From NCBI GenBank assembly GCA_030765065.1, contig CM060978.1:114681692-114745691 (forward strand): 64,000 nucleotides of DNA, in the 5' to 3' direction. Shown in pieces: positions 1-64,000 of the stretch. The notes under the pieces are model-generated. The model saw only the letters and a program-made list of their open reading frames with translations, was not told the origin of the DNA and ran no database searches. Made by a program: the position numbers and the translations under genes. Each line of letters begins with the position of its first letter. Within the stretch, counting starts at the first letter, position 1. The DNA comes from Deroplatys truncata (taxonomy: Eukaryota; Arthropoda; Insecta; Mantodea; Mantidae).

Positions 1-728
1 GCATATGTGTGAGAAACTCCCCTTAAATATATCCTTTTCTCGTTATACAATCCGGATCTCTATGCTGTCGGAGGTAGGTCTTTGTGTGCTAGAATCGCCA
101 ATGTATGACTACTATTATGTAATTTTTAGTTACAATTGCTCGAACACCAGTCTGTAAATTCTTACCGTACGATTGTTGCTGTATGTACGGGGCAGAGCCA
201 CCTCCATAATGATTTGGTACCAGGAAGGTTTGGAAGCCTGGCGGTGCCTGTGCAGCGCTCGATGGATGGTCGATACCAAAATAAAGTCCACTTCCTGGAA
301 ATAATAATACAAATAATAATAAAGAATATGAACAAGAAGTTAATATGAATTGTTACATTACTTATTTAAAAACTCTGAAGAATGCTTACCATTCGGGTGT
401 TCGGGTGTCTGAATCATTACGGTATTTGATGAGCGATCCTGCAGCCTGCGGCCCAGAAAATTCGAGATATACAATTCATTTCTCATTACAATATCTTAAA
501 CATTTAATATTTTATTCAATATCGTTAGATTACTTGAAATGAATTTGTGTGTGTGTATTAAGTTTATATTAACATGTTGGAATATTCGAAAAAATATCTC
601 TCGAATGGACGGGGTATTTAAAATCGTACTCGTCCTATGTTTACTAAGCCCAATCTTTTTAAAAATGGAATAAATTAAGTGTAACGAGGATTGTTTAGGC
701 TAGGCTCCATATTTCATTATTTATTTAG
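1..728. other. No recognised feature
   Basis: AT-rich sequence with only short open frames and no protein similarity I can recognise. It may be interior sequence of the old palindromic-family element that ends at 3410, but no module of that element can be matched here. Confidence 0.4.
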
Positions 729-2720
729 AATTAAACAAATGCTATTAGTCGTAATAATCATGCACATGCGTTACCAATCAGATGCGCAAGTCAATTCATA
801 TACAATTAATTAATAAAAAATATTTAATTGTTTTCATCGATCAGCGAGAGCCTTATTTATTTTTAATAACGTATGTAATATCTATCATTCTGAATACTTT
901 TTATTCTTCATATTACTCTCGCCAAATCATATTTCTTTGTTTAACATTCCGAAAAAAAATCAGTTTAATTTTTTGATATCATGTTTGCAATTCTTGTATG
1001 CGAGTATTTAAATAATGACAAAGATACAATCGAATGTTTAAGTACAGAATCTATACAGTATACGTTTAATTGAAAACTTAATCATTAATATTCTTCATGT
1101 AGAATTATATTAATTATCGGGAAAACATTTTTTGTGGTAAGCTTAAAACATGTCTAGACTTGGTTTTCCACTGTCTATGATGGAATTTCTGCACAGGGGA
1201 AGCTCTTAAGAAAATCTTTTGTGTCGCTAATAGTTATTTACCGCGAGGGTCTGTGGTTTTTCAGAGCACTTAGGCTGTTTAATCAACTGGAAACGACTGT
1301 CATTGTTCACTAAGAGCTCTATACAAGACCTTGGTTTTACCTTCGTCTGAAGATAATTAATGGTGCGGAAGGGACTGTCGTCTGCTAATGTGTCTACATA
1401 TGCATTCTTCAGGGGTGTACACCATATTTCTTTCAAGCAGTGTACGCAAGTGAATAATTCGTTGAATTTCTCAAAGTTCGCTACGTCTTTAGAAAGAACA
1501 TTTAAAACGAATATAAAATTTATATTTGTAGTCTTCGTGCGTGTTACTTACAGGTACGCCTGTTTTGAATTGTAATTATTACTTCTCTCGTGTGAGAAGA
1601 GACATAGCGGGCTTTTATTTTTAACATCAGTTGAAGCGTACTCCGATGTGCTGGATACCCCTAGCCATTAAGAGCAGGTACTGGGGGAAAACCCAAGCGT
1701 CCTGGTTTAACCGCTTCTCATGATGGACGGGGCATTGCTGTCACATTGCGTCTTGTTTTTTCGTAAAGGGTTCTCGTGTTAACGTCTCATACAAGCTATT
1801 TGCAATTTTGCTTTAAGTTGCTTTTTAATTCATCTAAGCAATGTAATATTTTTTATAAACCCTCCAGTCAAAAGAAGAATTAAACAAACGTTATTACTCG
1901 TAATAATCGCGCATATACGATAACGAACAGTTGCGCGCGAGTCAATTACACTAATCAATCAAAAAAACTTAATTGTTTTTAATCGATAGACTGCGTCGTT
2001 TCATTAGAAGTGAGATATTCATGGTAGATGAATAATTGGGTGAGATATCTCTAGGAGCGCGAGTCAATTACATTAATTATTCATTGTATTCATCGATCAG
2101 CGATTATTTTTAATAACGTATTTATTTATTTCATAATCAATTCCTCCGGAGCCAACATGAACGCACCTCGCATGTTAATTCACCTTTATTTTTTTTCCGG
2201 AATCATATTTCGCAGAATTATATAGAGTTAAGATGGCCGTCTTGCACCCATAATGAGTTTAAATATGGTGAATTCACAACTTTCGGGTATGACCACCAGG
2301 GGCGCTGTGAGGGAACACTCGCTGGAGTTTCACTCATATTACCACCTGGCGCGCTCGTGTAGGTAGCGAACTGAAACGTGGGTGGAGGGGGTGCGCTAGT
2401 CGACTTGTCCCTTAAAAGCACCGTGAGCCAGTCATTCCAGTGAAACGTCTCGGGGCGGAAGGTTGCGGTCGGTGTTCCACCGCAATTATCACGCAATAAC
2501 GAGTGATGTCTGTCCTTTCATCTAAGTGTTGTAATATTCTTATAAATCCAAAATATATTTTCTCTCAAAAGTAGAATTAAATAAATGTTATTACTCGTAA
2601 TAATTATACACATGCTACCACACATATACGATAACGAACAGTTGCGTGCGAGTCAATTAATCATTCAAAAATACTTAATTGTTTTCATCGACAGACTAGC
2701 CTTGTTTCATTAGACGTGTA
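729..2720. repeat. Dispersed direct repeat modules, probably inside the old element ending at 3410
   Basis: A diverged module of about 140 bp occurs three times in direct orientation, at about 729-860, 1873-2015 and 2571-2715. Each copy reads AGAATTAAA, then TATTACTCGTAATAAT or a close variant, then a GCGAGTCAATTA-like stretch, then ATTTAATTG or ACTTAATTG and TCATCGA or AATCGA. A shorter piece lies near 2050-2110. The spacing is irregular (about 1144 and 698 bp), so this is not a simple tandem array. The ACTTAATTG part also matches the young element just inside its end (21255-21270), which is why I place these modules in the same family. The 2218-2496 stretch between modules is less AT-rich and unrecognised. 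Confidence 0.5.
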
Positions 2721-2764
2721 ATTTATTGACAATAGTAGGTTATAAATGACGGTTTAGGGGCAGG

Positions 2765-3410
2765 TGCGCGCGATTCAATCAAAAATACTTAATTGCTCGA
2801 AGAATAGCGTTTAATTGCATTAGTAGTAATATGATGGGCATTCTTATTTTTTTTTTCAATAACACACATTACCTAATTGATTGACACAATTATGTACTCA
2901 AACGATTTGCCGATGTGCGGCAGGCATCGAGAATCGCATTCCCACATCGCCAGGGGGGATTTCCAAGCCAACGTCACGCACCGAGAACCCTCACATATAA
3001 CCCCTCACCCCGAGCGGCACATCCCCTACCCCAAGCCAATCACACGGCAGGGATTTAGACCTAGGGAAGGTACGCGACCGACGTATAGGATCAATACATA
3101 CTCTCGCACCTATCCACAGGGAACCAATCAAACCACAAAGGGGAGGGAGCGTACCACCCAGCGTAGGGGGGAGGGAGGGGGCGGGTCACCGGCACGTGAC
3201 CAGACCACAGGGGGAGGGGGGAGGACTTGCCGGCACAGACACTGTCGGCATTAGGTGAGGCCACAAAGGGAAGGGGGCGGGGCTAGCGCCACGCGACCGG
3301 GGCGGCATGTGAGGCCTCAAAGGAGGGGGCGGGGCTAGCGGCATAGATCAAAGAAGCTTATCAGATGGCGGCATATCCTTATGGCTCCGTATCGGCATTA
3401 TATTTCTACT
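2765..3410 (+). mobile_element. Right end of an old, diverged relative of the 17-kb palindromic element
   Basis: This stretch lines up, in order, with the last 360 bp of the palindromic element (21245-21602). Shared landmarks are ACTTAATTGCTCGA, CATTACCTAATT, GCGGCAGG, CTGTCGGCATTAGGT, two GGGGGCGGGGC boxes (3273-3283 and 3325-3335) and the terminal TATTTCTACT (3401-3410). Divergence is substantial, with insertions of 100-200 bp around 2940-3230. The base after the terminus begins TAAGTG (3411-3416), which would be its 6-bp target duplication. I cannot find TAAGTG joined to AGTAGAAA upstream, so the left end is outside the window or lost. It is clearly older than the 4292-21602 copy. Confidence 0.8.
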
Positions 3411-4285
3411 TAAGTGCATATTAAGCATATTGAATAAAAATACCTATGTACATATATGCACATTTAGTTGAATTTTACTGCATATAAATCTTAGCCCTAG
3501 CCATGTTTATTTCCAATTTATTCGGGGTTTTGTATTGTGAAATATAACTGCGAAGAGTGACGCTAATACTGCGGTCATACAATTAACCGCAAATTTGTAT
3601 CCCATACATAATTGGGTTCAAATCTACTGAAAACTGTACAGCACATACATATTTAAGAAGAATATAGCAGCAAGTACTCTAACTTATGAGAAATTGACAC
3701 AGAAAAATTCATGCAATTTGTATTAACTTTCAAACTATGATGTCTTTAGTGGTGCCCATAATCAACACGCATTTTTTGCAATGACGGTAAATGCGTCAAA
3801 TCCCAGTACCTTTACACTGTATAATCGATCTGCTGTCACGCTAGTTCAGCGTTATCTCGAGTTGGTAGCTGGAAATAGCCGCCATTATTGTTGCTGGTGT
3901 CAGCAACATCCACATAGTTCATTTGCCAGTTGCTGTAAAGCAGTGGCTCAACAAATCCAGTGTGGACTGCCTTGTGATCAAGAGTGGTCAGCGCTTTGGC
4001 TTCTTAACCCAAAGGTCGCAGTTCGCGGTTGAGGGGATGGTTGTTTTAAATTAGAAATCTACACTTCGCAGGTCTGGAGCTATGCATGTGGGGATGAATG
4101 TATGTTTAATTTTAAAAATGAAACCTCCGTTAAAGCGTCTACAGCTCAGCGAGTTGCTTCTCAAATCAAAGGCCTCAATGAGGTCATAAAAACATTAATA
4201 AATTTCCTTCTCAAAATTGAAGAAACATAAATGAGCCCTTTCCTTTGAAAAGTAAAACCATGTTACTACATAACCGATTTTAAGG
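3411..4285. other. Spacer between the two related elements; nothing recognised
   Basis: AT-rich DNA of 875 bp separating the end of the old element (3410) from the young palindrome. It has no coding similarity and no repeat I can identify. It should contain the pre-insertion sequence of both elements. Confidence 0.5.
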
Positions 4286-4291
4286 TAGCTG
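4286..4291. repeat. Target-site duplication TAGCTG, left copy
   Basis: TAGCTG directly abuts AGTAGAAATAG, the left terminus of the palindrome. The identical hexamer directly follows the mirror-image right terminus at 21603-21608, and the sequences beyond both hexamers are unrelated. This is the signature of a single transposition event with a 6-bp staggered cut. Confidence 0.85.
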
Positions 4292-4323
4292 AGTAGAAAT
4301 AGAATAGCGACTTGAGCGCAAAG

Positions 4324-4520
4324 GAAGATGCCGACAAGCGATAAAGTTCTTTGTTCTACGCCGACAAGCCCCGCCCCCTCCCTTTGTGTGCTAACATACC
4401 GCCAGGTCTCGTGTCGTTAGGCCCCGCCCCCTCTCGCTTTGTGTGCTTACCTAATGCCGACAGTGTCTGTGCTAACAGGTCCTACCCCCCTCCCCAATGC
4501 GTTCTACTGTGGCGTCATGA
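4324..4520. repeat. GC-rich subterminal repeats, left arm
   Basis: Just inside the AT-rich terminus are imperfect ~53-bp repeats, each with a GCCCCGCCCCC box (4368-4378 and 4421-4431) followed by TTTGTGTGCT, plus GCCGACA words at several places. The GC boxes match the Sp1-type motif. The same organisation appears in the right arm and in the older relative near 3270-3340, so it is a conserved part of the family's ends. A role as transposase-binding or promoter sequence is possible but unproven. Confidence 0.7.
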
Positions 4521-5049
4521 CTTGAGGGAATTGTTTTCTCGCGTCCTGCCGCCCCTCGGCAAATTAATTAGGTAATGTTCGTCAAACATTTTCTTTAAGA
4601 CTACTAAGGCCTGAACATTGCATCCTCGAGCAATTAAGTTTTTTGAATAATGAATTGTTGACTGGAGCGTGAGTATAAGTAGTCTGCTCACGGGAACAGT
4701 CTGTCATGTAATGAGAACACGCAGCCTTCTTCTATCTGGGGAAAGCGCTTGTCCATTAGCTGAACATGTTAGACGCTTTCACCACATTAATAGGCTTTTA
4801 AGTTTACATTCCGGATCTGTTTACATACATTAGCGAACGACCTACTTCTGCCTGGCGGTAACGGTGACCTACATTAGCTGACCGTTAGACGCTTTCACCC
4901 CATTAGCGAACAATGTCAGTAATTGTTTTCCTAAGTGCTCTGCATAACTCTCAACACTTCAACATTTAGCGATGGAAATGATATAAAAAGCAGCAGCTTC
5001 TCCAATGAATTCCAAGTTGACCAGAATGGCCGGAATCGAATCTAGGAGT

Positions 5050-6919
5050 GATTACAAATTCAGCTTCTAATAACTCAGAGACTAATTACGATAAAGACGT
5101 CAAATAAAGTTTATTACATTAATGTCATTAGATAGTTTCTTGTGAATGTATATTTGGGTACATGGTGTCCAGGGTTCGAATACCGATAAAATGTAATTTA
5201 ATTATAAATTTAATAACTCCTAAACTAATTAAGATAAAGACGCCAAATAAACTTTATTGCCTTTATGTTATTAGGTAGTATCTTGTGGAGATGTAATTAG
5301 ATACCTGACGTTCTGGGTTCGAGCCTAATGTTTAAATCGTCATTATCTCAGAAACTAAGAGAGGTAGAGGAATTGACCGAAGCATGATTGATAGCTCCTA
5401 TGATGGGTAATTAATACTGTATATAATTTTTAATCAGTTGTCCTTATTTCGAATCCCGATCTTTCAATCACTTACTTATTTTTTCTCTATACTCTAGAAT
5501 ATGTCACTTAGATTGATGCTGTAACTGCATACAGCACCTTTAAACATATCAAACTAATATTGTAAATAATTTTGTTTCTGGTGTCCAGGGTTCGAATACC
5601 GATAAAATGTAATTTAATTATAAATTTAATAACTTCTAAACTAATTAAGATAAAGATGCCAAATAAACTTCATTGCCTTTATGTTATTAGGTGTTATCTT
5701 GTGGATGTGTAACTAGATACCTGACGTTCTGGGTTCGATCCTAATTCTTAAATTGCCATTATCTCAGAAACTAAGAGAGGTAGACGAGTGAACCAAAGCA
5801 TGATTGTTAGCTCCTATGATGGGTAATTAATACTGTATATAATTTTCAATCAGTTGTCCTTATTTCGAATCCCGATCTTTCAATCACTTACTTATTTTTT
5901 CTCTATACTCTAGAATATATCACTTAGATTGATGCTTTAACTGCATACAGCACCTTTAAACATATCAAACTAATATTGTAAATAATTTTGTTTCTGGTGT
6001 CCAGGGTTCGAATACCGATAAAATGTAGTTTAATTATAAATTTAATAACTTCTAAACTAATTAAGATAAAGACGCCAAATAAACTTTATTGCCTTTATGT
6101 TATTAGCTAGTATCTTGCGGAGGTATAATTAGATACCTGACGTTCTGGGTTCGAGCCTAATTTTAAATCGTCATTATCTCAGAAACTAAGAGAGGTAGAG
6201 GAGTTGACCAAAGCATGATTGATAGCTCCTATGATGGGCAATTAATACTGTATATAATTTTCAATCAGTTGTCCTTACTTCGAATCCCGATCTTTCAATC
6301 ACTTACTTATTTTTTCTCTATACTCTAGAATATATCACTTAGATTGATGCTGTAAATGCATACAGCACCCTTAAACATATCAAACTAATATTGTAAATAA
6401 TATTGGTTCTGGTGTCCAGGGTTCGAATACCGATAAAATGTAATTTAATTATAAATTTAATAACTTCTAAACTAATTAAGATAAAGATGCCAAATAAACT
6501 TTATTGCCTTTATGTTATTAGCTAGTATCTTGTGGAGGTGTAATTAGATAACTGACGTTCTGGGTTCGAGCCTAATTTTAAATCGTCATTATCTCAGAAA
6601 CTATGAGAGGTAGAGGAATTGACCAAAGCATGATTGATAGCTCCTATGAGGGGCAATTAATACTGTATATAATTTTCAATCAGCTGTCCTTACTTCGAAT
6701 CCCGATCTTTCAATCACTTACTTATTTTTTCTCTATACTCTAGAATATATCACTTAGATTGATGGTGTAAAGGCATACAGCACCCTTAAACATATCAAAC
6801 TAATATTGTAAATAATATTGGTTCTGGTGTCCAGGGTTCGAATACCGATAAAATGTAATTTAATTATAAATTTAATAACTCCTAAACTAATTAAGATAAA
6901 GACACCAAATAAACTTTTA
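5050..6919. repeat. 416-bp higher-order tandem repeat, left arm (4 full units plus flanks)
   Basis: The landmark GTGTCCAGGGTTCGAATACC recurs at 5165, 5581, 5997, 6412 and 6827, a period of 415-416 bp. Each unit holds three diverged subunits phased by a TTCGA core, for example 5175, 5318, 5448 and 5591 (spacings 143, 130, 143). The cores read GGTTCGAATACC, GGTTCGAGCC and TTCGAATCCC, all close to the tRNA B-box consensus GGTTCGANNCC. Sequence before the cores is also related between subunits (for example AACTAATTA.GATAAAGACG). The array ends abruptly at about 6919. The right arm has one unit fewer. Confidence 0.85.
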
Positions 6920-6954
6920 TAGGGGAAAGGATGCTCTCCTGAAACATTAGGTCT

Positions 6955-7545
6955 CTAGATAGAAGTATTTATAGTGGAGAGATAGGGAATACCAGGGCTG
7001 ATGCTAGGCTAGTCAGATGCTAAAGGAGGGAGGGATATGCTTTATACGAGAGAGATAGGGAACACAAGGAAAGATGCTATACTAAACAGGACTTGAAGGG
7101 TAGAATATGAGCGATATAGCAAACCGAGGAGAGGTATTAGGATAGGAGTTTTGAATGATGGAGTAGGCGTTTATATGCGAGAGATAGGGAATACGAGGGT
7201 CGATGCTAGGCTAGACGGTGTTGAATGAGGGAATGTATCTTATATGAGAGAGGTAGGGCAATATGAGGAGAAGTGCTAGGCTAGTCGGGAAGGTCTGAAT
7301 GAGAGAGTATACGTCTATATGGGAAAATATAGGGAAAACGAAGGTAGGTGCTAGGTTGAGAGAGTCTTCAAGGAGGAAAATGCATTTATATGAGAGCGGT
7401 AGGGTATACGAGGAGAGGTGCTAGTCTAGACATGGTTTGAGGATTAGAGTATACGTTTATATGGGAGAAATATGGAAAACGGGAGAGATACAAGGATAGA
7501 CAGAGATTGAAGGAAAAGGAATGTAGGTTTATACGGTAATATAGA
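6955..7545. repeat. ~72-bp degenerate tandem repeat, left arm
   Basis: About eight imperfect copies with a GAGAGATAGGGAA-type core recur at roughly 6979, 7052, 7109, 7181, 7248, 7320, 7393 and 7464. Each is followed by GAGG...GATGCTAGGCTAG and a purine-rich TGAATGAGGGA stretch leading to TATATGAG. The strong purine bias on this strand is unlike the flanks. The same array is inverted at 18765-19370. No coding sense is apparent. Confidence 0.75.
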
Positions 7546-8070
7546 GAGTAATTCGATTATAAAACTTTTCTCATCCAGCGTTACAACACTTTTATATACT
7601 TATTTTCCAAACCTTACAAACTTTATATTTGTTAAACAGTAGTGCGCGAGACGGAGAGGGACAAACAGTATATCGGTTTACAGTGAAGTATACGTCCTAA
7701 CCTATTCCCACCTTGTTTGTTCTGGATCTTCTCATTGTCTATCATCTAACGTAACCACGTAACAAGACGTAACACAGGAAATCATACATATGGCACATTA
7801 AAAAAAAATAAAGGTATATATAATGAAACATAAACAAGTAGACAGAGGGTCATCGATACATAGAAAACCAGGAGTTGTATGTACTGAGACCATAGATTAG
7901 TATAGGCAAACAACAAAGAAGTGAATTTATAGTGTAAATAGCCTAATATTTTCAAATATTATTATAGTCTAAAAGTATATAACTTAATTATGTATCGAGT
8001 ATTGAGAAATAAACGTTATTCATTATTCACTAATCTCAGATCACTGCAATTGTATTGAATCAATTCACAA
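7546..8070. other. Arm sequence without recognised feature (left)
   Basis: AT-rich unique arm DNA between the 72-bp array and the small gene block. It is mirrored almost perfectly at about 18240-18764 in the right arm. No gene, RNA or repeat is recognised. Confidence 0.5.
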
Positions 8071-8277
8071 TTGCTAATGCCATTCAACTTTCATTCGTCT
8101 CTGATACATAAAGAAATTGCAAAATGGAGAAGGACGAAAGTAATAAAAAGACTCAGGCAGCAAATTTTAAGAAAGAAGAGAAAGATATATGACCGACATT
8201 GTTTTGGAACACAAATTAGTGTTGAAAATAAAATGACTGATAGCTCTGCTAAGCGTAAGGAAGAGACATGGAAATAA
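8071..8277 (+). CDS. Small basic protein ORF, left-arm copy (68 aa)
   Basis: This is the mirror copy of the 18033-18239 ORF in the right arm and encodes the same 68 residues. The predicted peptide is strongly basic (motifs KWRRTK, RLRQQ, LRKKRKI) with a charged tail ending SAKRKEETWK. It runs towards the finger-protein gene on the opposite strand, and an AATAAA overlaps its TAA stop. I do not recognise a family. Perfect preservation in both arms may reflect arm-to-arm conversion or recent origin rather than selection. Equally it could be a chance ORF. Confidence 0.3.
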   Translation: MLMPFNFHSSLIHKEIAKWRRTKVIKRLRQQILRKKRKIYDRHCFGTQISVENKMTDSSAKRKEETWK

Positions 8278-8467
8278 ATTGCAAATGAATACAATTCTAG
8301 GTTAGAAAAAAGAAGATAAACAACATTCATGTAAACCAATTTTTAAAAATCAGTTTAACTGAATACATGTAAAAAACATATCACTTTACAAAAAGTAATG
8401 CAGACAACATTTATTTTTTATAAACATTATCCTATTACATTCCTTTACAAAAAACCATACATATTTC

Positions 8468-8677
8468 CTAAAGGCAAAGGTGATAGTCTAGACATTCTAA
8501 ACACTCAGTTATATAATCATATACATCACGCAGAAAGAGACCTGCATTATCAGTAAAAAAACTAAACATCTCAACAATGTCTGAATGATGTATTTTATAA
8601 GTACAAGTTTTTTGATATTTCAAAGTTCCTGTTAACCATGGCAGTAATTGATTAACACAATTTCTCGATCCTGTCAT
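8468..8677 (-). CDS. 69-aa ORF downstream of the finger gene, left-arm copy
   Basis: Identical in sequence to the 17632-17841 ORF of the right arm and placed the same way: its ATG overlaps the stop of the upstream finger-protein frame (ATGA). In this arm the upstream frame is interrupted, so if the two are read from one message only the right arm would be fully functional. The peptide has several cysteines and a hydrophobic or aromatic character (for example YDYITECLECLDYH) but no motif I can name. Confidence 0.35.
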   Translation of the reverse strand: MTGSRNCVNQLLPWLTGTLKYQKTCTYKIHHSDIVEMFSFFTDNAGLFLRDVYDYITECLECLDYHLCL

Positions 8678-9141
8678 GCTATAACTTTAGATGCTTTCAG
8701 CTTACTTATAATTTCCTCAATCTCTTGTGTGTGACTATTATTACCAGCATCCCTCGACGCAATTAGTAACCTCAATATATTTACTAGTCTATTTGGATTT
8801 TCAAGCGTTGATATCACTGAATCATCATCATATGAAGATTTCATATTCCCGCAACTTCCGATGTATCCAGATTTTTCACCAACAGTAGTCTCCAGTGAAG
8901 GACAGAGGCTTGATCCGGTATAACATTCCCCTCTATACATCTTCGGATCTTCAAGTGCAGGTGAGAGAGTCGATTCAGTATAACATGTTGCTCTATGAAA
9001 CTAAAATCTTGACAAATAACGATTCTTAAAAATCCGCCCGCATACACAGCATCTAATAACGCGTTTTCCTTCATGTGTAATGTATGAAAAATCGAGTTTC
9101 TCATTCGTCAGTTGCACAGATTTTCTCGGGCAGTAGCTCAT
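8674..9141 (-). pseudogene. C2HC-finger protein gene, left-arm copy with a premature stop
   Basis: Same length and frame as the intact right-arm gene (468 bp). Codon 47, inside the finger between the CxxC pair and the histidine, is TAG instead of AGG (9001-9003 on the plus strand), and codon 42 is TAT instead of TCT. Translation from the normal start would stop after 46 residues and lack the H and C ligands. An internal Met at codon 68 could only give the finger-less C-terminal part. Apart from a few substitutions the rest is unchanged, so the lesion is recent and arm-specific. Confidence 0.65.
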
Positions 9142-9569
9142 GCTAAAACTAAAAGAAATTAAATGAATACGTGAATGCTAACGCTCGAAGGAATTAAAAG
9201 CGAATGAATGAATTCATAACACGCACCTATGTATATATCCAGGATGAGGACGACGGAGGGAATTGCGATCAATGCATAGCAGGGAGAAAGGATACTCTCT
9301 TGAAACATTAGTCATCTAGACAATTATTGTTCACGGAGCCTGTAGACGTCAGGTTGAATGGGACAGACCTCAGGTTCAAATCTTTAAGGGTACGGACCCC
9401 TGGCTTTTGCCTGGCATGTATACTAAACCATCCTAACAGCGAAACATTACATTACAACGACACGTAACCAGAACATGACGAGTGCGAGCATGGAAAAAGG
9501 ATGCTCTCTGGGAACATTGGTGGAAAAGGATGCTCTCTGGAAACAGTCGCCATCCGCACAACGGATTGT

Positions 9570-9836
9570 CCCTAACATTTCCAGATTTCGGAACGTTCAA
9601 CATCGTGACGCGCTCCTGTCATCTACATTTCAACGAAATTTTACCTCCTGAATTAGTTTGGTGCTCTGTATAGAACCTCAGAATATGCATTACGCTGCGT
9701 GTCCCTAGCGTTTCCAGCTCCTGAATCGTTCCAGCTAGTGGAATGCCTCTACCATCTTCATGTCAACGATCTGTTACTCTGAATTTAAGTTTGGTGATCT
9801 GTATAGACCTGTACAACATGCATTACGCTATGTAAC
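9570..9836. repeat. 133-bp duplication that merges into the minisatellite, left arm
   Basis: Two tandem, diverged copies (9570-9702 and 9703-9836) share CCCTA.C.TTTCCAG at their start, GTTTGGTG.TCTGTATAGA near the end, and a final TATGCATTACGCTGCGTGT versus CATGCATTACGCTATGTAA. The end of the second copy is already one minisatellite unit, so the 21-bp repeat appears to have expanded from the tail of this duplication. Confidence 0.7.
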
Positions 9837-12800
9837 AGACTCATCACGCTATGTAACAACACGATCACGCTATGTAACAACATGTTCACGCTATGTAACA
9901 ACATGATCACGCTATGTAACAACATGATCACGCTATGTAACAACATGATCACGCCATGTAACAACATGATCACGCTATGTAACAACATGATCACGCTATG
10001 TAACAACATGATCACGCTATATAACAACATGACCACGCTATGTAACAAAACGATCACGCTAAGTAACAACACGATCACGCTATGTAACAACACGATCACG
10101 CTATGTAACAACATGATCACGCTATGTAACAACCTGAGTACGCTATGTAACAACATGATCACGCCATGTAACAACATGATCACGCTATGTAACAACCTGA
10201 TCACGCTATGTAACAACATGATCACGCTATGTAACAACATGATCACGCTATGTAACAACATGATCACGCTATGTAACAGACTCATCACGCTATGTAACAA
10301 CATGATCACGCTATGTAACAACCTGAGCACGCTATGTAACATGATCACGCTATGTAACAACATGAACACGCTATGTAACAATACGATCACGCTATGTAAC
10401 AACATGAACACGCTATGTAACAACATGTTCACGCTATGTAACAAACTGATCACGCTATGTAACAACATGATCACGCTATGTAACAACATGATCACACTAT
10501 GTAACAACATGATTACGTTATGTAACAACCTGAGCACGCTATGTAACAACATGATCACGCTATGTAACAACCTGATCACGCTATGTAACATGTTCACGCT
10601 ATGTAACAAAACGATCACGCTATGTAACAACATGTTCACGCTATGTAACAACATGTTCACGCTATGTAACAACATGATCACGCTATGTAACAACCTGATC
10701 ACGCCATGTAACAACATGATTACGCTATGTAACAACTGATCACGCTATGTAACAACATGATCACGCTATGTAACAACCTGATCACGCTATGTAACAACCT
10801 GATCACGCTATGTAACAACATGTTCACGCTATGTAACAACTCGATCACGCTATGTAACAACACGATCACGCTATGTAACAACACGATCACGCTATGTAAC
10901 AACCTGATCACGCTATGTAACAACATGTTCACGCTATGTAACAACATGATCACGCTATGTAACAACCTGATCACGCTATGTAACAACATGATTACGCTAT
11001 GTAACAACTGATCACGCTATGTAATCACACGATCACGCTATGTAACAACACGATCACGCTATGTAACAACTGATCACGCTATGTAACATCATGAACACGC
11101 TATGTAACAATACGATCATGCTATGTAACAACCTGAGCACGCTATGTAACAACATGATCACGCTATGTAACAACATGAACACGCTATGTAACAACCTGAT
11201 CACGCTATGTAACAACATGACCACGCTATGTAACAACCTGATCATGCTATGTAACATGTTCACGCTATGTAACAACACGATCACGCTATGTAACAAAACG
11301 ATCACGCTATGTAACAACACGATCACGCTATGTAACAACACGATCACGCTATGTAACAACTGATCACGCTATGTAACAACATGATCACGCTATGTAACAA
11401 CCTGAGTACGCTATGTAACAACATGATCACGCCATGTAAAAACTGATCACGCTATGTAACAACATGCTCAAGCTATGTAACAACTGATCACGCTATGTAA
11501 CAACATGATCACGCTATGTAACAACCTGAGCACGCTATGTAACAATCTGATCACGCTATGTAACAACACGATCACGCTATGTAACAACTCATCACGCTAT
11601 GTAACAATATGATCACGCTATGTAACAACCTGAGTACGCCATGTAACAACATGATCACGCCATGTAACAACTGATCACGCTATGTAACAACATGCTCAAG
11701 GTATGTAACAACTGATCACGCTATGTAACAACATGATCACGCTATGTAACAACCTGAGCACGCTATGTAACAATCTGATCACGTTATGTAACAACTGATC
11801 ACGCTATGTAACAATATGATTACGCTATGTAACAACATGATCACGCTATGTAACAACATGTTCACGCTATGTAACAACATGACCACGCTATGTAACAAAA
11901 CGATCACGCTATGTAACAACACGATCACGCTATGTAACAAAACGATCACGCTATGTAACAACACGATCACGCTATGTAACAACACAATCACGCTATGTAA
12001 CAACTGATCACGCTATGTAACAACATGATCACGCTATGTAACAACCTGAGTATGCTATGTAACAACATGATCACGCCATGTAACAACTGATCACGCTATG
12101 TAACAACATGCTCAAGCTATGTAACAACTGATCACCCTATGTAACAACATGATCACGCTATGTAACAACATGAGCACGCTATGTAACAACATGATCACGT
12201 TATGTAACAACTGATCACGCTATGTAACAACCTGATTACGCTATGTAACAACATGATCACGCTATGTAATAACATGTTCACGCTATGTAACAACATGATC
12301 ACGCTATGTAACAACATGTTCAAGCTATGTAACAACATGATCACGCTATGTAACAACATGATGACGCTATGTAACAACCTGATCACGCTATGTAACATGT
12401 TCACGCTATGTAACAACTGATCACGCTATGTAACAACATGATCACGGTATGTAACAACCTGAGCACGCTATGTAACAACATGATCACGCTATGTAACAAC
12501 ATGTTCACGCTATGTAACATATTCACGCTATGTAACAACTGATCACGCTATGTAACAACATGATCACGGTATGTAACAACCTGAGCACGCTATGTAACAA
12601 CATGATCACGCTATGTAACAACATGTTCACGCTATGTAACAACACGATCACGCTATGTGACAACACGATCACGCTATGTAACAACATGGACACGTTATGT
12701 AACAACATGGACACGCTATGTAACAACATGAACACGCTATGTAACAATACGATCAAGCTATGTAACAACCTGAGCACGCTATGTAACAACATGATCACGC

Positions 12801-12954
12801 AATGTAGCAACATGAACACTCTATGTAACAACCTGAGCATGCTATGTAACAACATGATCACGCTATGTAACAACCTGTTCACGCTATGTAACAACATGAT
12901 CACGCTATGTAACAACATGATCACGCTATGTAACAACATGATCACGCTATGTAA
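9814..12954. repeat. 20/21-bp minisatellite array, left arm (~3.14 kb)
   Basis: About 150 tandem copies of a unit whose consensus is ATGATCACGCTATGTAACAAC. The CGCTATGTAACA part is nearly invariant, while the first bases vary between a few classes (ATGATC, CTGAGC, ATGTTC, ACGATC, AACTGATC). Most units are 21 bp; the AACTGATC type is 20 bp and some are 18 bp. Runs of 21- and 18-bp units leave both strands open for up to about 300 codons, giving heptad-like LLHSVIM and MITLCNN peptides. I regard these as a by-product of the period. A longer-range period of ~228 bp is visible between 11340 and 12130. Confidence 0.92.
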
Positions 12955-13113
12955 ATAGGTTGGACCATTTAAGTTGAGGCTATACAATATATCCAAAACT
13001 AAGCGTTGTGGAAAGAAATGTCTTTAATAAAACTTGATTGATATTATGACGAAAGTAAATGCCGCTAGTCATGTTTCGTTTGGAGGACGTAGTGAGGGTC
13101 ATTTCAGGGTCTT

Positions 13114-13149
13114 TTTAAATGGGACCCTAATTGTAGGTTCCCATTTAAA
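13114..13149. repeat. Hairpin at the exact centre of the palindrome
   Basis: TTTAAATGGGACCCTA pairs with TAGGTTCCCATTTAAA around the loop ATTG (13130-13133), with one mismatch. Outside this stem the two arms continue pairing through 12955-13315 (CCAAAACTAAGCG against CGCTTAGTTTTGG) and then through the minisatellite. One small asymmetry of about 9 bp lies at 13151-13162. The palindrome therefore has essentially no spacer, as expected if it arose by fold-back copying of one arm. Confidence 0.85.
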
Positions 13150-13315
13150 CAAATAAATTTACCCAAAATGACCCTCATAACGACCTCCAAACGAAACACG
13201 ACTAGCGGCATTTACTTTCGTCATAATATCAATCAAGTTTTATTAAAGACATTTCTTTCTACAACGCTTAGTTTTGGATATATTGTATAGCCTCAACTTA
13301 AATGGTCCACCCTAT

Positions 13316-16300
13316 TTACATAACGTGATCATGTTGTTACAAAGCGTGATCATGTTGTTACATAGCGTGATCATGTTGTTACATAGCGTGATCAGGTTGT
13401 TACATAGCGTGATCGTGTTGTTACATAGCGTGATCGTGTTGTTACATAGCGTGAACAGGTTGTTACATAGCGTGATCATGTTGTTACATAGCATGCTCAG
13501 GTTGTTACATAGAGTGTTCATGTTGCTACATAGCGTGATCATGTTGTTACATAGCGTGCTCAGGTTGTTACATAGCTTGATCGTATTGTTACATAGCGTG
13601 TTCATGTTGTTACATAGCGTGTCCATGTTGTTACATAACGTGTCCATGTTGTTACATAGCGTGATCGTGTTGTCACATAGCGTGATCGTGTTGTTACATA
13701 GCGTGAACATGTTGTTACATAGCGTGATCATGTTGTTACATAGCGTGCTCAGGTTGTTACTTACCGTGATCATGTTGTTACATAGCGTGATCAGTTGTTA
13801 CATAGCGTGAACATGTTACATAGCGTGAACATGTTGTTACATAGCGTGATCATGTTGTTACATAGCGTGCTCAGGTTGTTACATACCCTGATCATGTTGT
13901 TACATAGCGTGATCAGTTGTTTCATAGCGTGAACATGTTACATAGCGTGATCAGGTTGTTACATAGCGTCATCATGTTGTTACATAGCGTGATCATGTTG
14001 TTACATAGCTTGAACATGTTGTTACATAGCGTGATCATGTTGTTACATAGCGTGAACATGTTGTTACATAGCGTGATCATGTTGTTACATAGCGTAATCA
14101 GGTTGTTACATAGCGTGATCAGTTGTTACATAACGTGATCATGTTGTTACATAGCGTGCTCATGTTGTTACATAGCGTGATCATGTTGTTACATAGGGTG
14201 ATCAGTTGTTACATAGCTTGAGCATGTTGTTACATAGCGTGATCAGTTGTTACATGGCGTGATCATGTTGTTACATAGCATACTCAGGTTGTTACATAGC
14301 GTGATCATGTTGGTACATAGCGTGATCAGTTGTTACATAGCGTGATTGTGTTGTTACATAGTTTGATCGTGTTGTTACATAGCGTGATCGTTTTGTTACA
14401 TAGCGTGATCGTGTTGTTACATAGCGTGATCGTTTTGTTACATAGCGTGGTCATGTTGTTACATAGCGTGAACATGTTGTTACATAGCGTGATCATGTTG
14501 TTACATAGCGTAATCATATTGTTACATAGCGTGATCAGTTGTTACATAACGTGATCAGATTGTCACATAGCGTGCTCAGGTTGTTACATAGCGTGATCAT
14601 GTTATTACATAGCGTGATCAGTTGTTACATAACTTGAGCATGTTGTTACATAGCGTGATCAGTTGTTACATGGCGTGATCATGATGTTACATGGCGTACT
14701 CAGGTTGTTACATAGCGTGATCATGTTGTTACATAGCGTGATCAGTTGTTACATAGCGTGATCGTGTTGTTACATAGCGTGATCAGATTGTTACATAGCG
14801 TGCTCAGGTTGTTACATAGCGTGATCATGTTGTTACATAGCGTGATCAGTTGTTACATAGCTTGAGCATGTTGTTACATAGCGTGATCAGTTTTTACATG
14901 GCGTGATCATGTTGTTACATAGCGTACTCAGGTTGTTACATAGCGTGATCATGTTGTTACATAGCGTGATCAGTTGTTACATAGCGTGATCGTGTTGTTA
15001 CATAGCGTGATCGTGTTGTTACATAGCGTGATCGTTTTGTTACATAGCGTGATCGTGTTGTTACATAGCGTGAACATGTTACATAGCATGATCAGGTTGT
15101 TACATAGCGTGATCATGTTGTTACATAGCGTGATCAGGTTGTTACATAGCGTGTTCATGTTGTTACATAGCGTGATCATGTTGTTACATAGCGTGCTCAG
15201 GTTGTTACATAGCATGATCGTATTGTTACATAGCGTGTTCATGATGTTACATAGCGTGATCATATTGTTACATAGCGTGATCAGTTGTTACATAGCGTGA
15301 TCGTGTTGTTACATAGCGTGATCGTGTGATTACATAGCGTGATCAATTGTTACATAGCGTATTCATGTTGTTGCATAGCGTGATCAGGTTGTTACATAGC
15401 GTGATCATGTTGTTACATAGCGTGAACATGTTGTTACATAGCGTGATCAGGTTGTTACATAGCGTGATCGTGTTGTTACATAGCGTGATCGTGTTGTTAC
15501 ATAGCGTGAACATGTTGTTACATAGCGTGATCAGGTTGTTACATAGCGTGATCAGGTTGTTACATAGCGTGATCATGTTGTTACATAGCGTGATCAGTTG
15601 TTACATAGCGTAATCATGTTGTTACATAGCGTGATCAGGTTGTTACATAGCGTGATCATGTTGTTACATAGCGTGAACATGTTGTTACATAGCGTGAACA
15701 TGTTGTTACATAGCGTGATCGTTTTGTTACATAGCGTGAACATGTTACATAGCGTGATCAGGTTGTTACATAGCGTGATCATGTTGTTACATAGCGTGAT
15801 CAGGTGGTTACATAACGTAATCATGTTGTTACATAGTGTGATCATTTTGTTACATAGCGTGATCATGTTGTTACATAGCGTGATCAGTTTGTTACATAGC
15901 GTGAACATGTTGTTACATAGCGTGTTCATGTTGTTACATAGCGTGATCGTATTGTTACATAGCGTGTTCATGTTGTTACATAGCGTGATCATGTTACATA
16001 GCGTGATCATGTTACATAGCGTGATCATGTTGTTACATAGCGTGATGAGTCTGTTACATAGCGTGATCATGTTGTTACATAGCGTGATCATGTTGTTACA
16101 TAGCGTGATCATGTTGTTACATAGCGTGATCAGGTTGTTACATACCGTGATCATGTTGTTACATGGCGTGATCATGTTGTTACATAGCGTACTCAGGTTG
16201 TTACATAGCGTGATCATGTTGTTACATAGCGTGATCGTGTTGTTACATAGCGTGATCGTGTTGTTACATAGCGTGATCGTTTTGTTACATAGCGTGGTCA

Positions 16301-16496
16301 TGTTGTTACATAGCGTGATCATGTTGTTACATAGCGTGATCATGTTGTTACATGGCGTGATCATGTTGTTACATAGCGTGATCATGTTGTTACATAGCGT
16401 GATCATGGTGTTACATAGCGTGAACATGTTGTTACATAGCGTGATCGTGTTGTTACATAGCGTGATGAGTCTGTTACATAGCGTAATGCATGTTGT
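13316..16496. repeat. 20/21-bp minisatellite array, right arm (~3.18 kb)
   Basis: Inverted counterpart of the left array. On this strand the unit reads GTTGTTACATAGCGTGATCAT. The order of unit variants largely mirrors the left array, for example the outermost GATGAGTC, GATCGTG, GAACATG series, but single units have been gained or lost, making this array about 40 bp longer. The CTTGAGCATG marker variant recurs near 14218, 14634 and 14862, showing the same long-range register as the left. Long two-strand open frames occur here too and are not credited as genes. Confidence 0.92.
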
Positions 16497-16746
16497 ACAG
16501 GTCTATACAGATCACCAAACTTAAATTCAGAGTAACAGATCGTTGACATGAAGATGGTAGAGGCATTCCACTAGCTGGAACGATTCAGGAGCTGGAAACG
16601 CTAGGGACACGCAGCGTAATGCATATTCTGAGGTTCTATACAGAGCACCAAACTAATTCAGGAGGTAAAATTTCGTTGAAATGTAGATGACAGGAGCGCG
16701 TCACGATGTTGAACGTTCCGAAATCTGGAAATGTTAGGGACAATCC
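16480..16746. repeat. 133-bp duplication beside the minisatellite, right arm
   Basis: Mirror copy of the two-unit duplication at 9570-9836. It carries the same GGTCTATACAGATCACCAAAC and GGTTCTATACAGAGCACCAAAC pair and ends at the first minisatellite units. Confidence 0.65.
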
Positions 16747-17071
16747 GTTGTGCGGATGGCGACTGTTTCCAGAGAGCATCCTTTTCCACTAATGTTCCCA
16801 GAGAGCATCCTTTTTCCATGCTCGCACTCGTCATGTTCTGGTTACGTGTCGTTGTAATGTAATGTTTCGCTGTTAGGATGGTTTAGTATACATGCCAGGC
16901 AAAAGCCAGGGGTCCGTGCCCTTAAAGATTTGAACCTGAGGTCTGTCCCATTCAACCTGACGTCTACAGGCTCCGTGAACAATAATTGTCTAGATGACTA
17001 ATGTTTCAAGAGAGTATCCTTTCTCCCTGCTATGCATTGATCGCAATTCCCTCCGTCGTCCTCATCCGGGA

Positions 17072-17077
17072 TATATA
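17072..17077 (+). promoter_or_regulatory. TATATA box upstream of the finger gene
   Basis: TATATA lies 91 bp before the ATG at 17168 in otherwise mixed sequence. It is a plausible core promoter for the short transcription unit, but based on motif and spacing alone. A pyrimidine-rich TTTCTTTTAG just before the ATG could instead be a splice acceptor. Confidence 0.3.
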
Positions 17078-17167
17078 CATAGGTGCGTGTTATGAATTCA
17101 TTCATTCGCTTTTAATTCCTTCGAGCGTTAGCATTCACGTATTCATTTAATTTCTTTTAGTTTTAGC

Positions 17168-17635
17168 ATGAGCTACTGCCCGAGAAAATCTGTGCAACTG
17201 ACGAATGAGAAACTCGATTTTTCATACATTACACATGAAGGAAAACGCGTTATTAGATGCTGTGTATGCGGGCGGATTTTTAAGAATCGTTCTTTGTCAA
17301 GATTTAGGTTTCATAGAGCAACATGTTATACTGAATCGACTCTCTCACCTGCACTTGAAGATCCGAAGATGTATAGAGGGGAATGTTATACCGGATCAAG
17401 CCTCTGTCCTTCACTGGAGACTACTGTTGGTGAAAAATCTGGATACATCGGAAGTTGCGAGAATATGAAATCTTCATATGATGATGATTCAGTGATATCA
17501 ACGCTTGAAAATCCAAATAGACTAGTAAATATATTGAGGTTACTAATTGCGTCGAGGGATGCTGGTAATAATAGTCACACACAAGAGATTGAGGAAATTA
17601 TAAGTAAGCTGAAAGCATCTAAAGTTATAGCATGA
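17168..17635 (+). CDS. C2HC zinc-finger-like protein of the palindromic element (155 aa)
   Basis: This is the only gene-like frame in the palindrome with a recognisable motif. Residues 31-53 have the spacing C31-x2-C34-x14-H49-x3-C53, consistent with a zinc-binding C2HC finger (it starts RCCVCGRIF and ends FHRATC). The segment from C53 to E64 (CYTESTLSPALE) is repeated 20 residues later at C73-E84 (CYTGSSLCPSLE), so a 60-bp internal duplication has occurred. The C-terminal third is charged and probably helical (EIEEIISKLKASK). The first ATG follows a possible TATA element and gives the longest frame. The stop overlaps the start of a 69-aa frame (ATGA). The left-arm copy is broken at codon 47. 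DNA binding at the element ends is a guess from the finger; I cannot assign a family. Confidence 0.55.
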   Translation: MSYCPRKSVQLTNEKLDFSYITHEGKRVIRCCVCGRIFKNRSLSRFRFHRATCYTESTLSPALEDPKMYRGECYTGSSLCPSLETTVGEKSGYIGSCENMKSSYDDDSVISTLENPNRLVNILRLLIASRDAGNNSHTQEIEEIISKLKASKVIA

Positions 17636-17841
17636 CAGGATCGAGAAATTGTGTTAATCAATTACTGCCATGGTTAACAGGAACTTTGAAATATCAAAAA
17701 ACTTGTACTTATAAAATACATCATTCAGACATTGTTGAGATGTTTAGTTTTTTTACTGATAATGCAGGTCTCTTTCTGCGTGATGTATATGATTATATAA
17801 CTGAGTGTTTAGAATGTCTAGACTATCACCTTTGCCTTTAG
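17632..17841 (+). CDS. 69-aa ORF overlapping the finger gene stop
   Basis: The start ATG shares bases with the upstream TGA (ATGA), an arrangement more usual in compact viral or transposon genomes than in animal genes. The 69-residue product has five cysteines and a hydrophobic or aromatic C-terminus. An AATAAA polyadenylation signal (17894-17899) follows 53 bp after its stop, so both frames could lie on one short message. It might instead be a second exon or a frameshifted extension of the 155-aa protein; no classic slippery heptamer is visible at the overlap. No family recognised. Confidence 0.4.
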   Translation: MTGSRNCVNQLLPWLTGTLKYQKTCTYKIHHSDIVEMFSFFTDNAGLFLRDVYDYITECLECLDYHLCL

Positions 17842-17893
17842 GAAATATGTATGGTTTTTTGTAAAGGAATGTAATAGGATAATGTTTATAAAA

Positions 17894-17899
17894 AATAAA
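17894..17899 (+). terminator. AATAAA polyadenylation signal after the two-ORF unit
   Basis: AATAAA occurs 53 bp downstream of the 69-aa frame. About 130 bp further on, the opposing 68-aa frame has its own AATAAA on the other strand (18032-18037), which gives a compact convergent gene pair. Confidence 0.4.
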
Positions 17900-18032
17900 T
17901 GTTGTCTGCATTACTTTTTGTAAAGTGATATGTTTTTTTACATGTATTCAGTTAAACTGATTTTTAAAAATTGGTTTACATGAATGTTGTTTATCTTCTT
18001 TTTTCTAACCTAGAATTGTATTCATTTGCAAT

Positions 18033-18239
18033 TTATTTCCATGTCTCTTCCTTACGCTTAGCAGAGCTATCAGTCATTTTATTTTCAACACTAATTTGTG
18101 TTCCAAAACAATGTCGGTCATATATCTTTCTCTTCTTTCTTAAAATTTGCTGCCTGAGTCTTTTTATTACTTTCGTCCTTCTCCATTTTGCAATTTCTTT
18201 ATGTATCAGAGACGAATGAAAGTTGAATGGCATTAGCAA
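18033..18239 (-). CDS. Small basic protein ORF, right-arm copy (68 aa)
   Basis: A 68-residue lysine- and arginine-rich frame on the minus strand, convergent with the finger gene. Its TAA stop overlaps an AATAAA (TTTATT at 18032-18037 on the plus strand). It is identical to the left-arm copy. The basic composition could suit a nucleic-acid-binding peptide, but there is no recognised domain, and an 82-aa hydrophobic frame overlaps on the other strand. Coding status is uncertain. Confidence 0.3.
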   Translation of the reverse strand: MLMPFNFHSSLIHKEIAKWRRTKVIKRLRQQILRKKRKIYDRHCFGTQISVENKMTDSSAKRKEETWK

Positions 18240-18764
18240 TTGTGAATTGATTCAATACAATTGCAGTGATCTGAGATTAGTGAATAATGAATAACGTTTA
18301 TTTCTCAATACTCGATACATAATTAAGTTATATACTTTTAGACTATAATAATATTTGAAAATATTAGGCTATTTACACTATAAATTCACTTCTTTGTTGT
18401 TTGCCTATACTAATCTATGGTCTCAGTACATACAACTCCTGGTTTTCTATGTATCGATGACCCTCTGTCTACTTGTTTATGTTTCATTATATATACCTTT
18501 ATTTTTTTTTAATGTGCCATATGTATGATTTCCTGTGTTACGTCTTGTTACGTGGTTACGTTAGATGATAGACAATGAGAAGATCCAGAACAAACAAGGT
18601 GGGAATAGGTTAGGACGTATACTTCACTGTAAACCGATATACTGTTTGTCCCTCTCCGTCTCGCGCACTACTGTTTAACAAATATAAAGTTTGTAAGGTT
18701 TAGAAAATAAGTATATAAAAGTGTTGTAACGCTGGATGAGAAAGGTTTTATAATCGAATTACTC
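18240..18764. other. Arm sequence without recognised feature (right)
   Basis: Mirror of about 7546-8070. It is AT-rich, with no gene or repeat recognised. Confidence 0.5.
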
Positions 18765-19370
18765 TCTATATTACCGTATAAACCTACATTCCTTTTCCTT
18801 CAATCTCTGTCTATCCTTGTATCTCTCCCGTTTTCCATATTTCTCCCATATAAACGTATACTCTAATCCTCAAACCATGTCTAGACTAGCACCTCTCCTC
18901 GTATACCCTACCGCTCTCATATAAATGCATTTTCCTCCTTGAAGACTCTCTCAACCTAGCACCTACCTTCGTTTTCCCTATATTTTCCCATATAGACGTA
19001 TACTCTCTCATTCAGACCTTCCCGACTAGCCTAGCACTTCTCCTCATATTGCCCTACCTCTCTCATATAAGATACATTCCCTCATTCAACACCGTCTAGC
19101 CTAGCATCGACCCTCGTATTCCCTATCTCTCGCATATAAACGCCTACTCCATCATTCAAAACTCCTATCCTAATACCTCTCCTCGGTTTGCTATATCGCT
19201 CATATTCTACCCTTCAAGTCCTGTTTAGTATAGCATCTTTCCTTGTGTTCCCTATCTCTCTCGTATAAAGCATATCCCTCCCTCCTTTAGCATCTGACTA
19301 GCCTAGCATCAGCCCTGGTATTCCCTATCTCTCCACTATAAATACTTCTATCTAGAGACCTAATGTTTCA
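18765..19370. repeat. ~72-bp degenerate tandem repeat, right arm
   Basis: Inverted counterpart of the left-arm array, pyrimidine-rich on this strand, with a TTCCCTATCTCTC core and CTAGCCTAGCATC in most copies. It shows no copy-number change against the left arm that I can see. Confidence 0.75.
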
Positions 19371-19391
19371 GGAGAGCATCCTTTCCCCTAT

Positions 19392-20850
19392 AAAAGTTTA
19401 TTTGGTGTCTTTATCTTAATTAGTTTAGGAGTTATTAAATTTATAATTAAATTACATTTTATCGGTATTCGAACCCTGGACACCAGAACCAATATTATTT
19501 ACAATATTAGTTTGATATGTTTAAGGGTGCTGTATGCATTTACACCATCAATCTAAGTGATATATTCTAGAGTATAGAGAAAAAATAAGTAAGTGATTGA
19601 AAGATCGGGATTCGAAGTAAGGACAGCTGATTGAAAATTATATACAGTATTAATTGCCCCTCATAGGAGCTATCAATCATGCTTTGGTCAATTCCTCTAC
19701 CTCTCATAGTTTCTGAGATAATGACGATTTAAAATTAGGCTCGAACCCAGAACGTCAGTTATCTAATTACACCTCCACAAGATACTAGCTAATAACATAA
19801 AGGCAATAAAGTTTATTTGGCATCTTTATCTTAATTAGTTTAGAAGTTATTAAATTTATAATTAAATTACATTTTATCGGTATTCGAACCCTGGACACCA
19901 GAACCAATATTATTTACAATATTAGTTTGATATGTTTAAGGGTGCTGTATGCATTTACAGCATCAATCTAAGTGATATATTCTAGAGTATAGAGAAAAAA
20001 TAAGTAAGTGATTGAAAGATCGGGATTCGAAGTAAGGACAACTGATTGAAAATTATATACAGTATTAATTGCCCATCATAGGAGCTATCAATCATGCTTT
20101 GGTCAACTCCTCTACCTCTCTTAGTTTCTGAGATAATGACGATTTAAAATTAGGCTCGAACCCAGAACGTCAGGTATCTAATTACACCTCCACAAGATAC
20201 TAGCTAATAACATAAAGGCAATAAAGTTTATTTGGCGTCTTTATCTTAATTAGTTTAGAAGTTATTAAATTTATAATTAAACTACATTTTATCGGTATTC
20301 GAACCCTGGACACCAGAAACAAAATTATTTACAATATTAGTTTGATATGTTTAAAGGTGCTGTATGCAGTTAAAGCATCAATCTAAGTGATATATTCTAG
20401 AGTATAGAGAAAAAATAAGTAAGTGATTGAAAGATCGGGATTCGAAATAAGGACAACTGATTAAAAATTATATACAGTATTAATTGCCCATCATAGGAGC
20501 TATCAATCATGCTTTGGTCAACTCCTCTACCTCTCTTAGTTTCTGAGATAATGACGATTTAAACATTAGGCTCGAACCCAGAACGTCAGGTATCTAATTA
20601 CATCTCCACAAGATACTACCTAATAACATAAAGGCAATAAAGTTTATTTGGCGTCTTTATCTTAATTAGTTTAGGAGTTATTAAATTTATAATTAAATTA
20701 CATTTTATCGGTATTCGAACCCTGGACACCATGTACCCAAATATACATTCACAAGAAACTATCTAATGACATTAATGTAATAAACTTTATTTGACGTCTT
20801 TATCGTAATTAGTCTCTGAGTTATTAGAAGCTGAATTTGTAATCACTCCT
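19392..20850. repeat. 416-bp higher-order repeat, right arm (3 full units plus flanks)
   Basis: CCCTGGACACC landmarks occur near 19480, 19896, 20312 and 20728, giving three full units against four in the left arm. The unit with the TGTAACTAGATACC and GATTGTTAGC variants (left 5581-5996) has no counterpart, so the arms differ by one whole unit. This explains most of the ~370-bp difference in arm length. Confidence 0.85.
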
Positions 20851-21379
20851 AGATTCGATTCCGGCCATTCTGGTCAACTTGGAATTCATTGGAGAAGCTG
20901 CTGCTTTTTATATCATTTCCATCGCTAAATGTTGAAGTGTTGAGAGTTATGCAGAGCACTTAGGAAAACAATTACTGACATTGTTCGCTAATGGGGTGAA
21001 AGCGTCTAACGGTCAGCTAATGTAGGTCACCGTTACCGCCAGGCAGAAGTAGGTCGTTCGCTAATGTATGTAAACAGATCCGGAATGTAAACTTAAAAGC
21101 CTATTAATGTGGTGAAAGCGTCTAACATGTTCAGCTAATGGACAAGCGCTTTCCCCAGATAGAAGAAGGCTGCGTGTTCTCATTACATGACAGACTGTTC
21201 CCGTGAGCAGACTACTTATACTCACGCTCCAGTCAACAATTCATTATTCAAAAAACTTAATTGCTCGAGGATGCAATGTGCAGGCCTTAGTAGTCTTAAA
21301 GAAAATGTTTGACGAACATTACCTAATTAATTTGCCGAGGGGCGGCAGGACTCGAGAAAACAATTCCCTCAAGTCATGA

Positions 21380-21570
21380 CTCCACAGTAGAACGCATTGG
21401 GGAGGGGGGTAGGACCTGTTAGCACAGACACTGTCGGCATTAGGTAAGCACACAATGCGAGAGGGGGCGGGGCCTAACGACACGAGACCTGGCGGTATGT
21501 TAGCACACAAAGGGAGGGGGCGGGGCTTGTCGGCGTAGAACAAAGAACTTTATCGCTTGTCGGCATCTTC
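21380..21570. repeat. GC-rich subterminal repeats, right arm
   Basis: Mirror of the left subterminal block, with GGGGGCGGGGC boxes at 21463-21473 and 21516-21526 in ~53-bp repeats carrying AGCACACAA and GTCGGC words. It differs from the left arm by only isolated bases. Confidence 0.7.
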
Positions 21571-21602
21571 CTTTGCGCTCAAGTCGCTAATCTATTTCTA
21601 CT

Positions 21603-21608
21603 TAGCTG
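21603..21608. repeat. Target-site duplication TAGCTG, right copy
   Basis: TAGCTG immediately follows the right terminus CTATTTCTACT and matches 4286-4291 exactly. Confidence 0.85.
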
Positions 21609-22591
21609 CAATCAACGCACTAAATAGGGAATTCCTGGTAGTATGGTTAGTATAATTTTTTTAAAACTTAATGGAGCTGACTTAAAGAATTTGAAGAAAG
21701 TTAACATGCAGACAGTTCATTATAATCGCCGTATTAGGTATAACTTGTCTCCTGAGACAGTTCTGCTACCAGTGGACTGAATGAAGTGGTGGGCAGCTAC
21801 TTTACAATCTTTTTCACGTTGGGCAACGGGACGGCCAAATGCTACCTGGCAGGCTCAGTTGACAACGAAAACAGTACATCATCATCATACAAACAGGGAT
21901 TAGACCACTGGTGATCTGTTCCGTCTCCAAACTAAAGCTGCCCTATCCCTATTAATTTGGAGTTTATTAGTAATTTTTTTACGTGATTAGGATACCGGCC
22001 TACTGCACAACCCCCAACCTGGGGGACCAGAAGTTTGATTTTGGAGTCTTCTTCTTCTAGGCTGATTGCCTTCACTACGGCTTGGGAACTCAGTCCATCC
22101 CCCACGTTACCCTGTGAATGGGATCCTTAACAGGTACTACCTTCTAGGTCAGAGGGCCCTGGAACTCATATGGGCAGGGTCGCTACTCCCTGAGTAAGTC
22201 TATCTCAGTAAAGAGTCTTTACCTGTTACCAATATTGTACATACACGACTAATTAAATCGTCTTTCTCACGCTGTTAACAAATGAAGGAATTATAAGTTA
22301 ACGTTTATAGTTACTGCAAAACTACTAGTGCTACTATCAGAAGCTACAGGTATTATAACAGAAAGAAATGTCGTTATAAAGGAAGCACTATAAAACAAAA
22401 CAGAAGTAGCAGTACAGTTATTTTACTTAAAGACACTCTGAGTGTGATGTTTTATATTGCACTCAAACTATTAATCATTTGCAACAATACATACAACAAA
22501 ACTATTATCGCGACATAAAAACTTTTATTCTTGTGTACTGATTTCATGAGTTTTGCCAGGTGAAATAGCAGGAAGATAAAAATTAAATTGC
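21609..22591. other. Right flank of the palindrome; no gene recognised
   Basis: Ordinary AT-rich flank. A more GC-balanced stretch at about 22000-22250 looks like an old interspersed repeat, but I cannot name it and see no second copy in the window. Confidence 0.4.
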
Positions 22592-22873
22592 ATTTTATTT
22601 ATGGATGCTCTTTAACTACTATGGTCGTTGGCGTCCCATTCTATATTGGGCGTGAAAGACCGACAATTTTGCTCAGAGGCCTCTTTATCAGGCTTGAGGT
22701 TCTGTTACATTCCGTAAATTTACGACACGGGACCACCAGCTTTACTTCCCTTCCGAAGGAAGCCATGCTAAGGATTTTAACGACCGAAAAAATCCATCGC
22801 CCTCCACCGAGTTTGAACCCCCGGCCTTGGGAACTATAGGCTAGCACGGTACCACTAGTCCAAGGAGGACGTG
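22592..22873 (-). mobile_element. tRNA-derived SINE, family A
   Basis: Read on the minus strand, it begins with a tRNA-like head: an A-box-like GGACTAGTGGTA and the B-box-like GGGTTCAAACTC about 50 bp later. A body follows with TTCCTTCGGAAGGGAAG and CCCGTGTCGTAAATTTACG, then an A-rich ATAAATAAAATG tail. Two partial copies of the same body occur at 43345-43510 and 47340-47572, confirming an interspersed family. A target duplication was not found. Confidence 0.75.
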
Positions 22874-24358
22874 GAAAGACTACATGTTATTTGTGAGAAG
22901 CATAAGAAACGTCGTAATGGGTCGTATATAAAATGTGCTCCATAATAGTTTAATTTTCATGTAGTAATGGATAATGCTATTTGTAAACTCTGTGAAAAAA
23001 AGTGTACCATATCCACTAAGTGCTCAAAATCAGTGACAGAACTCAATGCTGAAAACTACAGCTTTGTTTCATCCTTGCACACTTGTGTGTATTTCAGCTT
23101 CTTCTTCTTCTTCTTCTTATTATTATTATTATTATTATTTCTAATAACACTTGACTACTGTTTATTTTATGTTACGTCAAGGCCTTGTGTATTTTCATAT
23201 GTGTATGCGTTCGTTTCAGGGTTCACAAGACCAAAACATGTATATGATGTTCCAAAACGCGATACGTCCACACGCGGACATAACGTAGTTTGAAGAAGAT
23301 TTCTACTCCAAAAGATGGGGCATCAAGCTACAGTGTTGCTTTGATTCAAAACACAATTTTAACTATTTAAATCAACTACAAATTTTGGGATTTGGTTCAA
23401 AACGCGATCAGTCCATCATCGAAATTCGTTCAAACCACGATAAGTCCAACTTGTTGCAATCACTGATGTATGTTGCACCCAAAGTCCAATAAAAATATGG
23501 TAAACTGAGAAAGCAAACGCTCCAAACCTTCACAACAATGTCTTTACTTGTATACTGGCTATTGTTGCGGCCAAAGTTTTGTCATATGCGGCAGATTTGT
23601 TATGTTTTTGCACGAAGAAGGTGTATAGTAGGGAACCACTGTTCTGGATTTAGGTAGCAGCAGAAGGGCTTGGTGACCCAAATGCTGTCTGTTGATACCC
23701 ACTATAAAATCGCGAAAAAACGAGACTCACTCTTTGGAAACAACGTTTTTGTTGATAGCTGAAAGGAGGATGAAACCCTTAAATTTTGTGTTGATCTACT
23801 TGAGAGAGAAGATGATGTAACGAACAATGTTGCATTTTGAGGATAAAAAGTGACTGCTTGGTGAAGGACCTGGATATCAAATGCTCTGTAGAGGGGTAAG
23901 AGGCGCAATATCCATTCAAATTTCAAAATTTTAACTAAAATATGAATAACAGTCTGTGAAAATACTTTTTGTGGCGATATTTGTCAGGTCAGTACCATTT
24001 GATTTTCTAATACCTGCCTTTAATTCAAAATTGGATAATTTTTACAACTTCTTCGTTTAGTGAAAATCTAAATATTTTCTGAATTATAAATATTTATTAT
24101 ATTCCTTAGATAATATGTGAATATAAGCCAAAACAAAACTTTGCAGATTGTTTAAGCACATATTAATTTTGATCCTGTTATTAATTATAATATAAGGTGT
24201 GAAAAGAACTTGCTGAAGTATTAATTATTTTGATTGTATTTTAATACATTATATATATATTAAATTTGAAGAAAATGATTTATAGTCAAAGTAGGTATCA
24301 GTTTTGACTGTATTCCTTAAATAATGTTTCAAAGTGTCCTCCTTAATTAGAATTTTGA
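22874..24358. other. No recognised gene; contains a short microsatellite
   Basis: AT-rich sequence. (TTC)n passing into (TTA)n lies at about 23098-23140. Short open frames here show no family similarity I can recognise. Confidence 0.4.
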
Positions 24359-24372
24359 TTGCTTAAATAATG

Positions 24373-25112
24373 GAATTAATTGCCGTATATTGGGCAGGGT
24401 TGGAAAGGTAGAATCAGATGACTGAAAAATTCAATGCATAGTCGGGATTTGAACTAAGGATTCCCGGTCTACGTCCGGTTGCTCTAACCACTGAGCTACC
24501 ATGGCAACATGCCGGCACGACATTAAATTCTCCAACTGATTCGCATTTTCCCCGGTAAACCACAAGGAGATCTCAAATTGTATTGAGATGTCATACCCCA
24601 ATGGCGACTTACATTCTTTGTAAGTACTTTAAGTCCCGGGCTTTATAGTTGCAGCCACTATTAGGTCAATTAATGGAATTAATTGTTCTTTCACACAAGC
24701 CGTGTGTTGGGCAGAGTTGGAAAGGTAGAATCAGGTGACTGAAAAATTCAATGCCATAGCCGGGATTTGAACCACGGATCTCTCCGTCCAGTTGCTCTAA
24801 CCACTGAGCTACCATGGCAATATGCCGACACGACATTAAATTCTCCAACTGATTCGCATTTTTCCCGGTAAACCACAAGGAGATCTCAAATTGTATTGAG
24901 GTGTCATACCCCAATGGCGACTTACATTCTTTGTAAGTACTTTAAGTCCCGGGCTTTATAGTTGCAACCACTATTAGGTCAATTAATGGAATTAATTGTT
25001 CTTTCACACAAGTCGTGTGTTGGGCAGAGTTGGAAAGGTAGAATCAAATGACTGAAAAATTAAATGCCATAGCCGGGATTTGAACCATGGATCTCCCGGT
25101 CTCCGTCCGGTT
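24373..25112 (-). mobile_element. tRNA-derived SINE family B, head-to-tail trimer with target duplication
   Basis: Three tandem copies start at about 24373, 24674 and 24989 (period 301-315 bp); the third is cut within its tRNA-like head. On the minus strand each complete head has a classical A box (GTAGCTCAGTGGTTAGAGCA) and B box (GTTCAAATCCCG) separated as in a tRNA. The tRNA-like part is followed by a shared tail containing CAGTCA.CTGATTCTACC. The whole block is flanked by TTGCTTAAATAATG at 24359-24372 and 25111-25124, which implies one insertion of a multimeric SINE. Confidence 0.8.
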
Positions 25113-25127
25113 GCTTAAATAATGTTT

Positions 25128-25447
25128 GATGCGTCGTGGGCTGGAGAGTGATTCCCGACCACGGAATGCGCCCGAGTTCGATCCCACCCATGGGAATGTG
25201 AATTTTAAGTCCCGGGTATAGGACCGGTGCCAAGTGAATATCGTGAGGAAAGTGAGGAGCTGAGATAACAGCGGTCCTGTACTCGTGAGCCAGAGTCGGC
25301 TGGGGGATGCTTGATGCTGGCCACATCTCCTCCCCGTATCGGTTGGATGATCGCCAACCTGTCGTGTGTATATGGGCGTGATTAGGACAGTCTGGTTGGC
25401 AGGCATAGGCACTTCATGGTCGTAGCGCCATGAGGAGGGAGATGTAG
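25128..25447 (+). mobile_element. tRNA-derived SINE, family C
   Basis: GGGCTGGAGAGTGATT (A-box-like) and CGAGTTCGATCCCACCC (B box) form a tRNA-like head. A ~250-bp body follows, containing GTACTCGTGAGCCAGAGTCGG and GTGTATATGGGCGTG. ATAATGTTT flanks it at 25119-25127 and 25448-25456, a plausible 9-bp target duplication that overlaps the right duplication of the SINE B trimer. I see no other copy in the window. Confidence 0.6.
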
Positions 25448-25456
25448 ATAATGTTT

Positions 25457-27039
25457 AGACATTTCTCAAAGCGACAGTACGTATGCATTAAATCAAGTGA
25501 CTGTTTTTGGTAGTGTTTAAATAATTGTTTGGGAACACATTTTTTCTGAATTACTGATTTCATTCTATCAATTATTTGACTAAAAATAAAATTTAAAGAA
25601 TAAATTCTTCCATTATTTCTGTATAAATTTATTTCAAAACACAAGTTGCCGTTGTGGTTGGTGCAAAATGAAACAGGTCCACAGGTTTTCAAAATTCAAT
25701 TAGCAACTGTGCTTTTAAACAAAGAGTGAGATTTTCCCCACTTATGCTGTTTTTCTATATTCGGGGACTCTTAACCAATCTCCGCACTTAAATTATAAAT
25801 TATTATAAAACTTTACTCAATATTAGTTTTTGGCTTCTCCTGTAAAATTTGTATTTGTAGACTTATCGCGTTTTGAAAAGTTACTCATATGTGTTAACAT
25901 GGACCAGCAGTATACATAAATGCGTCAATAGTGGAAGTGTTACGTTATGCTGGAGGTTTTAGGTGGAGGGTACGAAGGAGTGTTGGAGGGTATCGAGGAT
26001 GATTGGCTGTCACATAGTGGTCCGGTCATTGAGCTGTTACAAGGGACAAGTTATAATACGGCGACAGTAATTTGGACAATAATCCTCAGGGTTATAGTTT
26101 CCGATGTAATAGAGTTGAAATATTAAAGTAATAGATTTCATGTTACAGCCGTAGAACTATAAGTAGTCAGAAGACGCCAATACCATCGCACTTTACCGCG
26201 AGGTACTTTCCGAATTGCTGTTTCGGCACTTCCCGACCCTGAAAATCTGTTGAAAGTCAACTTGCAATCGTTTCTAATAATTATGAGCTATACTGATAAG
26301 AATAACTCGAAAAATAAAATTGTGACAATTAAGAATAATCTGTACATATTTTCTACAATTATCTCGTAGTTTAAACCTGATGCTTTTTTTAAAAATCTAA
26401 CTGTAAAGAAGCAAAATATTATCAGAAACTTCTGTGCTCCGTTTCACCCAGGAGAGACTTTCAGTTATCCAGTAACATTACCATAGAGATTGGAGTTTCA
26501 TGCTAATTATTTAGCTCTATGAGAAGCATTTCTACGTACTAATGTTTACTGTATTCCCCAGTCTACAGTTGTATTATACAAGTAGAAGACTACTTCTTGG
26601 ATAGTAATAACAAGAAGCTGGAATGCTCCAATGAATGCCAGCAACAATCAATACGCTTGGCTAGCCCTCATGATGCTCTTAAGCTGTCAGTAGTGGAGGA
26701 AGGTCAGATTGTCTTAACATTTCCAGCCTGTTGAAGCTGGACAAGGGGAAGGAAGGGAAACGTGTGCTTTACAGTTCCCTAGGGACCACCTCTGCATGCA
26801 ACCCTCCAATCCCGACCGCTGTCGTGGGATGTCATTTTAAACTCTTACTCCCACTACAGAAATTTCACTCCAAACATAACTTAGAATAGCCCTTAGAGCT
26901 GCAGCAGGTTTCAAAAATATTTACATTATCTCTTAAAGTTAAGCCACAAGGTATTTAACGCCAGAGTAATTATGTTTTATGGCAACGGTAAGGGCATATA
27001 CCATTTTGTAATAACTGCGTGGTACATACTGTTTCCCTT
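25457..27039. other. No recognised gene
   Basis: AT-rich DNA. A more GC-balanced patch at about 26640-26840 looks like an old repeat but is not identifiable by eye. Confidence 0.4.
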
Positions 27040-27560
27040 TTTTTTTTCGACGATAGTGTTTTTTTTTTGGCTTTTTTTTAACCACATGATGAGAAGTTGA
27101 AATTCCTGCACCGTGTGTTTTACGTTTTTACCGCAGATGTTAATAAAATGCACTTAACTATCCAACTATTGGTATGTATATTTATTGTTGCAGATATGTA
27201 ATATAATCACATTTAATAGTTACATTTTACGATTTAAATCCCACCGTCTTTATTTCTCCTTATTTGTTAACATTTACTTACGATTTAATTCATACAGCAT
27301 TTAAATATGACTTTGGACGCAGGCAACCATCTCACCTGTAGTTGTTCATTGGCTCGGTCAACACTCCAGATGTGACTAATCGACCAGCAGTTCTCGGAGG
27401 CTAGCACGGCAGATCTTAATACTGCTTTTGAACAGATGAGAATACTTGTTTTCGCGTAAGCTTTTCTATTATTCACTATCTCGAAAAAAAACTATGCAAT
27501 ATACGTACGTTAAGTCCTCGACTTTGTCTCATATTTTCAAACTTCTTCCTCGTTCTGAAA
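27040..27560. repeat. Interspersed repeat, copy 1 of 2
   Basis: It aligns in direct orientation with 57085-57615. Shared words include CGACGATAGTGTTTTTT, GTGTGTTTT, CATTTACTTA, GATTTAATTCAT, GCAGCATTTAAA-like, GCAGGCA.CCATCTCACC and TCTCATATTTTCAAACT. Divergence is considerable. No coding sense or tRNA-like head is visible, so it may be a solo LTR or non-autonomous DNA element. Confidence 0.65.
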
Positions 27561-27654
27561 AGATAATATACTTTAACACTTGTATCGAAATTTACTAATT
27601 TTAATAGTGTTTTAACACCTGCTTTTACGATATACAGCACCACAAGCAGCGATA

Positions 27655-27885
27655 CTAGTGATACTGAAATTAATGAAAATTGGGAAAGAAAATTTGGGAA
27701 GGAAACGTTCCAGGCCTAAGTTTAGGGTACCTCCTCAGCATTTCTTAGTTATGATGACTGAGGGAAACCTGGAGAAAACCTCAGTCAGTGAGAACGGTCC
27801 TGGTAGGTTTGAACCGCAGATATCCCGTTCACGAGAGCTTCTCATAAGTGCCTCGGCTACTCGTTTCGGTGCACATAGTTAAGAT
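27655..27885 (-). mobile_element. tRNA-derived SINE, family D
   Basis: On the minus strand, CGAGTAGCCGAGGCACTTA (A-box-like) is followed about 35 bp later by GCGGTTCAAACCTACC (B-box-like) and then GGTTTTCTCCAGGTTTCCC. That motif resembles the one found in the otherwise different SINEs at 32342 and 63870. The 3' boundary is approximate. Confidence 0.6.
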
Positions 27886-28009
27886 TATTGCTTTCCATTA
27901 TTTATAAATAATAAAATAGCTTATTTCTTCGGTCACTCAATGATGTTAGAATTCAGCTTCTACAAAAGAAATACAAATTTGTTGTGTGATGCTAGAGAAC
28001 GTTCACATA

Positions 28010-29430
28010 ATAATAAAATAAATGGTTATAATTGGGAATGTATAAGCCAAAGAGAAATAAATTTGGTCAGATTTGGTAGTGCAGATCTTGCAATTTGTGT
28101 AACAATGTAAGAATGGTTGCCACGAAGTTGTGACATTGAGAAATAAATAAATAACAGAAGTAAATTAAAATAAATGGTTATAACTCAAGAGAAAAAGTTA
28201 TATAATTGAAACTTTAAAATTTTCTATTAGCTAAAGAGCTGCAATTTCAACATACAACAATTTGTAGCACGGCAGATGTCGAGCCTGTTGTCCACCTCTC
28301 TCCAGGTATTCCTCAGCATAGCAATTGTGACATTTTGAATCGCAAGGCGAATTCTGAGTTTCAAATCATCGAGGTCAGCCACTGGTGTTCTGTAAACTTG
28401 ATCCTTGACGAATTCCCATAGAAAAAAAAAACGTCCAAGGGTGATAGATCTGGTGACCTTGGCGGCCAAGCGATTGTCTCGGATCCTCTGCCAATCCACT
28501 TTCTGGGAAAATTGTTATTCAGAAACTTCCGTACCTTCAATGCGAAGTGAGGAGGAGCGCCATCTTGCTGATAAATGGTTCCTGCAGGAAGTTGTAGGAC
28601 GACATACAATCCAACATATCTAGATAGGTTTGACTAGTCACTGTGGGTTCAGCAAAAACGAGGGGATCTATCACACGATCGACATTAACTTTAGGTGAAC
28701 CACGTTCATGTTGAAACACAACAGAAGGATTCTCACTCGCCCAGATTCCACAATTGTGTCTGTTAACTTTTCCTGATATATGGAAAGTTGACTCGTCAGA
28801 GAAACAGATATGATCTAATTACGAGTTGTTTTCATTAATTTTGTCCAAAATACGCGCAACAAAATTTAGCCTCTTATGTTTTTCATCGTGCTTGAATTTT
28901 TGTGTGATTTGAATTTTGTATGCTCGAAGACGGAGCCTTTTGTGCACAACATTGTGAACACTACTGCGAGGAATCTGGAGTTGTAAACTTGTTTTGGGAT
29001 TGATATTCTTGGGCTTCTTGTGAAGCAGGTTCGTATGAGTTCAGTGTTCTCTTCAGAAACTCTTTTCTTAGCATGCATACCACTGCCTGACAACAAGCTT
29101 CCTGTTTGCTTCAACTTTGCATCCTAAGTCATTATTCTCTTATAGTCCGGAACGGGATCATGTCTTTGAAGGTTGTATTCCCGACGAAATCGGCGTTGGA
29201 TGTACTTCACAGACTTTGTTTCTGCTGACCAAATAACACTTTGGTTAAACAGTCCACATGGCTAGTTTCGCAGACTCAGAATTTGCTGTTATTTATTTAT
29301 TTCTTAATGTCACAACTCTGTGGCAACCATTGTTACACAAATTGCAATATCTGCACTACCAAATCTGACCAGATTTATTTCTCTTTGGCTTATAAATTCC
29401 CAGTTATAACAATTTATTTTATTGGTATTT
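28010..29430 (-). mobile_element. Tc1/mariner-superfamily element with ~150-bp inverted repeats
   Basis: The segments 28012-28158 and 29277-29427 are inverted copies. Both contain TAAGCCAAAGAGAAATAAAT, CAGATTTGGTAGTGCAGAT, GCAATTTGTGTAACAATG and GTTGTGACATT.AGAAATAA. They frame exactly the decayed transposase gene between them. The exact ends are uncertain because the terminal bases are AT-rich and a partial second copy of the terminal words occurs at 28168-28190. Confidence 0.75.
28230..29255 (-). pseudogene. Mariner-superfamily transposase pseudogene
   Basis: Pieces of one transposase run in order along the minus strand in shifting frames. The N-terminal HTH region has KYIQRRFRREYN (about 29185) then KQTGSLLSG and RVSEENTELIRTCF..SPR (29000-29114). 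The middle part has YQQDGAPPHFALKVRKFLNN, WIGRG and WPPRSPDLSPLD (28400-28570), and the C-terminal part has YRTPVADLDDLKLRI (28300-28390). These match the transposase type widespread in insects in which QDGAPPH and SPDL.PLD carry the second and third catalytic Asp. Several frameshifts and stops make it inactive. Roughly 1 kb, the usual length of such a gene. Confidence 0.85.
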
Positions 29431-29811
29431 TAAGTGGCACGGCTTGTATTTTCGTTGTTTAATACATCTAGATGCATCGTTTATTGTATCCAAGTAATCG
29501 TATGGATGGCCATAGAATTACACTAAAAGTTTACACCCACTTTGCAAACAGTCTTTGCAGTGTAAATGACAGAGATGTCCCCTTGGAACCACTAAGAGAG
29601 CTCTCCGAAACAAACAAAAAATATGTCACAACCTTAGGTGTATTTCCAAGGGTTTATTTAAAAAGAAGTAAATCAATGCGATATTTGGAAGCCTACAACA
29701 CTGAGTGAGCGATATAGTCTCCGCGGTAAGTCATGAAACAAACAACTGATGAACGTTAGAGGTGCACTGGCTACTCTGGGTCGAGAAAAAGAACTAGCCT
29801 GTCTGTTTCCT

Positions 29812-29935
29812 ATATAGATATGTTGGATTGTATGTCGTCCTACAACTTCCTGCAGGAACCATTTATCAGCAATATGGCGCTCCTCCTCACTTCGCATTGA
29901 AGGTGTGGAAGTTTCTGAATGACAATTGGTGAATA
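29812..29935 (+). pseudogene. Transposase fragment, same family as 28230-29255
   Basis: About 120 bp match the middle of the neighbouring transposase (minus strand, about 28505-28625) but in the opposite orientation: GATATGTTGGATTGTATG, then TTCCTGCAGGAACCATTTAT, then GGCGCTCCTCCTCACTTCGC. It encodes the QQ-GAPPHFALKV region with QYGAPPH, so the catalytic Asp is lost. It is a short isolated scrap, either an independent insertion or a rearranged piece. Confidence 0.7.
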
Positions 29936-30029
29936 AAGTAAAGAAAGTTGCTACAAAAATGAGTACGGTAGTACAAAACCTTTTAAGTTTTAAATTACTA
30001 CAGTCGTAGCAATTACAGTCTGATGTCTT

Positions 30030-30185
30030 ACACCCACATTACTTTCCCTATCCGCTATCGTTTACTTTTATATAACTTCCACATACTATTCTTACGAAAG
30101 CTATTTTTCTATCTACTTGATCTTAATTGAGGTAAATCTTTGCGCAAAAGGTTTATCTCATTACACATTTCATTGTAGTACATTG
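30030..30185. mobile_element. Terminal fragment of the (AC)n inverted-repeat element
   Basis: CACATTACTTTCCCTATCCGCTATCG through TTCTTACGAAAGCT and TTTCTATCTACTT to GGTTTATCTCATTACACATTT resembles the ends of the copies at 37270 and 41755. Only the end region remains. Confidence 0.55.
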
Positions 30186-31454
30186 TCTCTCAAATGTATC
30201 TGGGGCCCGTAACACGCACAGCTTTTCCATGTATTTTGCTCACCCTTTCGACGGAAGTATGGAAGAAGGGAGAGGGGGGTGCCAGATATATCAAATGCAA
30301 AAGTAAACACAGTTCTAATATCGTCCGCTTTGGTGTAAAGGGGAGCGTTATGGCTTGGTGCTGCAGAAGTCGCGTGTTCAAGTCCGGTAATAGGATTTGT
30401 AAGTTTTTCGGCTAAATAAACTGCCTCCGTGCCTTTTAGAAGTATATAATTTGCTAGTTTTAAATGGTTTTCTATATAAGTAATTTGACATATCAATTCC
30501 TATTATTATTGTTATTATTATTATTATTGCTGTTGTTTTATACAAAAGCCAAATGCATATTGTATTTAGTGCATGTTTCTGTTAATGATAAAAAGATATG
30601 TTATTACAATAATAATGTCCTTTTTATGCGAAAAACACTACCTGGCTTCTATTGAAGTTGTTGACTGATGGTGAGCGTGAGAGGTATAATACCAAGCTTC
30701 TTTGTAAAATTCTGCAAACGTTTAAAGCGGAACACTGATTCCATTTATAGCACAGCACTTGCTGCTGTCAGAAGCTCAATTGTTATTTTCAACTGTTCGT
30801 ATAAATCTATATAATAATTATAGTTGTAACATTTGTATTTATTTTATCTCGATTCTTCACTATTATCATTTCCTTTTATTTTTACCACTTTCACTTTAGC
30901 ATTTTATCACAACTGAGTACAATATTTTGTCGTTTACATTGTATGTTAGACTTAAACACAGTTTGTTTATTATGCTTTGACACATTTGGCAGTCCCTTCT
31001 TGGAAAAGTGGAAAGAATTTATCGGTTTGTGCATAAGGGTTAACGGTAGAATCATATGCATTATATTCGGTTGTACTGGCAGCAGGCGATCACGAAAGCT
31101 CAGTGGCAAAACGTTGGCATGGAAAATCAAAGATCTGTGGTCTCCGGCATTGATCTCGGATGTTTTTCTTTATAATATAATAAAGTTATTATTATTATCT
31201 TAATTGTGAATTAAATACAAACTATACTCTTTTTATTTACTTATTTATAGCGTTTTGTGTTCCTTTTCACTACACGAGCTTACAGAGACGGTAAACAGTG
31301 TCAAATATACAGAGATTAACATCGTAGATATCACCTTAATACCACTAGTGGCACAAAAATTGTATATATTTATAGAAATTAAACGTATTTTCCTTAACAT
31401 AAATTCACCAAATGTGAAATGCAATGGCAAAGTGTTTACAATAAGTGCATTATT
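30186..31454. other. No recognised gene
   Basis: AT-rich DNA with (ATT)n-like runs at about 30497-30535. A weak tRNA-like stretch at 30340-30400 was not accepted. No similarity recognised elsewhere. Confidence 0.4.
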
Positions 31455-32325
31455 ATCTGCATATTTGAGATCATCTCCTCATACTCTCCAGACGTTCCAG
31501 ACATGTTCTCTCACTCTTTGGTGCGTTCTTGAGGTTGTTCGCAGTCCCGAATCATTAATGTCCAGATGTTCTCAATTGGATTAAGGTCCGGAGACTTCGC
31601 AGGTCATTCCAAACTGAAGTGTCTGGGTACTGCTGAAGCCAAGTCTCTGTGGTCGTGATGTGTGCACACTATTGTTGTCGTTGCATGAAATGTATCACAG
31701 GCATTTTTCTCGGGTAGATAGATCGCACCGTTGTGAGCATGCATTCTTTCATGACTGTAACATATTCCTGGGAGTCAATGTTAGAGGAGACTTCAACAAA
31801 CTCCCGTACTTCATTGGCGCTCATCGAGCCCCATACAGTTAAGCTGATACTGCCACTCCACGCAGTGACAATAACGTGTTTAGAGTCGAAGCGAGTGTTG
31901 TCGGGTCGCCACAAAGACAGTCTCCTATCCTCGCCTCACAAAAGCTCTTTTTCGTCATACCATATTATCTCCCAAAAGTGTTGACTTGCTGGCAGATGCT
32001 GGAGGCAGAAGGGCACGCGAGCTTCCCTATGTCCTTGCTTAAGGGCACGCTTTCTCACAGACCTACGAGTCGGATGCCTGCAGCATGGAGTCGTCAATGG
32101 ACCATATCAGCACCCACTCGGAGATTTAGACTTCTTGTTATTCTTGTCGCTGGAAGGAAGGGATTCTCATTGCGGACCTCCAGAATAGATATGTCGTCGT
32201 CTGATGTGCTATTCTTTGGCCTTCCTTGCTTTGTCTTAAGGCCCTCTTCATCCTTCTCCTCCGCCTTCTCCTCCTCCTTCGGTTTCAGTTCTCGGCCGGG
32301 GAGAATTCTTTATTACTTTTAATTA
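31455..32325 (-). pseudogene. Tc1-type transposase pseudogene
   Basis: Reading the minus strand in shifting frames gives, in order, an RRSVRKRALKQGHREAR-like segment (about 32030), WRPDNTRFDSKHVIVTAWSG and VWGSMSANEV (31800-31914), QEYVTVMKE, DNNSVHTSR in another frame (about 31670), and SPDLNPIENIW (about 31585). SPDLNPIEN.W is the hallmark of Tc1-type DD34E transposases, and DNNSVHTS carries the second Asp. Frameshifts and stops are frequent and the N-terminal HTH domain is not visible. No inverted termini were found. The SINE at 32342 is inserted just upstream of the remaining 5' part. Confidence 0.8.
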
Positions 32326-32328
32326 TGT

Positions 32329-32341
32329 ATACTTTATATTC
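32329..32341. repeat. 13-bp target-site duplication of SINE E, left copy
   Basis: ATACTTTATATTC here is repeated exactly at 32702-32714, immediately after the SINE tail. Confidence 0.9.
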
Positions 32342-32701
32342 GGCGGCGCCGTGGCCGAGTGGTTAGATCGCTCGCCTCCCACCGAGGCGGACCGGTTCAA
32401 TCCCAGGGACCTGCATGTGAGATTTGTGGTGGACGAAGCGGCGTCTGGGCGGGTTTTCTCCGGGTTCTCCGGTTTCTCCCACCTGCTCCATCATCACCTT
32501 TCCTTTCATCCATTTCATCAACATTTCGCTTCATCTACTTCCTTCATCCCATACCAGGCATCGGGCTGATCACCCATCCTGGATGTTCTGTCTGATCCAT
32601 GAGTGTCTGCTCCTCGACGGGCCTCTGACCCCAGGTACCCGCCTGTAGGTCCTGGGGGGTGTAAGTCCTACATAAGAGGAGGGTGAACAGATAATGAATG
32701 A
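32342..32701 (+). mobile_element. Full-length tRNA-derived SINE, family E
   Basis: The head is a good tRNA relic: GTGGCCGAGTGGTTAGA (A box) and CCGGTTCAATCCC (B box) about 35 bp later. A GGGTTTTCTCCGGGTTCTCC motif and a pyrimidine-rich (CATTTCATC) body follow, then GGTCCTGGGGGGTG and the short tail ATAATGAATGA. A perfect 13-bp duplication flanks it, so the ~360-bp copy is complete and probably fairly young. Transcription would be by RNA polymerase III and mobilisation by a LINE in trans; both are known for the class, not seen here. Confidence 0.9.
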
Positions 32702-32714
32702 ATACTTTATATTC
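32702..32714. repeat. 13-bp target-site duplication of SINE E, right copy
   Basis: Exact copy of 32329-32341. Confidence 0.9.
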
Positions 32715-33039
32715 TCCGAAGGATAAGGAAGAATTAAAGGCAAGCATATATCGTTTCGAGTTGAACGAAGGAGTACAGTATGTTGTATACTTAATTTGAT
32801 TGAGAAGGAGCACTATCGAGTGTAATTTGGTGATTTTGCTTCTAAAGTCCTACTGGAAGCAAATTAGGGGGAAAATTTGGGAACATACCAATATTCGACT
32901 CATAGATCCCCGGACTTCGTTGTAAATAAATTTAATTCTGGAACGGAGACACTCGGATGTTTCTAGCGCTCCTTATGAATTTCAAACACCTGAGATAGTC
33001 GAAAAGCAAGTCTCCCAAGAGTGTGAAAGTCGAGAACTC

Positions 33040-33112
33040 GATACCACAGTAGCTCTTTGGTAGAACGCCAGCTTCTAAAGCTAGTACGGAGGTTCAAATA
33101 TCGATGGATGTT
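33040..33112 (+). pseudogene. tRNA-like relic, Arg(TCT)-type anticodon loop
   Basis: TAGCTCTTTGGTAGAACG resembles a D-arm. CCAGCTTCTAAAGCTAG forms an anticodon stem-loop with TCT in the anticodon position, and GGTTCAAATAT is a degenerate B box. The acceptor and T stems do not pair properly, so this is a tRNA pseudogene or the head of a decayed SINE rather than a working tRNA. Confidence 0.4.
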
Positions 33113-33884
33113 CCGTTTTTTTTCTTTCTTTCCCGTTTCTACCTAAATGAAGATGCTTATTTCAGATCTTCAGTGTTTTATAATATTCGAAAAGTATACG
33201 ATAGAATTGTTTAGTTAACTGGAGTTCCGTCATTTTACAGGCATAAACCAAATATTCATTTGTAATTGAATAGCTGATTATAATAAAATGTAAGCAAAAC
33301 GTTGCTTTTACGTCTGTCGTATACTTCATATCATTTCCACTAATGCAAGCTTAGAAAGTAACAAATGCTGTTATTAACCTGTTAGGGTGCTATTAAACGC
33401 TGGACTAGTGTGTCCTTAAACTACTTCCATTACTACCACCATCCCTATCATAAGTTTTGTTGATAACATTTGTTTGTCAAGAGCGAAAAGTTAATATGGC
33501 CATTATGTAACTTAATTTTATACGTATTTAAACACAATTATTATCCTTGATTAAATAACAAACGTATCGTCTGACACATTTCAACTGCACAAATGTCCTG
33601 TACTAAAAGTCCACAGTTCTTGATCCCTCTTCAAATTATGAAAACAAGTAAGCGATTATTTATAGAAAAACACCGTTTCTTAAATTAAGTTTCTATCATT
33701 GCAGATTACTTGCTATAGAGTAATAGCGTTAAAATAGCAATATAGAACGTAGAAGTCAAAAACCTGTCAGTCGCCTGCTGCCTTAGTAAATAAGCCCCTG
33801 ACACAGCACAAGCCTGTGGCTCCGCCTTCCACTGGCTAGGGATGAACCAACAACACGTACGCGACTCATTCTTTCGAATCGTGG
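33113..33884. other. No recognised gene
   Basis: AT-rich DNA without recognised similarity. Confidence 0.4.
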
Positions 33885-34486
33885 CCCAAGATTCTTTTAT
33901 GAGGGATTGTACAAGAGGAATAGGGGAAATCGAATCAATAATCACAGGTTTAAAAGCGGGTCGCTCTATGTTGGTCTTGAAGTTGCATACTCTTCCCATG
34001 ATATCGCGAAAAAGAAATGAATAGCGACAGCACTTTTAAAAATGACAAAGTACTGAAAAATTCAAACCTGTAATAACGGAAACGGCTGATGACACAAAAG
34101 AAGTTATTTGAAATAAATTGTAGGCTTTAAAGAGTTATACTTTTTGTGTAGTACGAACTTTAATTTGCCAGTTATACAGAATTATACAAAATTCCTTCAA
34201 AATGAAGAGAACTTCACAGACTATTCCCAGAAAAATCTAGATATACATTTTATTTTTCATATAAATGTCTTAAATATATGGCATTTTAATCAAAATCGTT
34301 AGGTGATTTTTTTAAAAAAATAAAACATTTCGAAAAATTATTCATTTAAAGGGTAGTTTGGGGTGGGGGACTTTCTTGTAAATCTTTGTGTTGTATCTTT
34401 GGAACTTACTGAACTAAAACATCAAGTTTGGTAGATATTCATCAATATCTACTATTTCGTTTCGTTTTTGACTTATATTCTTCACA

Positions 34487-34525
<39 letters not shown>

Positions 34526-34640
34526 GACTTTTTCTAAAAATGCTTTATTTTTGTACTCAGGAAGCCTCAAAACATGTAATACCTGCGAAATTTCGACATT
34601 GAATTTTTGTTTGTAATACAATACGTTCTGTACCTAATGG
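33885..34640 (+). mobile_element. (AC)n-bearing inverted-repeat element, copy a
   Basis: It shares with the other copies GGTACAAGAG-like, GAAATGAATAGCGACAGCACTT, a conserved ACCAGTTATACA-type block (here GCCAGTTATACAGAA), AGATATACATTTTATTT, GGCATTTTAATCAAAATCGTTA, GGGGTGGGGGACTTTCTTG, an (AC)n tract (34488-34523), GCCTCAAAACATGTA and CGAAATTTCGACATTGAATTTT. It has no open coding frame, so it is a non-autonomous element. Boundaries are approximate. Confidence 0.7.
34488..34523. repeat. (AC)18 microsatellite within the element copy
   Basis: Pure AC dinucleotide run. It occupies the same internal site as shorter AC-rich runs in the related copies at 38535-38545, 60105-60150 and 60747-60820. Confidence 0.9.
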
Positions 34641-35094
34641 GTATGTAGCAGAAAAAGTATAAAATTGGCAAACGTTTCATTGGCAAAAATGAACTTGTCT
34701 TCTCACATTCGTGCTCTACTCTGTCTACACTTGGTAGCTGTGTAGACGGTAAATGATGCATTGTAAAACATACTTAAACCGTCATTAGGATCACGTTGCA
34801 ATGTAGCAGCATCTACGATATTCTACCCGCAGTTCAAAATCCCTTCTCTGAGATTCCGAATCATTGGCGACGATATCAGTATTTATTAAAAGCAAATTTA
34901 CAAACTGTTAATGTTCTTAAAATCACCATTTAAAATTTAACTTTTCTACTTATATTTTTCTTTTTATGTTATCTTATTCCGTTGTCTATATAACCCAGTC
35001 TTCTGCTTCAAGGGCTTAGTTAGAAATAAGGCTTCTTAAAATAATTTACAGTTCTTCCTGGAATTTGTTAGCAAACTTAGCTTGGTAGAATATA

Positions 35095-35540
35095 ACTGCT
35101 TCTGAAATTATCTGTCTCTTATGGTTTACCAGTTATACCAGATTGTTACACAATTCATTCAGAACGAAGAGAATTTCACAACCTTTTGAAAGAAAATTCA
35201 AGATACACATTTTACTGGCCACACAAATTGCTTAAATATGTCTTTAGATACATTTTTGAAAACAAAAAAGAAGTAGCGAACCTTTTTTCATGTAAAGGAT
35301 AGTTTGGGATGGGGATTTTCTTTTAAAATTTAAGTTTTGCATAATTGATAGATACTTCACCTAAATCCCAATTTTGGTTTTTATCCAACTTTCCGTTTTT
35401 GAGTTCCGCTGTTCACAGACAAACAGATCACCCGCTCGCCCGTACTTGTATCTACAAATTCTTTTTGCAGGGGACCTCAAAGCATGTATTTTCGGTGAAT
35501 AACGATATCAAGCTTTCGGGTGGAATACAGTGCCTTCTCT
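35095..35540 (+). mobile_element. (AC)n-bearing inverted-repeat element, copy b (partial)
   Basis: It starts within the internal block (TCTCTTATGGTTTACCAGTTATAC) and runs through AAGATACACATTTTA, GGATAGTTTGGGATGGGGATTTTCTT and GTTCACAGACAAACAGATCACC (the AC site, here not expanded) to GGGTGGAATACAGTG. Both outer ends are missing. Confidence 0.65.
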
Positions 35541-37269
35541 ACCTGCTAACTTAAATGTCAGAGAATGTAAAAATAGAAAAAAAGCGTATTGCAGAAAAGC
35601 ATATTTTGTTGCGTTTCCAATATCTTATAATTCCTCACAGGAAATAAATACTTCAGAACTTCAGACGTTCCGATTCGTAAACATTTTATATTGTCAACTA
35701 TACTTGTAATCATTCCACAAGCAATTGTTAATAAAACCAACTATTTTCACCATCAATAGGAAAAGCTGCATTCCATTATAAATTAATTGTAAACATGTTG
35801 ACAAACTTTAATAGAACTGGTTAAGAATTAAAGATACTGAAATTTGAAATTTACAAAGAGCACTCACTGCCTTAGTAGCTTTAAGCTGTACTGAAAACAG
35901 CTGATCTGTTTGAGGAATGGAAACTCCGTCTCAGCAATAAGTAAAACCTCTGCATGCTTTCTTGAATGTTTTTCAAGAACTTATTGGTGTGCTTGCTTTA
36001 CTTCTCCCGTTCAGAAAATAAGAAATGTGCTTAAGGAGTCATTCTGAGTATAGATATCATCAGAAAAAGTAATTAGAAATGCTCAACGTCCTTAGGAGGG
36101 AGAGAGGATGATTGACCCGTTAGTGGTTCCTTACTGATGAGAATTGAGATATATTAGTTTCATTTAGTTTGAAGACGGTATGACGTCAGACTCTTTCGCA
36201 GGAGTTCTCAAACGTTTTCAGTGGCGTACCGCTGTAAACTGCTATATTTTATTTCAGAACATTAGATGCAACAAAGACAAAGCACATTCGTTTTGGAAAA
36301 CCAGATTTGTTGGTACCATGAGCAAAATAATAATTTTCTGCAACAATAATGATTTGTTTAGTAATTTTACAGCAGAAACAGTTGTTCTTTGAATGTATTC
36401 AACAATTTTTTCTGAAAAATTGCAGTTTTTGGAAAATAATGTACATAAAATGATTAAATACACAAATAATGACGTAATAACACTTTTCAAATAATGGTAC
36501 CCCGTTCTTAAACAAACTCGCAATCACCATGGGACAGAAATTTAAAATATTATTAGTTATAAGTTCACACTCATTGTGATGGTTTTTAAATTTTCGTTTC
36601 AACTGACTAAATAGTCTCAAATTGGTTTAAACACTCAATATACGCATATATTTTTTATGCAATGAAACAAGAAAACCCATGTTCAGTAAGATAAACACAT
36701 ATTTTACAAATTTTAAGACAGATTTAAGATAGTACAGATTTTAAGGTACGAGTAAGTACCAGATTTTACAGATTTTTCTGAGATCACTGAAAATTCGTTG
36801 GTTTTTTTTCAATTGTCAATCAGAACTAGTTTTAGCCATTTCCTTGATCTGCTGTAGAAAAGTGCTTATCGAAGGATTAAATTTCCTCGTAAGGTTTCAA
36901 TCAAATTTTGAGACCAAGTTTTTGAGGAAAGTATTCCTTGAAGAGGATGATCAGGATCGTCAATATGCTTTGAAATGCTACGCTCTCCGTTCAGAAAGCA
37001 ACTGGTAATTATTGCTGGCAACACATAACACTTATAACACATTTTGCCGTTATAACACTTCTTTTTTGCTCAGAGATCCCTTCTCTTTTACGAGCCATAG
37101 TTTTATCTGGTTCCAAGAATAAGAAAGTATGCACGTTCTGCAAGCTGAGGTGACAAGTAAGCCAACTGTCAAATCACAGATATTCGAGGAAATAATTGAA
37201 ATATAAGATGGCGAGTTTGTCAGAGTGAAAAAACTAAAATAGATTAATAAAATAAAAATATGATGTGCT
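35541..37269. other. No recognised gene
   Basis: AT-rich DNA. Short open frames near 36180-36620 and 37050-37277 have no recognisable similarity. Confidence 0.4.
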
Positions 37270-38690
37270 AAATTCACATTACTTTCTTCACCTACTGTCG
37301 TTTATTTTTAAATAGATTCTGCAAACTATTCTTACGAAAGCTTATTTTTCTATCTACAGGCTGTTATAAAACCAAGGTAACATTGTTAAAAGACATAGAT
37401 CCTGTCTATAGACCTTGAATCGACCACTTTTAACAATATAAGGTAACACGGTCCTTGTTTTTATTTATTTGTCATTCAGAGGAGAGTTGAGTACGTATGA
37501 CATTATGAAGTGACTGCCGACATGCCAGAGTATGTAGCCCTGGAACACGTATGGTGCCTGGAGCATTATTTCCAGAGTTACGGGATAGGACCGAATATTG
37601 GGCCTTCCCTGAAATACGTGGCAATGCTTTCCAGAACCTCTTCCAGAGTCCTGCACCACCAAAGAAAACTATCCTGTATTGGGTGGAAATGTTCATAGAT
37701 GTTCCAAAAGATCAACATTCAGGAATATCCCGCACCACCAGGAGCAATGAGAATGTGGGTTGTGTAATGTCATCGAAGAGGAGTATATCAAAGGAATTGC
37801 AATTGCAAACCACAGGTGTGTGGCGCAGGGTTATGTTAGTAGTGGACATTGACTGACGCCATGTGGAAATGTAATTGTGTAAGGACGGTCAGAAGACGAG
37901 ACAATGTCTTCGGTTATCCTTTTTTCAAACACTTCATGATAGTCTAGATAAACATTTGCGGAAATAGTTTCATCACTCATGTCGTTGAAGGTAGGTACAA
38001 GAGGGATGGAGGAAACCGAATGGATAGTCAGATATTTAAAAACAGTTGCAATAAACTGGCCTAGAAATTTCATACACTTTCCAATTCCATGACATCGAGA
38101 GAAAGAAATGAGTATCAAGTATTGAAAAATTCAAACCAATTACAACATATATCTTGGGAATGGCTAAGGTCATTAACAAGACATTTTAAATAAATTGGGT
38201 GTTCCAGAGATCTGCATATTTGTCTATCCCTTGTGGTTTATCAGTTATAGGTATTATACAAACTTCTTTCCGAATGAAGAGGCATTCACAGGCAATTGTG
38301 AGAAAATTCAAGATATACATTTTATTTGACATGTAATATATCTTGAACATATGGCATTTTAATCAAAATCGCTACAGCCATTTTTGAGAAAATAGAAAAA
38401 TTTTAGACATCCTCCATGTAGAGGGTAGTTTGAAGTAAGGGGATTTTCTTGAAAATTTTCGTGTCGCATCTTTGGAGGTTGGTGAACATAAATGCCATGT
38501 TTGGTATTTATCGGACATTTCCTTTTTGCGTTATGCTGTACACACACGGACGTTTTGCTAAAAATGCTTTTTGGGGGGTTTAAGGGTCTCAAAACACATA
38601 TTTCCGATGAAATCTCGTCATCGAATTTTTGTGTGGAACACAATACTTCCTCTAGTTACTGTGAGTGCATACGAAGTAGAGAAAATGAAA
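37270..38690 (+). mobile_element. (AC)n-bearing inverted-repeat element, copy c, interrupted by a transposase fragment
   Basis: It begins CACATTACTTTCTTCACCTACTGTCG and TTCTTACGAAAGCTTATTTTTCTATCTAC, is interrupted around 37370-37860 by unrelated transposase sequence, and resumes at about 37935 with AAACATTTGCGGAAATAGTTTCAT. It then runs through GTTTATCAGTTATA, AGATATACATTTTATTT, AATCAAAATCGCTA and CACACACGGACGTTTTGC to GTGGAACACAATACTTCC. It is the most complete single copy, about 0.9 kb without the insert. Confidence 0.7.
37545..37850 (+). pseudogene. Fragment of a mariner-superfamily transposase N-terminus
   Basis: The plus-strand frame gives PKKTILYWVEMFID, then RTTRSNENV, then SSKRSISKELQLQTTGVWR. 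This follows the helix-turn-helix region of insect mariner-type transposases: an aromatic-rich segment, Pro/Arg linker, SPRxSxxxLAxxLxxxxxTV-like helices and VWRVL. No catalytic domain follows, so it is an N-terminal scrap inserted within the element copy c. Confidence 0.65.
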
Positions 38691-39373
38691 ATAAATAACT
38701 ATCCTTTAATGGCCAGGTTTAGCATACATCGCAGTGGCTCACGTAGAACGTATTCCATAGGTTGAGAAACTACAGCAACATGAGAGAGGAATCTGGTCCA
38801 ACTGTGCTTGCAACACCAAAATTATTCAAGCAATAGTGTTTGCAGACAGTGCAACAGGTGCATTCAGCCTCGTTCTACTGTTCTACAGAACGATATGCTT
38901 TCCTATTACATAGGTAAGATGGTTTATTACTGCTGCTCAAACTGGTGTGGTATACTGCACAGCCGCGAGGAACGAGAGTCTTGCGTTGTCAGTTTTAATA
39001 TTCGCTTCAATATGATGTAATGAGGTGTGTCACTTTAATGTGCCGTCCTGTCCTCTTATCGTACGAGCCATTTATGATAACACTAGTCTGCATTTTCAAA
39101 CTTTTTGTCAGATGATTTCTTAAAAGTAGGTGTTCTTGAATCAAATTTTTATGCTGATTCCAGAAATAACTTCCGTTTTTATCTATCACGTCAGGTTTTT
39201 ACACAAATAAGTAATGTTTTGACAATTTTACTGATGAGCGTAGAAAAGCATTCAAATACTATTTCACACAAGGTAAGTTTTTATTCAAGAAACGTTTTAA
39301 GAATACTCTCAAGAACTCCCCTAATTTATTTCGTGACTACATTTTAACAAAACAAGGAGCCAAAGTGTTTCAT
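38691..39373. other. No recognised gene
   Basis: AT-rich DNA with no recognised similarity. Confidence 0.4.
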
Positions 39374-39945
39374 TTAATTTTTTTCAAACTTTCTCTTCTT
39401 TGACTTCCTTGCAGATCCTTGAAGATGACTGTCCCTCCTCAACATCCAACAGTAGTCGGCCATCATAATTTCATTTGATCTTTCCCGGTACCTCCTCTCC
39501 ATTTCCTTAATATCTTGGTGAAAACGTTCACCCTGCTCTTCACTATAATGTCCCAGATTTTCTGGAAAGTAGTCGATATGTGAATGCAGAAAATGCACCT
39601 TTACACTCGTGTTACAACCCATCTTCTTGAAATCTTCCAACATTGTTTCGACAATGGCCTTGTAATTAGGGCCTTTGTTATTGGCTATGAAGTTTTCAGT
39701 AACTGATCGGAAGGCGGTCCATGCTTCTATTTTTCTCTCATTCATTGTCTTCTCAAAATCTTCATCCTTCATCAATTTCTTTATTTGAGGATTAACAAAA
39801 ATTCCAACCTTTAATTTGTCTTGTGTAATGAAGGGAAATTTCTTGGGAAGGTACTTGAAGCAGAGTCCATCCTATGGTAGAGCTCTTACAAATTGCTTCA
39901 TCAAGCCCAATTTTATGTGTAGTGGCGGAAGCAATATCTGTATAT
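39374..39945 (-). pseudogene. 3' fragment of a multicopy arthropod protein of unknown function
   Basis: The frame ends with SEEQGERFHQDIKEMERRY, then MMADYCWMLRRD and a lysine-rich KSKKRKFEKN tail. Upstream of the first Met the same frame continues back through PQIKKLMKDEDF, GLCFKYLPKKFP and LPPLHIKLGLMKQFV to about 39945, with a TAG in place of a coding codon (about 39871). From general knowledge, the EQGERFHQDI and DYCW motifs belong to a protein family seen in many copies in arthropod genomes and behaving like a transposable-element gene. Only the C-terminal ~190 residues remain and the N-terminal part is missing, so this copy is dead. Confidence 0.75.
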
Positions 39946-41754
39946 ATCTATATTTTTGAAGTGAAATTGTGAAAAAAAAAACTGTACGTGATAGAAAAAA
40001 ACTAAAAGCAGTTCTGAAATCAGCATAAAAACGTGAGTCAGAATCACTTATTAGTTTTCAGTCATCCGATATCATGCAGACTAGTGTAATATATAACATC
40101 CATATCGTTGTACTTTACAACGCATAAGTTGTGTAGTCCCAGCTGTTATTCTTCTCAGGATTCTTCGTTCGACCCTTCACCAAACATAACATGTTCTTTT
40201 TTGGAAGCCTTGTTTGTTAAACATCTTGGGCTAACGCCTAAAATGTCTAAAAAATTTAAAGAGGGAAACATTCATATTAATAATTAGACATCGGATTTGT
40301 ATGCGCTAAAAATATGTAAAATATGCATATATTTATGCTGTCAAAATCTTTGAAATATGCTCTATAATTTCGAAAATATGTACCGATTATGAAAAAACTT
40401 ATCTTTAAGCCTATACTTTTTGGTACTTACAATGTTCTTTCTTCTTTAGACATAATGCTCAGGTGTGAGTTTATGACGTTATGACGTTATGACTAACACA
40501 AGTTTGTATGCTAAGAAGGATCTGCCCACGACTACAGATATTATTAGGAACGTTTTGAAAGCACTTACTAACTCTGGGGAAACTCCTTGGGGAAGCACCT
40601 TGAAGATATGTATCGACAAAACAAAATTTTAAGACAGGATTTCTCTCTAAAACACTGCACAACTTTCCGCATAATTTTGCTGCATACTTTAAAGGAGCAC
40701 CCTCAAGTTTACTCTAAACTCCATAAGAGTGTTTGCATAGTAAGGGCTTTATTATTCTGTCACTAATGTGCGTAAATATTAATTTTAAAATTACTACTTT
40801 AAAAATACATATATTTTATGCTCGAAGAATGGAACAGTGATTAAATATACAAACAACATCGGAAATGTGCAATTATACGCACTGTAAACTTTTATATACC
40901 AGCACAGAAGGACAGGAAACATATTGCAAAACTTAATTCCATATCATAAGTAAAAACAGACGAAGTATGCATTTGCATACAAATCCGATATTCATTAATA
41001 ACTAGGAATGCATTTAAACAACTTAAACTATTTAAATAACAATAATGTTTTAGAAACACTAAACATAAAATAAAAGAAGAAAAGTAGAAATATAAATGTA
41101 TTATAACCTTCACGAAATGAAAGAGATATTCACGCTTTCATATCCCTTTAACATTACCTTAACATATTCATAGCTTGGACTTAGATATAAAAGATGGAAC
41201 CAGTCACTATATTGACGAAATCTGAATTCACTTACAAAATGAGACTAAATGCTTATAATGCCAATAAAAGTCAAAGAATTATTATTGAAGGATTTAAAAC
41301 ATTCTGAGAGCATGACGAATAATGTGAATAAATTCCTACGTAGAAATATTATTTTGCTTTCTCAAAATGTGCTGTATATTTTTACGTGATGCATTCTTGC
41401 ATAATATGTCCAATTGAAACTCAAAATTGCATTTTGCACTAGCACTCTTGATACAAAATCCCGATACCAGTTCATAGTAACCATAAATTAGTATCAAGAA
41501 AAGCGACTAAAGTTGATACACACTGCTAGTCGCATGGTCTCTTTATTACAGAACAAAATTACAATACTGCACTAAACTCAAATCACTGTAAAGAAAATTG
41601 CAACAGAATGTTCGTATTGAAATTAGTTGAAATTGGTGAACTTTAGTATGTTGATAGTAACCTCGCGATGGAACACCACCACTCACTCTGGTGGCCCTTC
41701 ACTTCTGGTGTTTGCTAAGTCCATACGGAAAATTCTTTTGTGTTAATTTCACAT
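39946..41754. other. No recognised gene
   Basis: Strongly AT-rich DNA with no similarity recognised and no tandem repeat longer than a few copies. Confidence 0.4.
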
Positions 41755-42253
41755 GAGTTTCTCTGCCTACTATCATTTATTTTTATATAGCTTCTAAAAA
41801 CTAATCTTATGAAAGCTTATCTTTCTATCTACTTCACTTTAACCGAAATAAACCTTTGCAGAAATAGTTTCATTACGCATTTTCATTGTGGCTACGAGAG
41901 AGCCACAGCAAACCTAATCGACAGGCAGATGTTTAAAGACCGGCTCACTAATTGCTAGCCTAGAAATTGCATACCGCTTCAATGACATCGCGAAAACAAC
42001 TGAATAGCAACAGCACTTAAAAACGATTAAAGTATTAAAGCATTTAGAACAATACCAACAGATTTTTGGAAACGGTTGATGCCACAAAAAGGTTATTTGA
42101 AATAAACTGTATGGTTTAAAGAGATCTACACCTTTTTTTGCAGTACGTTTTTATCTATCTCTTAATTTCTATCAGTTATACAACAGTATTCAAAATTTCT
42201 TCCGAATGACAACCATACCTAGAAAATTTTAAATTACATTTTATTTGTATGTA
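41755..42253 (+). mobile_element. (AC)n-family inverted-repeat element, copy d, 5' part
   Basis: It begins TTTCTCTGCCTACTATCATTTATTTTTATATAGCTTC and continues through TTATGAAAGCTTATCTTTCTATCTAC and GACATCGCGAAAACAACTGAATAGCAACAGCACTT to TACATTTTATTTGTA. It is cut by a mariner insertion, and a short continuation, TATTTTAATAAAAATAGTTAG, follows that insertion at about 42937-42960. Confidence 0.7.
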
Positions 42254-42930
42254 CGAGGCGTGTTTTTAAAGTAAGCACCGCTTTAATATTTTACCGCTGC
42301 AGCTCTGTAGTCGCGACTTTGAGCATGCGCGATCATTTCCTTCTTTCCTTAGGAAGCCAGACGCAGCTATGATCGATCGTCACTTTGTGTTAGCTGTTGT
42401 TAGAGCGTTAAGAAATGTTCAAAACAATCGAACAACCCGCCGACTGTGAAGTCAGAATGAAGTAGTTTTTTGAAGACAAGAAACGTTAAGCCAGCAAACA
42501 TTCATCGCCAACTGTGTAGGGTTTACGGGGAACAGTAATGAGTGACAATACCCTCCACACATAGCCATCAAAAACTCAAGATCTGATCGCATCATTTGGT
42601 TGGGAACAATTCGACTCCTCTCCCTACAGTCCAGATTTGTTACCAAGGGATTTTCATCTATTTTTGCATCTGAAGAAATTCTTTGGTGAAAAACATTTCA
42701 AAGACAATGATGATGTGAAACAAGAAGTACAGCCTTGGCCTTCGTCACAGGCGCATCATCCTTTGACAAAAATATACAAAGCTGGTTTCCCGTTGCGACA
42801 AGTGCTTAGATAATGGCAGTGACTATATGGAGAAATAGTGTAAGGTAATGAATGATATTAAAATGTTTGGAAAATAATGTTCTGTTATTTTTTAAAAAAT
42901 TATCGCTACTTACTTTGAAAACACGTCTCA
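42254..42930 (+). mobile_element. Internally deleted mariner element
   Basis: It is bounded by TA on both sides, with inverted ends CGAGGCGTGTTTTTAAAGTAAG (left) and CTTACTTTGAAAACACGTCTC (right). The coding remnant starts at 42370 (MIDRHFVLAVVRALRNVQNN), continues to an MSDN sequence, then jumps to TQDLIASFGWEQFD and SPYSPDLLPRDFHLFLHLKK. The second HTH and most of the catalytic domain are therefore deleted. The SPDLxPxDxHLF motif is typical of mariner DD34D transposases. Several in-frame stops add to the damage. At 677 bp it is about half normal length. Confidence 0.85.
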
Positions 42931-42965
42931 TATATTGTATTTTAATAAAAATAGTTAGTTATGTT

Positions 42966-43344
42966 TACTGAGGACCTCCGGTGTTTTCCATTCAGTGAAC
43001 CTCTTAGTTGGATATTCTGCCTAACATATTGTATAAAAGTTACAAATGACTTTTGCTACTAAGATTTTAAGTGTGTCGAAATAATGCAAGTACATTCACG
43101 GCATTCTCCTCCGCGCACTTGAGAAGGAACTCACTCTAAAAGAAGGAAAACCCTTTTAGAGTATCAGACGCAGTAGTTACCTACAGTATTCTAATAATTA
43201 TTCGATCAAATTAATATTGATTTTAACCTCTTCGGCTCAGGTGATAAATCACTAATAGAAACAAATAAATTTAAAAGAGCTTGTAAAACTAAGAGATTTA
43301 AACCATTCCTCTTTAAGTCCACTTACTTTATTTCCGAAAAATTA
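42966..43344. other. No recognised gene
   Basis: AT-rich DNA with nothing recognised. Confidence 0.4.
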
Positions 43345-43510
43345 AATTGAGTTTTATTTATGGCGCTCTTTAACGTCCTTTAGTGCTCCTTAGCGTTCCA
43401 TTCTACATTGGGCGTGAAAGACCGATAATTTTGCTCAGAGGCTCTTTATCAGGCTTGAGGTTGTTTTACGTGGCGTAAATCTACGACACGGGACCGCCGC
43501 TTTATTTCGG
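43345..43510 (-). mobile_element. SINE family A, partial copy
   Basis: Contains TTTATTTATGG, CATTGGGCGTGAAAGACCGA, GAGGCTCTTTATCAGGCTTG and ATCTACGACACGGGACC in the same order as 22592-22760. The tRNA-like head is missing. Confidence 0.75.
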
Positions 43511-43714
43511 AGCGATACTCAACTTGAGTACGTGGGACCGTTGGGTAAATGCTCAAAAACGGAGATTTACTGTATTGTCCTACTTTCACTTCTACTCCAA
43601 ACGATTGCCTTCTACGTTTTCTGCACTTTATTTGCATTTGTGCAACGTTCAATTATTAATGCTGGTTAGGCGCAGGTCGAATAAAGATGCTATAAAACGC
43701 CTAGCTGCATTCGA

Positions 43715-44565
43715 ATGTATTTTTACGTCCCCTAGCACGTGCATAGTAGGTAGAGAAGATATTGCATTACAACCAAAAATTAAATGTTCGAGATTTCATC
43801 GTAAATACATGTTTTGAGGCCCCTGAATCCAAGAAAACATTTTAGAACAAAGTCCGTGTGTGAGTGAGCGAGTGTGTATGTGTGTGTGAAAACCATAAGC
43901 CAAAAACGGATAAATACCAAAGTTAGTGGTTACGTTCAGTATCTTCCAAACATACATGAAGATTTTCAAGAAAATTCCCCCACCTCAAACTATACTTTGC
44001 ATGAGAAATATTTTCCAAAATGTTTTATTTTCCTAAAAATGGCTTTAACGATTTTTACATGACAAATAAAATCTATCTCTTTAATGTTCTAGGAATAGCC
44101 TGTAAAGTCCACTTCATTAAGAAGAAATTTTGTATAACTGGTAAACATTAAGAGATTGACAAAACCGGTATACAAAAAGATGTACATCCCTTTAAAATAC
44201 ACAATTTATTTGAAGTAACCTTTTGTGACATCAACCATTTCCGAGATATGCGTTAATATTGGTTTTAATGTTACTTAAATTTACTTTGTCAGTCGTTTAA
44301 AGCTCTGTCGCTATTAACTTTTTTCTCGTGATGTCATGGAAAGTGGAATTTTAAAATCTTAGCGAGCCGCTTTTAAACACCTGACCATCGATCCAGTTTT
44401 CCTTATCGCACTTGTGCCTGCAACCAAATGTGCAATGAAACTATATCAGCAAATGTTTATCTCGACCAACATGAAGCAGAAAGAATAATAAGCTCTCATA
44501 AGGAGAGTTTGTAGAAGCTATATAAAAATAAACCATAGTGGGTAGTAAAAGTCATGTGAATGGAT
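43715..44565 (-). mobile_element. (AC)n-family inverted-repeat element, copy e
   Basis: Reverse orientation relative to copies a-d. AGTAGGTAGAGAAGATATTGC and CGAGATTTCATCGTAAATACATGTTTTGAGG open it; a GTGTGTGTATGTGTGTG run marks the AC site. AACGATTTTTACATGACAAATAAAAT and GGTAAACATTAAGAGATTGAC follow, and it ends at GTAAAAGTCATGTGAATGGATCATA. It is nearly full length. Confidence 0.7.
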
Positions 44566-45214
44566 CATATAGGTAAGAGATTTTTTGGCAAAGCGGACTA
44601 TGTTTTCGAGTAAGAATATAGTCTGCGTGTTGCATGGTTACGGAAATCTAGTGGCAGCTGATTCACATGGTATATCCAAGTCCTTCCAGCACCAATTTCT
44701 CTCCAGCTCGTTAAAAAGACGAGAGCCAGCCTTGAAGAACCTATTCAGCTCATTTCTTCCACAATAAATGGTCAAGCAGACGAAAGTGATACAAGTGGTG
44801 ATACAAGATAGCAGAAAATATAGTAGCTCATCTGCTAGAGAACAGTGATACCTGTAAGCATACACCGGTTTCATAAACATTTAGTAAATAACTCTGGTAA
44901 TTTACAGTAGTAAAGTAAAAGTTCACAAGACGGACAAGAAGAGCTCTGACACGCCGGAAGTGGCACCCTTACTCACGAGGAGACAAATTTCGAGAGTCCA
45001 TGTCCAGGGTAACAGGGATAAAGACCTCAACGGTCTTTATGCTACGATCTAATATCTACAACGGTAGTTATAACTAACGGAAGGGGCTTCTCGGGGATGG
45101 TAGGTACAAGAAGAAGCAGGATCGAATGCTTGAAGGCAGCAGCCCTGCCATCGGGCTTACTCAGAAGTAGGGTGGTTACCTACTATGAGGACATTTAAAT
45201 AAACTCAAACTCCC

Positions 45215-45365
45215 CAAAGAAGTAGCGGGATTGAAACATCTGGGAAGAATGGACGAATCCCACATCCCAAAAAGAGCTTTCAACTACTTTCCAAGAGGGA
45301 GAAGAAATGTTGGTCGTCCTAGATTACGTTGGGACCAGTAATTCTAAGGGGACCGGAATGAATGG
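45215..45365 (+). pseudogene. LINE 3' end fragment (C-terminal tail of ORF2)
   Basis: The plus-strand frame reads LGRMDESHIPKRAFNY, then GRRNVGRPRLRW, resembling the conserved GHxxRM...P.GRR..GRPR.RW tail of many non-LTR retrotransposon polyproteins. It is truncated on both sides. The next transposon starts at 45388. Confidence 0.6.
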
Positions 45366-45387
45366 GCGATGATGATGAATTACAATA

Positions 45388-47028
45388 CAGAATGTAAGAA
45401 AAATGTACGGCACAAATTGCAGGACACATTCCTGACACGTAGACGAAGAAATTATGTTATATGAACATGGGTCTGGAAACGCTTTGTTACCATGTTACAA
45501 CTCATTTTCTCCAACTCATTAATCATAGGAAACACACAAGAATAAAACGTACCAGCATACCACATGCAACTCTTTCTCGCGGGAGATCTTCAATATGCCC
45601 TCCGTGAGCATTGATGACATGCACCAACCCGCCGTCGTAGTGAATTCCGGATGCGTTGATGTATCCCTGGAGTATTGCGTATGGTTTCGCGGCCTTCCGT
45701 AATACGGGCACGGAGACTCTGAACATCTGGTACTGGGATTCGATACACAAGAGCTTGCAAATGCCCCCACAAATAAAAGTCCAGTGGGTTTAGGTCCGGG
45801 GAGCGTGGAGGCCAGGCAATTGGTCCACCTCTACCTATCCATCTGTCACCGAATCTGTTATTTAGAAGTCGTCGGACATTAACACTAAAATGAGGAGGTG
45901 CTCCATTGTGCATGAAGTACATGTTTTGTCGCACAGCTAAAGACACATCTGCTAACAGATCAGGTAGAACATTCTCTACGAAATTGTGGTAACTTTGTCC
46001 ATTGAGCCTGGGTGGAAGAACGTGAGACCCTACCAAATAGTCACCAACAATGCCGGCTCAAACACTAACAGAAAACCTTTGTTGATGACTTACTTCAACA
46101 GTTGGGTGAGAATTGACGTCAGCGCATACATGTCGATTGTAATAATTTACAATCTGATTTCGTTCAAACGACGCCTCATCTGTGAACAGCACCGTTGCAC
46201 TAAAATTAGTTATGACTCTTTGTTGCATAAACCATTCGCAGAAACGTACCCAAGCAGGAAAATCAGCTACTGATAGTGCCTGCACACGCTGTAAATGGTA
46301 TGGATACAGCCGGACCTCGTGTAACACTCGCCAGACAGTCATGTGGTCAACATTTATTGTTGCAGCTACTTGTCTTGTACGGACACTAGGGTCGTCGTCA
46401 ACTGCCTGAAGAATTGCCGCCTCCCGTTGCGGCGTCCTCGTCCTTCTAGGCCTCCCCCGGTCGCAAGTATCAGGCTGAAATGCCCCATGTTCCCTAAGAC
46501 GATCAATGGCTTCAAACGCTTTCCTGTCGGGGCACCTTCGTCCTGGAAATCTCTTCCGGTACAAACGTTGAGCGCAAGCGCCATTGCCGTCTGCTAATCC
46601 ATACATCAAATGGGCATCTGCCATCTCTGCATTTGTGTACACTGCCATTGCACGAGCCAAGACTGTGATCAACTCTACTAGTACGTAGTAACTCGTGTGC
46701 TTGCGAAGGTCGTACTGCTCACTGGAACAGTTGATGTTACCTGTAAACAAGCAATGACGTAAGTCGCATGGCAACAGGCACATGTAAAAGAAAACACTGG
46801 CGGTGCACTTACGATAATGACAACGAAACCAGACGTAACCAAGAGTGCATGTTCCCCATGATTCTAACGTTCTGTTCGTGTGTGTTTCCCATGATGAATG
46901 AGTTAGAGAAAACGAGTTGTAACATGTAACAAAGCGTTTCCAGACCCATGTTCATATAACATAATTTCTTCGTCTACGTGTCAGGAATGTGTCCTGCAAT
47001 TTGTGCCGTACACTTTTGTTACATTCCG
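45388..47028 (-). mobile_element. Mariner-superfamily element (DD41D spacing) with ~150-bp inverted repeats
   Basis: TA dinucleotides flank it (45386-45387 and 47029-47030). The ends, CAGAATGTAAGAAAAATGTA on the left and the mirror of CGGAATGTAACAAAAGTGTA on the right, start inverted repeats of about 150 bp. Both include GCACAAATTGCAGGACACAT, GACACGTAGACGAAGAAATT and CATGGGTCTGGAAACGCTTT. At 1641 bp with one gene it has the full structure of an autonomous element, and it is the best preserved transposon in the window. Confidence 0.9.
45590..46648 (-). pseudogene. Mariner-superfamily transposase, nearly complete but inactivated
   Basis: It starts at MAVYTNAEMADAHLMYGLAD. The N-terminal HTH region includes ACAQRLYRKRFPGRRCPDRK, GRPRRTRTPQREAAIL and a second HTH ending TVWRVLHE. 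The catalytic domain has FTDEASF (first Asp), YFMHNGAPPHF and WPPRSPDLNPLDFYLWG (third Asp), then YRIPVPDVQSLRARI. Counting from the mutated second position to the Asp of NPLD leaves 41 residues between, matching the DD41D group (rosa/Visitor-like in the literature). Three lesions are visible: TGA in place of a probable Trp (46058-46060), Asn for the second catalytic Asp, and a one-base insertion near 45615 that shifts the C-terminal GGHIEDL. About 350 residues, normal for the family. Confidence 0.9.
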
Positions 47029-47339
47029 TATTTACCAAACTTCATTTTTGTGTTATATATAAGTTTTATTACCTTAGTAACATTTTTACTTTAATAGACT
47101 ATTGAATGGGAAATATACAGTAAACAGCTTACGAGGTCATGATTAATGCTAAACGCATAAACTGTCAGACATAAGCAATAAATATTTAAAACAAATAAGT
47201 TTGCTACAAAAAATCCTGTAAAACAAAAGGTGTTATTTAGGAAACACTGCTTCATTAACAAGAAGAAAAAAAACAATAAAAGTGGGTAGAACTAAATCAG
47301 TATGCCATTTCTGCTGAGCTTATAACCAACATATTACAT

Positions 47340-47572
47340 ATTTTTATGGACGCTCTTTAAGTACTACGGTTCTTAGCGTCCCGTTCTATATAGGGCTTGA
47401 ACGACCCGAAAGTTTGCTCAGAGGCCTCTTTGTCAGGCTTGAGGTTCTTTTACGTGCCGTAAATCTACGACACGGGACCACCGGCTTTGCTTCCCTTCCG
47501 AAGGAAGCCGTGCTAAGGATTTTTACGCTTGAAAAATTCCATCGCTCTCCGCCGGGTTTGAACTTATAACCA
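47340..47572 (-). mobile_element. SINE family A, partial copy
   Basis: GGACGCTCTTTAAGTACTAC, GCTCAGAGGCCTCTTTGTCAG, CTACGACACGGGACCACCGG and CTTCCGAAGGAAGCCGTGC match the copy at 22592-22873. It stops at the B box (GGGTTTGAAC), so the A-box half is lost. Confidence 0.75.
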
Positions 47573-48009
47573 ACGATAAGCCATATACTTACGTAAGAGA
47601 TTTTACACGGGGAACTATTAGAAAGAAGACATTGGTAAGTACAATTTATATTTGCTCATAAACTAATTCTGCTCTTTTAATTGTGTTCTAAACGTCTTTC
47701 TAAAACTATTAGCACAGAAGTCAAGTTTTACATTTTACACATGCCTTGGTGCAAGATACATATTTATTTCAAGCTTTAGGTTAAGCCGTGTTCTGTCTGT
47801 GAACTGCATTATTATTTATTAAATTTACGGACTAAAATAGACAACATGAACAAATCTGGAGCTGGCGGAGGACTGTTATGGACTCAAAGCTGGATTTTTC
47901 ATTCATCGCTTCCTTCTAGGATGGTAATTAAGCACGGCTTTAGGGATCTTACTGGAGTGCATTCCATGAATATGTTTCTTCCAGTTGTTCTGGTACTGTT
48001 GGGTATATT

Positions 48010-49177
48010 GGATTACAGGTACAGCTTATAACTCCTTTAGCACATCTTCTTCATTGCATTTGCGGTCCCATCTTGTATAGCCAACTGTTGAGCGCATGAA
48101 TCTAATTACATTAGTTGTTATCCTGTTGTTATCTTTTCGTCTCATTGTCCATCCTCGCTATCATAACATAAAACCGGTCTTGCCATAGTCGTGTAGAGAC
48201 ATAGTCTTGTATGCCTGTATACTTTAGAGGGTTTCATTATGTTGTTTATTATCCCCATGATTCTTAAGAATGTTATCTCGTATATCTACTTCATCCACAA
48301 ACGATTCCTTATAGCCAAGATATGAAATTTCAATCACTCCTTCGAGCAGTTTATTTGTTAGACAGATTTTACTAGGAACTGGATGTTTTCCACAAATTGC
48401 CATTATTTTTATTTATGAATATCAATTTGCGTACCATACATTTCACCCACTTAGCATAAATCATGAACTGACTGAAGATCAGAGCTCGTAGGTGCTATGA
48501 GAGACAAATCGTCCGCAAAGAGCATTTGTAGGTTTCTATTCATTTGTATAATTCCATGACGTGCTTTTCTTCAGTCTTGAATAATTTTGTTCAAACACAC
48601 CCATTATATATATGTATATATACATACACATAATGGAAGGGGTAAGAGGCCACACACTGTCTTACACCAGTTGTAATTTCTTACCATTGAGATAATTGGT
48701 TGTTTATTTGTGAGCTATTTTTCTTATAAATATTCTAAATATCTTCGACTAGAATGTGTAAGAGCTTATTTCTATTTACGCTATCAAAAGCGTTTTTGAA
48801 TTCGATAAAAGCAATGTGGGTTTCTGAGTTAAATTACCTTCCTTTTGTCTTTCTTTAGTTTGTGCTACCACAGGCTGTACAAGTGTCGGTGCATAAAAGA
48901 TTCAGAATAAGATTTCTCGTAAACCACTTGCACTAGAATCCTGCAACAAAGTCCATTGACATTCAAATTTACCTTACCTTTATTCTGTTGATGTAACTAG
49001 CCATTGTTCCATTTAAAAAATTGTATATTTGCTCAAAAAATACACTTTCTCAATATTATTAAAATCTGTTTATACGTAAATGTACGAGCCCCTGACTACC
49101 AATTAATGCTGTGAAAACTGCACATCAATAGCACTTTCCATTTCCGTAATATTTGCGGTGGAAGGTTTAGGTGATTC

Positions 49178-49224
<47 letters not shown>

Positions 49225-49412
49225 TAACATATTCATTGAGAAATAGCCATTGCAGCAGGATGTTCTTCTTTTAAAGCCATTTGGTTCTTCCGAATTAGAC
49301 TTTCTTTATGTTTATACAATTTATTCTTAACAATGTTAGTGTAAATTTTACACCCTGAATTTAATACACTGATGCCTGCACAACCATCGCACAGTTTTAG
49401 ATCTCATTTTTA
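48010..49412 (-). pseudogene. LINE reverse transcriptase, C-terminal part
   Basis: On the minus strand, in shifting frames: GISVLNSGCKIYTNIVKNKL (about 49330); AFIEFKNAFDSVNRNKL (about 48790) followed by TTGVRQC; the active-site box LFADDLSLIAPTSSDLQ (about 48515); and WTMRRKDNNRI with RFMRSTVGYT (48090-48150). These are the RT motifs of a non-LTR retrotransposon, in the right order and at plausible distances. Many stops and frameshifts are present. A (TA)n run at 49182-49222 lies within it. The N-terminal part continues at 50320 beyond an inserted element. Confidence 0.8.
49182..49222. repeat. (TA)20 microsatellite
   Basis: Pure TA run of about 41 bp within the decayed LINE. Confidence 0.9.
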
Positions 49413-49419
49413 CTTTCTC

Positions 49420-50265
49420 TACTACGTATAGTAACTAGGGAAAGTATTGCATTTCATCCAAAAAATTTATACCGAGATTTCAGCGGAAATACATGTTTTT
49501 AGGCACCCTGAATTCAAATAAATTTTTTTTGGAAACATCCATATGTGTATCTGTGTGATAGTGAACACCATAAATATCAAATTGGTGTTTTGGTTCAATA
49601 TCTCCAAAAGATACTAAATAAAGATTTTAAACAAAATCCCCACCCGAAGCTACCCTTTACATAGAGCATTTTTGGAAATTTTTCATTTTCTAAAAAATTG
49701 CTCTAATGGTTTTGATTAAAATATTATATATGAAAGATATTTACATGACAAATAAAATATATATCTTGAATTTTCTGGATGAGCCTATGAAGTCTTCTTC
49801 ATTCGAAAGCAATTTTGTATAAGCTTGTATAAGTGGTAAATTTAAGCGACAGACGAAAACGTACTACACGAAAAATGTAGATTTCTTTAAAACACGCAAT
49901 TTATTTAAAATAAGTTTTTTGTGGCATAAGCCGTTTCTGAGATATCCGTTATTAAATGTTCGAATTGTTCATTTCTTGGCGATTCTCTTAAACTCCTTTC
50001 AGCATTCAATTGTTTCTCGTGATTGCATGGAAAGAGTATGGGATTTTAAGGCCAGCACATAGCGCCCTGTTCTTATACATTTGACTATTGCTGTTCTCTT
50101 TGTACTCGTATCTATAACAAAATGTGTAATGTAGCGATTTCTGAAAAGGTTTATTTGGATTAAAATGTAGTAGATTGAAAAATAAGTTCGAGTAAGAATA
50201 ATTTGTATATCCACTAATAGTGATAGAGGGTGGAGAAAATAATGTGAATGTATCATATACGATTT
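49420..50265 (-). mobile_element. (AC)n-family inverted-repeat element, copy f, inserted in a LINE
   Basis: It opens TCTCTACTACGTATAGTAACTAGGGAAAGTATTGCATT and CGAGATTTCAGCGGAAATACATG. It continues through AAATCCCCACCCGAAGCTACCC and CTAATGGTTTTGATTAAAATAT and ends with CTACTAATAGTGATAG-like sequence near 50225. The LINE reading frame resumes on either side, so this copy inserted after the LINE. The AC site is contracted here. Confidence 0.7.
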
Positions 50266-50319
50266 TTTAAAATATAGGTATAGTCCAGCTTTCTGGAATG
50301 TCACTTCCATTCAATATAC

Positions 50320-51400
50320 AATTTAGACATTTCAAAAATCTGAGCTTAAAAGCGGAGCATGTGTGCTTTAACACCTCAGTATTCAGTAGATCTTCATCGA
50401 GAGATTTATTATTCTTCATATTCTTCAAAACTGCATCTATATCTATGTCTATGTAATTATTATTATTATTACTATTATTATTATTATTATCAACATCATC
50501 ATTAGCATGATAATTCCAAACGCGCTAATGTATTAGACCACAATTTTTTAAAATACTGAGATCATTTTTCTCGAGGAATAATATTAATATTTAAATTATC
50601 CTTGACTTCCCTATAAATTTTTTTAGAATATTGTACGTTTGTGTCTGAGGCCTAAAGAAAAATGTTCTAAGAAGTTCATAAACTCTTCCCAATTTTGCCT
50701 ATGCTTTTCTTCCTGGTTTCTCTTTTTCTTCGCCTCTGGTGTTTAAGTATTTCTGATAAGCTTCTCTTTTATCATGTATAATTTTCTTAATTTCATCATC
50801 CCATTTCCTTAGACCTTATTACTTGCAGTTTTTTCTTTTGTCCTAAGCTATCTTTGGGTGTTTGTTTTAAAATATATCGATTAGTATTCCATTCTTCTTC
50901 AATATCTGCTATTTCTGGTATTTCTTTCATACGTTTTCCATTCCTGTTTTGTAAAGCCAACCACACTTAGATCATTAAGCGAGCTTACTCAAAATTTAAA
51001 TCATTATTTTCTTTTCTGCCTTTTTCTTTTTATACCATCCTGGCTTGATACGTGTGGGAGATACTAAAAGATAAAGATTCGATTCAATTTCAGATCCTCG
51101 GTATACTCTGGTGTCTAAGACCATAGCTGCTAATTTAGTATTACATATTATATAGTCGATAATAGTTTTAGTATTTCTAAGTTCCCATGTGAATTTATGG
51201 CTATCTTTAGTTGAAACACATAATTCATAATTTTTGAATTATTGTATAGCGAAGCCAACTAATCTAATTCCATTTTTGTCACAAAACTCCTCTCCATTTG
51301 TCTCCATACAATTTGTATGATTTTGCTAATTTCTTTTTCTTCCTTTCATGATTTAGCTCTGTCCTGTTCCGGTCTCACTCCCATCTCAGCATAGGTCTTC
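50320..51400 (-). pseudogene. LINE endonuclease and N-terminal reverse transcriptase
   Basis: The minus strand encodes DTRVYRGSEIESNLYLLVSP preceded by IIDYIICNTKLAAMV (51010-51160), the C-terminal part of an AP-type endonuclease domain. Further down, near 50330-50450, it encodes AVLKNMKNNKSLDEDLLN, the start of the RT fingers. Together with 48010-49412 this is one retrotransposon split by copy f. The frame is broken many times. The endonuclease-RT order excludes LTR elements; clade assignment (RTE-like or other) is uncertain. Confidence 0.75.
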
Positions 51401-52984
51401 ATATCGATCTTCCTCCTTTTGGTTTATAATTTAACAATTCCTTGGTAGTCTGCTGGTATACATTCTATTAAGATGGTCCTTCCATTTCCGTTTATGATTT
51501 TTGTTAACTTTATTTTAATAACTGTGTGTTGACCTCCATGAACCACCTTAGTTTACGAATTGTCGATATTTAAATGCACACTAGGCGATGAGTGAAAAAT
51601 CAGATTCATGCTAGTCAAACAGATAAATGTTCACCCAGATTTTACAATATACTCGACCAGTCAAGCAAATGTGACTGCTACCACAGCGCGAGCATAACGA
51701 TGGGAAATAGTTTGACAGCTGCTTTCAATACGCCTTAATTAGGAACGTGTCTTCACATTTATATAGTTCTGTCAACCTACACATGTAAACAGCTATAAAA
51801 GCAGACAGTCTGTGCCGGTGGCATTAGTGAAAGCACGCCCATGTGACTCACAAGCTTTACCATGACTCACCTGTAGCACAGTGTTTCATTATCGCACGTT
51901 TGTTTCTTAAATGGAGGTCTTTGGAGAAGGCAATGTGCTGCATTTATCTGCAGTTTGTGGCGCTTTTGTATTTTGCTCATTAGTCACGAACGCCGGAACC
52001 AGACATATATTAAGGTTAATAATCTCCATACGCATGTGAAAGTGGCGTTGCACTTTAATTTGGCTGAAAATGTAACACATTAACACAGACAGTTAAAAGC
52101 GTTAGGAGCGGAGGTAGGACTGACTCCAGCTTTGGGATTCATTCCTTCCGTTCCTTATTGGAATTGGAACAAAAGATTCTTTCAGGTCTCGTTGCTTAGA
52201 GGCCGCCAAAGCCACTTCCCTGGGAAAGCTGTTACTAGGGCTAAAAGGAAAACGATATAAAAACCTAACTCTCAGCGGATTAAATCCTCCTTTTTCTCCC
52301 TCAGAGCAGTAAATAAAAAGAGACCGTATTTAATTTAAATATACATTAAAAGACCATGAAGTATGTAAAACATAAATGAAAAACTGCCGCTTATTTCTCG
52401 CAGTTTCATTCGCTTTGCCTTTTTTCATATTATATGCTCGGAGGTCTCCTACCCGTGCTTCATGCACGAATCTTTAATCACTGCAAACATTACAGAATCT
52501 GCACATCATTAAAACCATCACTGTCAAACTCCCTTTGACATTAGCAAACAGTTACAACTTTTCAAATATTGATGCAAAGATGTGAGCTTTTCGTTAATGA
52601 ATACAGATGATACACAAATTATATTTTGTTTCAGGTAAACCAAATGCTTCATGCAGTTAAAATGGATTGCAGCTGCTTAGTTTTTGTACCCAAGGAAACA
52701 TATTGTACGCCTCAAACGCACCGCTTCACACTTACGGTTTATTTAATGTAATGAATCTATTTTCCCAATGCGTCCTATCCCTCCGTGAGCCGATTTTGGC
52801 GCATTTAAATGGTAAATTAGATTTTAGTTATTGCGTGATATAAATTACTTTTAAGCTACAAGTCTTATATTTGCAGATGGGCTACCTGGTTGATCCGTTT
52901 GGGGAAATAGGGTTCAAATTGTATTTCATAGAAAATCTATACTATATTATAAACAGAGAAAATTTGTTTGTAGGTATGCACGTA
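51401..52984. other. No recognised gene
   Basis: Mixed AT-rich DNA. A stretch at 51780-52260 is less AT-rich but gives no recognisable coding or repeat match. Confidence 0.4.
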
Positions 52985-53135
52985 TGTGTTTATGTATGTA
53001 TGTATGTATGTATGTATGTATGTATGCATGTATGCATGTATGCGTACTTACATGTATGTATATATGTATGTACGTGTGTAGGTATGCATATATGCGTGTA
53101 TACATGTATGTATATATGGGTGTATGTATGCAGGG
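52985..53135. repeat. (TATG)n-type microsatellite, degenerating
   Basis: A run of TATG units, pure at first (52990-53025), then interrupted by C substitutions (TATGCATG, TACATG). It generates spurious cysteine/tyrosine/valine and histidine/isoleucine/tyrosine peptides on the two strands. Confidence 0.9.
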
Positions 53136-54974
53136 TAATTTCAAAAAACACTCAACCGATTTTGATAATTCTTTCACCATTGAAAAGCCCTATTCTTTCT
53201 AACATGGATTATAAAATACCTAATTTCAGTTCATAAAAAGGCTTTGCAAAGTCTATGTCCTAGAATAGAACGCATTGGAGTTATAAAAGAACACCATACT
53301 TGCAAAGAAGGCTTTGATCTTTAATTGAGACTGCCATGAAAATGTTGTTACTCCACAGAAAATTCAAGTAAAATAAGACTTATAACGCCGATATTTTATT
53401 CCGAAATAAATAAATATATATGTAACATGGCCACGATTTAGCAACTAAGAAAGCAAAAGACTCGGCAAGAACAAAAGAGAATTGAATCTGCATATAGCGC
53501 ACATTCGATACCAATGCCAATATATTTTAAGAATCCTCATGCAAGAAAGTTTTTGTTTATTTCCTTTGTGCTTACACTGTAATCAAGTTCGTTAGCAAGG
53601 AGTGCTAAATAGTTATGTAAAGAGAGACATTTGTTAAACATTAGAAATCAGTGAACCGATGTTTTATAATCAACAACTGAGAAGATTAAATACTCGACAT
53701 TTCATATCCTAAGTGCGATTTGTATTATTGCAAGTACCTTTATTAATTTTCGAGCTTTATTGTTAACGACAATTGCAGGCTTTGTTTATTTGAGAAATTA
53801 TTCTTCTTTCACACTTGTCGTGTGTAGACGCAAGTGTTTTAAGTCTGGTTCAACTTTCCAGCTTAATGTGTACACACACTAGTGTGAAAGAACAAGTATA
53901 AAAAACTGAAAGTAAAATAATTATAAAATGTGTCTTAATTAAATAACCAGAAAACGACGCTGAGTGTTGCTAATGCTATCCAAATTGATTGATAACACTA
54001 CTGTCTAAAAATGAGCATGATAATGCAGCATTGAAACATTACCTGCAGCGACAATTAGGTTTATATAAAGAATTCCTAATTAGGTATACTACGAAAGGAA
54101 GAGAAACTAAACGAAAGGGGCTTAATAGTTCCGTATTTGAATTAAAATGTTACAAAAAAGATGAATTTTATTGTTTTTATTGAAACAGACGTTTAAAGAC
54201 CATATAATTTTTGGTTGTTCCTGTATCTAGAATCTCTTCTCAAATGTTGACATCTATACTCATTAGACACGGACTGTCACCGATTCTCCCAAGCATGTTG
54301 GACATTTAAATATGTTAATGTATATCAGCCCAAAGCGTTCTTTCCCATGTTCAAATTCTATGGACAGTTCTTTAAATGTGGCATATGAGTTGATTTCTGC
54401 GTCTTAAATAATGTATACACTCTTTAATAGCTTTCAAAATATTGGTCGTATAACTTCGCTTCTATGGAGTTTTCTCTAGAGTGAATGTTTTCTTATTGTG
54501 AACAGCAGAAGACAGAAGTAAATGAAGTTTTACTATTCCTCTACTTTATGTGCTACAACATGCACATCATTATTTACATACCTCGCTGCAGGATGTTGTG
54601 AGCAAAGTGAGGCTTCAAGCGGTAACATAATTACCACAAGGGCTATCTCTCATGGGAATTCACAGTCCGTACCTCCGAGGAACGCAGTCTCTTTGGCAGT
54701 AATTGTTCTTATTATTCCTCTTCCTCTAATGGTTAGGGAAACTTGAAGTCAAAATTGCTGTTAACAAGTAGCTGTTTGTTAAAAGCCTGTAATTAACAGC
54801 TATGAAAATGTTATTTTCTCACTTAGTCGAGAAGAAAAAGGAAGTTGAAATTCCCTATGAAACACCGTCAAATTTACTTTTAGTCATTTTACGCTATGTT
54901 AGAATAATTAATAGAACTCAAGGATTATAGATTCGAGGTGTTTCATAGCAGCATGCAGTACAGTTTAATTGAAA
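53136..54974. other. No recognised gene
   Basis: AT-rich DNA. Short frames at 53989-54183 and 54522-54746 have no recognisable similarity. Confidence 0.4.
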
Positions 54975-55205
54975 ATGCAGCCTATTGTATTCACAAAAAA
55001 TTCAAGATGTAGGTTCATTTGTCATGCCTTGATCTCAAACATATGACATTTTAACAAAACCGTTAGAGGTATATATATTTGAGAAGACTACAACGAAGGG
55101 TTGTCTGTGTGGGTGATTGTATGAAAATCTCCGCCAGGTAGCCTTAAACGGTGCCTAATTCAGATTCGAAGTTCGATATTTATCCGACTTTTGATATGTT
55201 TCAGA
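54975..55205 (+). mobile_element. (AC)n-family inverted-repeat element, copy g (internal fragment)
   Basis: AAAAAATTCAAGATGTAGGTTCATTTGTCATG, CAAACATATGACATTTTAACAAAACCGTTAG and CGATATTTATCCGACTTTTGA follow the middle of the other copies. Both ends are missing and divergence is high. Confidence 0.5.
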
Positions 55206-57084
55206 GGCAGAAATGGCCTGGCGCAGTTGGTGAGGGGCTAGTTTTATATGTCCGAGGTTGAGAATTCGAAGCTGTTCCAGGACGACAGCATTCAAATGTG
55301 CTTGCTTAAATGGGAATAGTCTCACGTCAGTAGCTTTACAGCAGTTAAAGAACAGCGGGACATAACTATCCATACCGGCTTGCTTGTAGGAACCTGGTAG
55401 TAGCTAGGATAAAACAGACCTCGTACACACATTGAATTGCTGTTTTTGACAAGAATTCGGTGACGTAAATGAGTGCGAGCAGCAATTAAGAATCCTCAGA
55501 TGGAACTGACGAATGACTAAACTTGTTCAGACGGGATTGACTAAGAAAGATAACCAGGAACGAAATCTGCGGTGATTTCAAGTCGAAAACCTTTTCCTGA
55601 ACTAAAATGCACATGTTTATTTCTAAAGGAACACGAGGGACTGAATATTCAAGAAAACGTTGACATGATGAGTTCTAACACACTATGGAGACAAAAGAGA
55701 TCATTTTGTTCTAAAAAGGTTTAGAAGAAGAAGAAGAAGCTGGCGATGAAAATAATGCACTTACTTCCTAAGTTGATTTTTCGTCAGTGTCCTATGCCAG
55801 TTCCTATGATCAATTATTTTGGTAGTTATAACGAATGGACTAGACTGACTGCGCAAATTCTTTCTTTGTGTTGAGAAAACATCCCGGAGACAAGAGCCAG
55901 CGCTGCAGATTCAAATGCACTGCCGGCATTAGTAGCTGATTTTGGATCTATGCCATTGTCAATTGCGCTAGGAGGTTATTCAATTACTGCTGAAGTTATG
56001 GGAGGCGCCCAGATCAGAAGAAGCTTGGGTGTTGTTCCTGAAACACTGCTGCACCTCCTGTAGGATTTTGGATCATATAGTTAGTACATGATTGTGCAGA
56101 ACTTCTTAAAGGGATAGCAGTAACTTTTATGCATTCTAGATGACTCGTGTAAATAATTCACAGCCTTAACAAATATCTAAATACACCATCAAATATCATT
56201 CACCCATAATAATGTTTTGTAAATCCATGATATTTCATAGTATTCTAGTTGCTTTTAACGGTAACACTGCGTTAATTCGAGAAGATATCTTAGTTGGTGT
56301 CCAGGCGCTCCTGAAATACTTGGGGCATGTCATGGAACATATATAAAAATAATAGAAAGCTTAACACGCTATGGTCACGGAATGCAAGTTAATAAAAACA
56401 CAAACCTTGCGGTGGATAGCGCGATGGCTCCCCTGGCGGATGAACGTTTGGAAACTTATTTCATTTCCGTTTTATTATTACGCGGAGTCATAAAATGCTG
56501 AATTGATACACATGGCCTATATCCTAACACCTCTAATGAATGGTAATTTATATCACTCTGTTATGCGCTTCCCTTAATATTTATTTCAAACTGTCTGCAA
56601 TGCTTAATGGAATAATGGGTAGGAAATAATAGCAGAAATTGTTATTTAGGCAATATAGTAAAGAGCAGTAATTTTAGCATAATCTATGCTATATTATGCA
56701 GAGTATAGATACAATTTTAATTTCTTTGGTTCTGAAATTCCTGCGTTTGCCCTATCTCAATTTATATATTCGCAATGTGTATCTCATGTTCAAAATTCCA
56801 GTGTGGTCGCTCATTTGTACTATGGTGAGCATGCTTGATGAAAATGCACAGACACCTAGTTAGAATTCGAATCAAATCAGTTCCATTTGTAGGCTCCTTC
56901 CTTATCTACCCATATATTGAAAATCTGGATACCAAATTTATAGCGCTTCTCACTTAAGGTCTTTAAACGCTGATTAGATAGATAGTATAAAAGTCATTCA
57001 TCAGAACCCAAACTATGTACGCCCACAGAACAGTAAAGATCATATCTATATCCTCTTCGCCCCCGCATATGAAAAATACTCTTT
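55206..57084. other. No recognised gene
   Basis: AT-rich DNA. About 55700-56090 is somewhat less AT-rich and may be an old repeat, but no similarity is recognised. Confidence 0.4.
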
Positions 57085-57615
57085 TTCGACGATAGTGTTT
57101 TTTATCCACTTTCCGCTCCTGCTATCGTTAATGGGAATTGAAATTCTCTGCACTCGTGTGTTTTGCATTTTTACTGCAGATGCGAATAAAATTTACTTAA
57201 TCCTCCAATCATTGCTGTGTGTAGATGTTTATTATTTCACACATGCAATATAATAATATTTTATAGTTGAATTTTACCATTTAAATCTTACCTGCTTTAC
57301 TTCCCTTTATTTGTCAACATTTACTTATGATTTAATTCATGCAGCATTTAAACATAACTCTTTCGGCGCAGGCAGCCATCTCACCTTCAGTTGTTGACTT
57401 GGTCAATACTATTGGGCGTGGCTAATCGAGGCTAGCGCGGTCCACCTTGATACTGTTTTTGAACAGCTGAAGGTGATTAAATGTTTATTTTTGAGCAAGC
57501 ATTTCTATTATTCATTGTCATCGAAAGTGCAATACACACGCGTTAAGTGCTTTGCAGAATCTCGGAAGGGAAAATACTGGATTTCATCTCATATTTTCAA
57601 ACTCCTTCCTCATTG
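57085..57615. repeat. Interspersed repeat, copy 2 of 2
   Basis: Direct-orientation relative of 27040-27560 (see that entry). This copy has an extra CGGAAGGGAAAATACTGG segment near its right end. Confidence 0.65.
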
Positions 57616-58089
57616 TGCAAAGATGCAGTTACCGCATTAGTATCGCAATGTCCATCATCCGGTATGTTTTGTCCCAAACTCTGTCTCTCTCCTTCACAAA
57701 GCAGTGCATCCGTTTACATGGTTCATCATGAGATCATGAAGGTCATAATGCAATTTGCCTGGAGATCGATTAATAAACCGCGCAGCTGAAATTAAATATA
57801 TTTATGAAAAATTTAAAAAAATTGGTCTCGCAGCTTCAGGGAAACTCAATCGTGTCGCAGCAGTTCATGATCGGAAAAGTTGGTAGTTGCTTGGGGACAG
57901 GTACAGTTTTTACAAATTAAGTTAAAGGTTTAGAATACCTTTTAAAGCACGCATTAGACGCAACAATTACTGTGGTTAAAAACTGGCGAATCATAGGGCT
58001 ATAATTACGGGACAATGGCACAGTAATTAGCAGGTGAAACGACTGAAGTACAATCCGGTGCAACTAACGAACAAACGAGTTCAATTAAA

Positions 58090-58790
58090 GCTGCGGCTAG
58101 CTGTTAGTTCCATGGAAGTTTTAACGAGCGACGTTCTAGGGTTGCACACATTTCTTGTTTTTCGCCGGCTTTGTCAACTGGTTCATCGAGTTTTGCGAGA
58201 GTTGTATCCCAGACTCTCTACCCGCGAGTCCCGCTTTCTGTCACCGAGCGAGATGACTCCGCGGAAACTGTGAGTCCCGCCCTCTCTGGTTTCCCCGGAA
58301 CGGCAGGCGAATGCTGGGGTGGTTCCTCTTCCACCACGATTCTCCTGTCCCTCATTTCCTGTACCCATCGTTTCTTTCATTGTCGTTTGTTTCAGAGTCG
58401 TAGGAGCAGGCGTGTTGCCGTGGATGTGCGCTTTGTGGACGTTTCTTCCTGGCACAGGTCGGGACTGCTCAGTCAGAACCCGCATCTTCGGGGAACCGCC
58501 AGGGTTTAGAGGCATGCGAGTGGAAATTGGCGGGTCGATGCGTTCGAACTGGAACTGTTAGGGACCCTACTCATGGTTGCGCACGTCGTAATCCGTATCT
58601 GGTCGCCCTTCGAGTCTCTCCCTCTCATCCGTCCCTCCCACGGGTCGCGGTAGAAGTACAAGTCTACGTGCGATGGCCTGCCCCGGTTGCGGCCGCCCCT
58701 CCGTTACCCGTTCTCCATTTGGCTGTGAGACATTTGCTCTTACTCCCAATCCATTGCAACACAAACAATGAGAGAGAAACGTAACACATC
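58090..58790. other. GC-rich, CpG-containing island of unknown nature
   Basis: An isolated ~700-bp block of clearly higher GC content within AT-rich surroundings, with many CpGs (for example CCGCGAGTCCCGC, TTGCGGCCGCCCC). Open frames of about 70-112 codons exist on both strands, but none shows a known domain. One minus-strand frame is rich in Gly, Arg, Glu and Thr (NEGQENRGGRGTTPAF). It could be an exon or CpG island of an unrecognised host gene, or a fragment of a GC-rich transposon. Confidence 0.5.
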
Positions 58791-59244
58791 CACATATCAT
58801 GAAAAATGCAAATTATAGTAAATCTTATACATATACGTACAAGAAAATGTAACCACGCCTTGTGTACACTACATTATTTAAAATGTACTGTATAAGCAAA
58901 CAAGAAAATAATCAGGCATTTGCATTATTTGACGAGTGAAAGTTTTATCATAGATAGCCAAAATATAGAATGCAATTATAATTAGACATTTTTACAGTGA
59001 GAGATAAGCAACAGTGCATTGTTTTTCTTACTTTATTTCAGGCGATTAATTCAACATTTTCATGTTTTTAAAATACACCAAACATATGCTCAGGAATAAA
59101 CAAGTATGGTATATCGAAATATGATACAGTTATAAAGTACCAGAAAATGGGCATTAAAATGTTGTTTGTGATATTCAGCCAAATAGCTATCTTGTGTCTT
59201 GAAGTTTTCTGCTAATGTCATAAAATCAAATCACATGTCTTGTT
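58791..59244. other. No recognised gene
   Basis: AT-rich DNA with nothing recognised. Confidence 0.4.
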
Positions 59245-61485
59245 TTCTTACTTTCTCTACTACGTATAGTAAGTAGGGGAAGTATTGTATTCCACCCAAA
59301 AATTCGATACCGAGATTTCACCGGAAATACATGCTTTGAGATCCCCTGAATAAAAAAAATCTGATGTGTTATACTCACATGACTTTCCCTACTCTTGTAC
59401 AAAGTATTTTTACAAACGCTTATTCTCCATCTAGTTCATGTTAATCGAGATAAACATTTGCAAACTCTATCTTATTGCTAATTTTCTTGTAGATGTAGGG
59501 GAAAATATATTTACAAGGGCAATATAGAAAAACAGTAGCCTTTAAGCATATACATATCTCTTAATAGCTGGTTGCTAGGTGCATCACCATTCCCTTTGCC
59601 ACAGATTATAACTCTTTGCATATCCAAGACAAAAAAAAAATGAATAACGAATTCCCATTTGAGAAAATAAGTATTGAAAAATTTAAGGGAATAACAAGCA
59701 ATATCTCGAAAATGGTTCACTCAACAAAAAAATGTATATGACATAAATTGTGTATTTTAACGCGATCTACATTTTTTGTGTAGTAAAATTTCGTCTATCT
59801 CTTATGGTTTACCAGTTATGCAAAAGTCGTTCACAATAAACAATACTTTTGGAGACATTACAAGAAAATACAAGATATACATTTTATTTGTCATAAAAAT
59901 ATCTTAAACATATGATATTTTAATCAAAATCGTTAGAGCCATTTTTGAGAAAATTAAAATTTTCGAAAAATCTTCTATGTAAAGGGTACTCTGGGGTGGG
60001 GGGATTTTCTTGAAAACCTTCGTGCCGCATCCGTGGAAGATACTGAACCCAAATAACAAGTTTGGTGTTAATCCGACTATTCGTTTCTGAGTTATGCTGT
60101 TCACAGGCACACACACAGACACACAGACAGACACACAGACACACACACGGACATGTTTACAAAAATGCTTTTTTTGGATTCAGGGGGTCTCAAAACATGT
60201 ATTTCCGGTGAAATCTCGGTATCGAAATTTTGGGTGGAATACAATACTTCCCCTACTTACTATACGTAGTAGAGAAAGTAAAAATGAATAACGAATTCCC
60301 ATTTGAGAAAGTATTGAAAAATTTAAGGGAATAACAAGCAATATCTCGAAAATGGTTCACTCAACAAAAAAATGTATATGACATAAATTGTGTATTTTAA
60401 CGCGATCTACATTTTTTGTGTAGTAAAATTTTGTCTATCTCTTATGGTTTACCAGTTATGCAAAAGTCGTTCACAATAAAGAATACTTTTGGAGAGCATT
60501 CCCAGAAAATTCAAGATATACATTTTATTTGTCATAAAAATATCTTAAACATATGATATTTTAATCAAAATCGTTAGAGCCATTTTTGAGAAAATTAAAA
60601 TTATCGAAAACTCTTCCATGTAAAGGATACTCTGGGGTGGGGGGATTTTCTTGAAAACCTTCGTGTCGCATCCTTGGAAGATACTGAACCCAAATACCAA
60701 GTTTGGTGTTTATCCGACTGTTCGTTTCTGAGTTATGCTGTTCACACACACACGCACACACACACTCACACACACACACAGACACACAGACAGACACACA
60801 GACACACACACACACACGGACATGTTTCCAAAAATGCTTTTTGGATTCAGGGGGTCTCAAAACATGTATTTCCGGTGAAATCTCGGTATCGAAATTTTGG
60901 GTGGAATACAATACTTCCCCTACTTACTATACGTAGTAGAGAAAGTAAAAATGAATAACGAATTCCCATTTGAGAAAGTATTGAAAAATTTAAGGGAATA
61001 ACAAGCAATATCTCGAAAATGGTTCACTCAACAAAAAAATGTATATGACATAAATTGTGTATTTTAACGCGATCTACATTTTTTGTGTAGTAAAATTTTG
61101 TCTATCTATCTCTTATGGTTTACCAGTTATGCAAAAGTAGTTCACAATAAAGAATACTTTTGGAGAGCATTCCCAGAAAATTTTCGAAAACGCTTCCATG
61201 TATTCGTTATTCATTTTTTTCTGGGATTTGCAAAGAGTATTAATCTGTGGGAAAGGGAATGGTGCTGCACCTAGAAACCAGCTATTAAGAGATATGTATG
61301 TGCTTAAAGGCTACTGTATTTCCAAATTGCCCTTGTAAATATACATTCCCCTTACATCTACAAGAAAATTAGCGATAAGATAGACTCTGCAAATGTTTAT
61401 CTCGATTAACTTGAAGTAGATGGAGAATAACCGTTTGCATAAATAGTTTGTACAAGAGTAGAGAAAGTTATGTGAGTGTAACACA
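59245..61485. mobile_element. (AC)n-family inverted-repeat element, copy i, internally expanded to a tandem array
   Basis: The left end at 59361-59640 (CTGATGTGTTATACTCACATG, then CTCTTGTACAAAGTA, AAACATTTGCAAACTCTATC and TTAATAGCTGGTTGCTAGGTGC) is inverted at 61216-61490, giving ~280-bp inverted repeats. Between them, the internal ~650-bp unit occurs as 59641-60284, 60285-60951 and a truncated third from 60952 to about 61175, nearly identical to one another. The first two units contain the (AC)-rich site. A piece reading outward, ACTTTCTCTACTACGTATAG, precedes the left end at 59248. No coding frame is present. Confidence 0.8.
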
Positions 61486-61800
61486 TCAGGTTTTTTTTCT
61501 TGTATATGCAAAGACTATTAATCTGAGGCAAAAAGAATGGTTCTGCACATAGCAACCAGGTATTAAGAGATATGTCTGTGCTTATATTGTCGTTGTAAAT
61601 ACAAAACAAGGGGAACATAGTACGCCTTAAGCGATAGTCAAATACTTTTAGAACTGGTCGCTATGTGTAAAATGTAATTCTCTTTGCATGTCAAAAGATC
61701 GTTTCTGCAAATGTTTATCTCGATTAATATGGAATGGATGGAGAATAAGAGCTTGTACAAGAGTAGAGAAAGTCATGTGAGTGTAACGCATCAGATTTTA
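61486..61800 (-). mobile_element. Second right-end copy of the (AC)n-family element
   Basis: TATGCAAAGACTATTAATCTGAGG, AATGGTTCTGCACATAGCAACCAG, AAATGTTTATCTCGATTAAT and AGTCATGTGAGTGTAACGCATCAGATTTT repeat the end found at 61216-61490, directly behind it. It is therefore a tandem or adjacent insertion of an end fragment. It contains a unique ~100-bp internal stretch at about 61590-61690. Confidence 0.7.
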
Positions 61801-63869
61801 TTTTTCATATTATATCTATTTTATCCAGCACTTGTTAATAATTCGCTTCAATTAGTTCTAATGCTTATACAGCAACAATTATGTTCGCAAATAGAATCAA
61901 GACACCAGGCTAAATTGTGCTAGTACTGCTTGTGACGACATAGCGAGTACTCTCTTCAACATGTCATAAGTGGTTACACTTACTGTAAATTAAAGAAAGA
62001 ACCTAACAAGCAAAGTTTAGTAGACGATTCAGAGTTGTGCTCCAAAAGCTTATCGTATATTGTCAGGGAGAAGAAAGTTACACTACAAAATTAAAAAACA
62101 ATTATTAGGTTTAGGATGAATGGTTTGAAAATTCACTTCAAAGATAAAGTATTTTTCATTCTTGAGTCCTCCGGAGGTAGAACAGCGTACATCCATAGCT
62201 TGGAAGTGACTATTAACGAGTGATTTGTATGAAAACGAAACACAAGAAGACTTGAAACTTTGGTCCACGTATGACAACCCCATTAAACTGAAATCTGAAT
62301 AAGTGTGAAGAAAGTAAAAACATTTGTTTACAATAAACTGTGTTTTAAGTTCCCTAGCAAATATGTAGCTGTAACATAATAGTAGTGCATCAGGGTTAAA
62401 ATACATATTCAATTATGAGTGAAAGTTTATAGTTTTTCAGCAGAAATTTTTACTGGTATTTTTAACTATACCTATCTTTCTTGAAACACAGTTACACTAG
62501 AACTTATAAAACGGAAGGGAAGTGTTAACACATTGGTAGCCAAAACAACCAGTGTTTATTGGTTTCCAAAATCCTACTTTCTATTCGGTTTATGGATTAA
62601 AATTCAATTTCCTTACAAGTGCAACGAAATCCCATACTGCTCATTAATAGTTTAATATTATTTCCTTGTTTCTACAGCTATAACTCTGGAGTAACGGATG
62701 AGACAAGGTTACTGGTATATTATTTGATCATACTATGGAGTGCTTTCTCGCAACCTCGTAATATACAGTAAATGTACAACTCATTTAATTTAATCTTACT
62801 GTTACAGTTAATTGTAAAATTAAAAACTAAAGTAGTGTTAAGGAAGAGACAAGAACTTAGACCTAGTACAAAACATTTTCTGCCTTACAAAAATGTTCCT
62901 TGCTCTTTTAGTGAACATACAAGTAAAATCAGCCAAAGTGCTTGCAAGTGGTTTTTAGAAAAGTGTACATCTACAATTACATGTGGTACAAATTATCACT
63001 TACAACGGAGCAAATGGCTATGTATATTATTATAATTGTATTACAGAGCTTTGATTGCATATGCTTCGGCAAGCATGGGAAATGAAATTGCTGGTTACTT
63101 TTAGCATTTACCAGTAAATGTTCACAATTGCTGTTTATTATTGATTTCGCCTTGCTGTTCGGTCAAAGTTTACAACAAAAATACGTCTCTGTTATGTTTT
63201 CCAAACTTTGCTTTACCAAGGTAGCACGATAATTGCGGCGGAATCAATTATCCCTTCAGCTAACTGACTAGTTATTTATAAGGGAAGTTAAGTATACTTT
63301 TATTGCATGAGCAGCAAATAGTTTACGAAAATAATAGTGGACACTATTCCCAAAATGCATGTTTCCTTAGAGATATTTTATATAGTAGCAAAAGTAGCAA
63401 CATTTTCGCTTCTATTATTACCCACTTAAACATTCATTTTACAAATTAATTTCCTTTAACATTCTTATTCTTATTAAGAAATACAAATAGTTCAGAAAAT
63501 GCAACAGTCTTTATCTCTGAAATAATGAAATAATCTAATTTTAGTAGTCATGTGTAACAGTTTGCAAAACTACGTTTGGTAGTTTCCAAAATCGAGCATA
63601 TGTACTATAGCTGCAAACCAAAAATAACTCAGTCTGCAAAAGCAATCTGTAGTGCTTATGATTATGTTAATTGCTGCTAAATGATAAAAATTAAACCGAT
63701 TATTTAAAACATCTTATAAAATCATGCCACGGGATTGAGTATGCACTATTGAATTTTTTACAGGGAGTACTTACCGGTTTTTAAAAATACTATTGTTAGA
63801 TAAGAGCTTAGCGCAATGGCATTGCCCATCGTTAATCACTGCGACGGCAAATTTTCAACTTATGTCAGT
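61801..63869. other. No recognised gene
   Basis: Strongly AT-rich DNA. Open frames of up to ~109 codons (62083-62412, 62772-63035) show no recognisable domains and no exon-like composition. Confidence 0.4.
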
Positions 63870-64000
63870 GATACTGAGCGAAAAGGCTCAGGCGGTAACG
63901 TCCGTGGCCTCATTCGGGGGGTCATAGGTTCAATTCCTGCGACCGACCTTCCCGACCCTTGGTTTTTTTCGGGGGTTTCCCCGGGTTACTAGGTGAATGC
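63870..64000 (+). mobile_element. tRNA-derived SINE, family F (cut by the window end)
   Basis: GGCTCAGGCGGTAACG (A-box-like) and ATAGGTTCAATTCC (B box) form a tRNA-like head. CGACCTTCCCGACC and then GGTTTTTTTCGGGGGTTTCC follow, related to the TTTTCTCC.GGTTTCC motif of SINEs D and E. The body continues beyond the window. Confidence 0.7.

Follow-up and report, generated by a model that had tools for sequence, protein, structure and literature searches.

A dispersed palindromic element of about 17 kb with Polinton ends in the genome of the mantis Deroplatys truncata, a candidate Polinton satellite

A stretch of 64,000 nucleotides of the Deroplatys truncata genome (the window) holds an element that is nearly all inverted repeat, which a preliminary description had read as a transposable element built as one giant palindrome and possibly of an undescribed type. 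The locus raises the questions of what kind of element this is, by what means it could have multiplied and how its two long arms have stayed so alike.

The palindrome and its copies in the genome

The inverted repeat, its ends and the flanking duplication were all confirmed by self-alignment and end comparison, with a near-palindrome of 17,311 bp flanked by the 6-bp target-site duplication (TSD) TAGCTG (Table 1); the span first given for the element, 4286-21608, takes in both TSD copies. With the arrays included, positions 5579-20731 aligned with themselves at 94.8% identity across 15,246 columns; identity was 97.9% in the outer 2.2 kb of the element. Outside the arrays the two arms differed at 5/420, 2/1384 and 7/1508 sites in three segments. 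The three tandem arrays described earlier, with units of 415, 145 and 21 bp, were present on both sides, and the hairpin centre was borne out by a predicted folding energy, as single-stranded DNA, of -176.6 kcal/mol (shuffled mean -29.6). With the 21-bp arrays set aside, each arm had a single ORF of 90 aa or more in place of what had been called a gene block, and the left copy was interrupted. Rfam at gathering threshold gave one tRNA-like match over the window.

Table 1. Features of the palindromic element, in window positions
Feature	Position	Strand	Remarks
TSD TAGCTG, left copy	4286..4291	.	flanks overlap there in empty-site search
Whole palindromic element	4292..21602	.	17,311 bp; ends AGTAGAAATAG / CTATTTCTACT
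Left terminal region, common to Polinton L017/L018	4292..4913	+	94% identity over 622 bp
415-bp tandem repeats, left arm	5163..6917	+	4.2 units
145-bp tandem repeats, left arm	7152..7481	+	repeat search
Short ORF, left-arm copy	8674..9177	-	stop at codon 59, private to left arm
21-bp tandem array, left arm	9813..12954	+	about 151 units
Palindrome centre	12955..13315	.	97-98% identical in 39 other scored places, same imperfections inherited
Asymmetric core around axis	13087..13183	.	boundaries approximate
21-bp tandem array, right arm	13316..16496	-	about 153 units
Short ORF, right arm, intact	17132..17635	+	167 aa stop to stop; 155 aa from Met at 17168
145-bp tandem repeats, right arm	18829..19160	-	repeat search
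415-bp tandem repeats, right arm	19393..20731	-	3.2 units
Right terminal region, mirror copy of 4292-4913	20981..21602	-	arm alignments
TSD TAGCTG, right copy	21603..21608	.	end alignment and empty-site search

Searching the 4.29-Gb assembly with a 28-bp end pattern, up to 2 mismatches being allowed, gave 341 matches (172 + 169) with none for the control (0 + 0), which excludes chance, and the centre pattern gave 561 (control 0). The proposed transposable element is thus a member of a dispersed, multi-copy family and not a sequence without other copies. Apart from the window element's own two, 38 end matches were scored, and in these similarity set in at query 3-7, or 0-4 bases outward of element base 1 (query 7). 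The 6-bp duplication was found around other copies too, perfect and differing between elements in 10/10 testable elements (8 palindromes, 1 deletion derivative and 1 Polinton), a sample made up of the window element and 9 of the 10 fetched pairs, with L019/L020 left out because its right side is incomplete. Three places came up in the empty-site search. Two were the flanks of the window insertion, whose overlap was precisely the 6-bp TAGCTG (query 145-150); the third, elsewhere, was a partial match over 39 bp. In this single assembly no empty site for the insertion turned up.

Long reads can be foldback chimeras, and the palindrome could on that ground be taken for an assembly or sequencing artefact, or for a local inverted duplication. 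Against this stand the hundreds of dispersed matches, the perfect TSDs and the position of the centres, 2 to 1,195 bp off the element midpoint in the 7 elements checked; the copies with TSDs rule such an origin out, and we give it practically no chance.

The centres also bear on the descent of the family. Compared end to end, all 40 scored centres (window included) reached 97% identity or more in one orientation and about 89-90% in the opposite one. Within the scanned left part of the asymmetric core, 13 of the 19 columns in which the arms differ were common to 7-8 of 8 elements (7 of the 13 forming one indel), and all 13 fell between bases 133 and 157 of the 180-base half centre, no more than about 50 bp from the axis; further from the axis, 24/27 half-centre columns occurred in one or two elements. 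Because the examined copies have one imperfect centre in common, one palindrome is, judged from these sequences, ancestral to them. A second, independent palindromisation was considered for L025/L026, where the strand switch sits in the 21-bp array with a 3-nt loop; the symmetry axis of its arms (about 7309) and the switch (about 7650) do not coincide, so that deletion of the canonical centre is simpler.

A resident Polinton with the same ends

In Mavericks the TSDs are 6 bp long and the end motifs (AG)3 or (AGT)2 (excerpts of PMC8097293). All ten elements tested here have TSDs of that length, and the window element has terminal inverted repeats with an AG.../...CT motif, its end AGTAGA differing from (AGT)2 by a single base. 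Over 622 bp from its start it is 94% identical to the ends of a Polinton in the same genome, L017/L018, which measures 17,151 bp and has its own TSD. The suggestion of an undescribed element type does not hold up against this, as the element has the TSD length and the termini of a Polinton/Maverick and shares those termini with a Polinton resident in its genome.

Pfam matches over the cut-off identified in L017/L018 a retroviral-like integrase (rve, E 5.8e-10), a packaging ATPase (Pox_A32, 7e-7) and a double-jelly-roll (DJR) capsid protein (2.7e-109), as expected of a Polinton; PLA2 and Adeno_PX were matched at 9.5e-13 and 7.2e-7. A 1045-aa protein carries the motif strings DINNLYG, KKMNNAVYG and YMDTDS in that order, and these three strings and the company of the gene lead us to call it POLB-like. 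There was no Pfam match to DNA_pol_B_2 in this protein or its fragments, no blastp match with any of 9 further POLB ORFs from the same genome and no informative match in PHROGs or PDB sequence searches; a profile of the genome's other POLBs matched its N-terminal parts only, not the catalytic motifs, and viral contigs gave no pattern match in a search that, with a single protein, finds close relatives only. The 44/44 scored genomic matches to it (itself included) were at least 96% identical, and 10 end pairs, five placed by eye and five by script, contained a POLB-like ORF (6 open, 4 with one stop) at sizes of 16,830-17,151 bp.

The window element lacks the set encoded by an autonomous Polinton (rve integrase, ATPase, capsid proteins and POLB), none of which turned up among its ORFs of 90 aa or more that lie outside the arrays. 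The sole such ORF is that of 167 aa, without a Pfam match over the cut-off; its right-arm protein contains a CxxC...H...C cluster, and the last 41 aa are 90% identical (37/41) to the C-terminus of a 273-aa ORF of L017/L018 that adjoins the integrase ORF. Viral contigs gave 4 pattern matches to it and no confirmed relative, again from a single protein that finds close relatives only. Shared ends and TSD length suggest that the palindrome is mobilised in trans by Polinton proteins. As a whole, we consider it probable that the element is a Polinton/Maverick satellite, non-autonomous, moved in trans and with arms re-equalised by fold-back.

Tandem arrays inside long inverted repeats are also a trait of Foldback-like elements (excerpts of PMC4168063), and the element might be filed as a Foldback/Galileo-type transposon of the P superfamily, one whose inverted repeats are very long and themselves repetitive. 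This was rejected on TSD length, 6 bp in 10/10 against 7-8 bp for Galileo (same source), and on the ends, which are those of the resident Polinton; in the window element the one ORF of 90 aa or more outside the arrays is that of 167 aa, and such a transposon is most improbable. That the palindrome is an independent virus-like replicon with its own replication mode (hairpin-ended or telomere-resolved, for example), which took its ends from Polintons by recombination, is less remote and still quite unlikely: its interior is unlike L017/L018, it has its own ORF and its centre matches outnumber its end matches, but the integrated copies show Polinton-type ends and TSDs, and the window element has no long ORF able to be a polymerase, initiator or resolvase. 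Nor are the arms half of the helper genome, as a half-Polinton snapback would have it, since blastn found only the ends, a short repeat of the ends and about 104 bp in common between the window arm and L017/L018.

The word unusual, applied to the element at the outset, stands for its palindromic, concertedly evolving, non-autonomous form and falls as regards an unplaced type or a Foldback relative; that form is what is unusual here, and among the matches listed in the open-access literature no description of such an element was found.

Equalisation of the arms

Within elements, mean divergence between the arms was 0.37, 0.13 and 0.27% in three segments (9, 9 and 8 elements), compared with 3.4, 3.5 and 2.2% between elements, and the nearest arm was strictly the element's own other arm in 18/18, 18/18 and 15/16 rows with a partner. 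Of the arm-arm differences, 60/62 included a base that the rows of all other elements lacked. As divergence is far lower within elements and nearly all of these differences are private, the arms of each element are, on the alignments, equalised late. Module exchanges in L019/L020, L023/L024 and L025/L026 were symmetric across the arms. Repeat numbers count against the explanation that we prefer, with 415-bp unit counts differing by one between the arms in 4/9 palindromes and array lengths strongly unequal in several of the 12 element pairs measured.

Changes in the short ORF were sorted by arm in seven elements (codon 59 was recounted by hand and L023/L024 left out). Confined to one arm were 1 synonymous change, 7 nonsynonymous changes and 3 stops; the codons changed in both arms numbered 8 synonymous-only and 9 nonsynonymous, and none was a stop (Fisher p 0.049, a small sample). 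An eighth element has the ORF module, L023/L024, and there each of the two arms carries a 1-nt frameshift, which speaks against constant selection; the pattern hints at selection on the ORF, with this one counter-example.

Two accounts of the equalisation have to be weighed. Long palindromes are known conversion substrates, and ordinary gene conversion between the arms of a copy already inserted in the chromosome, of the sort seen in Y-chromosome palindromes, would need no role for replication. Mostly private differences and a less converted axis core would be expected of it as well, and the both-arm frameshift fits. Under continuous conversion neutral changes and stops alike would come to stand on both arms, so that the confinement of all 3 stops among 11 one-arm changes argues against it; this is the only such argument, from few elements, at p 0.049 and with one codon scored by hand. 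In L017/L018 the two ends, of 761 bp each and separated by about 15.6 kb, are equally alike (99.87%), a weak argument because such ends could convert too. We rate post-insertion conversion as unlikely, though a more serious contender than any reading above that dispenses with a satellite. The simplest account would be the folding of each strand upon itself during protein-primed replication.

A possible replication cycle and known systems

Under fold-back replication, the resident Polinton's integrase and protein-primed polymerase would move and copy the palindrome in trans. Its origin may lie in a replicating strand, made up of one Polinton end and further DNA, that folded back on itself and on copying yielded a self-complementary molecule bounded by that end on either side. 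Displaced strands could each fold into a hairpin of about 8.5 kb, whose terminal duplex could serve as a replication origin and in which arm-arm mismatches would be exposed to repair; such repair would re-equalise the arms every cycle, save within about 50 bp of the axis, and once inserted the arms would mutate independently. The small zinc-finger-like protein of each arm, with a C-terminus matching a Polinton protein, may, speculatively, bind the ends or regulate. A size of about 17 kb would suit encapsidation in a Polinton particle. The size argument for packaging is weak: the correlation of inner with outer length was negative but not significant (rho -0.28, p 0.46, n=9), on which a size constraint by packaging was dropped, and lengths scattered with an SD of 1.9 kb in palindromes (n=18) versus 0.08 kb in POLB-bearing copies (n=10). 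The full satellite replicon, a self-complementary 17-kb palindrome copied by a helper polymerase, equalised through intrastrand hairpins every cycle, using helper capsid and integrase and placing its own protein on the shared ends, is a possibility that we put forward tentatively, at clearly less than even chances. If true, it would be for Polintons the counterpart of the defective snapback genomes of AAV, yet stably inherited and in hundreds of chromosomal copies.

To our knowledge, Polinton replication in animals has not been directly observed to date. Palindromes with late-identical arms and an axis core that was never equalised would be a natural record of single-strand fold-back in copying, through which protein-primed, strand-displacement replication of Polintons would become testable from genome sequence. 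They would also be evidence for Polinton satellites, akin to defective interfering elements, as a step in the virus-transposon continuum. Kilobase palindromes are usually unstable, and the family shows that they can multiply within a chromosomal genome.

AAV replication is hairpin-primed, not protein-primed, and palindromic derivatives of the yeast plasmid pGKL1 are known. AAV snapbacks are particles of a virus population and the invertron and pGKL replicons are plasmids, whereas the palindrome is an integrated, dispersed family of chromosomal transposons. It resembles the AAV snapback genomes in being subgenomic, self-complementary and, by our reading, replicated with functions supplied in trans (excerpts of PMC8235507), and would share with invertron-type linear plasmids their terminal-protein priming and panhandle or racquet intermediates (excerpts of PMC1864894). 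Foldback/Galileo elements likewise have long inverted repeats holding repeats, but differ in their 7-8 bp TSDs (Galileo; excerpts of PMC4168063), P-superfamily transposase and other ends. Closest are the Polintons/Mavericks, with 6-bp TSDs, AGTAG.../...CTACT ends, a size of about 17 kb and, in the resident Polinton, some 0.6 kb of common terminal sequence; the window element differs from them in that no integrase, POLB, ATPase or capsid ORF was found in it and in being nearly all inverted repeat, against terminal inverted repeats of 46-1,447 bp in intact vertebrate Mavericks (excerpts of PMC8097293).

Structure and dispersal of the palindromic family

The element, with termini AGTAGAAATAG and CTATTTCTACT, is 17,311 bp long and, as the preliminary description had it, forms one giant palindrome with defined ends and a 6-bp flanking duplication. 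Of the internal parts described there, the three tandem arrays and the hairpin centre were recovered, while the "gene block" came down to one short ORF per arm. The arms measure ~8.84 kb (left, with one extra 415-bp unit) and ~8.47 kb (right). Each runs inwards from a terminal region through 415-bp and then 145-bp repeats and the ORF to ~3.1 kb of arrayed 21-bp units, and the two join at a 361-bp imperfect hairpin. Elsewhere in the window, two ORFs that we take to be Tc1/mariner-like from their PPRSPDLNPLDFYLWG-type motif apparently mark a broken DNA transposon, and a tandem repeat is probably a tRNA-derived SINE in tandem.

Features of the window
Feature	Position	Strand	Remarks
Palindromic element	4292-21602		
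Direct repeat TAGCTG flanking the element	4286-4291 and 21603-21608		
313-bp tandem unit, 2.3 copies	24382-25095		contains tRNA-like sequence
tRNA-like sequence	24752-24818	-	Rfam RF00005
Two ORFs resembling Tc1/mariner-like transposase	45590-46951	-	PPRSPDLNPLDFYLWG-type motif

Other two-ended copies, whose presence had been proposed as a check, were found in the same 4.29-Gb assembly, where the window occupies C4:114681692-114745691. Among 2,080 first-look candidates for a 201-bp query from the element's end, 40 matches were scored; by hand count, 34 of these fall into 17 inward-facing pairs. Across the whole assembly, a 28-bp end pattern, with at most 2 mismatches allowed, occurred 172 times forward and 169 times in reverse and a 34-bp centre pattern 561 times, with 0 for the control in both cases and with fragments included in these counts. 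Among the 100 end-pattern matches listed, 80 paired up inwards (40 pairs spanning 6.3-23.1 kb), leaving 20 without a partner in that list. As centre matches outnumber end matches genome-wide (561 to 341), the genome probably also holds fragments, or additional palindrome subfamilies whose ends have diverged more.

Ten end pairs were fetched for comparison with the window element, and the target-site duplications (TSDs) were perfect, 6 bp long and all different in 10/10 testable elements, the window's included. Eight pairs were giant palindromes, with arms aligning over 5.7-8.8 kb at 95-98% identity, arrays included (two, L009/L010 and L027/L028, were fetched without their middle). Of the others, L021/L022, with inverted ends of 1,624 bp, looks like a deletion derivative, and L017/L018 has inverted ends of 761 bp and an interior wholly unlike the palindromes. 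The palindrome L025/L026 switches strand within the 21-bp array (element position ~7650, 3-nt loop), its missing canonical centre probably reflecting a central deletion.

In all 40 places scored among 4,201 first-look candidates, the centre was 97-100% identical over its full length, but only ~89-90% identical when read in the opposite direction, so the imperfections have been inherited. By sequence comparison, the examined members of the family descend from one ancestor that was already palindromic. Thirteen arm-difference columns were common to 7-8 of 8 elements, all at most about 50 bp from the axis. Of the 27 more distant columns, 24 occurred in one or two elements and the other three in 3, 4 and 6.

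Equalisation of the arms

In three segments outside the arrays, arms diverged by a mean of 0.37, 0.13 and 0.27% within elements and by 3.4, 3.5 and 2.2% between elements, and an element's own other arm was strictly nearest in 18/18, 18/18 and 15/16 rows with a partner. In 60 of 62 arm-arm differences one base was absent from every other row, which indicates that the two arms still matched exactly at a late stage and that today's differences arose afterwards. Larger changes, too, were symmetric: an alternative outer module was present in both arms of L019/L020 and L023/L024, another module replaced the zinc-finger-like ORF in both arms of L025/L026 (L025:4473-5900 and its mirror in L026; longest frame ~134 aa stop to stop), and L023/L024 carried an identical frameshift in both arms. 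Counting against concerted evolution, 415-bp unit number differed by one between arms in 4/9 palindromes, and array lengths were unequal in several of 12 elements measured.

In seven elements, ORF changes confined to one arm showed the pattern expected in the absence of selection (1 synonymous, 7 nonsynonymous, 3 stops), whereas changes in both arms comprised 8 synonymous-only codons, 9 nonsynonymous codons and 0 stops (Fisher p 0.049; L023/L024, the eighth element with this module, left out). These counts follow a hand recount of codon 59; script totals had been 1, 7, 2 and 8, 10, 1. This small sample favours equalisation in a mobile phase, with the ORF still under selection, rather than continuous conversion following insertion; the both-arm frameshift of L023/L024, however, points the other way. 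Pairwise pN/pS, computed before the recount, was 0.37, mostly due to one diverged element. Frames were open in 150/150 of the best of 7,333 candidate protein matches, a set biased by being the best-scoring.

In protein-primed replicons (adenovirus, phi29 and invertrons), the terminal inverted repeats of a displaced strand anneal to give a panhandle, which provides the next origin. Terminal-protein priming and panhandle intermediates are described for invertron-type replication in PMC1864894. Where the whole molecule is an inverted repeat, the displaced strand could fold up completely, and mismatch repair in this hairpin would equalise the arms everywhere except the loop, which agrees with arms that are equal except at the axis. 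Such a palindrome might also originate by snapback copying of a strand carrying one Polinton end; PMC8235507 describes self-complementary snapback genomes in AAV populations that replicate with trans functions.

Relationship to Polintons

L017/L018 carries the Polinton gene set, comprising an rve integrase, a Pox_A32-type ATPase, a PLA2/Adeno_PX minor protein, a double-jelly-roll major capsid protein (E 2.7e-109) and a 1045-aa protein bearing POLB-like motif strings in order. Pfam did not call this protein a polymerase, so the POLB label is by motifs and context. A genome search with it gave 44/44 scored matches (self included; 27,161 first-look candidates) at least 96% identical, and 10 end pairs, with a mean size of 17,038 bp (SD 81), enclosed a POLB-like match, which in 4 of them carried one stop. 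The genome also contains, in abundance and with many frames open, a second, very different POLB lineage (L029-L058; motifs DVCSLYP / YFDTDS). In blastp, 9 of its ORFs failed to match L017's POLB-like protein; several Polinton lineages seem to be present.

The first 622 bp of the window palindrome were 94% identical to the ends of L017/L018, indicating that the palindromes carry the resident Polinton's ends and presumably its transposition signals. The ORF frame is 167 aa (155 aa from the first Met) and contains a CxxC...H...C cluster; Pfam gave it no hit above cut-off. Over its last 41 residues it shares 90% identity with the C-terminal end of a 273-aa ORF adjoining the L017/L018 integrase ORF, so the palindrome has either taken up or retained the tail of a Polinton gene; we can only guess at a DNA-binding, helper-exploiting or regulatory role.

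Eighteen palindromes (9 fetched, 9 sized from a centre match lying between two ends; one of the 18 with its centre deleted) had a median size of 17.2 kb, and 14/18 differed by no more than 2 kb from the mean of POLB-bearing copies, which would fit packaging in a Polinton particle. Inner-outer length compensation, which packaging might impose, was not significant (rho -0.28, p 0.46, n 9).

The palindrome shares TSD length and end structure with Polintons and end sequence with a resident one, and lacks their coding content, as a non-autonomous element must; we read it as a non-autonomous element of the Polinton kind. Among the open-access papers listed we found no non-autonomous or palindromic Polinton; subscription papers and Repbase, beyond the scope of this search, may well name non-autonomous ones. 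Foldback/Galileo membership was rejected on the TSD, which is 6 bp in 10/10 testable elements and 7-8 bp in Galileo according to PMC4168063. Published Mavericks, as given in PMC8097293, have (AG)3 or (AGT)2 ends and, like the palindrome, 6-bp TSDs, with intact vertebrate copies averaging 16.9 kb.
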